The notes under the pieces: generated by a model | What the model was told of the DNA's origin: nothing | Seen by the model: the letters and a program-made list of their open reading frames with translations, nothing else | Databases searched by the model: none | Position numbers and translations under genes: made by a program | Shown: positions 1 through 64,000 of the stretch, in pieces | How the letters are laid out: each line of letters begins with the position of its first letter | Position numbering within the stretch: the first letter of the stretch is position 1 | Assembly: GCF_900046475.1 (NCBI RefSeq) | Contig: NZ_FCOU01000003.1 | Location: 1-64,000, forward strand | DNA length: 64,000 bases | From: Collinsella ihumii | GTDB lineage: Bacteria > Actinomycetota > Coriobacteriia > Coriobacteriales > Coriobacteriaceae | Direction: 5' to 3'

Positions 1-106
1 CGCCACCCCGGCCGCCGGCGCCGTCGGCGCGAGCCGTATCGGCACCCGCATCTTCGGCAGCACCGCGAACACCGCTGCGCCCGCCCATGCGCACCCCGGC
101 TCCCGC

Positions 107-1588
107 GTGCGCCGCCGCGTGCTCGACACGCCCGAGTCCGGCGTGCTCGGCCGCGTCGCTCTCGCCAAGCGTCTGACCCGCGAGGTCGTGCTGTTCACGG
201 GCCTATTCGCCATCCTGATCGGCAATCTCACCTACATCCAGGTCTTCAAGGCCAAGGAATACCAGGACATGCCCGGCAACAACCACACCATCGCCAAGGG
301 CGCCTACATCAAGCGCGGCTCGATCATCACGTCCGACGGCGTTACGCTCGCCGAGTCCCTGCAGCAGGAGGACGGCACCTACGCGCGCTCCCACCCCAAC
401 GGCAACATGGCCGCGCACACCGTGGGCTACTACTCCGACCAGTACGGCCTGACGGGCATCGAGGCCTCCCAGAACGAGACGCTCACCGGCTCGCAGGACT
501 ACTCGACCTGGCAAAACGCCATCAACTCCCTCGCCGGCATCTCCCAGCCCGGCAACTCGGTGCAGCTGACCATCAACTCGCGCATCCAGGCAGCCGCCGA
601 GCTCGCGCTGGACGGCAAGACGGGCGCCATCGTGGTGCTCGACCCGCGCACCGGCGCCGTGCTCGCCAAGGCGAGCGCCCCCACCTACGACAACGCCAAC
701 GTCGCCTCCATCCTCTCGGGAGAGACCGGCGACGACTCGTCCATGTTCGACCGCACCACCCAGGCGCTCTACACGCCCGGCTCCACCTTCAAGGTCATCA
801 CGCTGGCCGCCGCCCTCGACTCGGGCACCGCGACCCTAGACGACTACTACAACGCGCCGGCGACCATGCAGATCGGCAACGCCGACGTGGTCAACAACGG
901 CAACTACGACCTGGGCACCATCAGCCTGGAGCGCGCGTTCGCCTACTCGTCCAACGTGGTCTTCGGCCAGGTCGCCAACGAGGTCGGCGCCGACCGCCTC
1001 GTGCAGTACGCGCGGGCCTTCGGCTACGGCCAGTCGCTCGGCCAGGACTTCTCCACGGCCGAATCCATCATGCCCGACCCCTCTCAGATGACCGAGTGGG
1101 AGCTCGCATGGGCGGGCGCCGGCCAGCCGGTCGGCCAGGGCCACACCCCCGGCCCGCAGTCCACGGTCATGGAGAACGCCGTCATGGTCGCCGCCATCGC
1201 CAACAACGGCCTGGCCATGAACCCCTACGTGGTCGCGCAGACCCTGTCGCCCACGGGCACCGTGGTCAAGACCACGCAGCCCCGTTCGCTGGGCCAGGCC
1301 ATCAGCGCCGAGACCGCCGCGCAGGTGAAGGAGGCCATGCTCGAGGTCGTCGACGAGGGCAGCGGTTCTGCCGCCGCAATCGCCGGCGTCCAGGTCGCGG
1401 GCAAGACCGGCACGGCCGAGGCGACGTCAGATCTGGTCAACACCGCGTTCGTGGGCTTCGCGCCCTACGACACGCCGACGGTTGCGATTTCGGTCATGAT
1501 CGAGAACTACGACGGCGACACGAGCGAGTCCGCAGCCGCCATCGCAGGCCAGGTGCTTGCGGTCGCGCTCGCCGCCCAGGGCGCATAG
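107..1588 (+). CDS. pbpA: Penicillin-binding protein 2 / FtsI-type D,D-transpeptidase
   Basis: Class B penicillin-binding protein that cross-links peptidoglycan outside the membrane. One N-terminal membrane segment (about residues 28-46) is followed by a dimerisation region and a transpeptidase domain. The three active-site motifs are visible: S226-T-F-K, S281-S-N283 and K433-T-G435. The 493-residue length from the GTG at 107 matches actinobacterial PbpA. The reading frame is open to the left edge of the window without a stop, so the true start may lie further upstream, or the frame may be the tail of a fusion with an FtsW/RodA-type gene. The PASTA kinase follows 66 bases downstream, the actinobacterial pbpA-pknB arrangement. 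Family assignment is firm; the start is not. Confidence 0.9.
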   Translation: MRRRVLDTPESGVLGRVALAKRLTREVVLFTGLFAILIGNLTYIQVFKAKEYQDMPGNNHTIAKGAYIKRGSIITSDGVTLAESLQQEDGTYARSHPNGNMAAHTVGYYSDQYGLTGIEASQNETLTGSQDYSTWQNAINSLAGISQPGNSVQLTINSRIQAAAELALDGKTGAIVVLDPRTGAVLAKASAPTYDNANVASILSGETGDDSSMFDRTTQALYTPGSTFKVITLAAALDSGTATLDDYYNAPATMQIGNADVVNNGNYDLGTISLERAFAYSSNVVFGQVANEVGADRLVQYARAFGYGQSLGQDFSTAESIMPDPSQMTEWELAWAGAGQPVGQGHTPGPQSTVMENAVMVAAIANNGLAMNPYVVAQTLSPTGTVVKTTQPRSLGQAISAETAAQVKEAMLEVVDEGSGSAAAIAGVQVAGKTGTAEATSDLVNTAFVGFAPYDTPTVAISVMIENYDGDTSESAAAIAGQVLAVALAAQGA

Positions 1589-1654
1589 CGATGCGCCATG
1601 TCAGATGTGGAATGCAGCAAACTTTGATGCTTGACGTGTGTGAGGAGTAAAGAG

Positions 1655-3664
1655 ATGGCGCAGCAACAGAACCTGCTCGGAGGCAGATACCTCCTCAAGG
1701 ACAAGGTGGGTGCCGGCGGCATGGCATCGGTCTACCGTGCGGTGGACCAGGTGCTCGACCGCACGGTGGCCGTCAAGATCATGCTGCCGCAGTACGCCAG
1801 CGACGCCACGTTCGCGGCGCGCTTCAAGCAGGAGGCGCAGGCGGCAGCGGGCCTTTCGAGCCCCTATATCGTAGGCGTCTACGACTGGGGCAAAGACGGC
1901 GACACCTATTACATCGTGATGGAGTATCTGCGTGGCACCGACCTCAAAAGCGGCATCCGCAGCCACGGCGCGCTCGACCCCAAGAAGGTCGCACAGATCG
2001 GCAGCCAGATCTGCGGCGCGCTTTCCGTCGCCCACAAGCACGAGATCATCCACCGCGACATCAAGCCGCAAAACATCATGGTGCTGCCCGACGGCAACAT
2101 CAAGGTGATGGACTTCGGCATCGCGCGCGCCAAGAACAGCCACCTCACGCAGGACAACAACGTGCTGGGCACCGCGCACTACGTCTCCCCCGAGCAGACG
2201 CGCGGCCAGGAGCTCGGCCCGACCTCCGACATCTATTCGCTCGGCGTGGTCATGTACGAATGCGCCACGGGCAAGGTCCCCTTCGACGGCGACGACGCCA
2301 TCTCCGTCGCCCTGAAGCAGGTCAACGAGCTGCCCGTTCCGCCTTCGCAGGTCAACCCCAACGTCGACGGCGATCTTGAGCGCATCATCCTGCGCTGCAT
2401 GGAGAAGGATCCCGCCAACCGCTTCCAGACCGCCGACGAGCTGCGCCGCGTGCTCAACAGCTACCTCGCCGGCCGCACGGTCGACGTGCCCGAGCCGACC
2501 CGCGTCATCGGCGCCGCCGGCGCCGGTGCCACCACGACCCGCGTGATGTCCGATTCGACGCAGGCCATGGCGCGCCCGGTCAACACCACGTCGCGCCCGG
2601 TGGGCGGCGCCGCCGCGGTCAACACGCAGGCGCGCCAGTTCGATACGAGCTCCTACAACACCAAGCCCGAGGGCTCGGGCAAGGGCAAGATCGTCGCCGC
2701 GGTCGTGGCCGTCGTCGCCGTGGTCGCCATCGCCATCTTCGCCGTCTCGGGCCTGTTCGCCCCGGCGGAGCAGGTCATCATCCCCGCGGTCGTGGGCATG
2801 GAGCAGGAGGTCGCCGAGGCGACGATCCGCCAGAACGGCTTCGAGGTGGGCGACGTGACGCCCGGTGCGAGCGACGAGTACCCCGAGGGCACCGTCATCG
2901 AGCAGCACCCCACCGCAGACGGCGTGCAGACGGCCGCCAAGGGCTCCGAGATCGACATCGTGGTCTCGAGCGGCCCCGAAGAGGCGGCGACCACCAAGGT
3001 GCCCGACCTGTCTCAGGCCGAGAACGAGGAAGATGCGCGCAACATGCTCATCGCCGCAGGCCTTGAGGCCGGCAGCGTCACCCAAGAGGGCAGCGACACC
3101 GTGGAAGAGGGCAAGATCATCAGCCAGAGCCCCGATGCCAACGAAGAGGTGGAGGAGGGCTCCAAGGTCGACTTCGTGATCTCGCTCGGCCCCGACACCA
3201 CGCCGGTTCCCGACCTGACGGGCATGACCGAAAGCCAGGCTCGCAATGCGCTGACCGACGCCGGCTTCGGCATGAGCCGCGACGAGGCGTACAGCGACAC
3301 CGTTGACGAAGGCTATGTGGTCAGCTGGAACCCCAGCGGCAGCCAAGAGTCCGGCACCGAGATCACCGTCGTCATCTCGCTGGGCCCCGAGGAGTCCGAG
3401 TCCGAATCTCCGAGCTCGCCCAACTCTCCTAGTTCCCCCAGCTCGCCTAACTCGCCGGAGTCCCCGAGCACGGATGACATCCCGGAAATCACCGGCATGA
3501 AGCAATCCGATGCCGAAAAGGCTCTAATTGCCGCTGGATACAACTACAGCATTACGTATGCTGACGGCACGCAGATAGGTGTCGATCCAGACCACGTCAT
3601 CAGCTGGAGCGTAGACGATAGCGGTATTGTCAGGATGGTCGTCGCTTGGAGTGACTCACAATAG
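1655..3664 (+). CDS. pknB: PASTA-domain Ser/Thr protein kinase (PknB/Stk1 type)
   Basis: Membrane-anchored eukaryotic-type kinase that senses peptidoglycan fragments and controls growth and division. The kinase domain covers about residues 10-275, with the glycine loop GAGGMASVY, VAVK, catalytic HRDIKPQN (H133, D135) and DFG (D153). A juxtamembrane linker leads to one transmembrane helix (about 347-370). Outside are three clear PASTA repeats, a Ser/Pro/Asn-rich spacer built of SPS/SPN units, and a shorter, divergent fourth PASTA repeat ending at residue 669. ATG 1655 is preferred to the in-frame ATG 1631 because GAGGAG lies just upstream. It probably forms an operon with the upstream pbpA. 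The last ~60 codons are less GC-rich than the rest. Confidence 0.95.
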   Translation: MAQQQNLLGGRYLLKDKVGAGGMASVYRAVDQVLDRTVAVKIMLPQYASDATFAARFKQEAQAAAGLSSPYIVGVYDWGKDGDTYYIVMEYLRGTDLKSGIRSHGALDPKKVAQIGSQICGALSVAHKHEIIHRDIKPQNIMVLPDGNIKVMDFGIARAKNSHLTQDNNVLGTAHYVSPEQTRGQELGPTSDIYSLGVVMYECATGKVPFDGDDAISVALKQVNELPVPPSQVNPNVDGDLERIILRCMEKDPANRFQTADELRRVLNSYLAGRTVDVPEPTRVIGAAGAGATTTRVMSDSTQAMARPVNTTSRPVGGAAAVNTQARQFDTSSYNTKPEGSGKGKIVAAVVAVVAVVAIAIFAVSGLFAPAEQVIIPAVVGMEQEVAEATIRQNGFEVGDVTPGASDEYPEGTVIEQHPTADGVQTAAKGSEIDIVVSSGPEEAATTKVPDLSQAENEEDARNMLIAAGLEAGSVTQEGSDTVEEGKIISQSPDANEEVEEGSKVDFVISLGPDTTPVPDLTGMTESQARNALTDAGFGMSRDEAYSDTVDEGYVVSWNPSGSQESGTEITVVISLGPEESESESPSSPNSPSSPSSPNSPESPSTDDIPEITGMKQSDAEKALIAAGYNYSITYADGTQIGVDPDHVISWSVDDSGIVRMVVAWSDSQ

Positions 3665-3670
3665 TAGCGA

Positions 3671-3694
3671 AAGGGCCCTGCGGGGCCCTTTCTT
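3671..3694 (+). terminator. Rho-independent terminator after the PASTA kinase gene
   Basis: AAGGGCCC and GGGCCCTT arms with a CTGC-type loop are followed by TTCTTG, 7 bases after the kinase stop codon. Confidence 0.8.
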
Positions 3695-3713
3695 GTGCTT
3701 CACATGATGGAAT

Positions 3714-3742
3714 GAAATTTTAGGGACAGTCCCTGGAATTTC
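3714..3742. repeat. Short palindromic repeat (TAGGGACAGTCCC type), copy 1
   Basis: GAAATT and AATTTC arms surround TAGGGACAGTCCC. The element lies between the convergent pknB and murB genes. A closely related copy is at 34727-34755, so this is a dispersed repeat and not a gene-specific site. Confidence 0.75.
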
Positions 3743-3765
3743 ACCGACCCCTCGAGGCAGGCAAA

Positions 3766-4725
3766 CTAGAACTCGCCGACGCGCTTGACCTCGGGCTCGA
3801 GCTCCACGTTGAATTGGCGTTTGACCTCTTCTTGGATATATTCGATCAGGCCGCACACGTCGGACGCGGTGGCGTGGTCGGCGTTGACCACAAAGCCGCA
3901 GTGCTTCGACGACACCTCGGCACCGCCCACGCGCGCCCCCGCCAGACCGGCATCCATGATGAGCTTGCCGGCAAAATGCCCCACGGGACGCTTGAACGTC
4001 GAGCCGGCGCTCGGCATCTCCAGCGGCTGCTTCTCCTCGCGACGCTTCTGGTAGCCGTCCATGTCGGCGCGAATCATGCGCTCGTTGCCCGGGGCGAGCG
4101 CGAACGTCGCGGACAGCACCACGAGCCCCTCGTCGTGGATGCGGCTCTTGCGATACCCCATGGCGAGATCGGCCACCGGATAGGTGCGTACCATGCCGCG
4201 GCCATGGGTGCCGTCGGCCAGCTGCGGTCCGGGCTCGTACACCTCGACCGACTCCAGGACGTCGGCGGTGCAGGCGTCGTAGGCGCCCGCGTTCATATGG
4301 CAGGCGCCGCCCACGGTCGCCGGGATGCCCCAGAGTGGCTCCAAGCCTGACAGCTCGGCGTCCGCGGCAGCAAGCGCCACATCGCGCAAGAGGGCGCCCG
4401 CCTCGGCGCGGACACGGGTGCCCTCGACCGAGATGGACGCGTAGTTCTCGCGCAGCAGCACGACGGCACCGCGGATGCCCCGGTCGCCCACGAGCAGGTC
4501 GGACCCGTTGCCCACCACGGTGACCGGCACGCCCGCCAGCGCGCACGTGTCGAGCGCGCGCACGACGGCCTCGCGCGACGCGGGCGTCAGCAGCACGTCG
4601 GCAGGACCGCCGATCTTGAAGGTGGTGTGCGCGCTCATGGGCTCGAACAGCACCACGTTGTCCTCGCCCACGGCCTCGCCGAGAACGCACAGGACCTCGT
4701 CGGTGATACGATCGTATTCATGCAT
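3766..4725 (-). CDS. murB: UDP-N-acetylenolpyruvoylglucosamine reductase
   Basis: FAD/NADPH-dependent cytosolic enzyme that reduces UDP-GlcNAc-enolpyruvate to UDP-MurNAc, the second committed step of peptidoglycan synthesis. The 319 residues show the FAD-binding signature (TTFKIGG, VVGNGSDLLV, GIPATVGGACHMNAGAY), the substrate YR pair (Y191, R192), catalytic S242 in the GSTFKRP motif and a C-terminal Glu (E312 in EPEVKRVG). The frame stays open far upstream through eCfT antisense sequence, but ATG 4725 has an AAGGCGG Shine-Dalgarno and starts exactly at the conserved domain. It is convergent with pknB and divergent from ecfT. Confidence 0.96.
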   Translation of the reverse strand: MHEYDRITDEVLCVLGEAVGEDNVVLFEPMSAHTTFKIGGPADVLLTPASREAVVRALDTCALAGVPVTVVGNGSDLLVGDRGIRGAVVLLRENYASISVEGTRVRAEAGALLRDVALAAADAELSGLEPLWGIPATVGGACHMNAGAYDACTADVLESVEVYEPGPQLADGTHGRGMVRTYPVADLAMGYRKSRIHDEGLVVLSATFALAPGNERMIRADMDGYQKRREEKQPLEMPSAGSTFKRPVGHFAGKLIMDAGLAGARVGGAEVSSKHCGFVVNADHATASDVCGLIEYIQEEVKRQFNVELEPEVKRVGEF

Positions 4726-4890
4726 AGTGAACCGCCTTGCTCTTGGTTTTGCTGAGATGACTATACCCGACCGATGCGCCGACACCGCCCGCGCACGGCA
4801 AAAGTACAAGCGCGACGCGAGCCTTTGCCACGGGTGCTGCCGCGTGTGACAATGGAGTGCGGAAGCGATCACGACAAGGGAGGCGAGCAC

Positions 4891-5694
4891 GTGGCCCTCC
4901 ACATAAGCCTTGGGCAGAGCACGCGCGACCGCACCGTCGTGCACGCGCTCGATCCGCGCCTGAAAGTCGTTGCAACCATTGGTTACATGGTGAGCTGCCT
5001 GTTCGTGTGCGATCTGCCCACGGCCCTCACGGCCACATCGGCGCTCGGGCTTGCAGCCGCCGCTGCGCGCACGCCCCTCCGCCGTCTGGGCAGGCAGGCG
5101 CGCAACCTCTCCATGTTCCTCGTCATCACCTCGCTCATCAACCTGATCGCGACACAGACCGGGCCCGTGGTGCTCGAGGCGGGACCTCTGCAGATCCATC
5201 ATGACGGCATCCGCCTTGCCGCGCTGTATGTCGTGCGCTTCTTGCTGTTGCTGCTCGGCGGGTCCTTGCTGCTCCAGACCACGACGCCGCTTTCCATCAC
5301 CGATGCGCTCGGGAGGCTGCTCTCCCCTCTGGCACGGATCGGCGTGCCTGTCGACCATGCGATGGTCGTGCTCTCGGTGGCGCTGCAGTTCGTGCCCACG
5401 CTCTCCCGTGACGCCGAGACCATCGTCAAGGCGCAAAAGGCGCGCGGGGCCCAGCTGGAGAAAGCGGGCCTGTTGGGCTACGCGCGAGCCTGCATCCCCC
5501 TAGTCGTGCCGCTGTTCTCCGGGGCCCTTCGCCACGCCGAGTCGCTCGGCTGCGCCATGGACGCGCGCTGCTACACCGGATCCGGCCGCACGCACCTGCA
5601 CGTCATGCGCCTGGACCCCCAAAAAGACGGCGCCGCCTGCGCCCTCTGCCTGCTCTATGCCGCGGCCTTCCTGATCGCCCTCCTCATCCTCTAA
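4891..5694 (+). CDS. ecfT: Energy-coupling factor (ECF) transporter transmembrane subunit EcfT/CbiQ
   Basis: Membrane scaffold of an ECF vitamin or cofactor importer; it links a substrate-binding S subunit to the ATPases. The 267 residues contain about five hydrophobic segments and the two coupling motifs of the family, ARG in QKARGAQ and its common variant ARC in MDARCYTG. GTG 4891 is chosen because AAGGGAGG sits 9 bases upstream and the protein then starts at the conserved region; ATG 4852 is an alternative. No EcfA ATPase or S-component gene is adjacent, so it probably works with ATPases encoded elsewhere. The substrate cannot be told from sequence. Confidence 0.85.
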   Translation: MALHISLGQSTRDRTVVHALDPRLKVVATIGYMVSCLFVCDLPTALTATSALGLAAAAARTPLRRLGRQARNLSMFLVITSLINLIATQTGPVVLEAGPLQIHHDGIRLAALYVVRFLLLLLGGSLLLQTTTPLSITDALGRLLSPLARIGVPVDHAMVVLSVALQFVPTLSRDAETIVKAQKARGAQLEKAGLLGYARACIPLVVPLFSGALRHAESLGCAMDARCYTGSGRTHLHVMRLDPQKDGAACALCLLYAAAFLIALLIL

Positions 5695-5702
5695 CCCCCG
5701 CC

Positions 5703-5865
5703 GTGCAAATCAGGGACGTGCAAATCGGGGACGTACCTTCCGCGTGCATGCTTGCACAAGCCCCCGTATCCACGGCGATCCAACAGAGACAAGGCGTCGG
5801 AATGGGTTGAAACGAACCCGTCCCCAAACAACCCATATTCGCGACGTCCCCAATTTGCACACAGA
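5703..5865. repeat. Degenerate composite of the GGGGACGTACC palindrome and the ATGGGTTG...AACCCAT repeat
   Basis: The 246-base gap between ecfT and the next gene is mostly repeat. It holds GGGGACGTACCTTCC with a following GCATGC core (5718-5755), the ATGGGTTGAAACGAACCCGT repeat (5802-5836), and a reverse half GACGTCCCCAATTTGCAC (5845-5862). It resembles a palindrome copy interrupted by a second repeat. No gene is evident in it. Confidence 0.6.
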
Positions 5866-5940
5866 TACCGGGCGGTCATGCGGTATCCTTGGACATACAT
5901 TCGTTGCTCGACATATAAACACAGACTAACCGGAGCATGT

Positions 5941-7227
5941 ATGTCACAACAGATCAGGCGCAACCCTCAGCGTCACGCTATCGATAGCCCGTCTTGCGAT
6001 ACCGCCGTCTCGCGCCGCGCCGCCATCCAGGCCGCTTTTGCCGCCGCCGGCGCCGCGGTCCTGTTCGGCCTGCCCCGCCTTGCCGGCGCAGAGCCCCAGG
6101 CGAGCCAGGAAACCACCGACAAGCTGAACAACGCGCAGGCCCAACTCGAAGACGCCCAAGAGCAGCTCGATGAGATCTCGAGCCAGTTCGAGGACCTCTC
6201 CCGTCAGCTGGACGACACCCTCGGGCAGATCGAGACGCTCCAGGGACAGATCGACACCACGCAGGCGAACATCGACCAAATCGAGCAGGACATCTCCGAC
6301 ACGCAGGACGATATCGACCTCAAGCAGGCGCAGCTCGATCGCAAGCAGGAGATCCTCGCCACCCGCGTCACGTCGAGCTACAAGACCGGCAAGACGGGCA
6401 TCCTGTCGCTGCTACTGTCCTCCGACAGCTTTGACGAGCTCGTCTCCAAGCTGCACTACGTCGACAAGATCAACGCGAGCGATCAAGAGGCCATCGAGGA
6501 GATCCACGCCATCCAGGATGCGCTCGAGCAGCAGAAGGCCCTGCTTGAGCAGCAAAAGGAAGAGCTCGAGCAACAGATGGCCGAGCTCGAGCAGCAGATG
6601 TCCGAGCTTGAGCAGCTGAAGTCGCAGCAGACCCAGCAGCTCGATGACATGAAGGCCAAAAAAGACGAGGTCCAGCAGCTGCTCGACAGCCTGAGCCAAG
6701 ACGTCAAGGACCTGATCGCCCAGCGCGACGCCGAGATCCTCGCCGCCGCCCAGGCCGAAGAGGAGGCCCGCAGGGCTGCCGAGGAGGCGGCGAGGCAAGG
6801 CGCCACCTCCATCCCCGGCGACGGGCAGAGCGCTATCGCCGCCGGCACCGCCCAGCAGCGCGTGGTCGATTCCGCCTACAGCACGCCGAGTCCCGGCGCG
6901 GGCCTGTGCGCCGGCTGGGTGTCCATGGTGTTCGCCAACGCCGGTTTCGGCTCGGTTCCCGGCAACGCCGACGACCAGTACGCCAACTGGTGCACGAGCT
7001 CCAGCAAGTCGAACCTCAAGGTGGGCATGATCATCGCCGTGCCCTCGCACCCCCACACCTCCGCGGGCCGCATCTACGGCCACGTGGGCGTCTACGTGGG
7101 AGACAACACCGTGCGCGACAACGTGGGCTACATCCGCAGCATCGATGTCGACCAGTGGATCTCCTATTACGGACCGACCTCCACGCCGCGCTGGGGCTGG
7201 GCGAACGGCATCAACCTCGAGGGGTAA
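5941..7227 (+). CDS. Secreted coiled-coil protein with C-terminal NlpC/P60 or CHAP-like hydrolase domain (PcsB-like)
   Basis: Probable exported peptidoglycan hydrolase. The N-terminus carries a twin-arginine-like signal (SRRAAIQAAFAAAGAAVLFG, about residues 20-40). About residues 55-260 are a long Gln/Glu/Asp-rich coiled coil with several EQQK-type repeats, followed by an Ala-rich linker. The last ~130 residues form a cysteine-peptidase-like domain with candidate Cys in GLCAGWVS and His in YGHVGVYVGD. This is the layout of PcsB/CwlO-type hydrolases, whose coiled coil is commonly controlled by FtsEX; no ftsEX is in the window. ATG 5941 has only a weak upstream GGAG. The active-site reading is inference. 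Confidence 0.8.
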   Translation: MSQQIRRNPQRHAIDSPSCDTAVSRRAAIQAAFAAAGAAVLFGLPRLAGAEPQASQETTDKLNNAQAQLEDAQEQLDEISSQFEDLSRQLDDTLGQIETLQGQIDTTQANIDQIEQDISDTQDDIDLKQAQLDRKQEILATRVTSSYKTGKTGILSLLLSSDSFDELVSKLHYVDKINASDQEAIEEIHAIQDALEQQKALLEQQKEELEQQMAELEQQMSELEQLKSQQTQQLDDMKAKKDEVQQLLDSLSQDVKDLIAQRDAEILAAAQAEEEARRAAEEAARQGATSIPGDGQSAIAAGTAQQRVVDSAYSTPSPGAGLCAGWVSMVFANAGFGSVPGNADDQYANWCTSSSKSNLKVGMIIAVPSHPHTSAGRIYGHVGVYVGDNTVRDNVGYIRSIDVDQWISYYGPTSTPRWGWANGINLEG

Positions 7228-7250
7228 GAAAGATCCCCGTCGCAGCTTGT

Positions 7251-7390
7251 TGCCCGCCGGCCCGCAAGCCCTCTACCAGGGCACCCACCAACAGGGCCCA
7301 GGTATCGTACCCGGAACTGAGGGTGAGGCCCCACTGAGACCGATCCCACCCGCACTTCTGGGTACCGTTGCCGGGTAATCCCCTCGGGCA
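7251..7390 (+). ncRNA. Candidate structured RNA or 5' leader upstream of galE
   Basis: The 299-base gap before galE has no convincing gene but shows nested complementary arms: TGCCCG 7251-7256 with CGGGCA 7385-7390, GCCCT 7268-7272 with AGGGC 7278-7282, CCCAG 7297-7301 with CTGGG 7358-7362, and GGGTG 7321-7325 with CACCC 7347-7351. The pairs are mutually compatible and would make a closing stem, a side hairpin and an inner arm. I do not recognise a known family; T-box and cobalamin consensus boxes are absent. The strand is assumed from galE. Confidence 0.35.
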
Positions 7391-7526
7391 GGATCGCGCA
7401 TGTGCGCACGTTCCCACCAGCAAGACAGCTTTAGTTCGCGTACGGAAATACGGCGCCCAGGTCGCCTGCGCTATACTCAGGGCAGACACGCGCGCCCCAG
7501 CGCGGCGCGCCGAAAGGAGACATGCA

Positions 7527-8585
7527 ATGTCGCAAACGCTCACCCCCCAAGATACCTGCGTGCTCGTGACCGGCGGTGCCGGCTTCATCGGCTCGCACAC
7601 CGTCGTCGAGCTGCTTGAGCGCGGCTACCAGGTCGTCGTGGTCGACGACCTTTCCAACTCGAGCCCGGTCGCCATCGACCGCATCAAGCAGATCGTGGGC
7701 GACGACGCGGCCGCCAACCTCACGTTCTACGAGGCCAATGTGCTCGACCGCGACGCCCTCAACCGCATCTTCGACGCGCATCGCATCGACCGCGTCATCC
7801 ACTTCGCCGGCTTCAAGGCTGTCGGCGAGTCGGTGCACAAGCCGCTCGAGTACTATCACAACAACATCGGCAGCACGCTGACGCTGTGCGACGTCATGCG
7901 CGAGCACGGCTGCACGTCCATCATCTTCTCCAGCTCCTCGACCGTCTACGGCGACCCCGACAATCCGCCCGTGACCGAGAAGGACCCCAAGAAGCCCGCC
8001 ACGAACCCGTACGGCTGGACCAAGTGGATGATCGAGCAGATGCTGATGGACCTGCACACGGCCGACCCTGCATGGAACGTCGTGCTGCTGCGCTACTTCA
8101 ACCCCATCGGCGCGCATCCCAGCGGGCTGATCGGCGAGGATCCCAAGGGCATCCCCAACAACCTCGTGCCGTACGTGGCGCAGGTGGCCGTGGGCAAGCG
8201 CGAGTGCATCAACGTCTTCGGCGACGACTACCCCACCCCCGACGGCACCGGCGTGCGCGACTACATCCACGTGGTCGACCTCGCCCGCGGGCACGTGTCC
8301 GCGCTTGAGTGGATGAACGGCCGCTCCGAGGTCGGCATCTTCAACCTCGGCACCGGCACGGGCTCGAGCGTCCTCGACGTCATCCATGCGTTCGAGAAGG
8401 CATGCGGCCACGAGCTGCCCTACAAGATCTGCCCACGCCGCGATGGCGATATCGCCGCCAACTGGTGCGACGCCACGAAGGCCAAGGAGGAGATGGGCTG
8501 GGTCGCCGAGTACGATATCGACGACATGTGCCGCGATTCCTGGAACTGGCAGTCCCACAATCCCAACGGCTTTAACGCTGAGTAG
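7527..8585 (+). CDS. galE: UDP-glucose 4-epimerase
   Basis: NAD-dependent short-chain dehydrogenase-type enzyme that interconverts UDP-glucose and UDP-galactose for galactose use and surface polysaccharides. The 352 residues include the Rossmann motif GGAGFIG (residues 16-22), SSSSTVYG with the catalytic Ser/Thr, the Y162-G-W-T-K166 pair, and FNPIGAHPSG/IGEDP typical of GalE. ATG 7527 has AAAGGAG eight bases upstream; the frame is open further 5' but without a comparable start. It stands alone, not in a Leloir operon. Confidence 0.96.
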   Translation: MSQTLTPQDTCVLVTGGAGFIGSHTVVELLERGYQVVVVDDLSNSSPVAIDRIKQIVGDDAAANLTFYEANVLDRDALNRIFDAHRIDRVIHFAGFKAVGESVHKPLEYYHNNIGSTLTLCDVMREHGCTSIIFSSSSTVYGDPDNPPVTEKDPKKPATNPYGWTKWMIEQMLMDLHTADPAWNVVLLRYFNPIGAHPSGLIGEDPKGIPNNLVPYVAQVAVGKRECINVFGDDYPTPDGTGVRDYIHVVDLARGHVSALEWMNGRSEVGIFNLGTGTGSSVLDVIHAFEKACGHELPYKICPRRDGDIAANWCDATKAKEEMGWVAEYDIDDMCRDSWNWQSHNPNGFNAE

Positions 8586-8615
8586 CCGACCGAGCTGCCA
8601 GCACGCGTACAATGG

Positions 8616-8650
8616 ACGGTGCCTCGCGAAAAGGCGGGGCACCGTTTTTC
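8616..8650 (+). terminator. Rho-independent terminator after galE
   Basis: ACGGTGCC and GGCACCGT arms are followed by a T-run (TTTTTC). It ends shortly before the polyprenyl synthase start, so that gene needs its own promoter or readthrough. Confidence 0.85.
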
Positions 8651-8672
8651 TTGAGTACAGGGAGTGAGTGCG

Positions 8673-9686
8673 TTGCCGAGCCTCTTTACCGATTTTCTCA
8701 ACCGTCACGTCGATGAGGTCAACGAGTACCTGCGGGCGTTTTTTGCCGACAAGACCGACAGCGCCGACATCGAGGCGTATCTCTATGCGCCCCTGAGCGC
8801 GTTTTCGGATAACGCCGGCAAGCGGCATCGGCCGCTCATCTGCATGCTCGCCTGCGCCGCCGTCGGGGGAGATTTCCACCGGGCGCTGTCGGCGGCATCG
8901 GCCATCGAGCACTTCCAGTCCGCCGCGCTCATCCACGACGACATCGCCGACAACGGGCATCTGCGCCGCGGCAAGCCGTGCCTGCATATCACCGAGGGCG
9001 TCGGCATCGCCATCAACTGCGGCGACTACGCCCTCACCCTCGTCACCGATGCCATCCTGCGCGACGAGGGACTCGATGACGCATGCAAGCTCGCCGTCCT
9101 GCGCGAGCTGGTCGACATGATGCAGCGCACGGTGGAGGGACAGGCGCTCGACCTCGGCTGGGTGCGCGACGGACGCTTTGACATCACGGTTGCAGACTAC
9201 CTCGCCATGGCGACGCACAAGACCGCCTACTACAGCGGCGCGATTCCGCTGGCCTGCGGCGCAATCATCGGCGGCGGCACGACCGAGCAGATCGAGGCGC
9301 TGCGCTCGTTCGGCATGGACACGGGTCTGGCGTTTCAGATCCAAGACGACCTGCTCAACCTGATCGGCGAGAAGGAGTCCCGCAACAAGGATTTCCGCAG
9401 CGACATCACCGAGGGCAAGCGCACGCTCGTCGCCGTGCACGCGCTGCGCAGCTCCGACCATCATGATGAGCTGGTCGACATCCTGACATCCGAAACCGAG
9501 GATCCCGCCCGCCTCGCGCGCGCCGTCGAGCTGTTTGAGGACACGGGATCCATCGACTATGCGCGCAACTACGCGCTTGAGCTCACCGCGCGCGCCAAGC
9601 GCACGCTTGAGGGCGTCGAGCTCGATGTGCGTGCCGCAGAGCTGCTCCTCGCCATGGCCGACTTCTTCGTCGAGCGCCTGAACTAG
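8673..9686 (+). CDS. Trans-isoprenyl diphosphate synthase (polyprenyl synthetase family)
   Basis: Mg-dependent prenyltransferase that condenses isopentenyl diphosphate with an allylic diphosphate to give a geranyl, farnesyl or longer-chain product. The first aspartate-rich motif is HDDIADN (around residue 90), with RRGKP after it; the second is QIQDDLLNL, where the usual fifth Asp is Asn. The product length cannot be set confidently from sequence. TTG 8673 is preferred because AGGGAG lies eight bases upstream; GTG 8664 is in frame but its Shine-Dalgarno would be too close. It follows galE's terminator. Confidence 0.9.
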   Translation: MPSLFTDFLNRHVDEVNEYLRAFFADKTDSADIEAYLYAPLSAFSDNAGKRHRPLICMLACAAVGGDFHRALSAASAIEHFQSAALIHDDIADNGHLRRGKPCLHITEGVGIAINCGDYALTLVTDAILRDEGLDDACKLAVLRELVDMMQRTVEGQALDLGWVRDGRFDITVADYLAMATHKTAYYSGAIPLACGAIIGGGTTEQIEALRSFGMDTGLAFQIQDDLLNLIGEKESRNKDFRSDITEGKRTLVAVHALRSSDHHDELVDILTSETEDPARLARAVELFEDTGSIDYARNYALELTARAKRTLEGVELDVRAAELLLAMADFFVERLN

Positions 9687-9770
9687 GAAGCGCATGCGCG
9701 CCGGGCATTTCCGCCCCGTGTCGAGGCGGCGCCCAGGGCACGCAAGAACATCGAACATGCAGGCAAACGA

Positions 9771-9805
9771 GCGGGCCCGATGCACAAACCGTGCATCGGG
9801 CCCGC
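9771..9805. terminator. Perfect 15-bp stem between convergent genes
   Basis: GCGGGCCCGATGCAC and GTGCATCGGGCCCGC flank a five-base loop. It lies between the polyprenyl synthase gene (+) and the 50-codon gene (-). The U-tract is poor on both sides. Confidence 0.6.
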
Positions 9806-9829
9806 TTGCAGCAAGGTATGGAAGTCACG

Positions 9830-9982
9830 TTAGCCGAACAGCACCGTATAGGCGATAAGCGCGCATGCGACGGCAGTCGACAGAACGAGGGAGCCGAGTG
9901 CCCCGCGATCGTCTTTGAGCGGAACGATCGGCGCTTCGCTACCGTCCTCCAACACAAGAACCTCGCCGAGATGTTTCATCAT
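9830..9982 (-). CDS. Small single-pass membrane protein, 50 residues, unknown function
   Basis: A short frame missed by length cut-offs, with a strong GAGGAGGG Shine-Dalgarno ahead of tandem ATG codons (9982 and 9979). The predicted protein starts MMKHLGEVLVLEDGSEAPIV, then a charged KDDRG turn and one C-terminal hydrophobic helix (SLVLSTAVACALIAYTVLFG). It lies just downstream of the VanRS-like pair on the same strand, 92 bases after the kinase stop, and could be its regulatory partner or target. I recognise no family. The support is the consensus ribosome site, the coherent topology and the perfect stem immediately after the stop. Confidence 0.65.
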   Translation of the reverse strand: MMKHLGEVLVLEDGSEAPIVPLKDDRGALGSLVLSTAVACALIAYTVLFG

Positions 9983-10074
9983 GTGCACTCCCTCCTCTTT
10001 CCTTCTTCATCATACGAGCCAATTGAAAACGCCGTGTAAACGCTCGGATAAGTGTTTCTTGAAACCGCTTCGGA

Positions 10075-11679
10075 TCATGCGGCCTTCCCCACGTCAAACG
10101 TCACGGTCACCACGCCGCCGCCCGCATCGGCGTTCGCGAGCTCGACCGTGCCGCCATGAAGCCGCGTCAAGGTCTGCACGATGTTCAGCCCCAGCCCGAA
10201 ATGCTCGGCATCCTTCGCCTCTCCGAAAAACGGCTCGCACCCGCGACGCAGGGCCTCGGGGCTGAACCCGTCGCCGTCGTCCGACACGCGCAGCATGAGC
10301 AGGCCCCGCCCGTCATCGAGCCGCATGGTGAGCGCGACCCGGCCGCGCGCATGGGCGCAGGCGTTGCTCAGCAGGTTGCCCAGCACCTCCTCGACCAGCG
10401 AACGGTCGACGCTGAGCTCGGCCTGCGGGGGCATGCCCTGCATATCGACCCCGAATCCCAGCTCGGGGCGGGCGGCGGAAACGTAATCTTGGGCCTGCCG
10501 GCGCAATTCGGCGCCCCATGCGCCCGCCGCGACCGGCGTGCGCTCCACGGTCCGGTCCTCGAGCTTCGCGATGCCGCTCATGGCCTGCGCATACGACTCC
10601 AGTCGCTCGACCTGTCCGCCCAGCGTCCGCAGCGTCTCCTCCTCGACGGCCTCCCCGCGCGCAGCCCTCATCTGCGCCATTTCGATCGTCCCCTTGAGGA
10701 CGGTCACCGGCGTGCGCAGATCGTGCGCAAACGCGGCGTTGAGCCGCCGTCGCTCCTCGGCGGTGCGCCACAGCTCGCGCTGCGACTCCTCGAGCGAGGC
10801 GCGCATCTTCTCGAACGCCGTGCCCAGCTGCGAGAACTCGCGTCCCGGCACCTTTGGCGTCACAAAGTCCAGATCCTGATGGGCGACTCGACCGGCCGCG
10901 TCGCAGAAGATCGCCAGAGGCACGCCGATCCTCCTGCGGTAGAACCGACGGAAGAACATGATGGAGAGCACGACGAGCATCACGAACGGCGTCAGCCCCG
11001 TGGCCACGCGTAACGCGAACATCAACGGCGTCTCGAGCATGGAGTCGTACTGGCTCACGTAGTATCCGACATTGGAGACGATGAAATCGGAGTTCGCCTG
11101 CTCCAACGACAGGAACTCTCCGTCCACCGCCACGCGCTCCGCCCGCTCGCGCGCATCGTAATCGGCGAGATCGGCGGCGTCGATCGTGGTCGAGACGTAT
11201 GGATGGCCATTCGTCTCCAGGTAATCCTGCTCGGTGTAGTTCCCGCCCCAGTCGAAGATCGTCAGCGACGGGTCGTTGCGCACCATCTCGAGCGTCGCAT
11301 ACCCAATGGGCGCCCCGGTTTCGGCGTTGTACAGGCTCCCACCGTAATAGTCGACCGGCTTCTGCTCGTAGGGCGTCTCACTTCGCAGCCCCAAGAACAC
11401 GATGCGATCGGTCGTCGACAGGTCGATGGTGAATGCGGGCACGAGCTCGTCTTCCTGCGCGTCATATATATACGGGCCGCCTTCCACATCGACATGGCCC
11501 TCCCACGCTTTGCGCTGGAGCACATCATATGCCGACATGAACGTCGCCATCAGCAATAGCGATGCCACGATGGATACCAGCACGCACGCCGCCGCATACA
11601 AAAAGAACGAACGCATGAGCGGCATGGTGTCCCACCATGCGCGCACCCGGTCACCGAGCCCTGCGTGCCGCTTTCTCAT
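10075..11679 (-). CDS. Membrane sensor histidine kinase (VanS/BaeS-like)
   Basis: Sensor of a two-component system, 534 residues. A first membrane helix (about 20-45), a large extracytoplasmic domain of ~175 residues, a second helix (about 225-245), a HAMP-like linker, the phosphoacceptor helix with AFAHDLRTP (His near residue 320) and an ATPase domain with N box LLSNACAHA, SDDGDGFS and FGLGLNIV follow in order. The start codon overlaps the response-regulator stop (ATGA, 11676-11679), so the two are translationally coupled. The stimulus is unknown; the large external domain argues for an extracellular signal. Confidence 0.92.
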   Translation of the reverse strand: MRKRHAGLGDRVRAWWDTMPLMRSFFLYAAACVLVSIVASLLLMATFMSAYDVLQRKAWEGHVDVEGGPYIYDAQEDELVPAFTIDLSTTDRIVFLGLRSETPYEQKPVDYYGGSLYNAETGAPIGYATLEMVRNDPSLTIFDWGGNYTEQDYLETNGHPYVSTTIDAADLADYDARERAERVAVDGEFLSLEQANSDFIVSNVGYYVSQYDSMLETPLMFALRVATGLTPFVMLVVLSIMFFRRFYRRRIGVPLAIFCDAAGRVAHQDLDFVTPKVPGREFSQLGTAFEKMRASLEESQRELWRTAEERRRLNAAFAHDLRTPVTVLKGTIEMAQMRAARGEAVEEETLRTLGGQVERLESYAQAMSGIAKLEDRTVERTPVAAGAWGAELRRQAQDYVSAARPELGFGVDMQGMPPQAELSVDRSLVEEVLGNLLSNACAHARGRVALTMRLDDGRGLLMLRVSDDGDGFSPEALRRGCEPFFGEAKDAEHFGLGLNIVQTLTRLHGGTVELANADAGGGVVTVTFDVGKAA

Positions 11680-12404
11680 TGCAGCCCCCAACGGTACCCG
11701 ACGCCCCACACCGTCTCGATGGGGTCGTCTTCAAACCCGGCCTCGGCGATTTTCTTGCGGATGCGACGGACATGCTCGCGCACGATCGACGCGTCGCCGT
11801 CCGCGTTCCAACCCCAGACCTGCTCGTAGATGAAGGTGCGGTCATACACGCGACCGGGTTTCTTGCTGAGCAGCGCCACGATGTCGAACTCGGTGCGCGT
11901 GAGGTCGAGGCGCTGCGCCCCTGCTCCGTCTCCGCGCGAAATCTGCACGCTGCGCTGAGCGTAATCGATCGACAGGTTTCCACCGAACCACACGCGCGCC
12001 GATGGGTCCTCGCGCCGCGATTCGCGCGCCAGATGGGCGCGCACGCGACTGCCGAGCACCTGCAGCGAGAACGGCTTGAGCACGTAGTCATCGCCGCCCG
12101 CAGCGAACCCGTCGAGCTGGTCGGCGTCCTCCACGCGCGCCGTCAAGAAGATGATGGGGCATGCGAGGCGCTCGCGGATGAGCTTGCATGTCGCAAACCC
12201 GTCCATGTCCGGCATGTTGACGTCCAGCAGGACGAGATCTATGGGAGATAGGGCGCCGCGAGCGGCGGCGTCAACGGCAGACAGCGCATCGCGCCCATCC
12301 GAGGCGACGGTCGTTTTGTAGCCCTCCATGGAAAAATACTGGTCGAGCATCGCGGCGATCGCGCGTTCATCATCGACTATCAGCAGGTGCGCTCCCTCGG
12401 TCAT
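11676..12404 (-). CDS. OmpR/PhoB-family response regulator (VanR-like)
   Basis: DNA-binding partner of the kinase that overlaps its stop codon. 242 residues: a receiver domain with the acidic pair D11-D12, phosphoacceptor D61 (LLDVNMPD) and K110 (VLKPF), then a winged-helix domain with LTRTEFDIVALL and a C-terminal ETVWGVGYRWG wing. ATG 12404 is chosen because GGAGG lies five bases upstream; ATG 12416 would not have this site. A TTGACA hexamer on the minus strand at about 12471-12476 could be a -35 box, but no good -10 follows at standard spacing. Confidence 0.94.
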   Translation of the reverse strand: MTEGAHLLIVDDERAIAAMLDQYFSMEGYKTTVASDGRDALSAVDAAARGALSPIDLVLLDVNMPDMDGFATCKLIRERLACPIIFLTARVEDADQLDGFAAGGDDYVLKPFSLQVLGSRVRAHLARESRREDPSARVWFGGNLSIDYAQRSVQISRGDGAGAQRLDLTRTEFDIVALLSKKPGRVYDRTFIYEQVWGWNADGDASIVREHVRRIRKKIAEAGFEDDPIETVWGVGYRWGLQ

Positions 12405-12827
12405 GGCAACCTCCACTCATCGCGCCTGTTCTCTTCATCGTTCCCATCTCTATAATGGCAGGCCCCTGTCAAAAATGTTCCTACATCGAAATGTGAATAT
12501 CGAGCCCGTCTGGGCAGCATAAAAGGAACGCAGGCAGACGCTCGCGACGCACTCCGGGAGCACGCTGGTGGAGAAGACCATGTGCGGGTGCGGGCAAGGG
12601 GCACCATGGTGAGCCCCGTTCGCCCCGAGTCGGCGCCCAGTGGAGGCTCACGTGTTGGAAAAATGACCCCGTCCCAAAAGTACCAACTTTGTTGAGGGTG
12701 TCGCGGCCACAACGCCCTCTGCTGTATATGCCCGCATTACTTGTTAAACTGTTATACGCTACAGTCGATTGTTAACTCCCGCCGCGTCTACGCGGGCGGG
12801 ACTCCCTATAGGTGGAAAGGGGTTCTC
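12405..12827. other. Intergenic region without a recognised gene
   Basis: Divergent spacer between the response regulator (-) and the peptidoglycan-binding gene (+). It contains TATAAT (about 12451) reading rightward and TTGACA reading leftward. The block AAATGACCCCGTCCCAAAAG (near 12662-12681) recalls the GGGACTTTTG elements near 42760. I see no gene. Confidence 0.4.
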
Positions 12828-13733
12828 ATGGAGCCGATTGTCAAAGGCATGCAGGGACCCGCAGTTGAGGATGTCCAGTCCAGGCTCGCCATCCTCGGTT
12901 TTGAGATTGACGCCGCAGAGCGCGAGCAGAAGCTTTTCGGTGACAGCACGGCTCAGGCCGTCAGCACGTTCAGGAACGACAACGAGCTCACCTTGGGCGA
13001 CGAGGTCGATATGGCATGCTGGTCGGCACTGGTCGACGCGTCGTATCGCCTTGGTGACCGCACGCTCTACCTGCGTCTTCCCAATTTCCATGGCGCCGAC
13101 GTGCGCGCACTCCAGCAGGCTTTGAACGTCCTCGGCTTCGCCTGCGGCGTCGATGACGGCTATTTCGGCCCGCACACCGAAGCGGCCCTGCAGCAGTTCC
13201 AGGAAAACGTGGGGCTGTTCGCCGACGGCATGGCGTTCCAGGACACGTTCGCCTATATCGCGCGTCTGCGCCACGTATGGGAGGGCAAGCCGTCGGTCGT
13301 CGAGGCGGAGGAGCGCATCGGATTTGCCCGCGCCTCCGAGGTGCTCGAGCGCTACCACATCGCCGTTATCGGCGAGGACCCCATCGCCCGCGCCGTCGCT
13401 TCGCGCATGTGGAACATCGCTTCGGCGACCACCGAGACGAGCGGCATGGTCCTGTGCGACAGGTCCATTCCCGAGGGCATGGATCTGGTTCTCGAGCTTT
13501 CGAGCAGCGATCTTCCCGAAGATGCAGCGCCGCGCCCGACGATCGTGCTCGCGGAATGCTCGAACCTCACCCAGCGCCTGAGCACGGCGTTCGCCGCCGC
13601 AAAGAGCAAACCCGCGCTCATCCGCATCGAGCTGACGGGGATCACCGGATATGACGGCATGTTCACCTCGAGCGACGCCCAGACGCTTGCCGTCCGCCTC
13701 CTCGACGGCGTTTGCGCCGCGCTGAACGATTAG
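12828..13733 (+). CDS. Peptidoglycan-binding protein with two N-terminal PG_binding_1 repeats
   Basis: 301 residues. Two peptidoglycan-binding repeats are visible at about residues 5-70 (GPAVEDVQSRLAILGF ... FGDSTAQAVSTFR) and 80-150 (VRALQQALNVLGF ... YFGPHTEAALQQFQ). The C-terminal half (about 180-301) resembles the fold of an N-acetylmuramoyl-L-alanine amidase as in CwlM, but I see no zinc ligands, so it may be a non-catalytic regulator. No signal peptide is present, which fits a cytoplasmic or CwlM-like role. ATG 12828 has a GGAAAGGGG ribosome site. The CwlM comparison is inference from domain order. Confidence 0.7.
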   Translation: MEPIVKGMQGPAVEDVQSRLAILGFEIDAAEREQKLFGDSTAQAVSTFRNDNELTLGDEVDMACWSALVDASYRLGDRTLYLRLPNFHGADVRALQQALNVLGFACGVDDGYFGPHTEAALQQFQENVGLFADGMAFQDTFAYIARLRHVWEGKPSVVEAEERIGFARASEVLERYHIAVIGEDPIARAVASRMWNIASATTETSGMVLCDRSIPEGMDLVLELSSSDLPEDAAPRPTIVLAECSNLTQRLSTAFAAAKSKPALIRIELTGITGYDGMFTSSDAQTLAVRLLDGVCAALND

Positions 13734-13784
13734 GTACACTAAGTGCTCTGAAGCCGATGCGGAACGCACCGCGCGGATTCGCAT

Positions 13785-13858
13785 TGGGGCATCGTCCAGC
13801 GGCAGGACCCCGGTTTTTGGTGCCGGTTACGGGGGTTCGAATCCCTCTGCCCCAGCCA
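13785..13858 (+). tRNA. tRNA-Gln (anticodon TTG), CCA encoded
   Basis: Folds as a full cloverleaf. The 7-bp acceptor TGGGGCA pairs with TGCCCCA, the D stem is GTCC/GGAC, the anticodon stem CCGGT/GCCGG has loop TTTTGGT (anticodon TTG), and the T arm is GGGGG-TTCGAAT-CCCTC. Discriminator G and a genomically encoded CCA follow. The 3' 20 bases recur at 14032-14051. Confidence 0.96.
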
Positions 13859-14051
13859 TTGTATGTTAGCCCGACCATCTCATGGTGGCCGGGCTTTTTC
13901 GTGCCCGTATCAGGGATTCGAACCCGCAAGGGCGCGAAGCTGAGCCAAAGCGCGCGAGCGCTTTGCCAGCGAAGCGCGCAAGGAGGCCGCCAGGCCTCCG
14001 CAGCGGAAGCGGGCGGCGGCAGCCGCACGCGGAATCCCTCTGCCCCAGCCA
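13839..14051. repeat. Direct repeat of the tRNA-Gln 3' end (att-like scar)
   Basis: The 20-mer GAATCCCTCTGCCCCAGCCA occurs at 13839-13858 (inside tRNA-Gln) and again at 14032-14051. The spacer carries another T-arm-like string (GGGATTCGAACCC at 13912-13924) and GC-rich self-complementary sequence. Duplicated tRNA 3' ends are the usual footprint of tyrosine-recombinase integration, but no integrase or cargo is left between them. A decayed second tRNA gene is the alternative. Confidence 0.55.
13868..13899 (+). terminator. Terminator of tRNA-Gln
   Basis: AGCCCGACCAT and ATGGTGGCCGGGCT arms with loop CTC, then TTTTTC, ten bases after the tRNA. Confidence 0.85.
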
Positions 14052-14059
14052 GAGAAAAC

Positions 14060-14099
14060 AGCAGGTCAGACACGGTATACAGTCTGGCCTGCTTTCTTT
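14060..14099 (+). terminator. Terminator after the second tRNA 3'-end copy
   Basis: AGCAGGTCAGAC and AGTCTGGCCTGCT arms are followed by TTCTTTTT. A second tRNA terminator behind the duplicated end supports a former tandem tRNA gene or an att site with its own flank. Confidence 0.7.
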
Positions 14100-14164
14100 T
14101 TGCGCAAGTGCCGCAAAGATGTGCCGCAAAACCGCCGCATAATCATCCGGGAAAGCTCCCGTGG

Positions 14165-14230
14165 GTGCATATCGGGGACGTACCTTCTCCGTGCATAAAT
14201 GCACGGAGAAGGTACGTCCCCGATATGCAC
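14165..14230. repeat. Perfect 66-bp palindrome (GGGGACGTACC family)
   Basis: The arms read GTGCATATCGGGGACGTACC and on through TTCTCCGTGCA, mirrored exactly around a short centre. It is the same family as 22507-22570, 15974-16017 and 5718-5755. It lies beyond the JetD-like gene's stop and could form a hairpin in either strand's RNA. Confidence 0.85.
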
Positions 14231-14257
14231 AGCTCAAAGCCCCTTAGACAGCGCCCC

Positions 14258-15796
14258 TTAGCGATCCAGCAGCTTGTCGACGCCGCCGAGGCTGCCGCGA
14301 CGGAAATCCTCGCTGGTGAGCACTTCTTGCGGGATGCGGATGTTGTCGCGAAGCGCCCGCTTGAACGGAACGCGAAGCGACCAAGGAAGGCCCTTCAAGA
14401 TCTCCACCAGGTTGCGCGGGATGTCCTGGTTTTTCGCCGCGCTCTCAGACGAGCTACCGCCCTGCACGTGCGCCTTGTGCGCCTCGAACATCGCGCGGTA
14501 CACGCCGGCGTGCAGCCTGATCTCGATCACGTTCACCTCGCGGGCCTTCTCAACCAGGCGCGCGCCCTCGCGGTCGACGTCTCCCGCGTAGTACACGTAG
14601 TCAAAACCGTAGCCGATGTCGTGCAGGTAGTCGTCGAGCGCATGGGCCTGGCAGATGTTGTGACCGGCACCGAAGATGACGCCGCCAACCTTCTCCCCGA
14701 ACAGCTTCGCGTTGCGCTTGGTCTTGAGCAGAGCCACGATCTCCTCATACGCATCAATGTTCTCGACCACGATGAACGGCTGGTTGGCGCCGATCGCGTA
14801 GAATCCCTGCAGCGGAGGCGTCTGGTTCGAAGAGATCCTCAGCGCGCCGGGGTTGATGCCCTTGGCCGCCATGCGACGCATCAACCGGTCGCCGCGCTTG
14901 CCCTCGAGCGCCTTCTCGTCATCGAAGATCTGATAGGCGCGCTGGCGGCGCGTCACATACGGCAGCTGCTCCCCGTCGTGCTCGGCGATCCACGCGCGCA
15001 GCCGCTCGAAGTCGTCCTGCTGAGACGGTCGACGGTCGCCGTTCTTACCCTGTTTCTCGACCGATCTCGGCGTCGCAGGAGCGCCTTGATCGCGACGCAG
15101 CAGCGAAGCCCCGATGGTGCGCCCGGCGCTCAGCAGACCGAGCACGCCTCGCTTCTCGGCAACAGGCTTCTCGCGCACCTCGACCGCGCGCGGCGCCTTC
15201 GGCTCCTCTTTCCTGCGCGCCTTCTTCTGCTTTTTCTTGCCCGCAGGGGCGGCAGCTTCCTTCTTCTTGGAATCGGATGCCGTCGAGCCCTCCTGCGCGG
15301 TGCGGGCGCTCTTGGCCGGCTTCGCGCTCACCGTGCGCTCCTTCGCAGGCGTCGCAGCATCGGGGGTCTCGTTCTCGGACTCGGCCACCGGCTCGACGGA
15401 GATGACCTCGACATCCGTCGTCTCCCCTGCCGCATCGGAAGGCCCTTCCGGCTCGCTATCCGATACCGCGGGCACCTCCATCTGCACCGGTTCCGGCAGC
15501 GTTATGCCCGCGACATCCAGGTCGATCGCATAGACCGTGGAGCCGTTTTGCCCCGAAATCTTGCGCAGCAGGCCGCAGGTCACCAGGCTCTCGCGCACCC
15601 GCCCGAACTGGTCACCCAGGTTGAGCGACTTCAGCAGCTGGTTGATGGCCCCGCGCTTGATCTTGAGCTCCTTGCGGCACAGCAGGGCATGCGCGAGCAC
15701 CGCGCACGGACGCGCCTCGAGCGGCACGGCGCCCTCAAGCCACGACGCGAGCGCGTCGACGACCTCCGCATTGTCAGACATCAGCACGGGCTCCAT
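14258..15796 (-). CDS. Orphan JetD/DUF2220-like Toprim protein with N-terminal winged helix
   Basis: 512 residues. About 1-90 look like a winged-helix domain. About 100-270 are a low-complexity Glu/Lys/Ala/Pro linker. About 275-512 resemble the DUF2220 domain of Wadjet JetD: a conserved Glu in IVVENIDAYEEI, a glycine stretch VIFGAGHN, and the Toprim metal motif YYAGDVDREGARL. JetD is the nuclease subunit of the Wadjet anti-plasmid SMC complex. No jetA, jetB or jetC gene is within reach, so this is a stand-alone relative of unknown role. ATG 15796 has GAAGGGA about nine bases upstream. The family link is from motifs only. Confidence 0.6.
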   Translation of the reverse strand: MEPVLMSDNAEVVDALASWLEGAVPLEARPCAVLAHALLCRKELKIKRGAINQLLKSLNLGDQFGRVRESLVTCGLLRKISGQNGSTVYAIDLDVAGITLPEPVQMEVPAVSDSEPEGPSDAAGETTDVEVISVEPVAESENETPDAATPAKERTVSAKPAKSARTAQEGSTASDSKKKEAAAPAGKKKQKKARRKEEPKAPRAVEVREKPVAEKRGVLGLLSAGRTIGASLLRRDQGAPATPRSVEKQGKNGDRRPSQQDDFERLRAWIAEHDGEQLPYVTRRQRAYQIFDDEKALEGKRGDRLMRRMAAKGINPGALRISSNQTPPLQGFYAIGANQPFIVVENIDAYEEIVALLKTKRNAKLFGEKVGGVIFGAGHNICQAHALDDYLHDIGYGFDYVYYAGDVDREGARLVEKAREVNVIEIRLHAGVYRAMFEAHKAHVQGGSSSESAAKNQDIPRNLVEILKGLPWSLRVPFKRALRDNIRIPQEVLTSEDFRRGSLGGVDKLLDR

Positions 15797-16243
15797 AGAC
15801 CGATTCCCTTCCTCATATGGCAACAGTCTTGTAGGCTAGCACAGCCATCGCGCCCCCGCCGCCCCTGCACCCAACAATCGCAAGCAGCCCAGATTCTGCT
15901 GGGCATCTCAAAAGCCCCTGCTAGGCCACCGTGGATACGACGGCTGGTGCAAGCGCGCGCCGAAGGGGTGTCCCCTGTATGCAAACATGCATGCGGAAGG
16001 TACGTCCCCGGCGTGCACTGCCACGGACGCGCCCGGGCTGCTGCGGCGCCTTCCCGCAGAAAACGAAGTGACGGTTTCTGCGGGAACAACGATGACGTTT
16101 TGCATAACGGCCAAAACGATATAGCCGTTTAACTGATGGTTCTGTATTACGCTCGAATCGATGCGCATATTTCGTCCGAACTTCCCGCAGAAACCGTCGC
16201 TTTGTCCGATATGGGTTGAAATGAACCCATCCCCAACCAACTC
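15797..16243. repeat. Intergenic repeat cluster between the JetD-like gene and cstA
   Basis: No gene is seen. It holds a half-palindrome GCATGCGGAAGGTACGTCCC (15990-16009) of the GGGGACGTACC family. An inverted pair TTCCCGCAGAAA / TTTCTGCGGGAA follows at about 16051-16085, with a third TTCCCGCAGAAA near 16180. The ATGGGTTGAAATGAACCCAT hairpin is at 16211-16230. The sequence CGTGGATACG (near 15930) also recurs beside the 5.7-kb copy, so the repeat unit is larger than its palindrome. Confidence 0.6.
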
Positions 16244-16282
16244 AAAAAAAGCGCGCCCGCCGCATGATCGCGGCGGGCGCGC
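16244..16282 (-). terminator. Rho-independent terminator of cstA
   Basis: A perfect 13-bp stem (GCGCGCCCGCCGC / GCGGCGGGCGCGC) is followed, on the minus strand, by seven T residues, 39 bases after the cstA stop. Confidence 0.92.
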
Positions 16283-16321
16283 TTCGGTGCACCTCTATCC
16301 ACATGGGCGCGACGCGAGAAC

Positions 16322-18166
16322 CTACGCCTGGGCGCGCGCTCCGTCGGCGGGCGTCTCCGCCGCCTCGGCGGCAACGTTGGCGCGGCCCATCTCAGTCCAC
16401 TCGGGTTCCTCATCGGGCAGCGAGCCGGCCTGCTTGCCGAACAGCTCCTTCAGGCAGTTGTACGCCACGATGACGCCGAGCACCATGAGCAGGATGGCGA
16501 ACACCAGCTGCAGGCCGGACGTCGCGATCACCGCGGTGCCGGAGGCGGCCAGCGCGTTGATGCAGCCGAGCGTGCTCTGCACCAGCGAGGTGAACGTGCA
16601 GACCAGCAGGAAGGCGACGGGCACATACAGCATCCAGCCGCGACGACCCGTGCACTTGCAGAAGACGGCGAGCGTGATCATCGTCATGCCGCCCAGCAGC
16701 TGGTTGGAGGCACCGAACAGCGGCCAGATGTTGGTGTAGCCGCCGAAGGCCAGCGCAAAGCCGAGCACGAGCGTGAGCACCGTGGCGACCCAGGTGTTGG
16801 TGACGACCTTGGCCGCACCGGTGAGCTCGGCCTGCTCGTCCTCGAGCGCATCGTTGCTCTTGGCAAAGAACTCCTGGAAGGACAGGCGGCCGATGCGCGC
16901 GACGGCATCAACCGAGGTCAGCGCCAGGGCGGAGACGCACATGGTCATGAACACGGTCGCCAGCGTCTGGTCGACACCGAACGCGGTCATGCCGCGGGCG
17001 ATGCCCTGCGAGAAGATGGAGAACGGGGTAGCCGCGACGCCGTTGTTGAGGGCGCCGGTGCCCGCGGTGTTCAGATCGGAGAACATGATGGCGGCAACGA
17101 CGATGGCGAGCACGCCCACGAAGGACTCGACGACCATGGCGCCATAGCCGACCGGCAGCATGTCCTGTTCTTTCTCGATCTGCTTGGAAGAGGTGTTCGT
17201 GGAGACCAGGCTGTGGAAGCCGGACAGGGCGCCGCAGGCGACCGACACGAACAGCAGCGGGAAGATGAAGCTGCCGTTGTCAGCGAGCGCCGAGATGTCA
17301 GCGACCATCGGCGCGGTCATCGTGGCCTGGCCGTTCGCTCCGAGCACGAAGATGCCCACCACGGCACACACGATCATGACGATCATCATGATGCTCGTGA
17401 GGTAGTCGCGCGGCTGCTTGAGCGTCTGGATGGGCATGGCGGCCGCGAACAGCAGGTAGACGGCGATAACGGCGAACCAACCGAACTTGGACAGATAGAC
17501 CGGGAACTGCATGCCGATCGCGAACATGGCGACGAACAGCACGACGGCCAGGGCGAGCTCGCGCACGCCGGAGAGCTGGAAGCGGCGGTTGAGCCAACCG
17601 AACGCGATGGCGACGAAGGTGAACAGGATGGAAATCGTGCCCGCCGTGCCGCCAGCATACGACGCAGCGGTGTCGACGGCGCCGGAGGCGTCGAAGGTTG
17701 CCTGGAAGGTTCCAGCGACCATATCGACGAACGCGGCGATCACGATGATGGTGAACAGCCAGCTGAACAACAGGAACAGGCGACGACCGGTCCGGCCGAT
17801 GTACTTCTCGATAAGCTGGGCGAGCGACTTGCCGTTGTTCTTGACGCTCGCGTAAAGGGCGCCGAAATCATGCACGGCGCCGAAGAAGATGCCGCCGACC
17901 AGAACCCACAGCAGCACGGGGAGCCAGCCGAACATCATGGCCGCGATCGTGCCGGTCACCGGGCCCGCACCGCAGATCGAGCTGAACTGATGCGAGAACG
18001 CGGTGAAGCACGAGGCCGGCGAGAAGTTCTTGCCGTCCTCCATACGGCGAGCGGGCGTGATCGCGTCGCGATCGACACCCCATTTCGCCGCAAGCCACCT
18101 GCCGTATCCCAGGTAGCCCGCAGCCAGCACGACTGCTGCCACCACCACTACGACGATTCCGTTCAT
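16322..18166 (-). CDS. cstA: CstA-family peptide/pyruvate transporter
   Basis: Polytopic inner-membrane carbon-starvation protein, 614 residues with around 16 hydrophobic segments. Members import peptides or pyruvate. Family signatures visible include FSHQFSSICGAGPVTGTIAA, GGIFFGAVHDFGALYASV, VSVACGALSGFHSLV and WPLFGASNQLLGGM. The C-terminus is hydrophilic and acidic. ATG 18166 has AAAGGA nine bases upstream. It is monocistronic, with its own terminator and a hairpin in the leader. The substrate in this organism cannot be decided; E. coli CstA/BtsT family members take up pyruvate under nutrient limitation. Confidence 0.93.
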   Translation of the reverse strand: MNGIVVVVVAAVVLAAGYLGYGRWLAAKWGVDRDAITPARRMEDGKNFSPASCFTAFSHQFSSICGAGPVTGTIAAMMFGWLPVLLWVLVGGIFFGAVHDFGALYASVKNNGKSLAQLIEKYIGRTGRRLFLLFSWLFTIIVIAAFVDMVAGTFQATFDASGAVDTAASYAGGTAGTISILFTFVAIAFGWLNRRFQLSGVRELALAVVLFVAMFAIGMQFPVYLSKFGWFAVIAVYLLFAAAMPIQTLKQPRDYLTSIMMIVMIVCAVVGIFVLGANGQATMTAPMVADISALADNGSFIFPLLFVSVACGALSGFHSLVSTNTSSKQIEKEQDMLPVGYGAMVVESFVGVLAIVVAAIMFSDLNTAGTGALNNGVAATPFSIFSQGIARGMTAFGVDQTLATVFMTMCVSALALTSVDAVARIGRLSFQEFFAKSNDALEDEQAELTGAAKVVTNTWVATVLTLVLGFALAFGGYTNIWPLFGASNQLLGGMTMITLAVFCKCTGRRGWMLYVPVAFLLVCTFTSLVQSTLGCINALAASGTAVIATSGLQLVFAILLMVLGVIVAYNCLKELFGKQAGSLPDEEPEWTEMGRANVAAEAAETPADGARAQA

Positions 18167-18201
18167 ACCAAAGTCCTTTCCCCGAAGCCCATCGAAACCA
18201 A

Positions 18202-18238
18202 AAGGGGACCGTCGAACCAGTCGACGGCCCCCTTGCCC
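18202..18238 (-). promoter_or_regulatory. Stable hairpin in the cstA leader (possible attenuator)
   Basis: On the minus strand AAGGGGGCCGTCGA pairs with TCGACGGTCCCCTT around a short loop, followed by TTGGTTT, about 35 bases before the cstA start. The stem plus partial U-tract resembles an attenuator or an mRNA 5'-stabiliser. Function is inference. Confidence 0.4.
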
Positions 18239-18658
18239 CAAGACCGCCCGAATCACCGGGCCGGCCTGCAACGTACCAACCCGTATCAGATAATCTCGGA
18301 AATAATCGATAGCGTGGTGATGGTGCGCATATGTTCGATAGCCTTCTTACATCGTGTTGCAGACGGTTGCCGCCTGCATTCCCTAACGAAGCAAGGCCTA
18401 GTCTACGCTTTAGCAAACGAAAGTCAAATCACCTTGTTTGATGTTTCGGCTTTGTTTCTCCTCGCGATCGGTCGCCTTCAGAAGGGCGCGCGGCGCTCGA
18501 AGTCGCCCTAAGTGGCTAAAAAGTTCTGTTTTGCTGTATCGAGCACCCGAGAAACGGGGCCGACGCCCTCCGCTGGCATCAAAATCTCCCTTGCAGGGGT
18601 CGAATCGTGTTGCCCTGATCGTTAATCTGAGCAATGCAAACGGCCATAAAAGACAGAG
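18239..18658. other. Intergenic region upstream of cstA without a recognised gene
   Basis: About 420 bases between cstA's leader and the lipoprotein terminator, comparatively AT-rich near 18280-18480. It presumably contains the cstA promoter. Frames across it show no protein-like composition. Confidence 0.4.
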
Positions 18659-18692
18659 CGGCCGGATCGGGCACCTTCACCCGATCCGACCG
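18659..18692 (-). terminator. Terminator of the lipoprotein (pyrE) transcript
   Basis: CGG-CGGATCGGG and CCCGATCCGACCG arms pair with one mismatch; the minus-strand tail is CTCTGTCTTTTA. It lies 64 bases after the lipoprotein stop. Confidence 0.7.
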
Positions 18693-18756
18693 ACAGCAAA
18701 ACAGAAAAATCTAGCCACATTCGCGAACATGGCCTGCAAAAGACCGAGAGCGCGCG

Positions 18757-19332
18757 CTACCCGAGCAGGGCGCCGGCCACCGCTGCGGCGACGCTGTCGT
18801 CTGCCGACCAGGTACCCTCGTCGTCGGAGGAGCAATCCAGCTCGAGCTCCACGCTCTCGGGTGCATCCTCCTGCGCCGCCTGCATCAGGCACTCCCCCAT
18901 CCAGGCAAGCGTCTCCTCGGGCGATATCGCGGTCTCCCCGGCATCGGCGGCGCGCTGGTTCAAAAGCTCCTGCGCGCGCGTCGCGACATCGGTCAGCGAC
19001 TTGCAGGTCAGCTCGATCGTGGCCGTCGCGGTCTTGGCCTCGTCGTCGACCTCGACGGACGCAACCTCGTACTCCATCCCCTCGAACAGAGCGTTCAGGA
19101 ACCCCTGCGTATCGACGCCCAGGCCGGAAAGCGCACCCGTCGACTCCAGGTTGGAGACCATGGTCTGGCGCGCCTGGGATTCCTCATCGAGCAGCATATC
19201 GAAATCGGACGCGAGTCCGTCGCGCACGATCTGCTCGGGCGACGGACCGAACAGCCCGCATCCTCCCAGCGCAAGCGCGCAGGCAAGCGCACCTATCCCC
19301 GCCGCGTGCGCGACGGGCCTGTTCATCCTCAT
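18757..19332 (-). CDS. Small secreted lipoprotein of unknown function
   Basis: 191 residues with a type II signal peptide: positive N-terminus, hydrophobic core and lipobox ALGG-C25. The mature part is acidic, helical and rich in Ala/Glu, and resembles the small DUF5105/DUF4878-like lipoproteins of Firmicutes and Actinobacteria. ATG 19332 is preferred since GGAGG lies six bases upstream; ATG 19338 abuts the ribosome site. It follows pyrE by 37 bases on the same strand, so the two are probably cotranscribed. No function is assigned. Confidence 0.8.
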   Translation of the reverse strand: MRMNRPVAHAAGIGALACALALGGCGLFGPSPEQIVRDGLASDFDMLLDEESQARQTMVSNLESTGALSGLGVDTQGFLNALFEGMEYEVASVEVDDEAKTATATIELTCKSLTDVATRAQELLNQRAADAGETAISPEETLAWMGECLMQAAQEDAPESVELELDCSSDDEGTWSADDSVAAAVAGALLG

Positions 19333-19369
19333 GTACATCCTCCGACGACCCCGTGTCACACCGTCTGCG

Positions 19370-20053
19370 CTACTCCTTGGCGCCATACTGCTCGTAATAG
19401 GCGTCGATGGCCTGCTTGAGGGTATCGTCGATCACCACGCGGCCCGCGACCTCGCGGTTGTAGAGGTGCTCGACGACCTCGGCCATGGACACGATACTCG
19501 CCACGGGGAACCCGTACTTCTCCTGGATCTCGCGCTGCGCGGTGTGCACGCCGCCCTTGCCGACCTCCATGCGGTTCAGGCTCACGATCAAGCCCTTGAC
19601 CTCGACATCGGCCGCGGCCTTGAGCTTGGGATAGGTTTCGTCGATGGACTTGCCGGACGTGGTGACGTCCTCGACCATGATGACGCGGTCGCCATCCTTG
19701 AGCTCGTAGCCGAGCATGCCGCCCTTGTCCGCGCCGTGGTCCTTGACCTCCTTGCGGTCGGAGCAGTACTTGACCTCCTTGCCGTACAGCTCGTGCAGCG
19801 CGATCGAGGTGACCACCGACAGCGGGATGCCCTTGTAGGCTGGCCCGAAGACGACGTCGAAATCGAGGCCGAAGTTGTCGTGGATGGCGCGCGCGTAGTA
19901 CTGGCCGAGGCGCTTGAGCTGCTCACCGGTCACATAGGCGCCCGCGTTCATGAAAAACGGAGACTGGCGGCCGCTCTTCAACGTGAACTCACCGAACTTG
20001 AGCACGTCGGACTCCACCATAAACTCGATGAACTCTTGCTTGTAGGCCTCCAT
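19370..20053 (-). CDS. pyrE: Orotate phosphoribosyltransferase
   Basis: Cytosolic enzyme that joins orotate to PRPP to form OMP in de novo pyrimidine synthesis. 227 residues with substrate loop segments (GEFTLKSGRQSPFF, FGPAYKGIPL) and the PRPP-binding signature VIMVEDVTTSGKS. ATG 20053 has GGGAGG seven bases upstream; in-frame ATGs further 5' lack a site and fall outside the conserved domain. It is separate from other pyr genes and is followed by a lipoprotein gene. Confidence 0.95.
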   Translation of the reverse strand: MEAYKQEFIEFMVESDVLKFGEFTLKSGRQSPFFMNAGAYVTGEQLKRLGQYYARAIHDNFGLDFDVVFGPAYKGIPLSVVTSIALHELYGKEVKYCSDRKEVKDHGADKGGMLGYELKDGDRVIMVEDVTTSGKSIDETYPKLKAAADVEVKGLIVSLNRMEVGKGGVHTAQREIQEKYGFPVASIVSMAEVVEHLYNREVAGRVVIDDTLKQAIDAYYEQYGAKE

Positions 20054-20190
20054 GGCAATCCTCCCGGACATCTGACGCCGCGCGACGGCGGACATGAACT
20101 TCATGCCCCATCATACCAGCGCCGCCGCAACCGTGCGCGATGTATGGGCTCCTCGCCTCGGGTACCGGCCCGCCGCTCTCGCGCTGCCGC

Positions 20191-20457
20191 GATGGGTTGA
20201 AACGAACCCGTCCCCAATCAACCCGTCCCCGAGCACCCAAAAAACGTGTATATCGAGTTTGGTGCGATTTTTCGGTGCCCTTTGCCCACATGCGCCGCAC
20301 CCCTCGGCATTTGCCCAGTTGTTTCCTGCGGAAATGCTGAGGGGTGTAGCGGTGGTGGAGAGGTGTGCCTCAAAAATCGCACCAAACTCAGCCTACTTTC
20401 TTTATAGGTTTTAACTAAAACGGAATTTTATGCACTTTTGTGATGGGAATATACACT
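20191..20457 (+). repeat. Compound nested-palindrome repeat, copy 1
   Basis: A ~267-base element with an inverted, nearly identical copy at 61789-62054. It begins with the GATGGGTTGAAACGAACCCG block. Outer arms AGTTTGGTGCGATTTTT (20256-20272) and AAAAATCGCACCAAACT (20372-20388) are perfect. Inner arms CACCCCTCGGCATTT (20298-20312) and AAATGCTGAGGGGTG (20332-20346) pair with one G-T. It then runs through CCTAC...TAGG and ends in GGGAATATACAC. No protein-like frame is conserved between copies. Confidence 0.85.
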
Positions 20458-20694
20458 CTATGCACTTCCAGGCGTGCCCGTGGACTTGTGCCCAACCGGC
20501 GGCGGCGGACGTGTCGAACAAAGTTGCCCGCGCGCCCGAGCAGGAAAAAATTATTTCGCACCGCAGGGTGCCAACACGTTCCCGTAAGCGTCGTGTAAAG
20601 TCCAATCTCACCTGCCTTTAACAGCGGTTTTCCTTCTGGAAAAAAATTTTCTACGGCTAGCGAAAAATGCTTGCAAATCGCCGTGTTGTTACGC
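20458..20694. other. ilvD upstream region
   Basis: No gene seen. The stretch has an A/T-rich block (AAAAAAATTTTCT at about 20640-20652) and TTGCAA (about 20673) ahead of the palindrome at 20695. Confidence 0.4.
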
Positions 20695-20706
20695 CACTAT
20701 AGTGGT
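20695..20706. promoter_or_regulatory. Palindrome CCACTATAGTGG overlapping the probable ilvD -10 region
   Basis: A perfect 12-bp palindrome containing TATAGT, 94 bases before the ilvD start. It could be an operator overlapping the -10 box; TTGCAA upstream is 21 bases away, so the -35 assignment is uncertain. Confidence 0.4.
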
Positions 20707-20799
20707 AGTACGCACCCCGTGGTGCGCATCCTTTTAACACATCGTCAGCAATGGCGGTACGGCTCCGAAGAGGGGAGCCACAAGGAAAGGAGAGATACC

Positions 20800-22443
20800 G
20801 TGACACGCGCAATCGACAAGCTCGAGCCCTTCCAGAGGGCGATCACCAAGGCGCACCTCGCCTCCACCGGTGTCGCCATCGATTCTCTGGAGAACCCCGA
20901 CAAGCCGCTGATCGCGATCGCCAACAGCTGGAACGAGATGTGCCCCGGCCACGAGCCCCTGCGCCAGCTCGCATCCGAGGTCAAGAAGGGCATCCTCGAG
21001 GCGGGCGGCGAGCCCATCGAGTTCAACACCATCGCCATCTGCGACGGTATCGCCCAGGGCCACGCCGGTATGCATTACAGCCTTCCGCACCGCGAGATCA
21101 TCGCTGACTCCTGCGAGGCCCAGATCCTCGGCCTGAACGTCTTCGACGGCGTCGTGTACATGGCCAGCTGCGACAAGATCGTCCCCGCCATGCTCATGGC
21201 CGCCGGCCGCATCAACCTGCCCGCAGCCCTCGTCTCCGCAGGCCCCTGCTGGGATGAGATCAAGCCGAGCGACTCCAAGGCCCTGCGCGCGTCCTTCCTG
21301 CGCGGCGAGGCCACCGAGCTCGACGTCATCGAGGGCACGCTCAAGTACTACACCGGCCCCGGCATCTGCCCGTTCCTGGGTACCGCCAATACCATGTGCT
21401 GCCTGGCCGAGGGCCTGGGCATGATGGTCCCGGGTGGCGCGCTGCAGCCCGCCCCCACCGCCATGCGCCGCTTCCTCGCCCGCCGCACCGGCGCCGCCGT
21501 CGTCGACCTGGTCCGCAAGGGCATCAAGCCGAGCGACATCATGACCGAGGCCGCGTTCCAGAACGCCGTGACCCTGCTCGCCTCCATCGGCGGCTCCCTG
21601 AACGCCCTGCTGCACCTACCCGCCATCGCCGCTGAGCTCGGCCTCGAGGTCACCTGGGCGCAGGTCGCCGAGACCACGAGCCGCGTGCCGCTGGTCACCA
21701 ACATCACGCCCAACGGCGATCGCTCCTGCATCAACCTGTACAAGGCCGGCGGCATCCCCGCCGTCCTCAAGACAATCGAAAAAGATCTCGACCTGTCGGT
21801 CATGACCATCAACGGCAAGACCATGGGCGAGAACCTCGAGGGCGACATCGAGATCGACCGCTCCATCATCCGCACGCAGGACGACCCCGAGTCCGTCGCC
21901 AACGGCATCCAGGTGCTCTACGGCAACCTGGCCCCCGAGGGCACGCTCGTCAAGACCTCCGCGGTCCCCGACGACCAGCACACCTTCGACGGCCCGGCCA
22001 TGTGCTTCAACAGCGAGGAGGAGTGCTTCGCCGCCTACAACGCGCACAAGATCCCCGCGGGCACCGCGGTCATCATCCGCTACGAGGGCCCCAAGGGCGG
22101 CCCGGGCATGAAGGAGCTGCACCGCGTCACCGAGATCATGAAGGGCATCCCGGGCTCCGCGGTCATCACCGACGGCCGCTTCTCCGGCGCGTCCGGCGGC
22201 CTGTCCGTCGGCTACCTGTGCCCCGAGGCAGCTGAGGGCGGTCCGATCGCCCTGGTCCAGGATGGCGACATGGTCCACATCAACCTTGCCGACAACGCGA
22301 TCTCCTTCGACGTCTCCGACGAGGAGCTCGAGGAGCGCCGCAAGAACTGGACGCCCGTCGTCCACGACTTCAAGGGCAAGGTGCTCGCCCGCTACCTCAA
22401 GGAGGTCGGCCCCGCCAAGGACGGCGCCCTGCTCGGCGCGTAA
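20800..22443 (+). CDS. ilvD: IlvD/Edd-family dehydratase, probably dihydroxy-acid dehydratase
   Basis: Fe-S dehydratase expected to make 2-keto acids for valine, leucine and isoleucine. 547 residues with N-terminal NSWNEMCPGH, the cluster-ligand region MASCDKIVPAMLM, GPCW, and the C-terminal ITDGRFSGASGGLSVGYLCPEAAEGGP block. GTG 20800 has AAAGGAGAG upstream. Some motifs (CDKIVPA, RFSGASGG) depart from textbook IlvD (CDKITPG, RFSGGT), so activity on a sugar acid, as in other family members, cannot be excluded, especially with an Entner-Doudoroff-type operon nearby. ilvE is 19 kb away. Confidence 0.85.
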   Translation: MTRAIDKLEPFQRAITKAHLASTGVAIDSLENPDKPLIAIANSWNEMCPGHEPLRQLASEVKKGILEAGGEPIEFNTIAICDGIAQGHAGMHYSLPHREIIADSCEAQILGLNVFDGVVYMASCDKIVPAMLMAAGRINLPAALVSAGPCWDEIKPSDSKALRASFLRGEATELDVIEGTLKYYTGPGICPFLGTANTMCCLAEGLGMMVPGGALQPAPTAMRRFLARRTGAAVVDLVRKGIKPSDIMTEAAFQNAVTLLASIGGSLNALLHLPAIAAELGLEVTWAQVAETTSRVPLVTNITPNGDRSCINLYKAGGIPAVLKTIEKDLDLSVMTINGKTMGENLEGDIEIDRSIIRTQDDPESVANGIQVLYGNLAPEGTLVKTSAVPDDQHTFDGPAMCFNSEEECFAAYNAHKIPAGTAVIIRYEGPKGGPGMKELHRVTEIMKGIPGSAVITDGRFSGASGGLSVGYLCPEAAEGGPIALVQDGDMVHINLADNAISFDVSDEELEERRKNWTPVVHDFKGKVLARYLKEVGPAKDGALLGA

Positions 22444-22467
22444 CGTCTGCCAATAATCGGCGACTCA

Positions 22468-22501
22468 AGCCCTGGTTGGCCCAGCCAACCAGGGCTTTTT
22501 T
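22468..22501 (+). terminator. Terminator of ilvD
   Basis: AGCCCTGGTTGG and CCAACCAGGGCT arms around a short loop, followed by TTTTTT. Confidence 0.93.
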
Positions 22502-22506
22502 AGTTG

Positions 22507-22570
22507 TGCAAATCGGGGACGTACCTGTTGCGTGCATGCATGCACGCAACAGGTACGTCCCCGATTTGCA
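22507..22570. repeat. Perfect 64-bp palindrome (GGGGACGTACC family)
   Basis: Arms read TGCAAATCGGGGACGTACCT then GTTGCGTGCA, mirrored exactly at the centre GCATGC-type core. It sits between the ilvD terminator and the ptsH terminator. Confidence 0.88.
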
Positions 22571-22596
22571 TGGCGCCGCCCGCCCCGCGGCGCATC

Positions 22597-22629
22597 AAAA
22601 ACCCCGACCGGCGAGGATGCCGATCGGGG
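22597..22629 (-). terminator. Terminator of ptsH
   Basis: CCCCGACCGGC and GCCGATCGGGG arms; on the minus strand TTTTTGATG follows. Confidence 0.9.
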
Positions 22630-22654
22630 CGCAACCATGCGATAGCGCGAAAGC

Positions 22655-22927
22655 CTACTCGCCGCAGCCGCTCTCGATGAGCTCGACGAGCGCCTTCACG
22701 GCCTCCTGCTCGTCCTCGCCGTCGGCGGTGATGACGATGGTGGTGCCGCAGGCGAGGCCCTGGGTCATGAGGGCCAGCATGCTCTTGGCGTTCACGCCGT
22801 CGCCCTCGGCGCCGGCCTTCTTGACCGTGACGTTGGACTTGAAGCCGGAAGCGGTCTTGGTGAACATGGAAGCCGGACGAGCGTGCAGGCCGGTCGCGTT
22901 GACGATGGTGGTCTCCTCAGAGTACAT
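22655..22927 (-). CDS. ptsH: Phosphocarrier protein HPr of the PTS
   Basis: 90-residue cytosolic carrier that passes phosphate from enzyme I to the sugar-specific EIIA. The active-site His15 lies in ATGLHARPAS, and the regulatory Ser region is NAKSMLALM (S49), which would be the HprK target in Gram-positive carbon control. A good AAAGGAGAG site precedes ATG 22927. It follows the leftward PTS/catabolic operon after a 109-base gap with a possible -10 (TATAGT, minus strand), so it probably has its own promoter. ptsI is not adjacent. Confidence 0.95.
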   Translation of the reverse strand: MYSEETTIVNATGLHARPASMFTKTASGFKSNVTVKKAGAEGDGVNAKSMLALMTQGLACGTTIVITADGEDEQEAVKALVELIESGCGE

Positions 22928-23036
22928 GGGAATCTCTCCTTTTCTATATTGAGCGCAAGCTCATCTGCGCCGGACACCCCTGCGGCCCGGACTATAACCT
23001 ACCCTTTACTTTACCACGTAACAGCAACGTCACGCG

Positions 23037-24125
23037 TTACACCATCTCACGAACGGCCTCATGCAGGCGCTGACGGTCAGCCGGATCGTCGCTGTTGTAG
23101 TGACGGGAGTTCACGATGTACTCCTCGATGGTGTTGAGGTTCTCCTCGGTCGGCTCGATACCAAGCTCGCCCAGCGTCAGCGGCAGGTCCATCTTGCGCA
23201 TGAACTCGCGCAGCTCCTCCTCCTTGTCCTTCAGGCCGTTGAAGTAGAGCTGGCAGAACAGGCCCACGGCGACGATCTCGCCGTGGATGGCGTCGGCCGC
23301 CTCATGGGTGAAGTGCGTGCGGACGCCGTCGTAGATGACGTGCGCGAGCTCGGACTGACGGAAGCTCTTGGTGGTGTTGGCAATGACGCCCGTGGTGATG
23401 ACGTTCAAAAACGCCATGTCGGAGAGGTTCTTGGTGACCTTGCCGGCACGGTTGTCCTCGATGGCGTCGAGCGCGATCTTGTCGAGCACGTCGTACACGT
23501 AGGCAGCCATGTTGAAGGCGGTGAAGACGTCGATCGGCGTATCCTCGAGGTGCATCTCGGGCTTGCCGTTCAGCATCTCGATCTTCTTGGCCATCGCGTC
23601 CATGACGCCCGCGGCGTTGTAGCGGTGCGGGCAGGCGGCGATGACGTCGAGGTCCATGTAGACGGCATCGATCTCGTGGTCGAAGCGCCAAGAGCGCAGC
23701 TTGCCGCCCTCAGCGGTGTACATGACGCTCATGCAGGTGAACGGCGCGCAGGTGGAGGCAGAGGTCGGGACGTTGATAGCGCCCAGGTGGGCCACCTCGC
23801 CCACCGCCTTTGCCAGGTCGGTGATCTTGCCGCCGCCGACGCCCACAATCTCGTCGCAGCCGGCCTCATGGGCCTTGGCGGCGAGCTCCTCGGCGCCCTC
23901 GTAGCAGCACCAGCCCGTCCAGATCTCGAGCTGCCAGGAGACACCGGCGGCCTCCATGCTGGGGACCAGGCGGTCCTTGACGGCGTCCCAGGAGCGCGGG
24001 CCGGCGACGATCAGCATCTTGTTGCCAAAGCGCTTGAACTCCTCGCCGAGCTGCTCGAGCAGACCCTGCTCGCAGCGAACGCGACCGGCGCCGAACTTGA
24101 TTGCGGTATCCAATTCAACTGCCAT
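23037..24125 (-). CDS. Iron-type alcohol dehydrogenase, GldA (glycerol dehydrogenase)-like
   Basis: NAD-dependent metal dehydrogenase, 362 residues. NAD-binding GVGGGKITDLAKAV and the nucleotide-phosphate loop PTSASTCAPFTCMSVMYT are typical of the GldA branch; metal ligands are probably Asp in GVMDAMAK, His in RQSELAHVIYDG and His in AIHGEIVAVGL. ATG 24125 has AAAGGAAG upstream. As the last gene of the PTS operon it probably acts on a sugar-derived polyol, ketose or triose intermediate, not on bulk glycerol. That substrate is inference. Confidence 0.82.
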   Translation of the reverse strand: MAVELDTAIKFGAGRVRCEQGLLEQLGEEFKRFGNKMLIVAGPRSWDAVKDRLVPSMEAAGVSWQLEIWTGWCCYEGAEELAAKAHEAGCDEIVGVGGGKITDLAKAVGEVAHLGAINVPTSASTCAPFTCMSVMYTAEGGKLRSWRFDHEIDAVYMDLDVIAACPHRYNAAGVMDAMAKKIEMLNGKPEMHLEDTPIDVFTAFNMAAYVYDVLDKIALDAIEDNRAGKVTKNLSDMAFLNVITTGVIANTTKSFRQSELAHVIYDGVRTHFTHEAADAIHGEIVAVGLFCQLYFNGLKDKEEELREFMRKMDLPLTLGELGIEPTEENLNTIEEYIVNSRHYNSDDPADRQRLHEAVREMV

Positions 24126-24216
24126 GATGCTTCCTTTCCCCGAAGTTGGCAATTTCTATGCACACGGTGCGGGCGAAACCCCTGCACTTCGCCCGCACCG
24201 TAGGTGCCGACTCACA

Positions 24217-24876
24217 TTAGCCGCGCAGCTCGCGCACGGCAGCGGCGGCCTCGGCGGCGATGGCCTCGACGCGGGAGAAGTCGCCGTCAGCGAACAGGTT
24301 GGGCTTGACCATCCAGGTGCCGCCGGCGGCGATGATGGCGTCGCAGCTCAAGAAGTCGCGCACGTTGTCGGTGTTCACACCGCCCGTGGGCATGAATCGA
24401 TGACCGACGAACACGCTGGCCAGGGCCTTGATACCGGCCAGACCGCCGTACAGATTCGCCGGGAAGAACTTCGTCACGTCGAGACCGCGGTTGATCATGG
24501 CCATGATCTCGGTCGGGGTGACGGCGGCCGGGATGATGTTCACCTCGTGCTCGATGCACCAATCGACGGTGGCCATGTCGTAGCCGGGGGACACGATGAA
24601 CTTGGCGCCGGCGTCGACCGCGCGCTTGCACTGGTCGAGGTTCACCACGGTGCCGGCACCGACCAGGATGTCGGGGCACTTCTCGGCCATCTCGCGGATG
24701 CAATCGGCGGCAGCGGCGGTGCGGAAGGTGACCTCAGCGGCGGGAAGGCCGCCGGCGACCAGCGCGTTGGCCATGGGAACGGCGTCCTCGACCTTCTCAA
24801 GCACCACGACGGGCACGACACCCGTCTTCTCGACCTGCTCGTAGAATCCGTTCTGCTTCATGTACTCAGTCGACAT
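24217..24876 (-). CDS. eda: KDPG/KHG-type aldolase
   Basis: Class I aldolase that splits 2-keto-3-deoxy-6-phosphogluconate (or its galacto isomer) into pyruvate and glyceraldehyde 3-phosphate. 219 residues; E48 (AEVTFRT), T76 region (GAGTVVN), SPGYD and the Schiff-base lysine K136 in VTKFFPAN. ATG 24876 has GAAGGGAAG upstream. Just downstream of the UxaA-type dehydratase genes, it gives the operon a dehydratase-then-aldolase sequence. Confidence 0.93.
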   Translation of the reverse strand: MSTEYMKQNGFYEQVEKTGVVPVVVLEKVEDAVPMANALVAGGLPAAEVTFRTAAAADCIREMAEKCPDILVGAGTVVNLDQCKRAVDAGAKFIVSPGYDMATVDWCIEHEVNIIPAAVTPTEIMAMINRGLDVTKFFPANLYGGLAGIKALASVFVGHRFMPTGGVNTDNVRDFLSCDAIIAAGGTWMVKPNLFADGDFSRVEAIAAEAAAAVRELRG

Positions 24877-24948
24877 CTTGCTTCCCTTCTCTTGTCGATC
24901 TGCCTGATTCATCTATGCAAACAGGGGCCGGATGCGGCACCGCGCGCC

Positions 24949-26118
24949 TCACGGCAGGCAGGTGCACCAGACCTCCTGGTTATGGAAGATCGAGAAATCG
25001 TTGAACCCGAAGCGCTCCGCTGCGGGCTGCTCGCCGTCGCAGACGCGCTCGAGCAGCTCGAGCAGCGAAGAGCCCAGCTCGTCGATCGTCGATGCGCCCT
25101 CCACGGCGCCCGACGCGTCGAAGTCGATGTTGTCCGCCATGCGCGCCGCGCACTCGACGTTGCCCGTCACCTTGATGACCGGTATGAGCGGGTTGCCGAT
25201 CGGCGTGCCGCGCCCGGTGGTGAAGATCAGCACCTGGGCGCCGCCCGCCGTCATGCCCGACACCGACTCGATGTCGTAGCCCGGCGTGTCCATGATCACC
25301 AGGCCGCGCCTGCCGGGTCGCGCACCGTAAGGGACGACCTCCATGATCGGGGAGGTTCCGCCCTTGGAGATGCCGCCCAGCGCCTTCTCCTCGAGCGTCG
25401 AGAGCCCGCCGGCCATGTTTCCGGGAGAGGGGTTCGCGCCGCGCACGTCGACGCCCGCCTCGGCAAAGCTGCGCTCCAGCCCGCAGACGATCCGGTAGAT
25501 ATCATCCGCCACGTCCGGGGTCGCGGCGCGCGCGGCGAGCAGGTCCTCGGTGCCGATGAGCTCGGTCGTCTCGCCGAGCATCACGGTGCCCCCGGCAGCG
25601 ACGACCGCGTCGCTCACCACGCCCGCCACGGGATTCGCCGCAAGGCCGCTCGTGGCATCGGAGCCTCCGCAGTTGGTGCCGAGCACCAGGTCGGCCAGGC
25701 CCATCTCGCAGCGCTCGGCACCCGCCGCGCGCTCCGTAAGGCCGCGCGCCAACTCGACGCCGTGCTCGATCGCGGCAGCGGAGCCGCCGCAGTCCTGGAA
25801 CGTCATGACCTCGAGCGGCTTATCCGAGCGCGAGCGCACGGCCTCGGCAAGCTCGTAGGGCTTGGTGGACTCGCACCCCAACCCGACGATGAGCGTGCCG
25901 AACACGTTCGGGTTGAGCGCGAGATTCGCAAGGCAGCGGCGCATGATCTCGATGCCGCTGCCCACCTGACCGCAGCCCTTGGAGTTCTCGACCGCCACGG
26001 CCCCGGGCACCGCATCGGCGATGCGCCGCGCGACCATGTTGGCGCAGCCGCATGTCGAGAGCACCATCACATGGTTGCGGATGCCGATGCTGCCGTCGGG
26101 TCTTCGGTACCCCCTCAT
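24949..26118 (-). CDS. UxaA-family dehydratase, large (catalytic) subunit
   Basis: 389 residues matching the C-terminal domain of altronate/galactarate dehydratases, which dehydrate hexonates or hexarates to 2-keto-3-deoxy acids. Recognisable are GYRRPDGSIGIRNHV, STCGCAN, NSKGCGQ, GLGCES, LGTNCGGSDATSGLAANP and GNPLIPVIKVTGN; the conserved cysteines suit a metal or Fe-S site. The N-terminal SAF domain is encoded by the preceding gene, and the two overlap by ATGA (26115-26118). Altronate, galactarate and sulfolactate (SuyB) dehydratases share this fold, so the substrate is open. Confidence 0.88.
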   Translation of the reverse strand: MRGYRRPDGSIGIRNHVMVLSTCGCANMVARRIADAVPGAVAVENSKGCGQVGSGIEIMRRCLANLALNPNVFGTLIVGLGCESTKPYELAEAVRSRSDKPLEVMTFQDCGGSAAAIEHGVELARGLTERAAGAERCEMGLADLVLGTNCGGSDATSGLAANPVAGVVSDAVVAAGGTVMLGETTELIGTEDLLAARAATPDVADDIYRIVCGLERSFAEAGVDVRGANPSPGNMAGGLSTLEEKALGGISKGGTSPIMEVVPYGARPGRRGLVIMDTPGYDIESVSGMTAGGAQVLIFTTGRGTPIGNPLIPVIKVTGNVECAARMADNIDFDASGAVEGASTIDELGSSLLELLERVCDGEQPAAERFGFNDFSIFHNQEVWCTCLP

Positions 26119-26408
26119 GCGCCCACCCCCGTCTTGATGCTTTCGATGTTATGGATATGCACGTACGAGCCGCGACCGACCGGCGACGTCACGCGCCCGA
26201 TGATCTGGCCGTACTTGGTGACCGTGTCGCCCGCGTCGCGCTCGATAAGGCAGATCTTGTGGAAGCGCGGGATGTCCTCGCGCGCGGTCAGCATGCAGGC
26301 GACCTCGCCGCTCTTGGTGCGCACGCAGACCTTCTCGCCCGCGCTCACCGCGTCGATAACCGTGGCGACGTCGTCCGATGCCGCCATGCGCAGCGCGCGC
26401 TTATCCAT
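26115..26408 (-). CDS. UxaA-family dehydratase, small SAF-domain subunit
   Basis: 97-residue SAF domain corresponding to the N-terminus of one-piece UxaA/GarD. It reads through DNVATVI-like, GEKVCVR and a conserved HKICL followed by GQIIGR. Separate small and large subunits are known for several members of this superfamily. Translational coupling with the large subunit (ATGA) supports a 1:1 complex. Confidence 0.85.
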   Translation of the reverse strand: MDKRALRMAASDDVATVIDAVSAGEKVCVRTKSGEVACMLTAREDIPRFHKICLIERDAGDTVTKYGQIIGRVTSPVGRGSYVHIHNIESIKTGVGA

Positions 26409-26438
26409 AGATCACAGAGCTCCCGTTTTCCTACTGGC

Positions 26439-27014
26439 CTACTGGTCGGATTTCTTGCCCAGGTGCGACAGCGGGTCCTCGAACTTCGAGAACGCGATGC
26501 CCGGATGTGCCGGCGCGATGTGCTCGCAGATCCAATCGTATGCTTCCTTCATGCGCGAGCGGCGGACCCACAGGCCCGACAGCTGCAGCACGAAGTAGAC
26601 GCGGTCGGACTGGTTGGCGTCCATCTGCGCCTGCATCTCAGGCGTGACCTCGTCGAACTGGTCGGCGGTCTTGTAGCCCATGACCTCGAGCATGAGGTCG
26701 TTGTTGCTCGCCGCCTTGAGGTTCACGCTCAAAACCTGCTCCCACGGCAGGACGATGATGTCATCCGGCTTCGTGAAGTCCGTCACGCCGTCTTCGGTGT
26801 ACTCGAACAGCGGGCCGCGGTCGCTCATCTTGCGCACGTTGAACACGACGCCCGCGATGAAGCAGACGGCAACCGCCACCGAGATGATCGGCCACACGAT
26901 GTTGCCCCCGCCCTGGGTGAAGCCCAGAGCGACGATGCACACCGCGATGACCACATACGACAGGCTGATGGCGAACAGCCTGCGCATGTCGTTATACACA
27001 ACGAGTTTGTCCAC
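26439..27014 (-). CDS. Membrane protein with bacterial PH-like domain
   Basis: 191 residues. Two hydrophobic helices (about 12-32 and 40-60) are followed by a soluble region with the look of the STM3941/YcxB bacterial PH-like fold (DDIIVLPWEQVLSVNLKAAS). GTG 27014 follows a CGAGG site. It is embedded in the sugar operon between the dehydratase and HAD genes, without an evident catalytic role. Whether it serves the pathway is unknown. Confidence 0.65.
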   Translation of the reverse strand: MDKLVVYNDMRRLFAISLSYVVIAVCIVALGFTQGGGNIVWPIISVAVAVCFIAGVVFNVRKMSDRGPLFEYTEDGVTDFTKPDDIIVLPWEQVLSVNLKAASNNDLMLEVMGYKTADQFDEVTPEMQAQMDANQSDRVYFVLQLSGLWVRRSRMKEAYDWICEHIAPAHPGIAFSKFEDPLSHLGKKSDQ

Positions 27015-27041
27015 AGGAGTAACCTCGCTTTATTTCCAAAC

Positions 27042-27761
27042 TTACGAGCGTAGGACCTCGAGGAATCCCACGACGTCGGCCAGGCTGTCGAACGAGAGCA
27101 CCGCGTCGCGGCGGATGTTCTCGCGGTTGCCTTCGGGCTGATCCAGAATCGGGTAGCCCTCGGTGACCGAATCCATATTCGTCAGATCGTCGAACACGAA
27201 GCCCGACGTGAAGCCGCCGGCATTGGCGGCACGGATGCCCGCATGGCTGTCTTCCAGCACCAGGGTGTGCGCGGGGTCGGCGTCGATGAGGGCCGCCGCC
27301 TTGAGGAAGATCTCCGGGTCGGGCTTGCCGTTTTTGACCTGGGAACCGTCCATGATGTAGGGGAAGGCGTGCGAGAGGTACTCGGCCTCCATGTACTCAT
27401 CGATGAGCGGCCGGACCGTGGAGCTCGCGAGCGCATAGGGGATCTTGCGCTCCTGAAGGTAGTTCAAAAGCTCCAGCAGGCCCTTCTTCTTGCCCACGCG
27501 GCCGTTTTGCTCCATGCGCACGGCCGTCTTCTGCTTCTTGATGTACTCGCGCCACGTGGTGACGTCCTTGTCCTCACCGAACGCGTGGCGCAGCTCGGCG
27601 ACGACCTCGTGCTCGATCCTGCCGCACAGGTGCATGTACAGGGCAGGGTTCATCTGGAACCCGAAGGCGCGGGCTGCGCGCAGATACGCCCGGTAGCACA
27701 GGCGCTCACTGTCGAAGATAAGACCGTCCATATCGAAGAGGACTGCCTGAAACGGACCCAC
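27042..27761 (-). CDS. HAD-superfamily phosphatase / phosphomutase (beta-PGM-like)
   Basis: 239 residues. Motif I is LFDMDGLIFDSE (nucleophile Asp and acid/base Asp), motif II S in ALASSTVRP, motif III K in KNGKPDPEIF, and motif IV ED in VLEDSHAGI. An alpha-helical cap lies between I and II. GTG 27761 has AAGGAG upstream. In this operon it may dephosphorylate a sugar phosphate or clear a dead-end intermediate; the substrate is unknown. Confidence 0.88.
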   Translation of the reverse strand: MGPFQAVLFDMDGLIFDSERLCYRAYLRAARAFGFQMNPALYMHLCGRIEHEVVAELRHAFGEDKDVTTWREYIKKQKTAVRMEQNGRVGKKKGLLELLNYLQERKIPYALASSTVRPLIDEYMEAEYLSHAFPYIMDGSQVKNGKPDPEIFLKAAALIDADPAHTLVLEDSHAGIRAANAGGFTSGFVFDDLTNMDSVTEGYPILDQPEGNRENIRRDAVLSFDSLADVVGFLEVLRS

Positions 27762-27859
27762 GTCGAGCTCCTTTTCGTTCGAATACCCGTTACAAAAGAT
27801 AAGGCCTGCGCCCTCCTGCGGGTGCGCGGAGAGGTGCAGGCCTGAAAGATCGAAGGCGC

Positions 27860-28852
27860 TTAGGCCCTGATCTCGTTCACCGGCTCCTCGCCGGCGACGA
27901 AGCGCTCAACATCGCCAACGCACTTCTCGCCCATGCCGCGCAGGCACTCCTCCGTGTAGGCGGAGATGTGCGGGCACACGAGAACCTTGGGATGGTTGAA
28001 GTACGGATCGTCGGCGCGCGGCGGCTCGTCGTGCATGACGTCCATCGCGAGGCCCTTGACCGTACCGTCCTCCAGGGCGGCCAGCATAGCAGGCTGGTCG
28101 ATGAGGTCGGCGCGGGCGTTGTCCACCACGTAGACACCCTTCTTCATCTTGGAGAGGGCATCGGCGTTCAGGATGTGGAACGACGTGGGGTTGAGGTCGG
28201 CGTTGAGCGTCAGGATGTCGCAGTTGGAGACCACGGTGTCGAGGTCGGTGTACTGGAAGTCGACGCCCTGGGCGCGCAGCCCCTCGGCCCACTCGTCGCG
28301 CTGGACCGGGTCGCAGGCCAGGACCTTGAGGTCGTAGCCGCGGGCCAGGATCTCGACGACGCGGGTGCCGATGTTGCCGCAGCCGATGATGCCGAGGGTC
28401 TTGCCGGACACGCCGTTGCCCACAAAGGAGGCACGGTCGGCCCAACGTCCCTCGTTGGCGGCCACGTGGGAGTCGCTCACCTGACGCATGCAGTCGAGCA
28501 GCAGCGCCACGGCGCCCTCGGCCACGGCGTCGCGCTCGACGAGCGGCGGCACGGTGGTCAGGATGCAGCCCGTCGCGTTGCAGGCCTTGACATCGACGTT
28601 GTTGTAGCCGATGCCGTGGCGCGAAAGCAGCAGCAGGTCGGTCTTGTGCTCGAAGAACTCAGCGTCGAAAAACGGGGTCACCGAGGAGATGATGACGTTG
28701 TAGTCCTTGAGGGTCTCGGCCAGCTCGGCGCCGTGGGCGTCGCCCGCCACGCGGACACGCTCGACCGTGCCGATCTTCTCAAGGCGCTCCATCTGATCGG
28801 GGAAGCGGCGCCCGAACGACGAGGAGTTAACGATTGCGATGCGATATTCCAT
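27860..28852 (-). CDS. D-isomer-specific 2-hydroxyacid dehydrogenase
   Basis: 330 residues, NAD(P)-dependent. The nucleotide motif is GCGNIGTRVVEI and the catalytic Arg-Glu-His set is in NARADLID, MHDEPP and CPHISAYT. The second Arg-region motif reads NARAD in place of the common NTARG. In this operon it may reduce a 2-keto sugar acid or oxidise a hydroxyacid substrate. It shares the strand with the PTS genes and follows EIIB by 44 bases. Confidence 0.88.
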   Translation of the reverse strand: MEYRIAIVNSSSFGRRFPDQMERLEKIGTVERVRVAGDAHGAELAETLKDYNVIISSVTPFFDAEFFEHKTDLLLLSRHGIGYNNVDVKACNATGCILTTVPPLVERDAVAEGAVALLLDCMRQVSDSHVAANEGRWADRASFVGNGVSGKTLGIIGCGNIGTRVVEILARGYDLKVLACDPVQRDEWAEGLRAQGVDFQYTDLDTVVSNCDILTLNADLNPTSFHILNADALSKMKKGVYVVDNARADLIDQPAMLAALEDGTVKGLAMDVMHDEPPRADDPYFNHPKVLVCPHISAYTEECLRGMGEKCVGDVERFVAGEEPVNEIRA

Positions 28853-28896
28853 CTAAGTCGCGCATCCTATCTGATCGCAGGTTCAGTTCAAACGGA

Positions 28897-29391
28897 CTAC
28901 TTGCCGCACTTGGCCAGAGCGCCAGCCAGAGAGACGTTCTCGGAGGACGGAATCTTCTGGAAGTAGACGGTCACGCCCGCATCGCCGATAGCCTTGGCGA
29001 TGTCGGCGTCGTCGTCGGTCAGGCCGACGGACTCGATGACCTTGGTGGAGCCGGGCTTGATGGCGATGCCGCCAACGTTCAGCTCCTTGATGGGCACGCC
29101 GCCGTCGACCGCGACCTTGGCGTAGGCCAGGGACTTGAAGATCAGCGCGACCTTGTCGTCGCCGAACTGGTTGGCGTTCCACTGGTCGACGAGGCCCTGA
29201 GCGGAGTAGACCTTGATCTTCAGACCACCGGTGGACTGGGTGGACTCGTAGATCTCCTTCATGAACTCATCGTTGGCGGTGGCGTCGTCGACAACGTAGG
29301 CGGCGTTGGTGCCCTTGCCCTTGGTCCACACCTGCATGACCTGGCCGTGAACCAGACGGTCGTCGATACGCGCGAGGGTGATCTCTGCCAT
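28897..29391 (-). CDS. PTS mannose/fructose/sorbose-family EIIB
   Basis: 164-residue cytosolic EIIB. The phosphorylated His is H15 in IDDRLVHGQV, the family signature. It takes phosphate from EIIA and gives it to the incoming sugar during IIC/IID transport. Fourth of the four PTS genes in transcription order. Confidence 0.94.
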   Translation of the reverse strand: MAEITLARIDDRLVHGQVMQVWTKGKGTNAAYVVDDATANDEFMKEIYESTQSTGGLKIKVYSAQGLVDQWNANQFGDDKVALIFKSLAYAKVAVDGGVPIKELNVGGIAIKPGSTKVIESVGLTDDDADIAKAIGDAGVTVYFQKIPSSENVSLAGALAKCGK

Positions 29392-29470
29392 GATAGTTTC
29401 TCCAATCCCTAGTGGGTTACTAAAAAGGGGTACACACCCCCTATAGAGATATGTACCCCAAATCGGACAA

Positions 29471-29878
29471 TTAGCCCTTGAGGTTGGCGCGGTTGATGAG
29501 GCGAGCGCCCATCTTGCCGGCCTCGACGGCGGTCGCGGCGAGCTCGTGGCCGTCCTCGGCCATGTCGAGCTGCTGGATCGTCTCGATGAGCATCGGCATG
29601 TTCACGCCGAGGATGACGTCGCAGTCGACCTTGCCGACGCAGGCAAGCGCGACGTTGGAGGGGCTGCCGCCCATGAGGTCGCACATGATGATGGTGTGCG
29701 CACCGGCCTCCTCGTTCTTCTCGACGATCTCGAACGCCTTGGCGCGCAGATCGTCGACGGACTGACCGGGCACGAGACCCAGGGCGTCAACGTTCTCCTG
29801 CTCGCCCATGATCATCTCGGCGCTCTTCTTGAGCTCGATGCCGAACAGGCCGTGGGTGATGATGAGGACCTTGTTCAT
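29471..29878 (-). CDS. PTS mannose/fructose/sorbose-family EIIA
   Basis: 135-residue EIIA with active His9 in LIITHGLFG and the DLMGGSPSN motif. It accepts phosphate from HPr (gene at 22655-22927). Confidence 0.94.
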   Translation of the reverse strand: MNKVLIITHGLFGIELKKSAEMIMGEQENVDALGLVPGQSVDDLRAKAFEIVEKNEEAGAHTIIMCDLMGGSPSNVALACVGKVDCDVILGVNMPMLIETIQQLDMAEDGHELAATAVEAGKMGARLINRANLKG

Positions 29879-29911
29879 ACGTGTGCGCTCCTTATTCGCT
29901 CAGAATCTCTC

Positions 29912-30838
29912 TTAGAGGATGCCGACGACCGCGAGGACGATCAGGATGACCGTGAAGCCGAGCATGGCCTGGGTCACCTTCATGCCCTTCTTCTGGAAGA
30001 AGAAGAACAGGGCCATAACGGCGATCAGCGGCAGCAGGCCGGGCAGGATGCCGTCCAAGGTCTCCTGGAGGACGAAGGGCCTACCGGACAGGTCGGCCTC
30101 GATCGGGGTGGACAGCTTGACGTAGCTTGCAGCCATGCAGCCCATCATGAACAGGCCGAGCACGCCGAGCGCGTCGATGATGGACTTGATGCGGCCGCCC
30201 TTCATGACCTCGAGCGCGGCGCGACGGCCCATGGTGTAGCCCATGCGGGTGAACAGGTAGCCGTAGATGAAGGTCGCGGTGGCGAAGCACACGAACGGCA
30301 TGACGGCGCCCAGCGGGTTGCCCTCCTGGCACAGGCCCAGGAACAGGGAGATGCAGATGTACTGAACGGTACCGGAGTCGATGGAGTCGCCGACGCCGGC
30401 CAGCGGGCCCATCAGGCCGATCTTGGTGTTCTGGATCATGGAGGCGTCGAGGGCGGGCTCGCCGGCGTTCAGGGCCTTGGCGCGCTCCTCCTCGAGGGAG
30501 ACGGTGATACCGGAGATGATACCGCCGCCCCAGACGGCCTGGGTGTTGAAGAACTGCAGGTGACGCTGGTAGGCCTCGCCCAGGAACACGGGGTTCTTGT
30601 AGAGCTTCTTCAGCACGGGCATAAGGCCGAAGCACAGCGAGGGCGCGATCATACGGTCGAAGGTGTGCGGCACCTCGTTGCACCACCACCAGCGGAACCA
30701 GACCTTCATGATGTCGCCCTTGGTGATCTCGTCGGGCTTGTTGGCCTCGCCGAGCATCAAACGGGGATCGGCATGGATCATGCCGTCTTCATCGAGGTAA
30801 TCGTGATAGTCCTGGGAAAGCTTCTCGACTTCGCTCAT
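29912..30838 (-). CDS. PTS mannose/fructose/sorbose-family EIID
   Basis: 308-residue membrane component. It shows the family motifs GDIMKVWFRW, MGPLAGVGDSID and a C-terminal hydrophobic hairpin. GAAAGGGAA precedes ATG 30838. It forms the translocator with EIIC. Confidence 0.94.
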   Translation of the reverse strand: MSEVEKLSQDYHDYLDEDGMIHADPRLMLGEANKPDEITKGDIMKVWFRWWWCNEVPHTFDRMIAPSLCFGLMPVLKKLYKNPVFLGEAYQRHLQFFNTQAVWGGGIISGITVSLEEERAKALNAGEPALDASMIQNTKIGLMGPLAGVGDSIDSGTVQYICISLFLGLCQEGNPLGAVMPFVCFATATFIYGYLFTRMGYTMGRRAALEVMKGGRIKSIIDALGVLGLFMMGCMAASYVKLSTPIEADLSGRPFVLQETLDGILPGLLPLIAVMALFFFFQKKGMKVTQAMLGFTVILIVLAVVGIL

Positions 30839-30880
30839 GAGTATGTTCCCTTCCTTTCTATGAGATATGGGGCCTGGCGA

Positions 30881-31642
30881 TTAGGCTTCGGCCTTCGTGG
30901 TGAACATGTTGTAGCAGAAGGCGATGATGACGCCGAAGATTGCCCAGGTGATCATGGTGATGCTCAGGCCGGCCCTGGTGGTGAGAACGACCAGGAAGTA
31001 AGCCAGGAAGAAGAACACGAGGAGCTTGCGGCTGCCGATAACGTGCATGGTGATGGCGATACCGAGAGCGGCAAGACCACCGGAGACGACGTCGAGGGCA
31101 TGCAGCACGGGGCCGTTGCTGATGGCGTTCATAACGTCGGAGATGACCGGGGCGCCCAGGTACAGGGCGATGGTGATCGTCGGGACGAACAGCGCGAAGG
31201 CGAAGATGGTCGGCATGACGGCGATCCAGAAGACCAGACCACGGGAGTCGGCCTTGACGGCGCACTGATCCATCTTGTTCACGGCGATGGTGTTCAGGAA
31301 GAAGCGGAGCTGGTACAGGTAGCTACCCATCAGGCCGACGGGCACCGCGATCGCGACTGCGGCCTCGGGGTCAAGGTCGCCCAGAATCGCGACGGACACG
31401 GCGATGGCCGATGCCACCGCAGGCTCGGAGGGCATAGCGCCGCCGGGGGCGACGACACCCATGTAGATGAGCTGGATGGTAGCGGTGACGACCATGGCCT
31501 GGTGCATATCGCCCAGGATGAGGCCGACCCAGAAGCCCGCCATCAACGGCGAGAAACGCATGGTGAGGGTAGCATAACCAAGCGCGCGAGATTCGATTGC
31601 CGCCACGAAGAGGGCAATCAGCAATGCTTGCACAATTGTCAT
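30881..31642 (-). CDS. PTS mannose/fructose/sorbose-family EIIC
   Basis: 253 residues with about seven membrane helices, typical GAMPSEPAVASAIAVSVA and LGDMHQAMVVTATIQLIYMG segments. ATG 31642 is set by AGGAAAGG upstream; the longer open frame is excluded. It is the first gene of the leftward operon and faces the RpiR regulator across a 548-base AT-rich promoter region. Confidence 0.93.
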   Translation of the reverse strand: MTIVQALLIALFVAAIESRALGYATLTMRFSPLMAGFWVGLILGDMHQAMVVTATIQLIYMGVVAPGGAMPSEPAVASAIAVSVAILGDLDPEAAVAIAVPVGLMGSYLYQLRFFLNTIAVNKMDQCAVKADSRGLVFWIAVMPTIFAFALFVPTITIALYLGAPVISDVMNAISNGPVLHALDVVSGGLAALGIAITMHVIGSRKLLVFFFLAYFLVVLTTRAGLSITMITWAIFGVIIAFCYNMFTTKAEA

Positions 31643-32144
31643 AATGCCTTTCCTTTCTCTCCTCTTTTCCGGAAGATGGTGGAGTGCGTCTTCTCCATCC
31701 CTCCCCGTTGCCCCAACGAGGCCCCTCGTTAAGACAAACCTTGGGCTTTTCGCCCCTTTGACCAAAAGTCTATGTGTTTTTCTGTTGTACTTGAAGAAAT
31801 TATTTTTCTTTCTGGCGAACGGTCTTTGCCTTATCGCCTGCCGAATTTAGACGTTTTTACGAAGTGTTTTGTGCTACCCGCTCATTGCGCGGGGTCTTTT
31901 CTTACTTGTGACATAATTTTTGCAGATAATAGGCTATTTTTTAATTGCTAGGCCCGATATGTCATTTGCCTGTTGATGTGATGCTCCTGTGACGTTTTCA
32001 AAACGGACAAAGTGATTATTGCCGTATACAGACCGTTTACCACCGTTCAGCCGGTTGACCTTTTGTTATGTAGGCTGAAAAATAATTTTTTTCTTCGAGA
32101 GCCCTCTGTGCGCAAGAATATTTGAGTACACTTGTGGCATAAGC
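31643..32144. promoter_or_regulatory. AT-rich divergent promoter region between the PTS operon and rpiR-type gene
   Basis: No gene seen in 500 bases. The sequence is far richer in A/T than the flanks (many TTTTT/AAAA runs, 31780-32100). It has the odd-length palindrome CGTTTTCAAAACG at 31993-32005, which resembles a cre-like or regulator half-site pair. The composition and the location argue for control sites for both directions. Confidence 0.5.
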
Positions 32145-32166
32145 TCATATTGATATAGCAATATGA
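32145..32166. promoter_or_regulatory. Inverted repeat TCATATTG-N6-CAATATGA, probable RpiR operator
   Basis: A perfect 8-bp inverted repeat with a 6-base spacer, 25 bases before the regulator's ATG. TTGAGT (32122-32127) lies about 18 bases before CATATT, so the palindrome overlaps a plausible -10 box, suiting autoregulation. Assignment to RpiR is inference. Confidence 0.5.
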
Positions 32167-32190
32167 ACCGCTGACCAGTCTGGACCATCA

Positions 32191-33042
32191 ATGGCACGCA
32201 ACACTGTTCTCCTCAAGATCAAGTCCCTCATGCCCTCGCTCTCGACCAAGGAGCAGAGCATCGCGAACTTCGTGCTCGAGGATCCCCGATTCGCCTCCCG
32301 CATGACCATCAACGAGATGGCGGCACAGCTCGGCGTGGCCGACTCCACGGTGTTCAAGTTCACCAAGAAGCTCGGGTATCGGGGCTTTCGCGATTTCCGC
32401 ACCGATCTGCTCGCCGAGGAGTTCGATCCGCAGATCTCCATCCACGAGAACGTGACGCCCGAGGACACCCCGGTCGTCGTGGCGCAGAAGATCTTCCATT
32501 CCAGCGCGAAATCCCTTCACGACACCCTGTCGCTGCTCAACGAGCACGACTTGGATCAGGCGATTGATTTTATGCTGGGCGCCTCGCACATCTCCCTGTA
32601 CGGCTGCGGCGAATCGGGCGTCATCGCGCTCGACGCCTACCAGAAGTTCCTGCGCTCGCCCATCCCCTGCCACTTCATCACCGACACGCACATGCAGCTC
32701 ATGCAGGCCGCGCAGTTGACGCCCGACGACTGCGCTATCGTCATCTCGCACACGGGCGCCACGCGCGAGATGATCGAGATCGCCCGCATCGCCCACGAGG
32801 CCCGCGCGCGCGTCATCCTCATCACGAGCTACCCCTCGCAGCACATCTCCGAATACGCCGACGTCACCTTCGTCTCGACCTCGGACGAAACGGGATACCG
32901 CCCCGAGTCGCTTTCGTGCCGTTTCGCGCAGCTCGCCATCATCGATACGCTCTACACGGCGCTCATGTTCCGCGTGCAGGGGACGGCCGAATCGCTGCGC
33001 AAGATACGCGAGGCCATCAATCTGACCAAAGTGGACGATTAG
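32191..33042 (+). CDS. RpiR-family transcriptional regulator (HTH-6 plus SIS domain)
   Basis: 283 residues. An N-terminal helix-turn-helix (about 1-75, TINEMAAQLGVADSTVFKFTKKLGYRG) is followed by a SIS sugar-phosphate-binding domain (about 125-260, ISLYGCGESG, VISHTGATREMIEIA). RpiR regulators sense sugar phosphates. Divergent from the PTS operon, it is the obvious candidate to control it, with a phosphorylated intermediate as likely ligand. ATG 32191 has only a weak ribosome site. Confidence 0.92.
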   Translation: MARNTVLLKIKSLMPSLSTKEQSIANFVLEDPRFASRMTINEMAAQLGVADSTVFKFTKKLGYRGFRDFRTDLLAEEFDPQISIHENVTPEDTPVVVAQKIFHSSAKSLHDTLSLLNEHDLDQAIDFMLGASHISLYGCGESGVIALDAYQKFLRSPIPCHFITDTHMQLMQAAQLTPDDCAIVISHTGATREMIEIARIAHEARARVILITSYPSQHISEYADVTFVSTSDETGYRPESLSCRFAQLAIIDTLYTALMFRVQGTAESLRKIREAINLTKVDD

Positions 33043-33053
33043 CGAAGCGCGCC

Positions 33054-33147
33054 GATGGGTTGGTTGGGGACGGGTTCGTTCCAACCCATTTTCGTTTGCA
33101 CGCCGTGATCATAGATGGGTTGGAACGAACCCGTCCCCAAACGACCC
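33054..33147. repeat. Two facing copies of the ATGGGTTGG...CCAACCCAT repeat
   Basis: Copy one (33054-33088) forms its own hairpin, ATGGGTTGG with CCAACCCAT, around GGGGACGGGTTCG. Copy two (33114-33147) is inverted: GATGGGTTGGAACGAACCCG then TCCCC. Together they fill the space between the convergent regulator and ABC genes and could act as a bidirectional terminator. Confidence 0.75.
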
Positions 33148-33160
33148 CTAGGCGTGCTTG

Positions 33161-33928
33161 CTAGCCGCTGTAGCGGGCCAAGAATGCGCGCGTGCGCTCC
33201 TGCCGGGGGTTGCCGAACACCTCTGCGGGGGCTCCCTCCTCGACGATCATGCCGCCATCCATGAAGACGACGCGGTCGGCCACATCGCGCGCGAACGCCA
33301 TCTCGTGCGTCACGATGATCATGGTGATGTCCTCCGCCGCGAGCTGCCTGATGACCTTGAGCACCTCTCCGGTGAGCTCGGGATCGAGCGCGCTGGTCGG
33401 CTCGTCGAAAAACAGGATGTCGGGGTTAAGCGCCAGGGCGCGCGCGATGCTTGCGCGCTGCTGCTGGCCTCCCGAGAGCTGGCAGGGAACCTTGTCCTCG
33501 CAGCCGGTGAGGCCCATCTTGGCGATCAGGGAGCGCGCCTGCTGCTCCACCTCGGAGCGGTCGCGCTTTTGCACCACGATCGGCGCGTCCATGATATTGC
33601 GCAGCACCGTCATGTGCGGAAACAGGTTATAGCTCTGGAAGACCAGCCCGAAGCGGCTCTTGGCGCGACGCATGGTGTCGCCTCGCACGTAGCTCACCTG
33701 CCCGTCCGCGTCGGTCGACGCCACGACGAGGTCGCCATAGGACAGCGTGCCCGCGTCGATCTGCTCAAGCGTCGTCGCGCAGCGCAGCATCGTCGACTTG
33801 CCGCCGCCCGACGGGCCGATGATCGCCACCACCTCGCCCGGCTCGACCGCCAGCGAGATGTCGCGCAACACGACGTTGTCGCCGAATGCCTTGCTCACAT
33901 GCTCCATCGAGAACACCGCATCAGCCAC
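33161..33928 (-). CDS. Polar amino-acid ABC transporter ATPase (GlnQ/ArtP type)
   Basis: 255 residues. Walker [11 protein letters not shown]-loop [12 protein letters not shown], signature [15 protein letters not shown], Walker [13 protein letters not shown], switch His in VTHEMAF. It energises import with the permease and binding protein upstream. GTG 33928 is chosen because AAAGGAG is located seven bases upstream; in-frame ATG 33907 is internal. Confidence 0.94.
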
Positions 33929-34012
33929 GGTACGCTCCTTTCCTGCTATCGGCTCGCGCCGCCCTGCCATGCACGCCCGTCCTCCATGGCCAAGCGGAGC
34001 GGAACGGATTTC

Positions 34013-34666
34013 CTAGTCGTGGTAGTAGTTCAGCTTCTTCTCGACGAACCCGATCACGATCTCGACGAGGAAGTTGAACACCCAGTAGAACGCAGCAGAG
34101 ATAGCGAAGGGAACCATGCTCACCTGCGAGGCCACCAGCGCCTTGGCCGTGGAGAACATCTCCGCCACGCCGATCGCGAACGCGAGCGACGTGTCCTTCA
34201 CGAGCGTGATGATCTCGTTGCCCATGGCGGGAAGGATGCGCTTGACGACCTGCGGCAGCACAATGCGCACGAACGTCTGCATCCGCGAATACCCCAGCAC
34301 CTCGGCCGCCTCGTACTGGCCGCGCGGGATGGATTGGATGCCGCTGCGGTAGATCTCGGCGAAATAGGCCGCGTAGTTGACGATGAACGCCACGATGCAC
34401 GCCTGCCATTTGGAATCGGTGGTCAGCTCGATGCCGAACACGTAGTACGGGGCGAAGTAGATGGCGAACATCTGCAGCATGAGCGGCGTGCCGCGCAGCA
34501 CGGAGATGTAGACGCGCGCCAGCGCCCGCAGCGGGACGAAGCGGCTCATGCGCGCCAGAGCGATGGGGACCGCCAGCGGAATAGACCCCACCAAGGTGAG
34601 CACGAAGATCTGGATGGTCGTGCCGAAACCCTCCAGCAGCATCCCGACCATGGTTGCAATATCCAT
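34013..34666 (-). CDS. Polar amino-acid ABC transporter permease
   Basis: 217 residues, HisM/GlnP type, about five membrane helices, with the EAA loop YEAAEVLGYSRMQTFVRIVLPQ. ATG 34666 follows GAAGGG at six bases. Operon order in transcription is binding protein, permease, ATPase. Confidence 0.93.
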   Translation of the reverse strand: MDIATMVGMLLEGFGTTIQIFVLTLVGSIPLAVPIALARMSRFVPLRALARVYISVLRGTPLMLQMFAIYFAPYYVFGIELTTDSKWQACIVAFIVNYAAYFAEIYRSGIQSIPRGQYEAAEVLGYSRMQTFVRIVLPQVVKRILPAMGNEIITLVKDTSLAFAIGVAEMFSTAKALVASQVSMVPFAISAAFYWVFNFLVEIVIGFVEKKLNYYHD

Positions 34667-34687
34667 CTGCATCCCTTCAAGCAAAAT

Positions 34688-34720
34688 GGTGGGAAAACGA
34701 GGAAGCCCCGTTTTCCCACC
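34688..34720 (-). terminator. Intercistronic hairpin between binding-protein and permease genes
   Basis: Perfect 12-bp arms GGTGGGAAAACG / CGTTTTCCCACC; on the minus strand ATTTTGC follows. Such partial terminators commonly let a binding protein be made in excess of the permease. Confidence 0.65.
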
Positions 34721-34726
34721 GCATTC

Positions 34727-34755
34727 GAAATTTTAGGGACTGTCCCTAAAATTTC
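34727..34755. repeat. Short palindromic repeat (TAGGGACTGTCCC type), copy 2
   Basis: GAAATTTTAGGGAC and TCCCTAAAATTTC arms are perfect; related to 3714-3742. Confidence 0.78.
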
Positions 34756-34766
34756 ACGGTCCTGCG

Positions 34767-35624
34767 CTACTCGAGCACCCAGTTATCGTAGCTGATGCCG
34801 TACTCGGCGTACTTGTTGCACAGCTCCTCGATGGTGCCGTCCTCGTCCATCTCGCGCAGGGTCTCGGTCACCTTGTCGGCGAGCTGCTGGTTACCCTTCT
34901 TGAAGCCGACAGCGTAGTGCTCCTCGGACAGCATGTCGGGCAGCTGCGCGTAGGCGTCGGGGTTGGCGGCCATCTGGTACTCGGCGATGGACAGGTCGCA
35001 CGCCACCGCGTCGACGGCGCCAGACTCGAGCTGCATGAAGGCCGTGTTGTACTCGCCGATCTGCTCGAGCGAGGCGAACGTCGCGGCAAGGTCGGCCTGG
35101 TCGCCCTCGAGCACGTCGAGCGCGGCGGAGTCGACCTGGGTGATGACCGTCTTGCCCGCAAGGTCATCGAAGCTCTCGATGCCGCTGTCGGCCTTCACGA
35201 CCACAACTTGGCCGTTGAGCATGTAGGGCTCGGAGAAGGTGTAGTCGTCCTCGCGGCCCTCCATGGTGAAGCCGTTCCAGATGCAGGAGATGGCGCCGGA
35301 ATCAAGCAGCGTGTCCTTGGCGTCCCAGTCGATGGGCTCGTAGGTGACCTCCCAGCCGCAGCGCTGGGCGACCTCGGCAGCAAGGTCGAGGTCGAAGCCG
35401 GTGAACTCGCCGTCATCGCCCACGAAGCCGTAGGGCGGATAGGCCTGGTCGAAGCCGACGATGAGCTCGGTGATGTCGGCAGAGTTGTCGGCGCCCGATG
35501 CCGCAGCCGAACCGGAGTCGGCCGGCTCGTCGGAAGCAGGGCTGCCGCCGCACGCGGCGAGCGCGAACGCGCACACGAGCGCCACGGTCGCGGCAAGCAT
35601 GGTGAACAGACGGGATCTCTTCAT
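34767..35624 (-). CDS. Amino-acid ABC transporter substrate-binding lipoprotein
   Basis: 285 residues. Signal peptide and lipobox ALAA-C25, a Ser/Ala-rich tether, then a class F (SBP_bac_3) domain with GFDQAYPPYGFV, FDLDLAAEVAQRCGW and DLAGKTVITQVDSAA. ATG 35624 is the start that gives a normal signal peptide. The ligand is probably a polar or basic amino acid, but the pocket residues were not resolved. Confidence 0.93.
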   Translation of the reverse strand: MKRSRLFTMLAATVALVCAFALAACGGSPASDEPADSGSAAASGADNSADITELIVGFDQAYPPYGFVGDDGEFTGFDLDLAAEVAQRCGWEVTYEPIDWDAKDTLLDSGAISCIWNGFTMEGREDDYTFSEPYMLNGQVVVVKADSGIESFDDLAGKTVITQVDSAALDVLEGDQADLAATFASLEQIGEYNTAFMQLESGAVDAVACDLSIAEYQMAANPDAYAQLPDMLSEEHYAVGFKKGNQQLADKVTETLREMDEDGTIEELCNKYAEYGISYDNWVLE

Positions 35625-35761
35625 GGTGCAACCTTCCCTTAAATATCTCGCAACGCTGTTCACTTTACTATGGTGGAGTATTCTCGGCAAGGATTATTTT
35701 CCCGTGTGTCAGATTTATTTCCGCCGACTCGGCGGCGACAGGCTTCGACACCTGCCGCGCG

Positions 35762-37306
35762 CTACGATGCCGTCGGAATGATGCCCTTCTCGATGCAGCG
35801 CCTCACGATGGCGGCCATCTCGGCGCGCGTCGTATTGTTGTGCGGCGCCACGTAACGGCCCTCGACAAGCGACACGCCGTCGATGACGCCCTTGTTGAGC
35901 GCCCAGATCACGTTTTCCGTCGCCCACGGGCTCGTCGTCGCCCAATCGAGCATGCTGTGGTACTTGCTCGCATCCAGCGAATCGCCCGTCTTGCGCGCGA
36001 TGTTCGCGGCAACGCTTGCAAGCTGCTCGCGCGGCAGGGGCTCGTTCACGCCGAAGCGCACGTACGTGCCGGTCGCGGGATCCCCGATGCCGTTCATGTA
36101 GCCGTGGTACACCGCCCAGTTGATGGCGTCGGCATAGTACTTGCTCTGATCGACATCGGCAAAATTGCAGGCAGGGGCCTTTTCCCCGTTCCCGAAGATG
36201 TTGTAGAGCACGCATGCCACGTCTTGGCGCACGATGGCCTCGTTGGGAGCGAAGCGCAGCACGGGGTCCGCAAGGCCGCTCATGTACCCGTTCTTATACA
36301 CATAGACGATGTCGTCGTAGTACCATGCGCGGTCGACGTCGAAAAACGGCAGCTCGTCGGATTCGTCGGAGCCCGTATCGCCCGACAGGGCCTCGTCCTC
36401 GGCGATGTATTCCAGGCAGGTCGCCCGCTCGCGCTCGTAGCGCGCCTTGTAGCTCGCGCCGTACGCGTAGTCGTCCACGTTGTTGACCACGGCGTCGCAC
36501 AGGGCGTTCACGAACTCCCGGTCGGTCATGTCGTCCGAAAGGTTGGCGAGCCTGAAGAAGCGCTGGCAGCCGCCCGAGCCGAACAGGTTGCACAGGCCCC
36601 AGGCCAGGCCTTTGACGCAATCCGCGCGCCCCGAGATGTCGACGCCGAAATTGTTCTTCAGAATCCGCTGTACCGGCAGGTAGTACTCCTGGTAGGCATA
36701 GGCGTCCTGCAGCGCGGAGAACTCGGTCGAATCCGCACGGTACGCAGCGTGCCAGGCGTTCTCGGCAAGCTGGCCGATCTCGGTGAGCTGCTTGGTCTCA
36801 CGGTCGTAGATAGCCCCGCCCGTCAGCTCGTCGCCCCGCTCGATCACCGGCGCGAACATCACATATTTCGTCGGGTTGTACTCGTAGCACGCCTTGATGA
36901 AGGGAAGCAGCGAGTAGCGGCGGTCGAATTGGTAGAACCCCATGGCGTTATAGCCGTCGCCATAGCTGAATCCCTGATCGTAGTTGCTGCCGCTCTCGTT
37001 TTCGGCAAAATACTTCATCTCGCTGGAAAGCGTCAGCGGGGTCAGGCGCGCAAGGCCCTCCTCGGTCGACAGCAGCGAGATCGAACCGCTTTCCTGGGGA
37101 TCCTCTTCGTAATCGAGCGCGCGGTCGTAATCGCCCGGCTCGGGCAGCGGACCGGACTTTCCCGTGTCGCCACCGGAAGACGAGGCGGTCTCGGAAGCGC
37201 CCTGCGGGATCGTCGTGCCCGCAAATGCGCTGGCAGGCATGGTCCAGGCGCCCAGCGCAAGCGTGAGCGTCAGGCCGGCAGCAACGGCGCGATGCCGTGA
37301 CTCCAT
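35762..37306 (-). CDS. Surface-anchored lysozyme-like protein with three C-terminal SLH domains
   Basis: 514 residues with a Sec signal peptide (to about residue 29) and an acidic linker. About 95-310 form a domain with FAENESGSNYDQ and YNAMGFYQFDRRYSLLPFI, which recalls VgrG-related lysozyme-like or muramidase domains with a possible catalytic Glu in ENESGS. The last ~190 residues are three S-layer-homology repeats (DVDRAWYYDDIVYVYKNGYM, then NFADVDQSKYYADAINW, then SPWATENVIWALNKGVIDG). SLH repeats bind pyruvylated wall polymers. GGAGG precedes ATG 37306. Enzymatic assignment is tentative. Confidence 0.75.
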   Translation of the reverse strand: MESRHRAVAAGLTLTLALGAWTMPASAFAGTTIPQGASETASSSGGDTGKSGPLPEPGDYDRALDYEEDPQESGSISLLSTEEGLARLTPLTLSSEMKYFAENESGSNYDQGFSYGDGYNAMGFYQFDRRYSLLPFIKACYEYNPTKYVMFAPVIERGDELTGGAIYDRETKQLTEIGQLAENAWHAAYRADSTEFSALQDAYAYQEYYLPVQRILKNNFGVDISGRADCVKGLAWGLCNLFGSGGCQRFFRLANLSDDMTDREFVNALCDAVVNNVDDYAYGASYKARYERERATCLEYIAEDEALSGDTGSDESDELPFFDVDRAWYYDDIVYVYKNGYMSGLADPVLRFAPNEAIVRQDVACVLYNIFGNGEKAPACNFADVDQSKYYADAINWAVYHGYMNGIGDPATGTYVRFGVNEPLPREQLASVAANIARKTGDSLDASKYHSMLDWATTSPWATENVIWALNKGVIDGVSLVEGRYVAPHNNTTRAEMAAIVRRCIEKGIIPTAS

Positions 37307-37455
37307 GGTTCCTCCTTGCTTGTGCGCTCCCGGCGGGGAGAGCGTGATTAGGGTACGTTTGCGTCAGAGCGCAACAGAGGCACCTTTATTATTCCCGGGA
37401 ACAATCCCCACATCAACGGGGTCAATGAAATAATGCAGCCAGGCTCATCATTTCA

Positions 37456-38214
37456 TCATGGCCGGCGCAGCTTGAAACCGATACCCCATACCGTTTCGAG
37501 GTACCCGTCGGTTCCGCTCGATTTGAGCTTGGCGCGCAGGTTGCCCATGTGGGTGGCGACGGTCTTCTCATCGGAGGAGCTCACGCGCGCGGAGCCCGCG
37601 GCGATGTCGTCGAGCAGCCGCTCGTCGTGGCAGGTGGCGAGATACAGGTCGCGCTTGGTGAACACGCGGTCGGGATGTGCCATCAGCAGGGCGAGCAGGT
37701 CGAACTCGGTCCGCGTGAGGCGCACGGGCGCATCCGCCGCATAAAAGCGGCGCGTCGCGGGATCGAGGCGCCAGGCCCCGAACGTGAGCACCGTCTCCCC
37801 GACCTCGCGTGCGGCGGGCGCACCCGGCGATCCGGCGACAGCGATCCCCCGCACGCGGAACTGCGCATCGATGCGGGCGAGCAGCTCGTCGAGATCGAAT
37901 GGCTTGACGAGATAGTCATCGGCCCCGCACCGCAGAAGCGCGATGCGGTCGTCCACAGCGCTTTTTGCCGAGATGACGATCACCGGCACGTTGCCCAAGC
38001 GCTGTCGAACGAGCGGCACCAGATCCTCGCCCGGGCACCCCGGAAGCATGAGGTCGGTGATGACCAGGTCGAACGTCTGACACGACGGCCCTTCGAGCAG
38101 CATGCGCGCCTCGCTGCCCGAGAACGCGGGCACGCAGGTGTGGCCCGCGCCGGCAAGACACGTGCAGACGATCTCGTTGAGCGCGGCGTCGTCCTCGATG
38201 ACCAGGGCTTTCAT
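37456..38214 (-). CDS. OmpR/PhoB-family response regulator
   Basis: 252 residues; receiver with acidic D8-D9, phosphoacceptor D54 (VITDLMLPG) and K104 (LVKPF), then a winged helix with LTRTEFDLLALLMAHPDRVFTKRDLY and an ETVWGIGFKL wing. The frame continues 5' but ATG 38214 follows GGAGG. Its kinase lies 59 bases upstream. The adjacent ABC exporter makes a bacitracin/lantibiotic-resistance-like module. Confidence 0.93.
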   Translation of the reverse strand: MKALVIEDDAALNEIVCTCLAGAGHTCVPAFSGSEARMLLEGPSCQTFDLVITDLMLPGCPGEDLVPLVRQRLGNVPVIVISAKSAVDDRIALLRCGADDYLVKPFDLDELLARIDAQFRVRGIAVAGSPGAPAAREVGETVLTFGAWRLDPATRRFYAADAPVRLTRTEFDLLALLMAHPDRVFTKRDLYLATCHDERLLDDIAAGSARVSSSDEKTVATHMGNLRAKLKSSGTDGYLETVWGIGFKLRRP

Positions 38215-38273
38215 CTCATCCTCCACGACTGCTCCGGCGCATGCGGACGCGTGCGCCCAGGATGCCTCGGCGA

Positions 38274-39185
38274 TCAGGCACGAGGCAGGCTGATGCGCAC
38301 GGTCAGGCTTCCGTCCGCGACCTCGCCGTGCGCCTCGCCGCCCATAGCATCCAGCAAGCGCGCGACGATGGCAAGTCCAAGCCCGCTCCCCTCGCCCGTC
38401 CGCGCGGCATCGCTTTTGTAGAACCGGTCGAACAGACGCCCGGCATCGATCGCATCCGGTTGCTCCACGGGGTTGGAGATGCTCAGGCTCACCCCTCCTC
38501 CCATCGACACGATCTCGATCGAGGGCGCGCCCGCTCCGTAGCGCAGCGCGTTGTTGACGAGGTTCGTCAGCACGCGCGTCAACGACGACGTCTCCGCGAG
38601 CACCTGGACGTCCTCGTCTTCGCAGACGATAGACGGCTCCCATCCGCGCGCGGTGAACTGCGGGTAGAACGAGACGAGGACATCGGACAGGACCGGCAGG
38701 AGCGCCACGGGCTCCACGTTCAGCGCCAACGCGGGATCTGCCGCCTTCGCGTACTCGAACAGCCCGTCTACCAGCGTGCGCATGGAAGACAGGCGCTCGA
38801 TCGCGGCTTCGGTGTAGCGCTCGCGCTCGGCCTGCTCCGCCGTGCGCTGCGCCAGCTGCAGGTAGCCTTGCGCCCCCGCCAGCGGCGTGCGGATATCGTG
38901 CGACAGCGAGGCGAGGTCCTGCTGAAACGACGCTTGCGCGGCGCGGTCGGCGATGCGACGGTCCCGTTCGCGATCGAGCTCCCTGTTGAGCGCGCGCGCG
39001 AGCCCCTCGAGCCCCGCGCTGCGCACCTCGAGCGCGATGCGCGCATTGCTGTCCGGCGCCCGCAGGTCAAGCTCCTTCGCGATGCGCACAAGCTCGCGAT
39101 CCCGGCGGACCATCACCATCAGGGCGATGAGCAGGGCCGCGACGAGCCCGGCGATCAGCGCCAACGATCCCACATCGGCTGTCAT
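38274..39185 (-). CDS. Sensor histidine kinase with a single membrane helix
   Basis: 303 residues. One N-terminal membrane helix (about 7-26), a coiled linker, H96 in LASLSHDIRTPLAG, N box LVNNALRYG, and G boxes DRFYKSD, GEGSGLGLAIV. It has almost no external domain, so it is an intramembrane-sensing type, commonly paired with an antimicrobial-peptide ABC exporter, as here. Upstream of and codirectional with the response regulator. Confidence 0.92.
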   Translation of the reverse strand: MTADVGSLALIAGLVAALLIALMVMVRRDRELVRIAKELDLRAPDSNARIALEVRSAGLEGLARALNRELDRERDRRIADRAAQASFQQDLASLSHDIRTPLAGAQGYLQLAQRTAEQAERERYTEAAIERLSSMRTLVDGLFEYAKAADPALALNVEPVALLPVLSDVLVSFYPQFTARGWEPSIVCEDEDVQVLAETSSLTRVLTNLVNNALRYGAGAPSIEIVSMGGGVSLSISNPVEQPDAIDAGRLFDRFYKSDAARTGEGSGLGLAIVARLLDAMGGEAHGEVADGSLTVRISLPRA

Positions 39186-39278
39186 GAGCCCACCTCCTTA
39201 CAACGACGATCGATTCGTTCCCCGCTCCCCGCACCCGTGCTCCCACCTCGCCCGTCTTGCCATCTCGTTCTGTCGCTT

Positions 39279-39360
39279 CGTTCATGAATGAAGAGGTGGG
39301 TTAGATATAAAAATCCTGCGCAAACGCCGTAAACGGTCTCCTTCGTTCATGAATGAAGGA
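39279..39360. repeat. Repeat unit bounded by TTCATGAATGAA, copy 1
   Basis: TTCATGAATGAA at 39281-39292 and GTTCATGAATGAA at 39345-39357 bracket AAATCCTGCGCAAACGCCGT. The same layout, with AATCCTGGGCAAATGCTG inside and CATTCATGAA boundaries, recurs at 43791-43881. Confidence 0.6.
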
Positions 39361-39429
39361 CCCCGGGGATACCGCCGGCCTCCTCGGCACCGCGTCCGCA
39401 AGCGGGTGAACAGACGGGCACCGCCTTCC

Positions 39430-40239
39430 CTAGAACGAACGGCGCCGCAGGTGCGCGTAGGCGACCAGTGCGGCAATCACCGACCAGAGCAGCGGGTAGA
39501 ACACGACCTTGAGCATGGCGCCCGGGTGGGAGAAGTACCCGAGGCCCTCGCCCAGCACGTACGCGTGCGTCGAGGGCAGCATCGAGCTCATCTCCAACGC
39601 AGCAGAAGCGCCGCCGCCCATCGTGAAGAGCGCGAGCGGAAGCATCAGCAATTTCCCGACGATACCGTAGCAGATGGCGAACGCGAGCACCCAGGCGATG
39701 CGCGAGCTTCGCGCGAACATGCAGGCGCACAGCATGATCGAGCAGAAGCAGAAGCCCGTCAGCGCGGCAAGCGCCGCCCATGCCGCCACGGACGCGGCGT
39801 CCACCGGAGGCGTCTCGACGCCCCATGCGCCGGGCAGCCAGGCGCACACGGCGAGCAGCAGCACGGTCGACACGACGCAGCTTGCCAGCATGGTGAGCAG
39901 CTGCGCGCCAAGGTAATGGAGCCGCGCGTGCGGTCTGACGATCACGTTTTTCATCGCGGCGCCCGACGGCAGGCCTGCGATGTCATCCGTGAAAAGCTGC
40001 ACGCACCAGATGCCGGCCATGCAGGGCAACAGCGGCGCGCTTCCGAATGCGACCCGACCCGCGAGCCCCAAAAACGTGGGGTCGTAGGTCTCGCCCGACG
40101 CCCATCTGCCGTTCCAAAAGCCCATCTCGAGCTCCGCGGCGCCAAAGATGGCGAACACCGCGACCGCGGCAAGCGGCGCCGCTATCAGCGCCCCGCTTTT
40201 CCGAAGACGAAACAGGATCGCGCGTAGCATGTTGAGCAT
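39430..40239 (-). CDS. ABC-2-type permease (bacitracin/lantibiotic exporter-like)
   Basis: 269 residues with about six hydrophobic segments, of the lantibiotic-immunity (LanE/LanG, BcrB) permease type. ATG 40239 follows AAGGGG at eight bases; GTG 40248 is an alternative. It is downstream of its ATPase gene, and a parS-like palindrome lies in the gap between them. Paired with the kinase/regulator genes it is probably a self-protection or antimicrobial-peptide exporter; the substrate is unknown. Confidence 0.82.
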   Translation of the reverse strand: MLNMLRAILFRLRKSGALIAAPLAAVAVFAIFGAAELEMGFWNGRWASGETYDPTFLGLAGRVAFGSAPLLPCMAGIWCVQLFTDDIAGLPSGAAMKNVIVRPHARLHYLGAQLLTMLASCVVSTVLLLAVCAWLPGAWGVETPPVDAASVAAWAALAALTGFCFCSIMLCACMFARSSRIAWVLAFAICYGIVGKLLMLPLALFTMGGGASAALEMSSMLPSTHAYVLGEGLGYFSHPGAMLKVVFYPLLWSVIAALVAYAHLRRRSF

Positions 40240-40251
40240 CCCGATCACCCC

Positions 40252-40267
40252 TTTTTCACGTGAAACC
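40252..40267. promoter_or_regulatory. parS-like palindrome TTTCACGTGAAA
   Basis: The 16-mer at these positions matches the bacterial parS consensus TGTTTCACGTGAAACA at 14 of 16 bases, including the whole 12-bp core TTTCACGTGAAA (40254-40265). Noc/ParB-type proteins bind such sites. It lies between the exporter ATPase and permease genes. Confidence 0.55.
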
Positions 40268-40297
40268 ACATGGATGGAGCAGCATCGCGCCGCGTCG

Positions 40298-41218
40298 TCA
40301 TTCGGACGCCGGGCCGTCGTGCCCGCCCATGAGACCGACAAAGAACGCCTCGCGGTCGCCCTCGGAGCGCCGCAGCTCGCGGATCGCGACGCCCTCCTCC
40401 GCAAGCGCGCGACCGACCTCCTCCGCATCGATGTCCCCGTCGATGCGGAGCTCATCGTCCGGCAACGCGACCAGATGGGCCCGGGGGAAGCGCTCGGTGA
40501 GCGCCGCCAGGGCGCGAGGGGCCTCGCCCGTGCGCACGATCAGGCAGCGTGTGCACGCCTGATCGACCTCGTCCGCCGTCAATTCGGCCGCAAGGCCGCC
40601 GTCACGCAGCACGCCGTAGACCGTGCAGATCCGCTCGAGCTGATCGAGCGCGTGCGAGCTGATGAACACCGTGACGCCGCGCTCGCGGTTCATGCGGACG
40701 ATGAGGTTGCGGATGTCGCGTGCGATCTCGGGATCGAGGCCGTTGAGTGGCTCGTCGAGCAGCAGCACGTCGGGACCTCCCAGCAAGGCGAGCGCGATGC
40801 CCAGGCGCTGCCTCATGCCGAGCGAAAACCGCTTGGTCTTCTCGTTGCCCGCATCGGCAAGCCCCACGACCTCGAGAAGCTCCTCGCATGTGCGGCGCGC
40901 GTCGACCAGGCCGAGCACGAGCGCCTTGGCCATAAGGTTGTCGAGCGCCGAAAGGTTGGCGTACATGCCGGGCTGCTCGATGAGCGCGCCGACGCGGGGA
41001 TGGGGCTCGCAGGGGACAAGCAGGTCTCCCAGCACGCGGATCTCGCCGGCATCTGCCGGCATGAGCCCGGCGATCAGCTTCATGGTCGTCGACTTGCCCG
41101 TGCCGTTTTTGCCGATGAACCCGTAGATCTCCCCTTGGCCCACGTGCACGTTGAGGCCGTCGAGCACCCGCTTGTGCCGAAAGCTCATACCAAGGCCGGC
41201 TGTCTCGATGGCAAACAT
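40298..41218 (-). CDS. ABC exporter ATPase (BcrA/LanF type)
   Basis: 306 residues. Walker A GKNGTGKST, signature FSLGMRQRLGIALAL, Walker B VLLLDEPLNGLD, switch His SSHALDQL, and a C-terminal regulatory extension typical of bacitracin-resistance ATPases. ATG 41218 follows AAGGGA. Forms the exporter with the next gene. Confidence 0.92.
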   Translation of the reverse strand: MFAIETAGLGMSFRHKRVLDGLNVHVGQGEIYGFIGKNGTGKSTTMKLIAGLMPADAGEIRVLGDLLVPCEPHPRVGALIEQPGMYANLSALDNLMAKALVLGLVDARRTCEELLEVVGLADAGNEKTKRFSLGMRQRLGIALALLGGPDVLLLDEPLNGLDPEIARDIRNLIVRMNRERGVTVFISSHALDQLERICTVYGVLRDGGLAAELTADEVDQACTRCLIVRTGEAPRALAALTERFPRAHLVALPDDELRIDGDIDAEEVGRALAEEGVAIRELRRSEGDREAFFVGLMGGHDGPASE

Positions 41219-41343
41219 GGCGCTCCCTTCATCGTGCTCCCATCTTGACATACACGATACGTAGCAGCCTCCAAGATTCCCCCGGGCAAGCGACAAGAAA
41301 GTTGCAAGGTTTTCCACCCTGCCGCCGGGGCGCGCCGCTGGAG

Positions 41344-41378
41344 AAAAAGACCCGCCCGCGCGTTTGCGCAGGCGGGTC
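41344..41378 (-). terminator. Terminator of ilvE
   Basis: GACCCGCC and GGCGGGTC arms; minus-strand tail TTTTTCTCC. Confidence 0.85.
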
Positions 41379-41443
41379 CTCAGTCGACTAGACACACCGG
41401 TCGCCCCTCGCAGGCGACACGGAATGCATCAATCGGTGTTTCC

Positions 41444-42487
41444 CTAGCAGATCTCCACGACCCAGCCCTCGGGGCCCTCGATTTCGCCGTCCTGAATGCT
41501 GGTCAGCGTCTCGCGCAGCTTCTTCATCACGGGACCGACCTCCTCCATGCCGCTCGCGAACACGATCTCCTCGTCACCGTTGACGACCTTGCCCACCGGG
41601 CTGATGACGGCCGCGGTGCCGCACATGCCGCACTCGACAAACGCGCCGGCCTGGACCTCGGCGAACTCGACCGGACGCTCGACGACCTTCATGCCCAGCA
41701 TGTTCTCGGCCACGTAGACCAGCGAGCGGCGGGTGATCGACGGCAGGATGGAGTTCGTCGCGGACTGGGGCACCACCAGCGTGCCGTCCTTGTCCACGAA
41801 CAGGAAGTTGGCGCCACCGGACTCCTCGACGTAGGTGTGGGTCTGAGGATCGAGGAACATGTTGTCGGCGAATCCCTCGGCGTGCGCCTCGACGCTCGGG
41901 TACAGGGACATGGCGTAGTTCAGGCCCGCCTTGATGGCACCGGTGCCGTGCGGTGCGGCGCGATCGTACTCGGGGACCTTGACCGCCACGGGCTTCACGC
42001 CGCCCGAATAGTACGGGCCGACCGGGGTCACGAGGATGCGGAACTGGTACTCGTCGGCCGGCTTCACGCCGATGACCTCGCCGGTCGCCACCATGAACGG
42101 ACGGATGTAGAGGGTCGCGCCCGAGCCGAACGGCGGCACCCAGGCCTCGTTGGCCTTGACGACCATCTTGACGGCCTCGAGGAACTTGTCCTCGGGGAAC
42201 GGCGGCATCACGATGCGGCGCGCGGAGTCCGCCATGCGCGAGGCGTTGAGGTCGGGACGGAAGCAGACGATCTTCCCGTCCTTGGTGGTGTAGGCCTTCA
42301 GGCCCTCAAAGACCTCCTGGCAGTAATGGAAAATGCCCGCGCACTCGGAGAGCGTCAGGCTGTGGTCGGTCGTGAGACCGCCCTCCTCCCAGGCGCCGTC
42401 CTTGTAGTTGCAGACATAGCTGTAATCCGTGGGACGATAGGCGAAACCGAGGTTGCCCCAATCGATATCCTTCTTCTCCACTGCCAT
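41444..42487 (-). CDS. ilvE: Branched-chain amino-acid aminotransferase
   Basis: 347-residue PLP enzyme of class IV that transfers amino groups to branched-chain 2-keto acids. PLP lysine in GTGAIKAGLNYA, plus CQEVFEGLKAY, FRPDLNASRM, NSILPSITRRS and ECGMCGTAAVISPV. AAAGGAG precedes ATG 42487. Monocistronic. Confidence 0.95.
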   Translation of the reverse strand: MAVEKKDIDWGNLGFAYRPTDYSYVCNYKDGAWEEGGLTTDHSLTLSECAGIFHYCQEVFEGLKAYTTKDGKIVCFRPDLNASRMADSARRIVMPPFPEDKFLEAVKMVVKANEAWVPPFGSGATLYIRPFMVATGEVIGVKPADEYQFRILVTPVGPYYSGGVKPVAVKVPEYDRAAPHGTGAIKAGLNYAMSLYPSVEAHAEGFADNMFLDPQTHTYVEESGGANFLFVDKDGTLVVPQSATNSILPSITRRSLVYVAENMLGMKVVERPVEFAEVQAGAFVECGMCGTAAVISPVGKVVNGDEEIVFASGMEEVGPVMKKLRETLTSIQDGEIEGPEGWVVEIC

Positions 42488-43031
42488 GGCGGTCTCCTTT
42501 ACTGGTTTTCTATTTGCACGCAGCGCGCGAAATGTATTTGCACGATTCTACTCCCCTGCGGTGGAGTGTGGCGTAAAGTTTCCAAGCTGTAAACGTCGCC
42601 GCCGAAGATTCGCGCGCAAAGCGGCCTTTGGCAGGCTCAGGCTGCGGAAAACCGCATGTGCGCGGGTGTTATGCCGGAAATCTCGGCATTATAGGCCGTA
42701 TTTTATACGGTTTTAGTATTACTATATTTTTTATATGTTTCAAAAACCAAAAAAGGGACTTTTGGGTACATGAAACCCGACTGTCCAAGTAGCCTCGCAG
42801 AAATACATTACTTTAGTTGTAATTCTATATCTTTTATTTTGCTATCTAGAGGCTCTACTCAACGACCCGGGACTTTTGTACCCAAAGGTCCCTTTTCCGT
42901 TTTGACGGCCGCGCCCAAACGCCGATTCCGCGACAGCTCGCGGCCCGCGCGCCATGAAATCCGTTCAGTTTGGCAGTTTATTCCTAGCGATTCGCTATAC
43001 TTAACCCATTCGCCAACAGAGGGGAGCCGAC
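42488..43031. other. AT-rich island with a long inverted repeat between ilvE and cysE
   Basis: No gene seen. Arms AAAAGGGACTTTTGGGTAC (42751-42769) and GTACCCAAAGGTCCCTTTT (42878-42896) pair at 18 of 19 bases around a 108-base AT-rich loop. GGGACTTTTG occurs a second time at 42869. The region 42680-42850 is far poorer in GC than the genome. A TATACT hexamer at 42996-43001 is a plausible cysE -10 box. Confidence 0.6.
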
Positions 43032-43730
43032 GTGGGCTTCATCACGACCATCAAAGAGGATATCGCGAGCGTCAAGAACAACGATCCCGCCGCGCAAAAC
43101 GGGCTGGTCATCTTCCTGTCATATCCCGGCCTGCACGCCAAGTGGATGCACACGCCTGAGCACTGGCTGTGGACCCACGGCCTGCGCAGCATCGCGCGCA
43201 TCCTGTCGCAGATCACGCGCTTCTTCACGGGCGTGGAGATTCATCCCGCAGCGCAGCTGGGACGGCGCCTGTTCATCGACCACGCCATGGGCGTCGTGAT
43301 CGGCGAGACGACCATCGTGGGCGATGACTGCACGCTCTACCAGGGGGTCACGCTCGGCGGCACCGGCAACGAGAACGGCAAGCGCCATCCCACCCTCGGC
43401 AACAACGTCACCGTGGGCAGTGGCGCGAAGGTGCTCGGCAACATCACCATCGGAGACAACGTGCGCATCGGGGGAAACTCCGTCGTCGTCAAGGACGTAC
43501 CCCCCGACTCGACGGTGGTCGGCGTGCCCGGCCGCGTGGTGCGGCGCAACGGCTGCCGCGTCATGGCGGAGAACTTCGATGCCAAGAAGCATCGCGAAAG
43601 CCTGCCCGACCCGGTTCAGGAGGCGTCGATCATGAACCGCGAGGGCATCGCGGAAAACGCGCGCCGCATCTGCGAGCTCGAGCAGCAGGTAGCCGAACTC
43701 ACCGATCTGGTCCGCAAGCTCACCGCCTAG
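43032..43730 (+). CDS. cysE: Serine O-acetyltransferase
   Basis: 232 residues. Makes O-acetylserine, the precursor of cysteine. Left-handed beta-helix hexapeptide repeats run from about residue 65 (GVEIHPAAQLGRRLFIDHAMGVVIGETT) through TLGNNVTVGSGAKVLGNI, with the VVVKDVPPDSTVVGVPGRVV end. A coiled tail of ~40 residues follows. GTG 43032 has a GGGGAG site. It lacks a neighbouring cysK. Confidence 0.94.
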   Translation: MGFITTIKEDIASVKNNDPAAQNGLVIFLSYPGLHAKWMHTPEHWLWTHGLRSIARILSQITRFFTGVEIHPAAQLGRRLFIDHAMGVVIGETTIVGDDCTLYQGVTLGGTGNENGKRHPTLGNNVTVGSGAKVLGNITIGDNVRIGGNSVVVKDVPPDSTVVGVPGRVVRRNGCRVMAENFDAKKHRESLPDPVQEASIMNREGIAENARRICELEQQVAELTDLVRKLTA

Positions 43731-43790
43731 GAAAGCACCGATCAACCCGTCTGCCCGGAGAGAGGGGCGCGGTTCAAAGGGGTCCCCACC

Positions 43791-43881
43791 CCGCTCATTC
43801 ATGAAAAAGTAGGGACGTCAAACAGCGAATCCTGGGCAAATGCTGAAAAGACCCCCGCTCATTCATGAATAAGCGGGGGTC
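43791..43881. repeat. Repeat unit bounded by CATTCATGAA, copy 2, with a GC hairpin
   Basis: Two CTCATTCATGAA elements enclose AATCCTGGGCAAATGCTG; the right half forms a perfect GACCCCCGCT / AGCGGGGGTC stem (43850-43881). It lies between the convergent cysE and dedA genes and may end both transcripts, though there is no U-tract. Related to 39279-39360. Confidence 0.6.
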
Positions 43882-43917
43882 AAAGGGACGCCGAGCGCAC
43901 GAAGCGGAGCATCCGCC

Positions 43918-44553
43918 CTACTGGTTCTTGTTCTCGCGCAGGTTCGGAATGACGCGCTTGACGATCCAGAACGCCACCACGACAACGATGATGACGATCA
44001 ACACGACCTTGACGATGTCGGAGAAGCCCTCGACCTGGGCGGTCACGGTCTCCCATGCGCCACCGGCAGCGTAGCCCAAGCTGCACAGAACGGTGTTCCA
44101 CACGGCGGAGCCCAGCAGCGTGTACAGCGAGAAGCGCACCATGTTCATCTTGGCGGTGCCCGCCGGAATCGAGATCAGGCTGCGCACCACGGGGATGCAG
44201 CGGCACAGCAACACCGTGATCTGCCCGCGCCGGTCGAACCAGCCGATCGCCTTGGACACGTCATCGGACTTGAAGCCGAGCAGGCGCATGAGCCGGGTGT
44301 CGAAGAACGATTCGAGGCGGTCCTGGGACAGCAGCCGTCCGATTCCATAGAGCACGAACGCGCCCGTCACCGAACCGACCGTCGCGGCGACGATCACCAG
44401 CGGAAGCTCCATGCTCGTCTGGATGACCAGAAAGCCCGACAGGGGCAAGATGAGCTCGCTCGGAATGGGAGGAAAGATGTTCTCCAGGAAGATGAGCCCG
44501 AACACCGCGAGGTATCCGAAGCTGCTGATAAAGGAAAAAAACGCCTCTTGCAT
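43918..44553 (-). CDS. DedA-family membrane protein
   Basis: 211 residues, SNARE-associated/VTT fold. Motifs FLENIFPPIPSE, GSVTGAFVLYGIGR and CRCIPVVRSLISIPAG are characteristic. Members flip or recycle lipid carriers such as undecaprenyl phosphate. ATG 44553 is preferred with AAAGAGG upstream; ATG 44571 would add six residues. Confidence 0.92.
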   Translation of the reverse strand: MQEAFFSFISSFGYLAVFGLIFLENIFPPIPSELILPLSGFLVIQTSMELPLVIVAATVGSVTGAFVLYGIGRLLSQDRLESFFDTRLMRLLGFKSDDVSKAIGWFDRRGQITVLLCRCIPVVRSLISIPAGTAKMNMVRFSLYTLLGSAVWNTVLCSLGYAAGGAWETVTAQVEGFSDIVKVVLIVIIVVVVAFWIVKRVIPNLRENKNQ

Positions 44554-44895
44554 AGGGGCCTCTTTCGTCATGCTGCGCCGTGGAAACCCGGGCGAGCCGG
44601 ATTCGGCTGGAAATACATAGAACCCGGCTGATGGTACTCAAAGCGCCGTCCGCGCGCAGGTCCATCCACCGAAAAGCGAATACCGCCGACAGAAACTACA
44701 GGAAACCACGACGTTGCCGCGGCGCGGATACGTGACGCTGCAAGCCGGCGGGAAAACCGCAGGCGCATGGCAAGGCCCCCTGCCGGAGCCGAGCCGCTTG
44801 GGCACGCAAGCGACTCGACCCCGGCAGGGGGCCTCGAGCAAAGCCTTTGGACGGCGTCCGCCGCGAGCGCGCAGCATGCCCGCGGCGGCAGCGCC
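44554..44895. other. Intergenic region after the EUT operon, with a long hairpin
   Basis: No gene seen. A long imperfect stem at 44773-44834 (AGGCCCCCTGCCGGAGCCGA paired with the mirror GGCAGGGGGCCT) follows eutQ by about 60 bases and has no T-run. It probably marks the 3' end of the EUT transcript. Confidence 0.55.
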
Positions 44896-45333
44896 CTACT
44901 GCCAGTCGGCAGGGAAGACGGTGTACACGTACTTGGCGTGATCGGGCGTCTGGAAGTGGATGTGGCTGCCCTTGGGGATGTAGATGATCTCGCCGGGGGC
45001 GGCGGACACGATGCGGCCGTCGATCTCGATCTCCAGCGTGCCCTCGAGCACGATGTCGTACTCATCGTAGGTGAGCGTCCACTCGAACGAGGCGCCGTCC
45101 TTGAGCTCCATGATGCCGCAGCCCATACGGGGCGCCTCTTCCAGCGTGGTCACGTCGGCGAGCAGCACGTCGGAGCGGCCCTCGAACGGCTCGAGAGCGA
45201 CCTGCGAGGTCTTGATGCCGATGATGCCGCTCGGATCGACGCGCTTGTAGCCCGTATTCGATGCGCACGCCTCGAGCGTCGCGCGGACGACGTTCTCGAC
45301 GAGCGACTGCAAAACGTCCTGGCTCATGTCCAT
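44896..45333 (-). CDS. eutQ: EutQ-like cupin
   Basis: 145 residues, matching only the C-terminal cupin half of enterobacterial EutQ. Cupin motifs are seen in GCGIMELKDGASFEWTLTYDEYDIVLEG and GEIIYIPKGSHIHFQTP. In Salmonella, EutQ has acetate-kinase activity and a role in shell assembly; whether the short form does is unknown. ATG 45333 follows AAAGGTG. It is last in the EUT operon. Confidence 0.88.
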   Translation of the reverse strand: MDMSQDVLQSLVENVVRATLEACASNTGYKRVDPSGIIGIKTSQVALEPFEGRSDVLLADVTTLEEAPRMGCGIMELKDGASFEWTLTYDEYDIVLEGTLEIEIDGRIVSAAPGEIIYIPKGSHIHFQTPDHAKYVYTVFPADWQ

Positions 45334-45450
45334 GGAAATCACCTTTCTATCCTGTTGGCCCGCGCCGCCGCGGGGACTTCGCGCCATGCTGGCGGCATCC
45401 GCGAGCCGGCTGATCTAAGGGAGGCCGATCGAGCGCCTTCGCGCCGAATA

Positions 45451-45565
45451 ACGCCGCATCTGCTGTGGGGAACGGGTGCGTTTGGCATGCCAAAGCACGT
45501 CGCACAGAGACACCTCATACCGGTGGCACGCCAAGCGTACCCGTCTCCCACAGCAGATGCGGCGC
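45451..45565. repeat. Long inverted repeat between eutG and eutQ
   Basis: Two ~40-base arms starting GCCGCATCTGCTGTGGG (about 45451) and ending CCCACAGCAGATGCGGC (about 45547-45563) pair imperfectly for most of their length, extending through ACGGGT-type and TTGGC sequence. As RNA it would be a strong hairpin before eutQ. Confidence 0.65.
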
Positions 45566-45579
45566 CCGACCGCGACGGG

Positions 45580-46689
45580 CTAGCAGATGGAGCGGTACAG
45601 CTCCGCGATCTGCTCGGGGGTGGCCGTCACCGGGTTGGTGGGCATGCAGCGGTCCTTCTGCGCGTTGGCGACCATGACGTCGATCTTCTCGCGAGCGAGC
45701 GCGCGGCGCTCCTCGTCCTCGATGACCGGCGCGACATGCACGGCGCGCATGAGCTGCTCGATCTTGCGAACGAGCCCCTCGACCGCCACGACGTCGGTAT
45801 GGCAGCAGCATCCCACGCGCGCGGCGATGCGGGCATAGCGGGCGCACACCGCGGGATCCTTCGCGTTGAAGCGGATGATATGCGGCAGCAGCAGCGCGTT
45901 GCAGCGGCCGTGCGGCAGGTGGACCTGGGCGCCCAGCGCGTGCGCCATGGCATGGCACAGGCCGAGGCCGGCGTTGTTGAAGGCCACGCCCGCCATGCAC
46001 GAGGCGTTGTGCATGCGCTCGCGCGCCACGATATCGCCCCCGTGCTCCACGACGTGCTCCAGGCACTCGAACACCACCGCGGCGGCCTTCTCGGCGAGCG
46101 CGTCGGACATATCGGTCGCGTCGGTCGCGACGTAGGCCTCGAGCGCATGGGTCAGCACGTCAAGTCCGGTATCCGCCGTCACCACGGGCGGCACGGTGCG
46201 CGTGAGCTCGGGATCCAGGATCGCATGATCGGGAAGCAGCTCGTCGGAGACGATCGGGTACTTGACGCCCGCCTCGGGATCGGAGATGACCGAGAAGCTC
46301 GTTACCTCGGAGCCGGTGCCGCTGGTGGTGGGCACGGCCACGAACAGCGGGCGGTCGACCTTCGCCGTGCGCGTGTAGATGTAGCTCGCCGCCTTGGCGG
46401 TATCGATGGCCGAACCGCCGCCGAGCGCGACTACGCAGGTGGGGCGCACCTCCATGAACAGCGACACGCAGGCGCTCACCACGTCGACCGTGGGATCGGG
46501 CACCACGCGGTCGAACAGCTCCCAGGCACAACCGATCTTATCCAGGCGGTCGGTCACCTGATGCGATGCGCCGGACTTGGCCATGAACGGGTCGCACACG
46601 ACCGCTGCGCGGTCGCACGACAGCTCGAGCAGCTTGTCCAGCGCGCCCGCACCGCTTGCGATCTGCGCCCCCAAAACGAACGTGTCCAT
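45580..46689 (-). CDS. eutG: EutG-like iron alcohol dehydrogenase
   Basis: 369 residues. Reduces acetaldehyde to ethanol and regenerates NAD+ within the compartment. NAD motif ALGGGSAIDTAKA, PTTSGTGSEVTSFSVI, iron ligands in DVLTHALEAY and HAMAHALGA...HGRCNALLLP. Three bases after eutP, before eutQ. Confidence 0.9.
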   Translation of the reverse strand: MDTFVLGAQIASGAGALDKLLELSCDRAAVVCDPFMAKSGASHQVTDRLDKIGCAWELFDRVVPDPTVDVVSACVSLFMEVRPTCVVALGGGSAIDTAKAASYIYTRTAKVDRPLFVAVPTTSGTGSEVTSFSVISDPEAGVKYPIVSDELLPDHAILDPELTRTVPPVVTADTGLDVLTHALEAYVATDATDMSDALAEKAAAVVFECLEHVVEHGGDIVARERMHNASCMAGVAFNNAGLGLCHAMAHALGAQVHLPHGRCNALLLPHIIRFNAKDPAVCARYARIAARVGCCCHTDVVAVEGLVRKIEQLMRAVHVAPVIEDEERRALAREKIDVMVANAQKDRCMPTNPVTATPEQIAELYRSIC

Positions 46690-46692
46690 CGT

Positions 46693-47133
46693 CTACTCCT
46701 CCGAAAGACCGATATACGCCTTGACGTCGTCGACGCCGCGGCGATCTTTGTTGCTGATATAGAAGATCCGGTCGCATCCGGCCAGCTCGAGCTTCTCGCG
46801 CGCCTGCTCGATGGCCTCGTCGCTCTCCGCGATATCGACCTTGCTCACCAGGCCCACGGTCGGCTTGCCGAACATCGTGGCGAAGCCCGGGGCGAACATG
46901 CACGTGTCGTCCGTGCAGTCCTGCACGAGCACGATGACCTCGGCGTCGGCGCCGCTCGTGATGAGGGCGCGGTACAAGGCGCGGTTCTCGACGAACTCGC
47001 CCGGCGTGTCGATCGCGTTGTTGACGATGTTCACGGCCTGAGTCTTTTTGTAAACGAGGTCCTCGCCCTGCATCGCCTGGGTGAAACTCGTCTTGCCTGC
47101 GCCGGTCTTGCCGACGAGCATGATGGTCTTCAC
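46693..47133 (-). CDS. eutP: EutP/PduV-like small GTPase-type protein
   Basis: 146 residues. P-loop GKTGAGKTS (residues 8-16), DTPGEFVENR and SKVDIAESD. EutP has been reported as an acetate kinase; PduV links compartments to filaments. Directly upstream of eutG. Confidence 0.93.
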   Translation of the reverse strand: MKTIMLVGKTGAGKTSFTQAMQGEDLVYKKTQAVNIVNNAIDTPGEFVENRALYRALITSGADAEVIVLVQDCTDDTCMFAPGFATMFGKPTVGLVSKVDIAESDEAIEQAREKLELAGCDRIFYISNKDRRGVDDVKAYIGLSEE

Positions 47134-47151
47134 GATCGACCCTCCCTATCT

Positions 47152-47502
47152 TTACGAACGCGTGATCGGAGCCGAAGAGAACCGCAGCGTGTCGCACAGC
47201 ATGTGGATGACGGCCTCGAGCGCCGCCTGTACGCTCTCGACGTCGCCGGTGATGACGACCGAGCCGCTGAAGCGGTCCACGAAGGCAAGCTCGACGCCGG
47301 ACGCCTTGCTGGCGACGTCGCCGGCGATGATGGCGGCCTCGGACGGGGTGATGGTCAGAATGCCGATGGCGCCCTGGATGCCTCCGACGATGCCGAGCTT
47401 CTTGGCGAGGTCGGCCACGGGGTTGGCGATCACGTGCGCAAGCGTGACCTGCTTGCCCGGGACGAACTCTTGAATGATGCGCTGCTTGTCTTCCATGTGC
47501 AT
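47152..47502 (-). CDS. eutS: EutS-like microcompartment shell protein (bent BMC hexamer)
   Basis: 116 residues, close to EutS/PduU length. [22 protein letters not shown] is the N-terminal extension typical of EutS, then a permuted BMC fold ([44 protein letters not shown]). ATG 47502 or 47496; the weak AGGA site fits 47502. Confidence 0.9.
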
Positions 47503-47543
47503 ATCCGATCTATCCTGCTCGCGGGCGCGCCCGCGCATCTTGG

Positions 47544-47893
47544 TTACAAGCTTTGGAACAGCGCCTCGTCGGGCCGCGGGATCACCACGGCGTCGATAAG
47601 GCGCGAGGCGTCTGCGGCGACGGCCGACGCCGCCTCGACGGAGGCGGACACCGCCGCCACGTCGCCGGTGAGCACGAGGTAGCCCTTGCCGCCGATGCCG
47701 CCGCCCAGACGCAGGCGAACGAGCTCGACGTCGGCGGCCTTGACCGCCGTGTCCGCAGCGTGCACGCACGTCTCGACGGCGCTGCACTCGACGATGCCCG
47801 CCGCGTTGACCTCGGTCGTAAAGCGCGTGCCGCGAATGGCGCGCGCGACGCGCTCGTCAAGGCGCGCGAGCACGCAGGTGCCCGCGCACGCCG
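47544..47893 (-). pseudogene. pduT: PduT-like tandem-BMC shell protein, 5' end missing through an assembly chimera
   Basis: Only the C-terminal BMC domain and a few linker residues remain. From [20 protein letters not shown] through [15 protein letters not shown] to [10 protein letters not shown] it matches the second domain of PduT, a trimeric shell protein with an Fe-S site at the pore. The first BMC domain and start codon have been lost at the junction at about 47894. What lies just upstream is eutB-like sequence and adapter, not gene sequence. The real gene is probably intact in the organism. Confidence 0.8.
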
Positions 47894-47934
47894 TCGGAGT
47901 CGGTCTCGGCCGCCAAGCCGGCCAGTACGTCGCC
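47894..47934 (-). other. 41-bp misplaced eutB-like fragment next to the adapter
   Basis: These bases match eutB at 54146-54186 with two differences, both at third codon positions (Val GTA/GTG and Leu CTG/CTT), so the encoded GDVLAGLAAETDS is unchanged. It is out of frame with pduT. It must come from a eutB allele of another strain or copy and marks a chimeric join. Confidence 0.85.
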
Positions 47935-47971
47935 TGTCTCTTATACACATCTAGATGGGTATAAGAGACAG
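47934..47971. other. Two head-to-head Nextera transposon mosaic ends (assembly artefact)
   Basis: CTGTCTCTTATACACATCT (47934-47952) is the exact 19-base mosaic end; AGATGGGTATAAGAGACAG (47953-47971) is its reverse complement with one mismatch (G for T at 47958). Reading the minus strand gives the peptide SYTHLDVYKRQ, a known library-adapter translation. These bases are not part of the genome. Confidence 0.98.
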
Positions 47972-48560
47972 GGTGCATGGCGAGCGCCGAGGTGTCGGTC
48001 GCGCGCACGAGCACGTGGTCGAACGTCAGCGGGCGCTCGGTGTCCATGCGGACCGAGACGACCTCGCCGTCGTGGACGCCCAGGCGCTGCGCGTCAGCGG
48101 GCGTCATGTGGATGTGATTCTGGGCGACCATCACCGACTCGTCGGCGCGCACCATGGCGTCGCCGGCCTGGATGAACACGCCCGGACAGCCCGCCAGGTC
48201 GCCCGACAGGCGCAGGGGCGCCTTGACGCCGAGCGTGCGGGCGTCGGTCGCGGAGAGCTCAACCTGGGTGCGGGAACGCACCGGGCCCAGCACGGCCACG
48301 TTCTTGAACGTGCCCTTGGGGCCGATGACGGTCACGCGCTCTTCGCAGAGGAACTGCCCCGGCTGCGACAGGTCGCGCTTGGGCGTCAGCGTGTAGCCCG
48401 GGCCGAACAGGGCCTCGACGTGCTCCTGCGACAGGTGCACGTGCTTGGCCGAGATCTCGACCGGGATGCGGTCGCCGGCCGCGGCCGCAGGCGTGGGCGA
48501 GGCGGCAAGCATGCCGTTCACCACGCCGGCGACGATGCGGTAGAGTTCTTGCTCGTTCAT
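47972..48560 (-). pseudogene. pduL: PduL-type phosphotransacylase, 3' end missing through an assembly chimera
   Basis: About 196 residues remain: a short N-terminal helix (NEQELYRIVAGVVNGMLAA, a probable encapsulation peptide), then two PTAC domains. Zinc-ligand motifs ISAKHVHLSQEHVEALFG and QNHIHMTPADAQRLGV are intact. PduL converts acetyl-CoA to acetyl phosphate; here it replaces EutD. The last ~20 residues, after SALAMH, are lost at the mosaic end. Its ATG is three bases after the eutT stop, so coupling is likely. Confidence 0.85.
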
Positions 48561-48563
48561 GAC

Positions 48564-49361
48564 TCAGCTTTCCTTCGCGGTCCGCTCGGCGATGACGCCG
48601 AGCATCATGATGTAGAACGTGCTGCTCAGACGGTTGAGGGCGCGCACGAGGTCCGTGCGCTCCGAAGAACCGTCGGGTCGCTCGAACGCGGCCACGCACG
48701 CGAGCTCGACCTCGCGCGTCTCGGTGCGCAGCTTGTTGAGGCCCAGGGCGAGAGCCCCCATGTGCACGTCGGGCATGAGGTGACCGACACCCAAGTACTT
48801 CTTGGGGTTGTGCGACACGCGCCGCTGCGCGGCCTCGTCCATGCCCAGAAGCTCCGTGTCCTCGAGCGGCTTTTCGGCCACCTCGGCACCGAGGATCTTC
48901 CGGGCGAAGTCCAAGGTCTGCTGCAGGGCGTCCACGAGCTTCCCGTTGCCCTCCTCCAGCGCGTGCAGCTGCAGGTTCAGGATGTCGGCCTCAAGGTCGT
49001 CCAACCTGCCGCGAAGCGCGATGCGGGGGTGGGTCTTGGGCACGAGCACGTTGGCGTGAAGATGCGTCATGTGCTCGGGCTTCTCGGAAAGCCTGCGGCC
49101 GTCCAGGGTCACGAAGCGACCCTGGGCCATCTCCTTGGCAGGACGGATGGCGTCGTTTTCCGGCAGCGCGCCGCCGACCGGACGGGTGGTGCCCGTCGAT
49201 GCCGGCGGAACTCCGTCGACGATGAGGCGGATGCCGTTCTCGCGGATGTAGCTGCGCGCCTGATCGGTCACGTATGCGTCACGGGAGACGTGAATCTCGG
49301 TTTCGCCGCGCCTGAGGAACAGTTGGCGCACCGTATCCTCCTGTATGACTTCCCTGACCAT
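48564..49361 (-). CDS. eutT: EutT-like cobalamin adenosyltransferase
   Basis: 265 residues. Makes the adenosylcobalamin needed by EutBC. N-terminal strand-rich region followed by an adenosyltransferase helix bundle (THPRIALRGRLDDLEADILNLQ). The Cys-rich metal motif HX11CCX2C of Salmonella EutT is absent; only one Cys is present, as in metal-independent-type EutT of Firmicutes. Start ATG 49361. Confidence 0.88.
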   Translation of the reverse strand: MVREVIQEDTVRQLFLRRGETEIHVSRDAYVTDQARSYIRENGIRLIVDGVPPASTGTTRPVGGALPENDAIRPAKEMAQGRFVTLDGRRLSEKPEHMTHLHANVLVPKTHPRIALRGRLDDLEADILNLQLHALEEGNGKLVDALQQTLDFARKILGAEVAEKPLEDTELLGMDEAAQRRVSHNPKKYLGVGHLMPDVHMGALALGLNKLRTETREVELACVAAFERPDGSSERTDLVRALNRLSSTFYIMMLGVIAERTAKES

Positions 49362-49395
49362 TTCCCGCCTCGCTTACCTGATAGCGACCGCTCGC

Positions 49396-49677
49396 CTAGC
49401 CGACGTGCGGAAGGATGCCCTCGACCTCGGTGTGGGGGCGCGGGATGACGTGCACGGAGACGAGCTCGCCGACCTTGGTGGCGGCAGCGGCGCCCGCGTC
49501 GGTGGCGGCCTTGACGGCCCCCACGTCGCCGCGGACCATGACGGTCACCAGACCGCCGCCCACGTGCTCCTTGCCGACCAGCGTGACGTTGGCCGCCTTG
49601 ACCATCGCGTCCGCGGCCTCGATGGAGCCCACGAGGCCCTTCGTCTCGACCATGCCCAGTGCCTGCATGTTAGCCAT
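49396..49677 (-). CDS. eutM: EutM-like BMC shell hexamer
   Basis: 93 residues, canonical Pf00936 fold: [51 protein letters not shown]. It is the main facet protein of the compartment. Confidence 0.96.
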
Positions 49678-49796
49678 TGTTCTACCTCCTGTTTCTAACC
49701 CGTCGGCCTACCCGGCGGGATGAGAACCGAATGTGCGTGCGCCCCGGTTTCGGGCGCTTGCCCGGGCGCCCGTCAGGCGCCCGGATGCGCGATGCG

Positions 49797-51290
49797 CTAG
49801 TTGGCCTTCAGAACGGCGGCCAGAACCTCGCGGGTGATCCGCTCGACGTCCGCGGTGGACACCGTGGAGCAGGTGGCTGCGCAGGAGGCGCCGGCCGCGG
49901 GAGCGCAGGGCTGCCCGACCTCGGCGCGCAGCTGCTCGAGCTCCTTCAAGCCCCAGGCCACGCGGCGGATGTTGTAGAGATTCCTCGGCGAGATGTTGTC
50001 GGAGGTGGCGGAGCCGCCCACCGCGCCGCAGCCGAGGGTGAGGGCCGGAGCCAGGCCGGTGCTCGCGCCGACGCCGCCCAGCGAACCGGGGGTGTTGACG
50101 AGCAGGCGGCTGACCGGCTTCTTGAGCGCGAACTCGCGGATGACGTCCTCGTTCTGGGAGTGGATCGTCATGGTGTGGCCGGCGCCCTCGTTCTGGAGGA
50201 TCTCGATGCTCTTCTTGCACGCGCCCTCCCAGTCCTTCTCGACGAAGAACGCGAGGATCGGGCAGAGCTTCTCGCGGGAGTACGGATGGGTCTTGCCCAC
50301 CTCGGTCTGCTCGGAGACGAGCACGCGGGTGCCCTCGGGGATGGTGATGCCCGCCATGCGCGCGATGACCTGGGCGCTCTTGCCCACGATCGCCGGGTTC
50401 ATGGTGTTGTTGGCGCGCATGATGAACTTCTCGACGCGCTTGGACTGCTCCTCGTCCATGAAGTAACCGCCCTGGCGCTTCACCTCGGCGCGGACCTTGT
50501 CGGCGATGCACTCCTCGGTCACGATGGACTGCTCGGACGCGCAGATCGTGCCGTTATCGAAGGTCTTGGAGTCCATGATGCGCTTGACGGCCAGCGGGAT
50601 GTCGGCGGAGCGCTCGATGAACGAGGGACCGTTGCCCGGGCCCACGCCCAGCGCGGGGTTGCCCGAGCTGTACGCGGCGTGCACCATGGCCGAGCCGCCG
50701 GTGGCCAGGATGATGCCCGTGTCCTTGTTGGACATGAGCTCGTTGGTGGCCTGCATGGTCGTGGTCTCGATGACCCCGATGAGGCCTGCGGGCGCGCCGG
50801 CCTTCGCGGCGGCCTCCTGCACGATGCGCACCGCGGCGGTCGTGCACTTCTTGGCGCCCGGATGGGGGCTCACGATGATGGCGTTGCCCGCCTTGAGCGA
50901 GATGAGCGACTTGTACATCACCGTGGAGGTGGGGTTCGTCGACGGGATGATCGCGGCGACGATGCCCATGGGAACGGCGATCTCGAGGATCTTGTTCTCG
51001 CGGTCCTCGTTGATGACGCCGATCGTCTTCATGTCCTTGATGTACTCGTAGGTGATCTTGGAACCGAGGAGGTTCTTGACCACCTTGTCCTGCCAGATGC
51101 CGAAGCCGGTCTCCTCGACGGCCATCTTGGCCAGAGGCTCGGCCGCGTCGACACAGGCGTCGCAGATGACCTTCAGCAGCGCGTCAACACGCTCCTGGCT
51201 CCAGGTAGCGAACTCCTCCTGCGCCTTCTTCGCGGCGCGGATCAGGTCGCGGACCTCCTGGATGGACTGCAGATCGCGATCGAGTGCCAT
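49797..51290 (-). CDS. eutE: Coenzyme-A-acylating acetaldehyde dehydrogenase with C-terminal targeting helix
   Basis: 497 residues. Converts acetaldehyde and CoA to acetyl-CoA. Catalytic Cys250 in GTICASEQSIV; NAD motif GGSAMVHAAYSSGNPALGVGPG. After the catalytic domain come an Ala/Cys-rich linker (five Cys) and an amphipathic helix (about 478-497, ADVERITREVLAAVLKAN), the pattern of an encapsulation peptide. Many EutE put this helix at the N-terminus, where a helix is also seen here. Confidence 0.94.
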   Translation of the reverse strand: MALDRDLQSIQEVRDLIRAAKKAQEEFATWSQERVDALLKVICDACVDAAEPLAKMAVEETGFGIWQDKVVKNLLGSKITYEYIKDMKTIGVINEDRENKILEIAVPMGIVAAIIPSTNPTSTVMYKSLISLKAGNAIIVSPHPGAKKCTTAAVRIVQEAAAKAGAPAGLIGVIETTTMQATNELMSNKDTGIILATGGSAMVHAAYSSGNPALGVGPGNGPSFIERSADIPLAVKRIMDSKTFDNGTICASEQSIVTEECIADKVRAEVKRQGGYFMDEEQSKRVEKFIMRANNTMNPAIVGKSAQVIARMAGITIPEGTRVLVSEQTEVGKTHPYSREKLCPILAFFVEKDWEGACKKSIEILQNEGAGHTMTIHSQNEDVIREFALKKPVSRLLVNTPGSLGGVGASTGLAPALTLGCGAVGGSATSDNISPRNLYNIRRVAWGLKELEQLRAEVGQPCAPAAGASCAATCSTVSTADVERITREVLAAVLKAN

Positions 51291-51342
51291 GTCGTGTGTC
51301 AGCTCCTTTCAACAAATGGGTGGGTGCCCGTGCGCGGTGCTC

Positions 51343-51996
51343 TTACGCCTCGCGCGGGTTGTCGGCGATACGGCAGACCGCATCGGCGAAGGCGTCGCAG
51401 GCGGCCTTGCATGCCGCCTGGTCGCCCGCGAGCAGGCCGCCGGCGAAATTGGTCTCGGTCGGGGGCCCGTAGAAGCTCTTGAGGGTCACGTCGGCGGCCT
51501 TGAGCGCGTCGTCGAGGGCGCGCACGCCCTCGCACGGCGGGGCGATCAGGTAGGCCAGCGCCGTGCCCTGGTCGACAGTCGCCTGCTTGGCCAGGTAGCT
51601 GCCCACAGACGAGATGGTCTGGGCGAAGTAGACGATGGAGTCGTCGTCGTTGGCGCTGTTGAACGCCACGCCGTCCTCGATGTAGGCGATGGCCGCCTCC
51701 ATGCCCGAACGGACCTCCTCGGGGTTGACGCCCGCCAGGATGCCGATGAACTCGCCCGCCAGCTTGGTGGACGCGTTGCCGGCGCCGGCGTACATGCTGC
51801 GGGCGTACGCCACGCGCACGTCGGCCTTCTTGGTGGCCTCGTCAAGCGCGCAGTAGGACACGTCGTCGCAGTCGGTCGTGATGATGCCCAGACTCGAGTA
51901 GGCGCGGGCGACGCGCAGCTTCTTGAGCAGGGCCGGGTCGGCGTTGGGGATGTACTGAACGCTCAGGATGGAAACGGGAATCTTGTCTCCGCGCAT
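51343..51996 (-). CDS. eutL: EutL-like trimeric tandem-BMC shell protein
   Basis: 217 residues. Starts MRGDKIPVSILSVQYIPN and shows ARAYSSLGIITTDCDDV, GEFIGILAGVNPEEVRSGM and FYGPPTETNFAGGLLAG, as in EutL. EutL trimers form gated pores. Ten bases after eutC. Confidence 0.95.
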   Translation of the reverse strand: MRGDKIPVSILSVQYIPNADPALLKKLRVARAYSSLGIITTDCDDVSYCALDEATKKADVRVAYARSMYAGAGNASTKLAGEFIGILAGVNPEEVRSGMEAAIAYIEDGVAFNSANDDDSIVYFAQTISSVGSYLAKQATVDQGTALAYLIAPPCEGVRALDDALKAADVTLKSFYGPPTETNFAGGLLAGDQAACKAACDAFADAVCRIADNPREA

Positions 51997-52006
51997 GATG
52001 CCTCCC

Positions 52007-52897
52007 CTACCGCTGCAGATCGACGCCGCTCGTGCGGGCCTCGAGAATGGTCTTGATGAGCTGGGCCACGTGGGCGCCGGCCTCGGGAGCCGGGACGCCG
52101 CCGGAGTGGATGTTGGACACCACGGTGCGACGGCCCTCGGGCATGCCCACCTTGGCGCGGTAGGCGATGTAGGCGCTCATGGAGTTGGCCGTGACCAGGC
52201 CGGGACGCTCGCCCACGAGCACCATGGTGACCTCGGCGTCGAGCGTCTCGGACACCACGTCCATAGCCGGCACGCGACCGTAGCGCATGAAGAACGGGGT
52301 TCCGGTCTGGATGCCCAGATCCTGCAGGCCGTCCATGAGGGCGGGCAGAAAGTCCTCGATGTTGGCGTCGATGGCCTGGCTGGACAGGCCGTCGGCCACG
52401 TACACCTGGACCTGCGGGGACATCTGGCACTTGGAGCGCAGCTCGCGCTTGGTCTCCTCGGACAGCTGACGGCCCAGGTCGGGACGGGTCAGGTGTTCGT
52501 TGCGGTCGGAGCACAGCGTCTGGACCGTGAACAGGCCCATGCGGGCGAGCAGGTCCTCGTCGACGTCACGGAAGACCGCGTCACGGGCGCCGGCATGATC
52601 GGCGCGCAGCGTGAGGTAGGTGCGGGTGCGCAGGCGCGGGCCGGCGCTGCCCACGCCGATGCGGGCGGGCGTCGTCTTGCGCATCTGCTCGACCATGTCC
52701 ATGTTCTGGGCGCGCTCGAGCGTGATGGCGGTCTTGTTCTCCTGCGTGCGCAGGTCGATGAGCTCGCCGTTCTGCACGAGCGAGCCGGCGTCGCCGCGGT
52801 GAGCGACCGGGGCGCAGCAGGCGCCCGTGACGCCGGCGGAGCCGATCTGCTCCAGGACGGCGCGCGTAATCGAGGCGACCAGCTTCTCGTCCACCAT
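52007..52897 (-). CDS. eutC: Ethanolamine ammonia-lyase, small subunit
   Basis: 296 residues. Binds adenosylcobalamin with EutB and splits ethanolamine to acetaldehyde and ammonia. Motifs ARIGVGSAGPRLRTRTYLTLRADHA, ADGLSSQAIDAN, GERPGLVTANSMSAYIAYRAKVGMPEGRR. ATG 52897 overlaps the eutB stop by one base (TAATG). N-terminal ~35 residues form a probable targeting helix. Confidence 0.96.
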   Translation of the reverse strand: MVDEKLVASITRAVLEQIGSAGVTGACCAPVAHRGDAGSLVQNGELIDLRTQENKTAITLERAQNMDMVEQMRKTTPARIGVGSAGPRLRTRTYLTLRADHAGARDAVFRDVDEDLLARMGLFTVQTLCSDRNEHLTRPDLGRQLSEETKRELRSKCQMSPQVQVYVADGLSSQAIDANIEDFLPALMDGLQDLGIQTGTPFFMRYGRVPAMDVVSETLDAEVTMVLVGERPGLVTANSMSAYIAYRAKVGMPEGRRTVVSNIHSGGVPAPEAGAHVAQLIKTILEARTSGVDLQR

Positions 52898-54273
52898 TAC
52901 AGACCACTCCTCTCCGTGAAGATCGACGGGTCGCCGGCGCGGTCGGTCAGGCGGCCGTTCTCCATGATCCCGACCCGCTCGCACCAGCGCTCGAACTCGG
53001 CGATGGGATGCAGGCCGAGCACCTCGCGGACCGCGGCGGCGTCGTGGTAGGCGTTGGACTGGTAGTTGAGCATGACGTCGTCGCTCGCCGGAACGCCGAT
53101 GACGTAGTTGCAGCCGGCGGCGGCCAGCGACAGGGTCAGCGTCTCGAGGTCGTTCTGGTCGGCCATCATGTGGTTGGTGTAGCAGCAGTCGCAGCCCATG
53201 GGGATGCCGGACAGCTTGGCCATGAAGTGGTCCTCCAGGCCCGCGCGCATGACCTGCTTGGAGTCGTAGAGGTACTCCGGTCCGATAAAGCCGACGACGG
53301 TGTTGACCATGAACGGCTGGAACTGCTTGGCGTAGGCGTAGCAGCGGGCCTCCATGGTCACCTGGTCGGCGCCAAAGTGGGAGTCCGACGAGAGCTCGGA
53401 GCCCTGGCCGGTCTCGAAGTACATCACGTTCGGGCCCTTGGCCGTGCCCTTCTCGCGCAGCAGCGCCTGGGCCTCGCGGATGGTCTCGGTGGTGAAGCCG
53501 AAGGACTCGTTGCCCTTCTGGGAGCCGGCGATGGACTGGAAGATGAGGTCGGTCGGCGCACCCTGGCGCACGGCCTCCATCTGGGTGGTGATGTGGGCGA
53601 GCACGCAGATCTGCGTCGGGATCTGCCAGCGGCGCTTGACGTCATCGAAGCGCTCGAGGATCGCCTTGCAGGAGGCGGAGGTGTCGTTGACCGGGTTCAG
53701 GCCGATCAGCATGTCGCCGCAGCCGTAGGACAGGCCCTCGTACAGCGAGGCCGTGATGCCCTCCACGTCGTCGGTGGGGTGGTTGGGCTGCAGACGGGTC
53801 GAGAACGTGCCGCGACGGCCGGCGACCGTGTTGCACTCGCTCTCGACGTGGATCTTGTGGGCGGCGTACACCAGATCGAGGTTGCTCATGATCTTGGCGA
53901 CGCCGGCCACCATCTCGGCGGTCATGCCACGCGTGGCGCCCTTGATGTCCGCCTCGGTGGTGTCGTAGCTGAGCAGCCACTCGCGGAACTCGCCCACCGT
54001 CATGTTCTTGATGCGATTGTACTGGGCGGTGTCCACACCGTCCTGATCCATGCGCGTCACGTCGTCGATGTCGTAGTCGACGGCGGGGTGCTCGCGCAGA
54101 TCGCTCATGAGCATGTTGGCGAGCACTTCTTTGGCCGCGATGCGCTCGGAGTCGGTCTCGGCCGCCAAGCCGGCAAGCACGTCGCCGCTCTTCTGCTCGT
54201 TTGCCTTGGCCATGACGTCCTTCACGTCCTTGAACGCGTAGGTGCGCCCCGCCAGGGTAGTCTTGAGGATCAC
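52897..54273 (-). CDS. eutB: Ethanolamine ammonia-lyase, large subunit
   Basis: 458 residues, close to the 453 of E. coli. TIM-barrel catalytic subunit with FSTRLQPNHPTDD, YGCGDMLIGLNPVND, FETGQGSELSSDSHFGADQVTMEARCYA and GYDCCYTNHMMADQND-like motif (MGCDCCYTNHM). Complete and in frame. A 41-bp piece of a variant allele is misplaced at 47894. Confidence 0.97.
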   Translation of the reverse strand: MILKTTLAGRTYAFKDVKDVMAKANEQKSGDVLAGLAAETDSERIAAKEVLANMLMSDLREHPAVDYDIDDVTRMDQDGVDTAQYNRIKNMTVGEFREWLLSYDTTEADIKGATRGMTAEMVAGVAKIMSNLDLVYAAHKIHVESECNTVAGRRGTFSTRLQPNHPTDDVEGITASLYEGLSYGCGDMLIGLNPVNDTSASCKAILERFDDVKRRWQIPTQICVLAHITTQMEAVRQGAPTDLIFQSIAGSQKGNESFGFTTETIREAQALLREKGTAKGPNVMYFETGQGSELSSDSHFGADQVTMEARCYAYAKQFQPFMVNTVVGFIGPEYLYDSKQVMRAGLEDHFMAKLSGIPMGCDCCYTNHMMADQNDLETLTLSLAAAGCNYVIGVPASDDVMLNYQSNAYHDAAAVREVLGLHPIAEFERWCERVGIMENGRLTDRAGDPSIFTERSGL

Positions 54274-54288
54274 TGACTTTCTCCTTCC

Positions 54289-55715
54289 TTATCCGAAAAT
54301 CAACGTCTTGACGACGACCGGGATCGCCAGGCCGCCCATAAGCGGGCGCCCCAGGTCCAGATAGTCGCCGGGAATCGCCTGGATGCTGTCGATGCAGATC
54401 AGGCGGCGGTCCGGCAGGCGCCTGCGGAGCGCCTGTCCGAGCACCTTGGCGAAGTCGTCCTCCACGAGCACGAGCAGCGGCTCGCCCTCGGGGATCGCGG
54501 AGCTTGCGCGCACGAGGGCGTCGGCCAGGCGGCAGACAGTCGCGTATCCGGGACGCTTCACGCGGTTGATGCAGAACACGAGGTTGCTCGCCGCGGACTC
54601 GCCGAGATACCAGGCCGCCTGGCGCGCGAGCTTATCGCCATCCCCCTCGAGCGCGGCGCGCTCGGCATCCTCCGTGGCGAAAAACGCCGGGAGATTCTTC
54701 ATGGGGAACAGGCCCTCGTCGGTGAACTCGATGGTCGAGCCGCTCACCGTCGTGGTGTAGGAGCCGGCGCCCACCACGGTCGCGCGGATCGTCTCGCGCG
54801 GCTCGATGAGCTTCGCCGCGCGCGGGATCAGTCCCTCGCGCAGGCTCGCCGCCAGGATGGGACCGATGTCGCCGTAGCGGAACCAGTCCGTGTGCGGCCG
54901 GTAGATCGCCTCGGACACGCCGCCGGAAAACGACACGCAGTCGATGGGCACGCCCACGGCGAGGTCGCTTCCCTCGGGCGTGCGGATCTCGTCGCACAGG
55001 GGCGTGCGCGGGCAGAGGCCGAGCGCTTCGGCCAGCAGGCCGGCCATGCGGTCGGTCACGCGGCGGATGGTGCCCGCGTCGGCTCGCCGACGACGAGCTC
55101 GATGCCCAGGCTCCGCGCGACCGCGGCGATGCGCGGGCTCACGTAGGTCATGCGACCGTCGGCGTCCACGCGCACCAGGCGCCCGCCGATGTCCCAGCAT
55201 GCCTTGGAGACCAGGTCTCCGCAGTGGAACACCGCGATGTTGGAGGTGCCGCCCCCCACATCGACGTTGGCGACGGTGCAGGCGAACTCACGCGAGTAGT
55301 CCTGGGCGCCGGCGCCCTTGGCGGCGATGATGGACTCCAGGTCGGGACCGGCGGAGGCCACCACGAACTCGCCGGCGAGCTCGGACATGCTCTCGGTCAC
55401 GAGCTCGGCGTTCTCCTTGCGGGAGGACTCGCCCGTGATGATGACCGCACCGGTCTGCACGTCGGCCGGCGTGATGCCGGCGCGCTCGTATTCCCGCTCG
55501 ATCAGCGAGGCGACGGCCGCCACGTCGATCCGGTTGCCCGACGCCTGCGGCGTGGGGTAGATCTCGGAGCGGTAGACGATCTCGGCGCCCGTGATGGCGA
55601 CGTGCGGAGCCGTGAAGCCCGACGCCGTGTTGGCCACGGCGAGACGGCTCACGACCATGCTCGTGGTGGACGTACCGATGTCGATGCCCACGCTCGTGAT
55701 CGTGCTCGCGTCCAT
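54289..55715 (-). pseudogene. eutA: EutA reactivating factor, split by a one-base frameshift
   Basis: The ATPase that reactivates cobalamin-inactivated ammonia-lyase. The N-terminal part (55715 to about 55080) has GIDIGTSTTSMVVSRL and NVDVGGGTSNIAVF. The second part (to 54289) continues in another frame from AGTIRRVTDRMAGLLAEALG through SFSGGVSEAI. Adding one base near 55080 (ELVVGEP followed by DAGTIRRV) restores 475 residues, the family length. No independent start suits the second part. The gene is probably intact in life, with the lost base an assembly error; a true mutation cannot be excluded. Confidence 0.85.
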
Positions 55716-55808
55716 GGCAGCCTCCTTCCTCTTATCGATTCCGGTAACAGATGGGTGATGCGGGAAGGGCGGCCGGCGCGGTGCCTGTCGCCCATTTCCG
55801 CAGATGGT

Positions 55809-57029
55809 TTAGGCCTCGGCGACCGCGGGCTCGTCGAGCTCGCCGCGCTCGCGCATGCGCTTGACCTCGGGGACCGCGAGCAGCCGGGCGAAGATGATGC
55901 CGATGATGCCGCCGCAGACCTGTCCAACCAAGATCGGGATCAGCAGGTTGGGCTGGAAGTTCACGTTGAAGGCCAAAAAGTCGCCCAGGCAGTAGCCGGC
56001 GCAGGCGAGGAACGCGAACACCACGACCTTGTCCTCATCGCGCATCTTGGCGATGAAGGGGAACAGGGCGAGGCCGTTGGGCAGGCAGGCCACGAGGCCC
56101 ACGGAGCCGTTGGCGTCCAGACCGGCCAGACGGCCGAGCTTGGCGAGCGGCTTGCCCAGGTACTTCTGGATGAGGGTGACCATGGGCAGGGCGCCGGTGA
56201 GCATCATCGCGATGGTGCCCAGGATCTCAACGGCGCGGCTCGCGTTCTCCTCGTCGGCGAGGATCGGGTCGAAGCCCCAGCCGATCGTGCTCGAGAAGAT
56301 GCCGGTGTAGTGCTCCACGATCACGCAGACCACCACGGCGGTCAGGGCGCCGGTGAGCACCTTGCCGAAGATGGCGAAGCCCTTCATCATGCCCTCGGGG
56401 GCGAGCTTCAGGCCGATGGCCATGAGCACGCAGATGATGACCAGCGGGATCATGTTCACGGCGATCATGCCGAGCGTGAGGTTGACCACGTAGTCCGTCG
56501 CGGCGCCGGAGGCGAACACCGTGGCGATGGACGGATGCGTGAAGCACACGATCAGGCAGGAGATCAGGATGCCGAACGGAACGGACAGGAAGCCAGACAG
56601 GGTGCCGAGCGCGAGGAACTTGTGATCGCGCTTCTCAAGGGACTGCAGGCCGATGGGGATGTTGAACGCCACGGTGGAGGCGCACATGAAGCCGGTGGCG
56701 ATGACCAGCGGGTACAGATCCGGGGTCTGGCCGATCTCCGTCGCGAGGGCGAAGGAGCCGCAGTCGGGCGGGAACACGAAGGCGGAGGCCACGACCGGGT
56801 CGGCGCCGATGAGGCCGAACACGGGCCCGATCACGTTCAAGACGAACTGAGAGACGAAGGGCACCGCCGCCATGAGGCCGCAGATAGGGATGAACATGCT
56901 GGCCATGATGTTGAGGCCGCCGAGGAAGGCCTGGCCGAGCTCGGACTGGTCGTCGATGGCGTAGGAGATGCCGCCGATCACGCAGCAGATCATCATGATC
57001 CACGTGACGATGGTTCCGATGATTTCCAT
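55809..57029 (-). CDS. eutH: EutH ethanolamine permease
   Basis: 406 residues with about eleven hydrophobic segments; GGLNIMASMFIPICGLMAAVPFVSQFVLNVIGP and GLDANGSVGLVACLPNGLALF are family landmarks. EutH imports or facilitates entry of ethanolamine at low concentrations. 33 bases after the kinase gene. Confidence 0.94.
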   Translation of the reverse strand: MEIIGTIVTWIMMICCVIGGISYAIDDQSELGQAFLGGLNIMASMFIPICGLMAAVPFVSQFVLNVIGPVFGLIGADPVVASAFVFPPDCGSFALATEIGQTPDLYPLVIATGFMCASTVAFNIPIGLQSLEKRDHKFLALGTLSGFLSVPFGILISCLIVCFTHPSIATVFASGAATDYVVNLTLGMIAVNMIPLVIICVLMAIGLKLAPEGMMKGFAIFGKVLTGALTAVVVCVIVEHYTGIFSSTIGWGFDPILADEENASRAVEILGTIAMMLTGALPMVTLIQKYLGKPLAKLGRLAGLDANGSVGLVACLPNGLALFPFIAKMRDEDKVVVFAFLACAGYCLGDFLAFNVNFQPNLLIPILVGQVCGGIIGIIFARLLAVPEVKRMRERGELDEPAVAEA

Positions 57030-57062
57030 GCGAAGTAACCTCTTTCTCTTCCCTGCGAGCGG

Positions 57063-58040
57063 TTACTCGGAGATGAGCTTGAGGTAGTCCTCGAACTTGG
57101 GGTCGTCGAGGAAGCTGCAGGCCTGGACGGCGCGGACGCGACCGTACTCCCAGTAGAAGTCGGCGTCCTTGCCGTAGCAGATCTGGACGAGCGACCAGGT
57201 GGACCAGTGGGTGGTGACCAGGAACTTGTTGATCAGCAGACGGGCCTTCTGCTCCTCAGTGGGCTCGCCGCCGCAGTAGGCGCCGAAGTAGATCTTCTCG
57301 CACTCCTCGTTCAGCGGATTCTCGACGCAGACGCAGGCGCAGTCATAGTAGGGGTCGGTCATGCCGGAGTACTCCCAGTCGATGACGCGCATGGTGCCGT
57401 CCTCCTGGAGCATGAAGTTCTCGGCGAGGGTGTCGCAGTGGCAGGGAGCCTGCGGCGCGGGATGCTTGGCGTAGGCCTCGGCGATGCGGCGCAGGGCGTC
57501 GGACATGCGGTCCCAGCCCTCATAGCGCTTGTCGTAGTTGTGCTCCTCGAGGATGGAGACGTACTCCTTGACCTTGGCGATCGGGTCGAAGGTGGAAGCG
57601 AAGGTGGAGCCGGAGTTGTGATAGCGGTTCATGACGCGGCCGGCCTTCTCCATGACCTCGGTGCGGGTCTGGAAGTCGGCGGGGTGCATGGTGGGAGCAT
57701 CGATGTACTCGACGATCTGGGAGCCGGTCTTCTCGTCATAGTAGAAGATCTCGGGAGCGATGCCCTGGAAGGCCATCTGGCCGGCGTTCTGCTTCTCGCC
57801 CGGGCGGTTGATGTAGTTGGCGGTACCCTTGCCGGCGAGACGGATGGCGATCTGGGTACCGTCCTCGAGCACGGCGCGGAAATTCTTGTTGGTCAGGCCG
57901 CCGGGCATGATCTCGAGCACGGCCAGCCCCTGCTTGAAGATGTCGCGGGTGATGTTCACAAGACGCAGGAAGTCGTTGATTTCGTCGTTGGCGATGACGT
58001 CGCCGAACACGGACTTGTTGCGAGCGGTGATTTCGGACAT
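57063..58040 (-). CDS. Choline/ethanolamine kinase-like phosphotransferase (LicA type)
   Basis: 325 residues of the APH/choline kinase fold. Nucleotide loop GGLTNKNFRAVLEDG, catalytic loop CHCDTLAENFML (usual HGDxxxxN with Cys for Gly), and metal-binding IDWEYSGMTDPYYDCA. First gene of the EUT operon; ATG 58040 follows GAGGGGG. It may phosphorylate ethanolamine or choline for surface decoration or as a competing fate for the imported substrate. This companion is not part of textbook EUT operons. Substrate is inference. Confidence 0.85.
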   Translation of the reverse strand: MSEITARNKSVFGDVIANDEINDFLRLVNITRDIFKQGLAVLEIMPGGLTNKNFRAVLEDGTQIAIRLAGKGTANYINRPGEKQNAGQMAFQGIAPEIFYYDEKTGSQIVEYIDAPTMHPADFQTRTEVMEKAGRVMNRYHNSGSTFASTFDPIAKVKEYVSILEEHNYDKRYEGWDRMSDALRRIAEAYAKHPAPQAPCHCDTLAENFMLQEDGTMRVIDWEYSGMTDPYYDCACVCVENPLNEECEKIYFGAYCGGEPTEEQKARLLINKFLVTTHWSTWSLVQICYGKDADFYWEYGRVRAVQACSFLDDPKFEDYLKLISE

Positions 58041-58230
58041 CAGGTCCCCCTCTTGGAATGGCGGCGCAGGCCCGTGATCGGCCAGGCCCGCGCCATGTTG
58101 ACACGGTGGTTTCAAAGGACCCGGCGTTTTCCGCGTCGCCGGATCTCATACCTGCTCAAGAGGGGCCTTGAACACGTAAAGACGAGTGAATCGCCTGCAC
58201 CGGACCGCTAAGGCCCGTGTGCGTGACCTT

Positions 58231-58261
58231 ATTCTGTCCCTTTGTGCTGCACCAAGGTCAA
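58231..58261 (-). promoter_or_regulatory. Probable MerR-controlled promoter of the kinase/EUT operon
   Basis: On the minus strand TTGACC (58261-58256) and CAGAAT (58236-58231) are 19 bases apart, the long spacing typical of MerR-activated promoters. The spacer is filled by the dyad CCTTTGTGC-T-GCACCAAGG (58239-58257, 8 of 9 pairs). The same sequence recurs at 60546-60565. TSS about 58224, leaving a ~180-base leader before the kinase gene. Confidence 0.65.
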
Positions 58262-58267
58262 CGACAT

Positions 58268-58300
58268 TTGTCAACTTTTTTGCTCGTTTTTGGGTATACT
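58268..58300 (+). promoter_or_regulatory. Possible promoter of the MerR-type gene
   Basis: TTGTCA (58268-58273) and TATACT (58295-58300) reading rightward; the 21-base spacing is long. It is next to the operator at 58239, so the regulator could influence its own expression. Confidence 0.35.
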
Positions 58301-58414
58301 GAGGAACATTTCAGAGCCGCAGGCACGGACGGCACCTGGCGCCACGCCCTCGGGCGCGGCTCATTCCTCGCGTCGCGTAAGCGACGCACCCTGCTGCCGC
58401 GAAAGAGGTCACCC

Positions 58415-59275
58415 ATGAAAAACGACCTGCTCTCCATCACCGAGCTCGCCCGCCTGCGCAAGGTGACGAGCGAGACGCTGCGCCACTACGACCGCGTCGG
58501 CCTGATCAAGCCCGATTACGTCGACCCGCAGACCCGCTACCGCTACTACTCCATCCGCCAGTACGAGCGCCTGGGCACCATCAAGGAGCTCCGCTCCCTG
58601 GGCCTTTCCGTCGAGGAGATCAAGGAGTACTTCGACGGCCGCAACCTCGAGAAATCTCTGCGCATCCTCAAGGAGCGCCAGCGCTTGCTCATCCGCGAGA
58701 TCGAGGAGAAGATGCTGCTGTCGCAAGTGCTCGCGCGCAAGCTGCACTTCCTCGACGACGTGCGCCACCTGCCGGCCATCGGGGTGCCCTTCAAGTGCCA
58801 CATCCCCAAGCGCTACCTCATCACGTTCGGCGAGCCCGCGGGCGGCCCGCGCGAGCACGCCTTCGCCTTCACCAAGCTCGAGCAGTACCTCACCGACGTC
58901 GCACCCGTGCTGGCGAGCGACTGCATCGGCGTGTACTGCGACCAGCGCATCCTGTATCCCAGCGAAAGCTACATCCCCTGCGTGCCCATGCTGTTCGTGC
59001 AGCCCGACAGCATCGAGAAGGACCACATGGTCACGGTGCCCGCCAACGAGTACCTGTGCATGTTCTACCGCGGGACCGGGCTGGAGGAGTACAACGAGTC
59101 GTTTGAGCTGCTCAAGCGCTACCTCGACCTGTACAACCTTGACATCGCGGGCAACATCTTCCAGATCTACAAGATCGACAAGACCGTGACCGACGATCCG
59201 GAGGAGACTCTGCTGGAGATCCAGGTGCCCATCAAGCTCGCCAAGAAGCCCGACGAAGACGCATCTTCCTCGTAG
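58415..59275 (+). CDS. MerR-family regulator with GyrI-like effector domain (BmrR-type)
   Basis: 286 residues. Winged helix-turn-helix at about 6-75 (LSITELARLRKVTSETLRHYDRVGLIKPDY), a dimerising coiled coil (about 80-120), then a C-terminal effector-binding region resembling BmrR/GyrI. ATG 58415 follows GAAAGAGG. Divergent from the kinase/EUT operon and facing agmatinase, it probably controls both through the shared operator. The ligand may be an amine, but that is inference. Confidence 0.9.
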   Translation: MKNDLLSITELARLRKVTSETLRHYDRVGLIKPDYVDPQTRYRYYSIRQYERLGTIKELRSLGLSVEEIKEYFDGRNLEKSLRILKERQRLLIREIEEKMLLSQVLARKLHFLDDVRHLPAIGVPFKCHIPKRYLITFGEPAGGPREHAFAFTKLEQYLTDVAPVLASDCIGVYCDQRILYPSESYIPCVPMLFVQPDSIEKDHMVTVPANEYLCMFYRGTGLEEYNESFELLKRYLDLYNLDIAGNIFQIYKIDKTVTDDPEETLLEIQVPIKLAKKPDEDASSS

Positions 59276-59327
59276 ATGCACCCGCCCCCGGCGGCAGGCG
59301 CGAGCGACCCCCTGTATATATAAGAAA

Positions 59328-59355
59328 AGAACCCCTCGGTTGCGCTGAGGGGTTC
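59328..59355. terminator. Bidirectional terminator between the MerR-type and agmatinase genes
   Basis: AGAACCCCTC and GAGGGGTTCT arms with loop GGTTGCGCT; T-run CTTT to the right on the plus strand, and TTTTCTTA on the minus strand. Confidence 0.88.
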
Positions 59356-59409
59356 TCTTTAGAAAGGAGAGGGCAGATTGGATACGAGGGATCGTATGCT
59401 GCTCGTGAT

Positions 59410-60378
59410 TTAGGCGCGGGCCTTCTTCTTGCGGTAGGCGATGTGGGAGAGGAACTCCTGCATGATGCCGGCCGCGGCGATGGAGGTGATGCCGGAGGGA
59501 TCGAACATCGGGGCAACCTCGACGATGTCGTAGCCGATGATGTTCAGGTCCTTGAGGCCACGGATGATCTCGAGGGCGTCCGCGGTGGTGAAGCCGCCGG
59601 GGACCGGGGTGCCGGTGCCAGGGGCGCAAGCGGGATCGAGGTAGTCGATGTCGAAGGTCAGGAAGGCCTTGGCGTCGCCCACGCGCTCGATGATGCGCTC
59701 GATGACGGCCTCGTTACCGATCTTGTGGTGCTCGTCGGCCTTGATGGCGGCATAGCCCAGATCGGAGGAGCGGGTGAGGTCCTCGGGGCCGTACAGGCCC
59801 TCGCGGATGCCGACCTGGATGGACTTGGAGGTGTCGACCAGGCCCTCCTTGGCGGCGTGATAGAACGGGGTGCCGTGGGTGTAGTCCTTGCCGAAGTACT
59901 TGTCGATGGTGTCATAGTGAGCATCGAAGTGGATGAGGGCGACAGGGCCGTTGACCTCGGCGCAAGCGCGCAGCTCGGGCAGGGTCACGGAGTGGTCGCC
60001 ACCCATGGCGACGGGGATGACGCCCTTCTGGAAGATGGGCAGCATGCCCTGCTTGATGACGTCGAAGGAGTCCTCGACGTAACCGGGGACGGAACCCAGA
60101 TCGCCGTAATCGACGCCGGAGCACTCCTCGAAGATGTCGACGCCCAGCGGGCCGCTGTACGGCTTGGCGGCAAGAGCGGACATCTCACGGATGGAAGCCG
60201 GTCCCTGGCGGCATCCGACACGGAAGGTCGCGCAGGTGTCGAAGGGGATACCGAGGACGGCGAAGTCGACATCGTCGAGCACGGACTCGTCCTCGACGAG
60301 CTCCATGCGCATGAAGGTCTTGACGCCGGAGAAGCGCGGAGACATGAGAGAGTTCTTAGGCTTGTAATGCTTGGACAC
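59410..60378 (-). CDS. speB: Agmatinase-type ureohydrolase
   Basis: 322 residues. Manganese hydrolase with MGGDHSVT, HFDAHYDT and TFDIDYLDPACAPGTGTPVPGG, the SpeB signature. Agmatinase splits agmatine into putrescine and urea; guanidinobutyrase and related activities share the fold. GTG 60378 follows AAGAG; the longer open frame upstream is not protein-like. The upstream region carries a copy of the MerR operator. No speA is adjacent. Confidence 0.88.
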   Translation of the reverse strand: MSKHYKPKNSLMSPRFSGVKTFMRMELVEDESVLDDVDFAVLGIPFDTCATFRVGCRQGPASIREMSALAAKPYSGPLGVDIFEECSGVDYGDLGSVPGYVEDSFDVIKQGMLPIFQKGVIPVAMGGDHSVTLPELRACAEVNGPVALIHFDAHYDTIDKYFGKDYTHGTPFYHAAKEGLVDTSKSIQVGIREGLYGPEDLTRSSDLGYAAIKADEHHKIGNEAVIERIIERVGDAKAFLTFDIDYLDPACAPGTGTPVPGGFTTADALEIIRGLKDLNIIGYDIVEVAPMFDPSGITSIAAAGIMQEFLSHIAYRKKKARA

Positions 60379-60534
60379 GACAATCACTCTTTTCAGTACT
60401 CGTGAGCGCGTGCGCGCTCGTCGGTCTCGATCCGCTGCGTGCACCGGTGTCGCGGGGCGCGGACCCCGAGACGCCGCTGTGTCTGCGCGCGGCCGATCGC
60501 TTCTGCAGCGCGGAGCCCCTTCCGCGCTAACCAA

Positions 60535-60565
60535 AGCTTCGATGCTTGTGCAGCACAAAGGTCAA
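60535..60565 (-). promoter_or_regulatory. Second copy of the MerR-type operator, upstream of agmatinase
   Basis: TTGTGC-A-GCACAA (60546-60558) is a perfect 13-bp palindrome followed by AGGTCAA, identical at 18 of 20 positions to 58242-58261. GGTCAA at 60560-60565 gives TTGACC as the -35 on the minus strand; the -10 at 19 bases (GAAGCT) is poor, as expected for a promoter needing activation. The leader to speB would be about 150 bases. Confidence 0.6.
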
Positions 60566-60819
60566 ATCCACCCTCCGCGAACGGGCGGAAATCGCCCGCA
60601 AACGGAAAACCAGCAGGTCACAGCTGTGCACTGTTGACGAACAGAGCGATGTGGCATAGGGTACGGGCACATCGCCCACGGGTTGTAAGAAATCTGTCAG
60701 GTTTCGGTTACCCGTCTGTGACTAGAGCCCCACGCCCCCATCGAAAGCCATACAATGCGGATGCTGCCCGCTCCCTGTCCGTCCGGGCGCGTCCGCTGCG
60801 GAAAGGAGCCGAAGGCGCC
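60566..60819. other. Intergenic region between agmatinase and the PHP gene
   Basis: No gene. TTGACG (60634-60639) and TAGGGT (60657-60662) with 17 bases between form a possible rightward promoter for the PHP gene; TACAAT at 60751-60756 is a second -10-like site. Confidence 0.45.
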
Positions 60820-61767
60820 ATGTCGCGTATCCCGATCGTCGATTGCCACACGCACACCCACTTCTCCGACGGGGAGTCGACGTTCACGGAGGTGATGACC
60901 GCCGCCGCGGCGAACGACTGCCGCGTGCTCGCCTTCACCGACCACCTCACCCTACCCGCATCCATGGACCCGGAGGGCGACGCCATGGTGAGCGAGGCCG
61001 ACCTGCCCGCACGCCGCCGCGCCTTTGAGGAGACGCGCGAGCTCGCCGCGCAGATCGCCCCGAACATGGAGCTGGTCTACGGCTTCGAATGCGATTGGTA
61101 CCGCGGCTGCGAGGACAACGTGCGGCGCTGGAGCGAAGGGGCGGTGATCCGCCTGGGCAGCGTGCACTGGATCGGAGACCCCGGCGACATCGGCGCAGGA
61201 TCGACCGGCATGGTGCCCGAGGGCAGCGTCGAGCCGGCGGGAACCCCCGGCACCGGCTGCGGCTGGATCGACAACAAAGACGATCTCCACCTGTGGGATG
61301 AGCTCGGACCCGACGAGGTGTGGCGCCGCTACGTGGACGACTGGTGCCACGCGTGCGAAAGCCCGCTCGAGTTCGACGTCATGGCCCATCCCGACCTTGC
61401 CATGCGCTTCGCCAACGAGGGCTACGCGCCCACGATGGACCTGACCCCGCTGTGGGACCGCATGGTCGAGTGCGCCCACGACACCGGCCGGCGCATCGAG
61501 GTCTCCACAGGCGGCAAGCGCAAGCGCGTGCTCGACTACTACCCCACCCGCAGGCTGCTCGAGAAGTTCTGCCGCGCCGAGGTGCCCATCACCTTCGGAT
61601 CCGATGCACACCGCCAGAGCCATGTGTGCTGGGGCATCCTCGAGGCCCAGGCGTTTGCGCACGAGTGCGGCTACCGCACGTTCGACGTCCCGCGCGCCGA
61701 CGGCAGCTGGCACAAGGTCCCGCTGGGACAGAACTGGCAGCTGGCATCCCCGGTCTCCGCGCGCTGA
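60820..61767 (+). CDS. PHP-domain phosphoesterase (HisJ-like)
   Basis: 315 residues. Metal ligands in DCHTHTHFSDGE, FTDHLTL, GFECDW, HPDLAMRF and GSDAHRQSHV, the PHP phosphoesterase pattern. Similar proteins are histidinol phosphatases, but no his genes are nearby, so another phosphoester substrate is possible. ATG 60820 follows AAAGGAG; the frame continues far 5' without protein character. Confidence 0.85.
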   Translation: MSRIPIVDCHTHTHFSDGESTFTEVMTAAAANDCRVLAFTDHLTLPASMDPEGDAMVSEADLPARRRAFEETRELAAQIAPNMELVYGFECDWYRGCEDNVRRWSEGAVIRLGSVHWIGDPGDIGAGSTGMVPEGSVEPAGTPGTGCGWIDNKDDLHLWDELGPDEVWRRYVDDWCHACESPLEFDVMAHPDLAMRFANEGYAPTMDLTPLWDRMVECAHDTGRRIEVSTGGKRKRVLDYYPTRRLLEKFCRAEVPITFGSDAHRQSHVCWGILEAQAFAHECGYRTFDVPRADGSWHKVPLGQNWQLASPVSAR

Positions 61768-61788
61768 AATCGACAGGACGGGAGCAAC

Positions 61789-62054
61789 GTGTATATTCCC
61801 GTGCCGAAACTGCATAAAAATCCGTTTCGAGCAAAACCTACAGTAACAGTAGGCTGAGTTTGGTGCGATTTTTGAGGCCCAATTCCTCACCATCGCTACA
61901 CCCCTCAGCATTTCCGCAGGAAACAACTGGGCAAATGCCGAGGGGTGCGGCGCATGTGGGCAGAAGGCACCGAAAAATCGCACCAAACTCGATATACACG
62001 TTTTTTGAGCGCTCGGGGATGGGTTGATTGGGGACGGGTTCATTTCAACCCATC
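61789..62054 (-). repeat. Compound nested-palindrome repeat, copy 2 (inverted)
   Basis: Reverse complement of 20191-20457 with scattered differences. The same outer (GTTTGGTGCGATTTTT) and inner (CACCCCTCAGCATTT) arms are present, so pairing is maintained in both copies. It ends in the GATGGGTTGATTGGGGACGG block (62018-62054). Confidence 0.85.
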
Positions 62055-62164
62055 AGCGCCCGTGCCGAGGGGCCGCTCGCCACGGGCGACCGGCGCGTTG
62101 GCGTATACTTCGCAGAGGTATCATGCAATCTCCGTCGGCCCGCCCGACGCGCAAAGGAGGCCCC

Positions 62165-63004
62165 ATGGCGAGCATCAGTGTCGATTACTATTCCTCTTCG
62201 CTCATGCGCACGACCACGCTGAACGTGATCTTGCCGTTTGATAACCCAAACGACGCGTGGGCGGTCGACGCCAGCCTGCGCCGCGACCCGCACAACTGGG
62301 ACGCCGCCCCCTACCCGCCGCACAAGGCGCCGTTCCGCACGCTCATCCTGCTGCACGGCATCAATGGAAACCATACCGACATCATCTCGGAGACCCGCAT
62401 CACCAAGTGGGCGGCCGACCACCAGCTCGCCGTCGTCATGCCCTCGGGCTACAACGCGTTCTACGTCGACAACCCCGAGACGCACAACTACTTCGGGCGC
62501 TTCGTGGGCCTCGAGCTGCCGCACGTCGTCCGCCGCATGTTCCCGCTGTCCGAGCGCCGCGAGGACATGTTCATCGGCGGCATCTCCATGGGCGCGTACG
62601 GCGCGCTGCGCAACGGCTTCAAGTACGCCGAGAACTTCGGCGCCATCATCGCCCTGTCCAGCGCCATGATCATCGACAACTTCGACGCGCTCATCCGCGA
62701 CGAGCCGTTCTTCCTGTCCCGCCCCTTCCTCGAGTCGACGTTCGGCGACCTCAACCGCGTCATCGACTCCGACAAGGATCCCGCGCGCCTCGCCGCCGAC
62801 GTGGTCTACTGCGATCGCCCGCGCCCGCGCGTCTTCATGGCCTGGGGATCCTCCGATCCCCTCGCGCAGCCCAACCGCGTGCTGGCGGCCCGCCTGCGCG
62901 GCACGGGCATCGAGGTCGAACAGCGCGAGTTCGCCGGCGGCCACGACTGGGACTTCTGGAACCAGGCACTTCCCCAGGCGCTCGATTGGCTGCCGAGGGA
63001 CTAG
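62165..63004 (+). CDS. FrmB/esterase D-like alpha/beta hydrolase
   Basis: 279 residues. Oxyanion region LILLHGINGNHTD, nucleophile Ser in GGISMGAYGAL, acid Asp near SSDPLAQ, and His in AGGHDWDFW. Resembles tributyrin esterase/S-formylglutathione hydrolase. AAAGGAGG precedes ATG 62165. Its paralogue follows 91 bases later. Confidence 0.88.
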   Translation: MASISVDYYSSSLMRTTTLNVILPFDNPNDAWAVDASLRRDPHNWDAAPYPPHKAPFRTLILLHGINGNHTDIISETRITKWAADHQLAVVMPSGYNAFYVDNPETHNYFGRFVGLELPHVVRRMFPLSERREDMFIGGISMGAYGALRNGFKYAENFGAIIALSSAMIIDNFDALIRDEPFFLSRPFLESTFGDLNRVIDSDKDPARLAADVVYCDRPRPRVFMAWGSSDPLAQPNRVLAARLRGTGIEVEQREFAGGHDWDFWNQALPQALDWLPRD

Positions 63005-63095
63005 TTTTACCGAATCGACGCGCCCTGCAAAAGGCGCGTCGGGTATAACAGAATAAGTTCGGCTCCACGAGCTGCACGTGAAGGAGAGATCTGCA

Positions 63096-63983
63096 ATGGC
63101 ATTGCTCAAAGTCGATTTTTATTCCAACTACCTTCAGCGCAACGTCATCCTGACCGCCGTCATACCCGTCGACAAGATGGACGGCCCCAAGCTCGCCAAA
63201 CGCCGCCAGGGCCCGTACCGCACGGTCTATCTGCTGCACGGCCTGTTCGGTCGCGATTACGACTGGATCGACAAGACGCATGTCGTCGAGACCGCCGAGG
63301 CCCGCGACGTAGTCGTCATCATGCCGTCGGGCGAAGACGGTCTGTACCTGAACAAACCCGAGATCAACGAATGGCACGGCAAGTTCATCAGCGAGGAGCT
63401 CGTCGATGTGACCCGCCGCTTGTTCCCGCTGTCGCGCAAACGCGAGGACACCGCACTCGCCGGCATCTCCATCGGCGCCTACACCGCCCTGATCAACGGC
63501 CTGCAGCGACCCGATCGCTTCGGCAGCATCATCGCCCTGTCCGGCGCCTTCATGCGCGACCGCATCATCGAGGCGGTCGAATCCCACTCGCCGCGCAAGC
63601 GCAGGTACTACGAGCGCTGGTTCGGCGACCTCGACACGGTCATCGGCAGCGAGAAGGACTACGTCGCCATGATCGACCGCTTCAAGAACGACCCCGACCT
63701 GCCCAAGCCCAAGTTCTACGGCGCATGCGGCGAGCACGACAACCTGTGCGAGAACAACCGCGAGGTCGTGGAGCTTCTGCAGGACGCCGACTTCGACGTC
63801 ACGTACTGGGAGCCCGAGATCGGCAGCCACGAGTGGCCGTTCTGGAACGCATGGATCGACTGCGCGCTCGACTGGTTCGCCCCCGGCGAGATGAAACCGT
63901 CGTCGGCCAACGTCGACTACTCCGGCATCACCAACCTGCGCCCGCCCGATGAGGGCAAGTTCGTGCTCAAGGACAACGACTAG
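63096..63983 (+). CDS. Second FrmB/esterase D-like alpha/beta hydrolase
   Basis: 295 residues, distinctly similar to the preceding gene. YLLHGLFGRDYDW, nucleophile in AGISIGAYTAL, ACGEHDNLC and GSHEWPFW. AAGGAGAG precedes ATG 63096. Tandem duplication followed by divergence is likely. Substrates unknown. Confidence 0.88.
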   Translation: MALLKVDFYSNYLQRNVILTAVIPVDKMDGPKLAKRRQGPYRTVYLLHGLFGRDYDWIDKTHVVETAEARDVVVIMPSGEDGLYLNKPEINEWHGKFISEELVDVTRRLFPLSRKREDTALAGISIGAYTALINGLQRPDRFGSIIALSGAFMRDRIIEAVESHSPRKRRYYERWFGDLDTVIGSEKDYVAMIDRFKNDPDLPKPKFYGACGEHDNLCENNREVVELLQDADFDVTYWEPEIGSHEWPFWNAWIDCALDWFAPGEMKPSSANVDYSGITNLRPPDEGKFVLKDND

Positions 63984-63986
63984 CTC

Positions 63987-64000
63987 AAAGGAGCCGCCAT
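63987..64000 (+). promoter_or_regulatory. Ribosome binding site and first two bases of a further gene
   Basis: AAAGGAG followed by CCGCCAT at the right edge: the next gene almost certainly begins at 63999, four codons after the esterase stop, and may be a third member of the cluster. Confidence 0.65.

Follow-up and report, generated by a model that had tools for sequence, protein, structure and literature searches.

A mannose-type PTS operon of Collinsella ihumii with a predicted kinase-free Entner-Doudoroff branch for sugar acids

The operon described here probably encodes a PTS-fed, kinase-free branch of the Entner-Doudoroff pathway for sugar acids, a reading to which we assign a probability of about 0.6. 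A mannose-type EII complex, with phosphate supplied by HPr, would import an aldonate and phosphorylate it, presumably at C6; a 2-hydroxyacid dehydrogenase and an Fe-ADH family dehydrogenase may interconvert keto- or epimeric 6-phospho-acids, which is the least certain step. Judging from gene context, two unrelated dehydratases would then converge on KDPG, the one (IlvD-like) from 6-phosphogluconate and the other (a two-subunit UxaA enzyme) from another 6-phospho-aldonate, perhaps of altronate-like, i.e. (2S,3R), configuration. The aldolase, assigned to the KDPG family, would release pyruvate and glyceraldehyde 3-phosphate, and the HAD enzyme would be accessory. In the 64,000-nucleotide stretch analysed (the window), the relevant features are as follows.

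20544-20651, unstranded: two operator-like sites GAAA-AT-TTTC (at 20544 and 20639) upstream of the IlvD-like gene
20800-22443, plus strand: IlvD/Edd-family dehydratase, convergent with the operon (family profiles, synteny)
22467-22497, plus strand: terminator-like hairpin 3' of the IlvD-like gene
22601-22630, minus strand: terminator-like hairpin closing the operon
22655-22927, minus strand: HPr, last operon gene; the genome has three genes with an HPr domain
23037-24119, minus strand: Fe-ADH family dehydrogenase, glycerol-dehydrogenase-like (Fe-ADH profile)
24217-24912, minus strand: KDPG/KHG aldolase, Eda (TIGR01182)
24949-26118, minus strand: UxaA large subunit of the PTS-linked clade (GD_AH_second and GD_AH_C; Lys47)
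26115-26408, minus strand: UxaA small subunit, SAF domain (PF08666)
26439-27014, minus strand: small membrane protein (weakly similar to the STM3941 family: 29 bits, under the cut-off of 40)
27042-27761, minus strand: HAD-IA phosphatase (HAD profile)
27860-28852, minus strand: D-isomer 2-hydroxyacid dehydrogenase (2-Hacid_dh profile; conserved in related loci)
28897-29391, minus strand: PTS sorbose/mannose-type EIIB (PF03830)
29471-29878, minus strand: PTS mannose-type EIIA (PF03610)
29912-30838, minus strand: PTS mannose-type EIID (TIGR00828, 155 bits)
30881-31642, minus strand: PTS mannose/sorbose-type EIIC (AgaW/EII-Sor family matches)
31796-32093, unstranded: two operator-like sites (at 31796 and 32077) between the RpiR gene and the operon
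32191-33042, plus strand: RpiR/HexR-type regulator with SIS domain, divergent from the operon (profile matches)

The eleven genes at 23037-31642, which a preliminary description had proposed to form an operon, all lie on the minus strand with no more than about 100 bases between neighbours, and the UxaA_N and UxaA_C reading frames overlap by 4 bases, the large-subunit start lying over the small-subunit stop. Because the same genes recur in identical order in six other Collinsella loci, according to our gene-context drawings, the arrangement is not due to chance (at locus L063, UxaA_N was skipped by gene calling and recovered via tblastn in the same genome). The operon is thus real, but eleven genes are not the full unit: a second HPr gene ends it, ahead of a terminator-like hairpin, and the unit also takes in the divergent RpiR gene and the IlvD-like dehydratase gene, the latter under the predicted operator of the operon itself. 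Profile searches returned the families PTSIIB_sorb, EIIA-man, GD_AH_second plus GD_AH_C, SAF, KDPG/KHG aldolase, Fe-ADH, 2-Hacid_dh and HAD, in agreement with the 2-hydroxyacid dehydrogenase and HAD assignments made earlier. The proposed mannose-family PTS was likewise recovered, with EIIA, EIIB, EIIC and EIID all identified by family profiles, EIIC and EIID being of sorbose/mannose type with scores under the named-family cut-offs. The KDPG aldolase was confirmed at 231 bits (TIGR01182; cut-off 156) and is the only member of its family over cut-off in the genome; its TGG motif and lysine align with those of E. coli Eda. The label "GldA-like", on the other hand, needs correction: the Fe-ADH protein scores 177 bits, far under the 336-bit glycerol-dehydrogenase cut-off. 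No Rfam match was obtained across positions 19000-34000 of the window.

The sequence GAAAWWWWWTTTC is present at two places in the 2.84-Mb genome, upstream of the operon and upstream of the IlvD-like gene, and the expectation for the operator pattern in the window was 0.0 (20 Markov simulations). By this sequence criterion, the operon and the IlvD-like gene are two convergent units with a common predicted operator, and the RpiR protein may control both through the GAAA-AT-TTTC sites. The Collinsella pattern had zero matches in the Olsenella and Gat-type loci (L064-L071).

The IlvD-like dehydratase, which would supply an Edd-like route, had been overlooked in the preliminary description. Its product falls below the equivalog cut-offs of both IlvD (TIGR00110; 519.9 bits, cut-off 618) and Edd (TIGR01196; 279.7 bits, cut-off 708), and is closer to DHAD (520 bits) than to Edd (280 bits); even with the Edd cut-off missed, the protein could have the same function. 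A role in branched-chain synthesis was considered and rejected, given the TIGR00110 score and the presence elsewhere of a separate biosynthetic ilvD, 41% identical to the IlvD-like protein and situated ahead of genes which, from their sequences, we take to be ilvN and ilvC. We infer that the IlvD-like enzyme is a 6-phosphogluconate dehydratase. In Enorma its gene sits within the operon itself, and each of the 15 Coriobacteriia loci whose flanks are long enough carries either an IlvD-like gene or Gnd (6-phosphogluconate dehydrogenase), pointing to 6-phosphogluconate as a metabolic node of the pathway; the Olsenella-type Gnd that was scanned passes its equivalog cut-off (641 versus 427 bits).

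The UxaA pair carries all three domains of the UxaA/GarD superfamily (SAF, GD_AH_second and GD_AH_C), in common with UxaA altronate and GarD galactarate dehydratases, and its only PDB match is the GarD structure 6u7l. Unlike these enzymes, however, it belongs to a separate, supported clade of 27 rows (100/99), distinguished by a clade-specific Lys47 adjoining the conserved Gly-Cys motif of the large subunit and by a C-terminal NQEVWC tail. The tree was built from the 84 tblastn pieces (83 different) that cover 300 or more residues of the query, which leaves out L083, where UxaA_C lies in two frames, and L121. PTS EII genes lie within 8 kb of 24 of the 27 clade rows versus 0 of the 56 UxaA rows outside. 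For 23 of the 27, the window's own included, the neighbourhood contains a KDPG/KDPGal-type aldolase, with none nearby in the Lactobacillus and E. gallinarum loci. The splitting of UxaA into two genes was considered as a peculiarity and rejected as one, since two adjacent "UxaA family hydrolase" genes were also present in 4/4 plasmid regions examined.

Gene contexts were drawn for 28 of 65 loci (27 of L058-L084, plus L101), the remainder being assessed by tblastn; L165 and L166 share their genomes with L065 and L069 and were not counted again, and L070 is from the same genome as L038. Across these loci the EII type varies (Man, Gat or Ula) while UxaA stays; Fe-ADH occurs in all Coriobacteriia loci and the 2-hydroxyacid dehydrogenase in most loci, being kept in Coriobacteriia, in Lactobacillus (48%) and in Enterococcus (37%). 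The Ula-type EII is accompanied by a phospho-furanose-lactonase-like protein, and DgoD-like galactonate dehydratases are found in 10 Firmicutes-type loci (one scanned, 633 bits; cut-off 311). Both these dehydratases and the aldolase linkage speak against the pair being a SuyAB-like sulfolactate sulfo-lyase or other lyase, which would make the sugar-acid reading wrong. SuyAB belongs to the UxaA superfamily and likewise has two subunits, and at one locus (L083) UxaA has a sulfolactate-dehydrogenase-like protein nearby (308 bits; cut-off 500), but there is no obvious way in which the PTS would phosphorylate and feed sulfolactate, and we consider this lyase reading very improbable. The sugar-acid pathway proposed earlier for the operon holds.

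A PTS delivers a phosphorylated acid while, to our knowledge, all characterised UxaA/GarD enzymes act on free acids, so that the puzzle raised in the preliminary description was well posed. One solution offered there was the HAD phosphatase. On this route the imported acid would lose its phosphate to the HAD enzyme and be dehydrated by UxaA in free form, and KDG would be rephosphorylated for the aldolase by a kinase encoded elsewhere. Besides the known UxaA/GarD specificities, it has in its favour that the operon includes a HAD gene and that the Enorma and Ula-type loci carry another HAD, of Cof type, but PEP and ATP would be spent futilely, and Gnd, a 6-phosphogluconate user, lies inside the Olsenella-type clusters. 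Moreover, no homologue of the operon HAD (1e-8, within 10.5 kb of UxaA) was detected in the Clostridium sartagoforme, Lactobacillus, Fonticella, Pelosinus and Olegusella loci, the sole one near UxaA in E. gallinarum is 26% identical and 8.4 kb off, and conservation of the operon HAD is confined to Man-type loci. Because the HAD is missing in several loci, and because a dephosphorylated acid needs a KDG kinase before the aldolase, which was found neither in the cluster nor in any of the related ones, this route is disfavoured and appears unlikely. Kinase absence as a discriminating test was discarded, as KdgK/DgoK homologues were found neither near clade UxaA nor near the 56 outside rows. The C. 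sartagoforme cluster comprises only a regulator, the aldolase, the PTS (GatABC), UxaA_N and UxaA_C; the phosphatase is therefore dispensable, and gene context favours the other option raised, namely that the UxaA dehydratase acts on a phosphorylated acid. The HAD-IA phosphatase is probably a house-cleaning enzyme.

Substrate candidates were also considered from the dehydrogenases. A PTS importing 2-keto-, 5-keto- or 2,5-diketogluconate, with the 2-hydroxyacid dehydrogenase and Fe-ADH reducing the 6-phosphates to 6-phosphogluconate, would recall KguD, which reduces ketogluconate 6-phosphate to 6-phosphogluconate in pseudomonads. A probable 2-ketogluconate reductase is among the structural relatives of the 2-hydroxyacid dehydrogenase, which may act on a 2-keto/2-hydroxy 6-phospho-acid; the Fe-ADH family includes glycerol-1-phosphate dehydrogenase, which acts next to a phosphorylated carbon, and Gnd or IlvD would stand downstream. 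This attractive pathway nevertheless leaves UxaA unexplained, and the operon carrier C. bouchesdurhonensis P3296 ferments neither 2- nor 5-ketogluconate in the API results of PMC6182551, so that ketogluconates are doubtful as main substrate and both dehydrogenases are left with no obvious one. According to the same paper, this strain ferments gluconate, although its genome shows neither GntP permease nor gluconokinase over cut-off. D-gluconate would be the best single candidate substrate of EII. Gluconokinase (TIGR01313 or TIGR01314) exceeded cut-off in 0/6 operon-bearing genomes, where FGGY kinases are present at 129-196 bits, and 6-phosphogluconate dehydrogenase was found in 0/5 besides G017. 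For phenotype alone, irrespective of operon status, C. aerofaciens ATCC 25986 is listed as weakly gluconate-positive (PMC6463082, Table 5) and C. massiliensis as gluconate-negative and 5-ketogluconate-positive (PMC4149003). For gluconate alone UxaA would be needless, which counts against the PTS-fed branch, as do the FGGY kinases, the closeness of the IlvD-like protein to DHAD and the lack of a nearby aldolase in the Lactobacillus and E. gallinarum loci.

Among known systems, the comparison with D-glucosaminate drawn earlier is apt. The Salmonella dga system uses a mannose-family PTS to give a 6-phospho sugar acid, then KDGP, which an aldolase splits; in place of its PLP ammonia-lyase DgaE, the Collinsella operon has two dehydratases and dehydrogenases, and profile scans that covered the regulator and all eleven operon proteins revealed no PLP family, hence no counterpart of the glucosaminate-6-phosphate ammonia-lyase. 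As in the Entner-Doudoroff pathway (Edd/Eda), a KDPG aldolase is joined to an IlvD/Edd-superfamily dehydratase, here under one operator, but this dehydratase is nearer DHAD, phosphate would come from the PTS rather than gluconokinase, and a UxaA dehydratase is added. The hexuronate partners of UxaCAB, uronate isomerase and altronate oxidoreductase (UxaB), are absent from the operon proteins. As in the DgoD/DgoA galactonate pathway, galactonate dehydratase occurs together with a KDPG/KDPGal-type aldolase in the Firmicutes relatives, there alongside UxaA and a PTS of Gat type, whereas no DgoK kinase was found in their loci and Collinsella has the IlvD-like enzyme in place of DgoD.

We tentatively propose, at somewhat less than even odds, that the PTS-linked UxaA clade, with its Lys47, is a separate class of 6-phospho-aldonate dehydratases, served by EII modules that can replace one another (Man, Gat, Ula) and often partnered by a second dehydratase of complementary stereochemistry, which is IlvD-like in Coriobacteriia and DgoD-like in Firmicutes, forming a kinase-free Entner-Doudoroff funnel in several phyla. 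A search of a literature library with few subscription journals found no naming of altronate-6-phosphate or of a PTS-linked UxaA; in the 20 of 22 matching papers listed, altronate-phosphate and idonate-phosphate terms were absent, and 6-phosphogalactonate and galactonate-6-phosphate terms do occur. In gut Coriobacteriia, clostridia and lactobacilli, the scheme gives testable functions to proteins that bear no annotation beyond "UxaA family hydrolase" or "dihydroxy-acid dehydratase". It also gives a possible gluconate route to genomes in which neither gluconokinase nor GntP, and in most cases no 6-phosphogluconate dehydrogenase, was seen. Should UxaA take phosphorylated acids, the annotation as altronate or galactarate dehydratase would be wrong for the whole clade. 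If the enzymes work as predicted, the UxaA-type dehydratase would be a phosphate-accepting type not described before, and sugar acids such as gluconate would be imported in phosphorylated form, dispensing with the usual kinase.

Gene calls and family profile matches bore out the preliminary description of an eleven-gene operon, all on the minus strand, and an HPr gene, one of the three HPr-domain genes of the genome, was found to follow it.

Features of the operon and its flanks
Within 23037-31642, minus strand: EIIC, EIID, EIIA and EIIB of a mannose/sorbose-type PTS
Within 23037-31642, minus strand: D-isomer 2-hydroxyacid dehydrogenase (2HAD), HAD-IA phosphatase, small membrane protein
Within 23037-31642, minus strand: UxaA dehydratase as two halves, SAF and GD_AH
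Within 23037-31642, minus strand: KDPG aldolase, Fe-ADH dehydrogenase
After the eleven genes, minus strand: HPr gene
22630-22601, minus strand: terminator-like hairpin after the HPr gene
End of the convergent IlvD-like gene: second terminator-like hairpin
Starting at 32191, divergent: RpiR-type regulator

Within the operon, the interval separating EIIA from EIIB holds a further terminator-like hairpin of 15 pairs ending in a T tail (29459-29427, minus strand), which may serve as an attenuator or to stabilise the transcript as a stem.

A genome-contig database was scanned once with the UxaA large subunit, yielding 65 loci, and a maximum-likelihood tree of 83 rows placed the window's UxaA in a clade of 27 rows (support 100/99) from Coriobacteriia, Bacillota and Coprothermobacter. 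EII genes lie no more than 8 kb from UxaA in 24 of the 27, window included, the exceptions being L069, a MAG locus with just a separate PTS 8.6 kb off, and L078 and L082, on contigs of 3.5 and 3.2 kb; none of the 56 outside rows, several of them from short loci, has EII genes within 10.5 kb. An Eda-type aldolase is found near UxaA in 23 of the 27 clade rows versus 2 of the 56 others, and one of these two hits is the aldolase of this operon itself, lying close to a neighbouring UxaA. Lys47 (numbered from Met1) is present in 26 of the 27 clade rows and in at most one of the 13 near outside rows, and at this position Lys does not rank in the top three residues by frequency in the 43 far rows; an NQEVW tail at the C-terminus is likewise specific to the clade. 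The clade was found in 16 of 396 Coriobacteriia genomes and is therefore sporadic in the class.

Other UxaA homologues were also observed. The window's own genome carries two outside this clade (G000:C3:215106-216239 and 594322-595488; L041 and L042), one neighboured by genes that we named SDR, amidohydrolase-like and DHDPS-like, the other grouping with E. coli GarD. On a conjugative Salmonella plasmid (L131), a split UxaA is accompanied by a permease for 2-keto-3-deoxygluconate and by an aldolase of the DHDPS family, an arrangement that is a permease-fed counterpart without a PTS.

The product of 20800-22443 (plus strand), a pathway member overlooked in the preliminary description, is an IlvD/Edd-family dehydratase. 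Synteny of this IlvD-like gene is kept in Collinsella, and in Enorma it lies inside the operon, with Fe-ADH on one side and a HAD gene, then UxaA, on the other. The protein reached 519.9 bits for the IlvD equivalog (cut-off 618) and 279.7 bits for Edd (cut-off 708); it is nearer DHAD than Edd, which we count against a PTS-fed, kinase-free Entner-Doudoroff branch, the reading favoured here. The other IlvD of the genome, 41% identical, is followed by ilvN and ilvC (names assigned by us from their sequences). Beyond the IlvD-like gene lies a gene for a CstA-family carbon starvation protein (16322-18271, minus strand).

Operator-like sites GAAA[AT]3-9TTTC form a putative expression link between the IlvD-like gene and the operon. 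The 64-kb window holds four copies, against a mean of 0.0 in 20 Markov simulations of it: one pair is upstream of the IlvD-like gene, the other in the RpiR-EIIC intergenic region. Across all 2.84 Mb of the genome, the 13-base form GAAAWWWWWTTTC has two locations, one per unit, and its reversed control none, a test of rarity rather than discovery since the pattern was built from these very sites. A longer pattern, with one mismatch allowed, again matched only the two units, its reversed control also giving one forward and one reverse match. Among the related loci, the site upstream of the IlvD-like gene is present in L058, L059 and L060, and the intergenic one recurs in L058 and L060-L063 and is absent in L059; in that locus the site on the IlvD side has IlvD as one neighbour and, as the other, a divergently oriented gene for an NAD-type 6-phosphogluconate dehydrogenase. 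The loci of Olsenella, Enorma and Olegusella gave no match to the pattern, which also counts against the favoured reading.

The EII type varies around UxaA. It is Man-type in the window, Collinsella and Olsenella (the last with the 6-phosphogluconate dehydrogenase Gnd), and Gat-type in Enorma (L070), Olegusella (L071), L164 and most Firmicutes loci. In L064, L068 and L163, a Ula (ascorbate)-type EII stands in place of the mannose type upstream of the same core, alongside a protein nearest phospho-furanose lactonase (240 of 630 bits; structure relatives 3msr/3ovg), which suggests aldonolactone import. Ten Firmicutes-type loci, Coprothermobacter included, hold a DgoD homologue 51-54% identical to that of E. 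coli; the one scanned exceeded the galactonate dehydratase cut-off (633 of 311). In Thermoanaerobacter wiegelii (L083:9992-11160), UxaA_C is split into two frames of 103 and 261 aa beside intact DgoD and aldolase genes; either a frameshift or an error in sequencing would account for this. In Lactobacillus L077 and E. gallinarum L101, UxaA is accompanied by a Man-type EII and 2HAD, with no aldolase nearby. The smallest set, C. sartagoforme L072, comprises a regulator, aldolase, GatABC, UxaA_N and UxaA_C. The Olsenella MAG locus L069 (genome G194) keeps RpiR, Gnd, HAD, membrane protein, UxaA, Eda and Fe-ADH, and has neither the PTS genes nor 2HAD in the Gnd-HAD interval, reflecting either true loss or an assembly gap.

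An IlvD-like gene or Gnd accompanies UxaA in all 15 Coriobacteriia loci with enough flank (the window, L058-L061, L064-L071, L163 and L164; L062 and L063 end short of the IlvD place): IlvD-like in 8, Gnd in 8, and both in L059. L163 and L164, retrieved after the pattern was noticed, both fit. Since the two genes replace each other, 6-phosphogluconate is suggested as the substrate that both consume. Gnd (PF00393) was not found in 5 of 6 operon-bearing genomes examined.

In the L072 cluster only the PTS could add or remove phosphate, and 6-phospho substrates are what the aldolase family uses; the simplest reading is therefore that the acid arrives at UxaA in phosphorylated form. UxaA and the HAD gene are not conserved together. 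On the opposing side, kinase absence near UxaA does not discriminate the clade from outside rows. From the known action of UxaA on altronate and of GarD on galactarate, we guess that UxaA's own substrate here would be a 6-phospho acid with an altronate-like configuration. The weakest part of the scheme is what 2HAD and Fe-ADH do.

No GntP permease and no gluconokinase scored over cut-off in any of the six operon-bearing genomes, though sub-threshold matches exist. C. bouchesdurhonensis P3296, from which L059 and G017 come, ferments gluconate but not 2- or 5-ketogluconate (API 50 CH; PMC6182551). These results favour PTS-borne uptake of gluconate, for which this operon is the best candidate, and weigh against ketogluconates as substrate. 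Pulling the other way are strains that may or may not carry the operon: C. aerofaciens ATCC 25986 is weakly positive for gluconate (PMC6463082), C. massiliensis is positive, of the three acids, for 5-ketogluconate only (PMC4149003), and for E. timonensis all three stand in an apparent list of negative reactions (PMC4149031).

The constituent parts belong to known families. Of known systems, D-glucosaminate catabolism in Salmonella comes closest, and the open-licence literature searched showed no UxaA clade that is linked to a PTS and acts on phospho-acids.

Follow-up and report, generated by a model that had tools for sequence, protein, structure and literature searches.

An apparent PduL-BMC fusion in a Collinsella ihumii eut operon as a very probable product of an untrimmed mate-pair read

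Nextera mate-pair libraries are made from tagmented fragments of kilobase size that are circularised through biotinylated junction adapters, and the resulting reads require trimming (PMC4074385, PMC6298255). The biotin-labelled adapter that closes such rings has been printed as a 38-mer (PMC7357533). The eut operons of Bacillota (L011, L012, L022 and L026) have the order eutD/pduL, then a TIGR02536 gene, eutN and often an RnfC-like gene, then pduT-eutS-eutP. We analysed a stretch of 64,000 nucleotides of the Collinsella ihumii assembly (the window), in which the two subjects meet: within a eut operon, a phosphate acyltransferase gene appears to be fused to a shell protein gene, and the linker contains this 38-mer.

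The frame at 47544-48560 on the minus strand is open along its whole length of 338 codons. As a reading made from the sequence only had reported, it joins PduL/EutD to a BMC domain, the second one of a PduT-type shell protein, through the peptide SYTHLDVYKRQ. The 338-residue product reads ...LAMHP-VSYTHLDVYKRQ-ATYWPAW... around the join. Residues 33-196 match the PTAC profile (PduL/EutD family), residues 253-330 match one BMC domain, and the two matches are separated by the peptide and a stretch free of homology; a literature search found no mention of SYTHLDVYKRQ by name. On the PduL side, positions 1-164 of the 176 of the full-length PTAC domain (PF06130) are present and the remainder is cut off by the adapter. 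In L011, the closest relative found (PduL 67% identical), the homologue continues with VDFDEANACALPKDGKGKILK after LAMH, where the pduL of the window stops. The pduL gene is thus genuine and its end is lost. On the shell side, the tandem-BMC family profile (eut_PduT, TIGR02526; two BMC domains, more than 250.3 bits) is covered at positions 76-181 of 182 only, with 68 bits, below a cut-off that the full-length PduT proteins of relatives (128-141 bits) do not reach either. This part is 57% identical to the pduT product of L011 over 113 residues and is the remnant of a tandem-BMC PduT gene. The features of the region are listed in Table 1.

Table 1. Features of the eut region, in window coordinates
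Feature	Position	Strand	Basis
eutP	46693-47133	-	PduV-EutP / TIGR02528 over cut-off
eutS-type BMC shell gene, pduT-side neighbour as in relatives	47152-47499	-	BMC domain; adjoins pduT and eutP in relatives
pduT-type shell gene, 3' portion (last part of domain 1, whole of BMC domain 2)	47544-47893	-	BMC domain 253-330; eut_PduT 76-181/182
Misplaced 40-bp eutB copy, predicted other end of a circularised 6,214-bp fragment	47894-47933	-	38/40 identical to 54146-54185
38-bp palindromic Nextera mate-pair junction adapter, 1 mismatch	47934-47971		two mosaic ends; sequence printed in PMC7357533
pduL/eutD (phosphate acyltransferase) without about the last 18-19 codons	47972-48560	-	PTAC profile 1-164/176; L011 homologue
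eutT-like cobalamin adenosyltransferase, pduL-side neighbour as in relatives	48564-49361	-	profile matches
True locus of the 40-bp eutB segment, within eutB 52897-54273	54146-54185	-	sequence match

The bases that encode the peptide, 47934-47971, are CTGTCTCTTATACACATCTAGATGGGTATAAGAGACAG. They consist of two 19-bp Tn5 mosaic ends arranged head to head, 47934-47952 being exact and 47953-47971 carrying one mismatch, and none would be expected by chance. The origin of SYTHLDVYKRQ in two mosaic ends, proposed by the sequence-only reading, was thereby confirmed. The 38-mer equals its reverse complement, and the end cut by Tn5 in the mate-pair fragment is base 47972. The 40 bases on the other side of the adapter, 47894-47933, where the sequence-only reading had begun its interval, turned out not to belong to pduT: they copy eutB (54146-54185), 38 of 40 bases being identical, in the same orientation and 6,214 bp away. 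According to codon statistics, about 36 bases beside the adapter are coding-like in a frame other than that of the pduT sequence beyond; therefore 'ATYWPAWRPRPTPT' does not belong to pduT but is an out-of-frame reading of eutB. A one-base frameshift of pduT near 47895, first hinted at by the same statistics, was dropped, the stretch being the eutB copy. The order of the eutB scrap and pduL is everted, as given by the circularisation of a 6.2-kb fragment: once closed into a ring, the fragment 47972-54185 reads eutB-adapter-pduL, an exact match to the order in the window. Further along, eutA (54289-55715, minus strand) consists of two frames that overlap (55056-55715 and 54289-55200) and match the EutA profile at 2-210 and 208-474 with no loss; the frameshift near 55100 reflects a sequencing error or a genuine lesion, and the adapter is absent there.

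The whole genome (2.84 Mb in 35 contigs) was scanned for the 38-mer. The assembly contains 32 such junctions, several of them no more than about 120 bases from the end of a contig, the one in the window being accompanied by copies at 31 other, unrelated places. The sequence outside the adapters follows the Tn5 target preference (3.31 compared to 2.34 +/- 0.15 for 61 flanks; none of 2000 random sets scored as high). A displaced copy of the adapter-adjacent flank was found nearby at 17 of the 32 junctions, including eutB here, and all 17 are same-strand copies located on the everted side, 1.7-6.7 kb away; at control positions, 20 of 504 flanks had an adjacent copy. No displaced flank was detected at the other 15 junctions, where the scraps could be short or absent. 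Taken together, 31 of the 32 adapter copies carry 47 substitutions in 1178 bases (about 4%), most commonly A>C, as expected of individual raw reads but not of an assembled consensus. Degraded, error-laden TruSeq sequence is present about 20-50 bases past three junctions, as expected of read-through on short sheared mate-pair molecules.

A number of junctions were looked at individually. TruSeq adapter remnants lie beside mate-pair junctions at L112 2013-2060, L121 2117-2160 and L128 2098-2145. At the junction in folC, the displaced piece derives from valS, at a distance of 3.9 kb (both names given by recognising the protein sequences, not by family search). In gatA, named from sequence motifs, the adapter has gatA sequence on both sides (L166, about 9969-10006, C3:514068); this junction is a collinear gap closed in the same wrong way. 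A stretch of 1.3 kb, 96% identical, spans the junction adapter on two contigs (C3, about 369,300-370,600, and C8, about 62,100-63,400; L168 10033-11301 and L172 9940-11217); these are either genuine paralogues or the same contig end joined on in two places. Outside this genome, seven stretches of public viral contigs (IMG/VR, L133-L139) contain the exact 38-bp adapter and are probably affected by the same artefact.

Combined, the adapter, the eutB copy, its everted order and distance, the genome-wide pattern and the truncation of both genes, all observed directly, indicate on internal and comparative grounds that the frame is almost certainly an assembly artefact, in which a gap in the eut operon, from pduL to the second half of pduT, would have been closed with an untrimmed Nextera mate-pair read. 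During library making, Tn5 would have cut out the 6,214-bp fragment (47972-54185) and attached the 19-bp mosaic end to each of its ends; circularisation of the fragment would then have followed. The resulting read would run from eutB (ending at 54185) through the 38-bp junction adapter into pduL (from 47972). We infer that the assembler anchored the pduL part rightly and butted the eutB scrap onto the pduT contig. The length of the frame would then be an accident, the adapter and the eutB bases having no stops in that frame. Since the gene order is collinear with that of relatives, the scaffold would be right and the fill alone wrong.

A real fusion, anchoring the phosphotransacylase to the shell of the compartment, would be expected to keep 338 codons open and both domains recognisable, and both are seen. 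However, the join is not one of native coding sequences, the linker being a laboratory adapter followed by off-frame eutB; the two proteins are truncated compared to the complete, separate genes of relatives, which have other genes in between; and the same 38-mer recurs at the unrelated sites elsewhere in the genome. We give this reading practically no credence. The mosaic ends and the Tn5 target bias would also be left by the insertion in vivo of a Tn5-like or other element bearing mosaic ends, followed by a deletion. No element lies between the mosaic ends, however, and the 9-bp target duplication was found at none of 31 junctions, which argues against such an insertion. The everted flanks displaced by mate-pair distances and the read-like errors within the 38-mer are equally at odds with it, and neither the 20,395 complete E. 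coli records nor the 50,697 phage records searched gave a match, so that the probability of such an insertion is negligible too.

The remaining alternative concerns the type of library. The sequence-only reading had called the frame an assembly chimera with embedded Nextera adapters. The chimera is borne out by the adapter, the displaced eutB copy and the recurrence of such junctions, and the sequence is indeed Nextera; the wording, however, implied ordinary paired-end read-through, with two separate library adapters joined by the assembler. The 19-bp mosaic end, half of the sequence, is common to both types of library and would allow this, but the full 38-mer palindrome is the adapter of a circularised junction, and the 17 everted flanks at kilobase distances come from circularised fragments and not from short inserts. 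Two ordinary adapters are therefore extremely unlikely, and a single mate-pair junction adapter takes their place.

The sequence-only reading had also held that the end of pduL, the first BMC domain of pduT and possibly other eut genes are missing, and the operons of relatives agree with this and allowed both the identity and the length of the missing DNA to be estimated. L011 carries eutM-eutM-eutT-pduL-(TIGR02536 gene)-eutN-pduT-eutS-eutP, and the two points that the window joins lie 1.28 kb apart there. In other relatives, several of which also carry an RnfC-like gene, the pduT-eutS-eutP and eutM-eutT-pduL blocks are 1.8-2.7 kb apart. Judged from these relatives, whose PduL is at most 67% identical, about 1.3-2.7 kb is probably absent from the window. 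The lost part should comprise the last 18-19 codons of pduL, the TIGR02536 gene, eutN and the first half of pduT with its BMC domain, and perhaps also an RnfC-like (pduS-type) gene. EutN was not found anywhere in the assembly, BMC domains occur in this operon only, and TIGR02536 gave a sub-threshold match only, inside the eutT gene; an RnfC-like gene is present on another contig of this genome (31% identity). Among the congeners searched for the operon, a PduL/BMC set was found only in G025 and G046, in another gene order, and the gap is therefore not measurable from congeners; when the search was extended within the class, all PduT matches were distant ones. That the artefact hides an unusual real arrangement, for example an ethanolamine compartment truly devoid of the vertex protein gene eutN, is very unlikely.

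In conclusion, the PduL-BMC frame is not a biological feature, and the correction of both annotation and assembly is firm. A database protein derived from it would be a false enzyme-shell fusion, which upholds the warning of the sequence-only reading against annotating it as one, and a survey would wrongly record a compartment without EutN or a complete PduT. Many of the 32 junctions lie inside reading frames (gatA, folC, a sugar kinase and others); apparent fusions, truncations and missing genes in this assembly therefore need checking. The everted-flank test distinguishes mate-pair artefacts from real fusions and requires the assembly alone, not the reads.

Compared to the eut operons of Bacillota, the flanking genes of the window have the same order and orientation, whereas the genes between them, together with the 3' end of pduL and the first half of pduT, have been lost from the assembled sequence at the gap. 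Compared to the untrimmed Nextera (long) mate-pair junction adapter, the junction shows no essential difference: the 38-bp sequence, the Tn5 target bias, the everted flanks at kilobase distance and, at some sites, the TruSeq read-through past the junction are all shared. What the window adds is that the read has also served as gap filler, so that the contigs stay collinear and a long false frame results.
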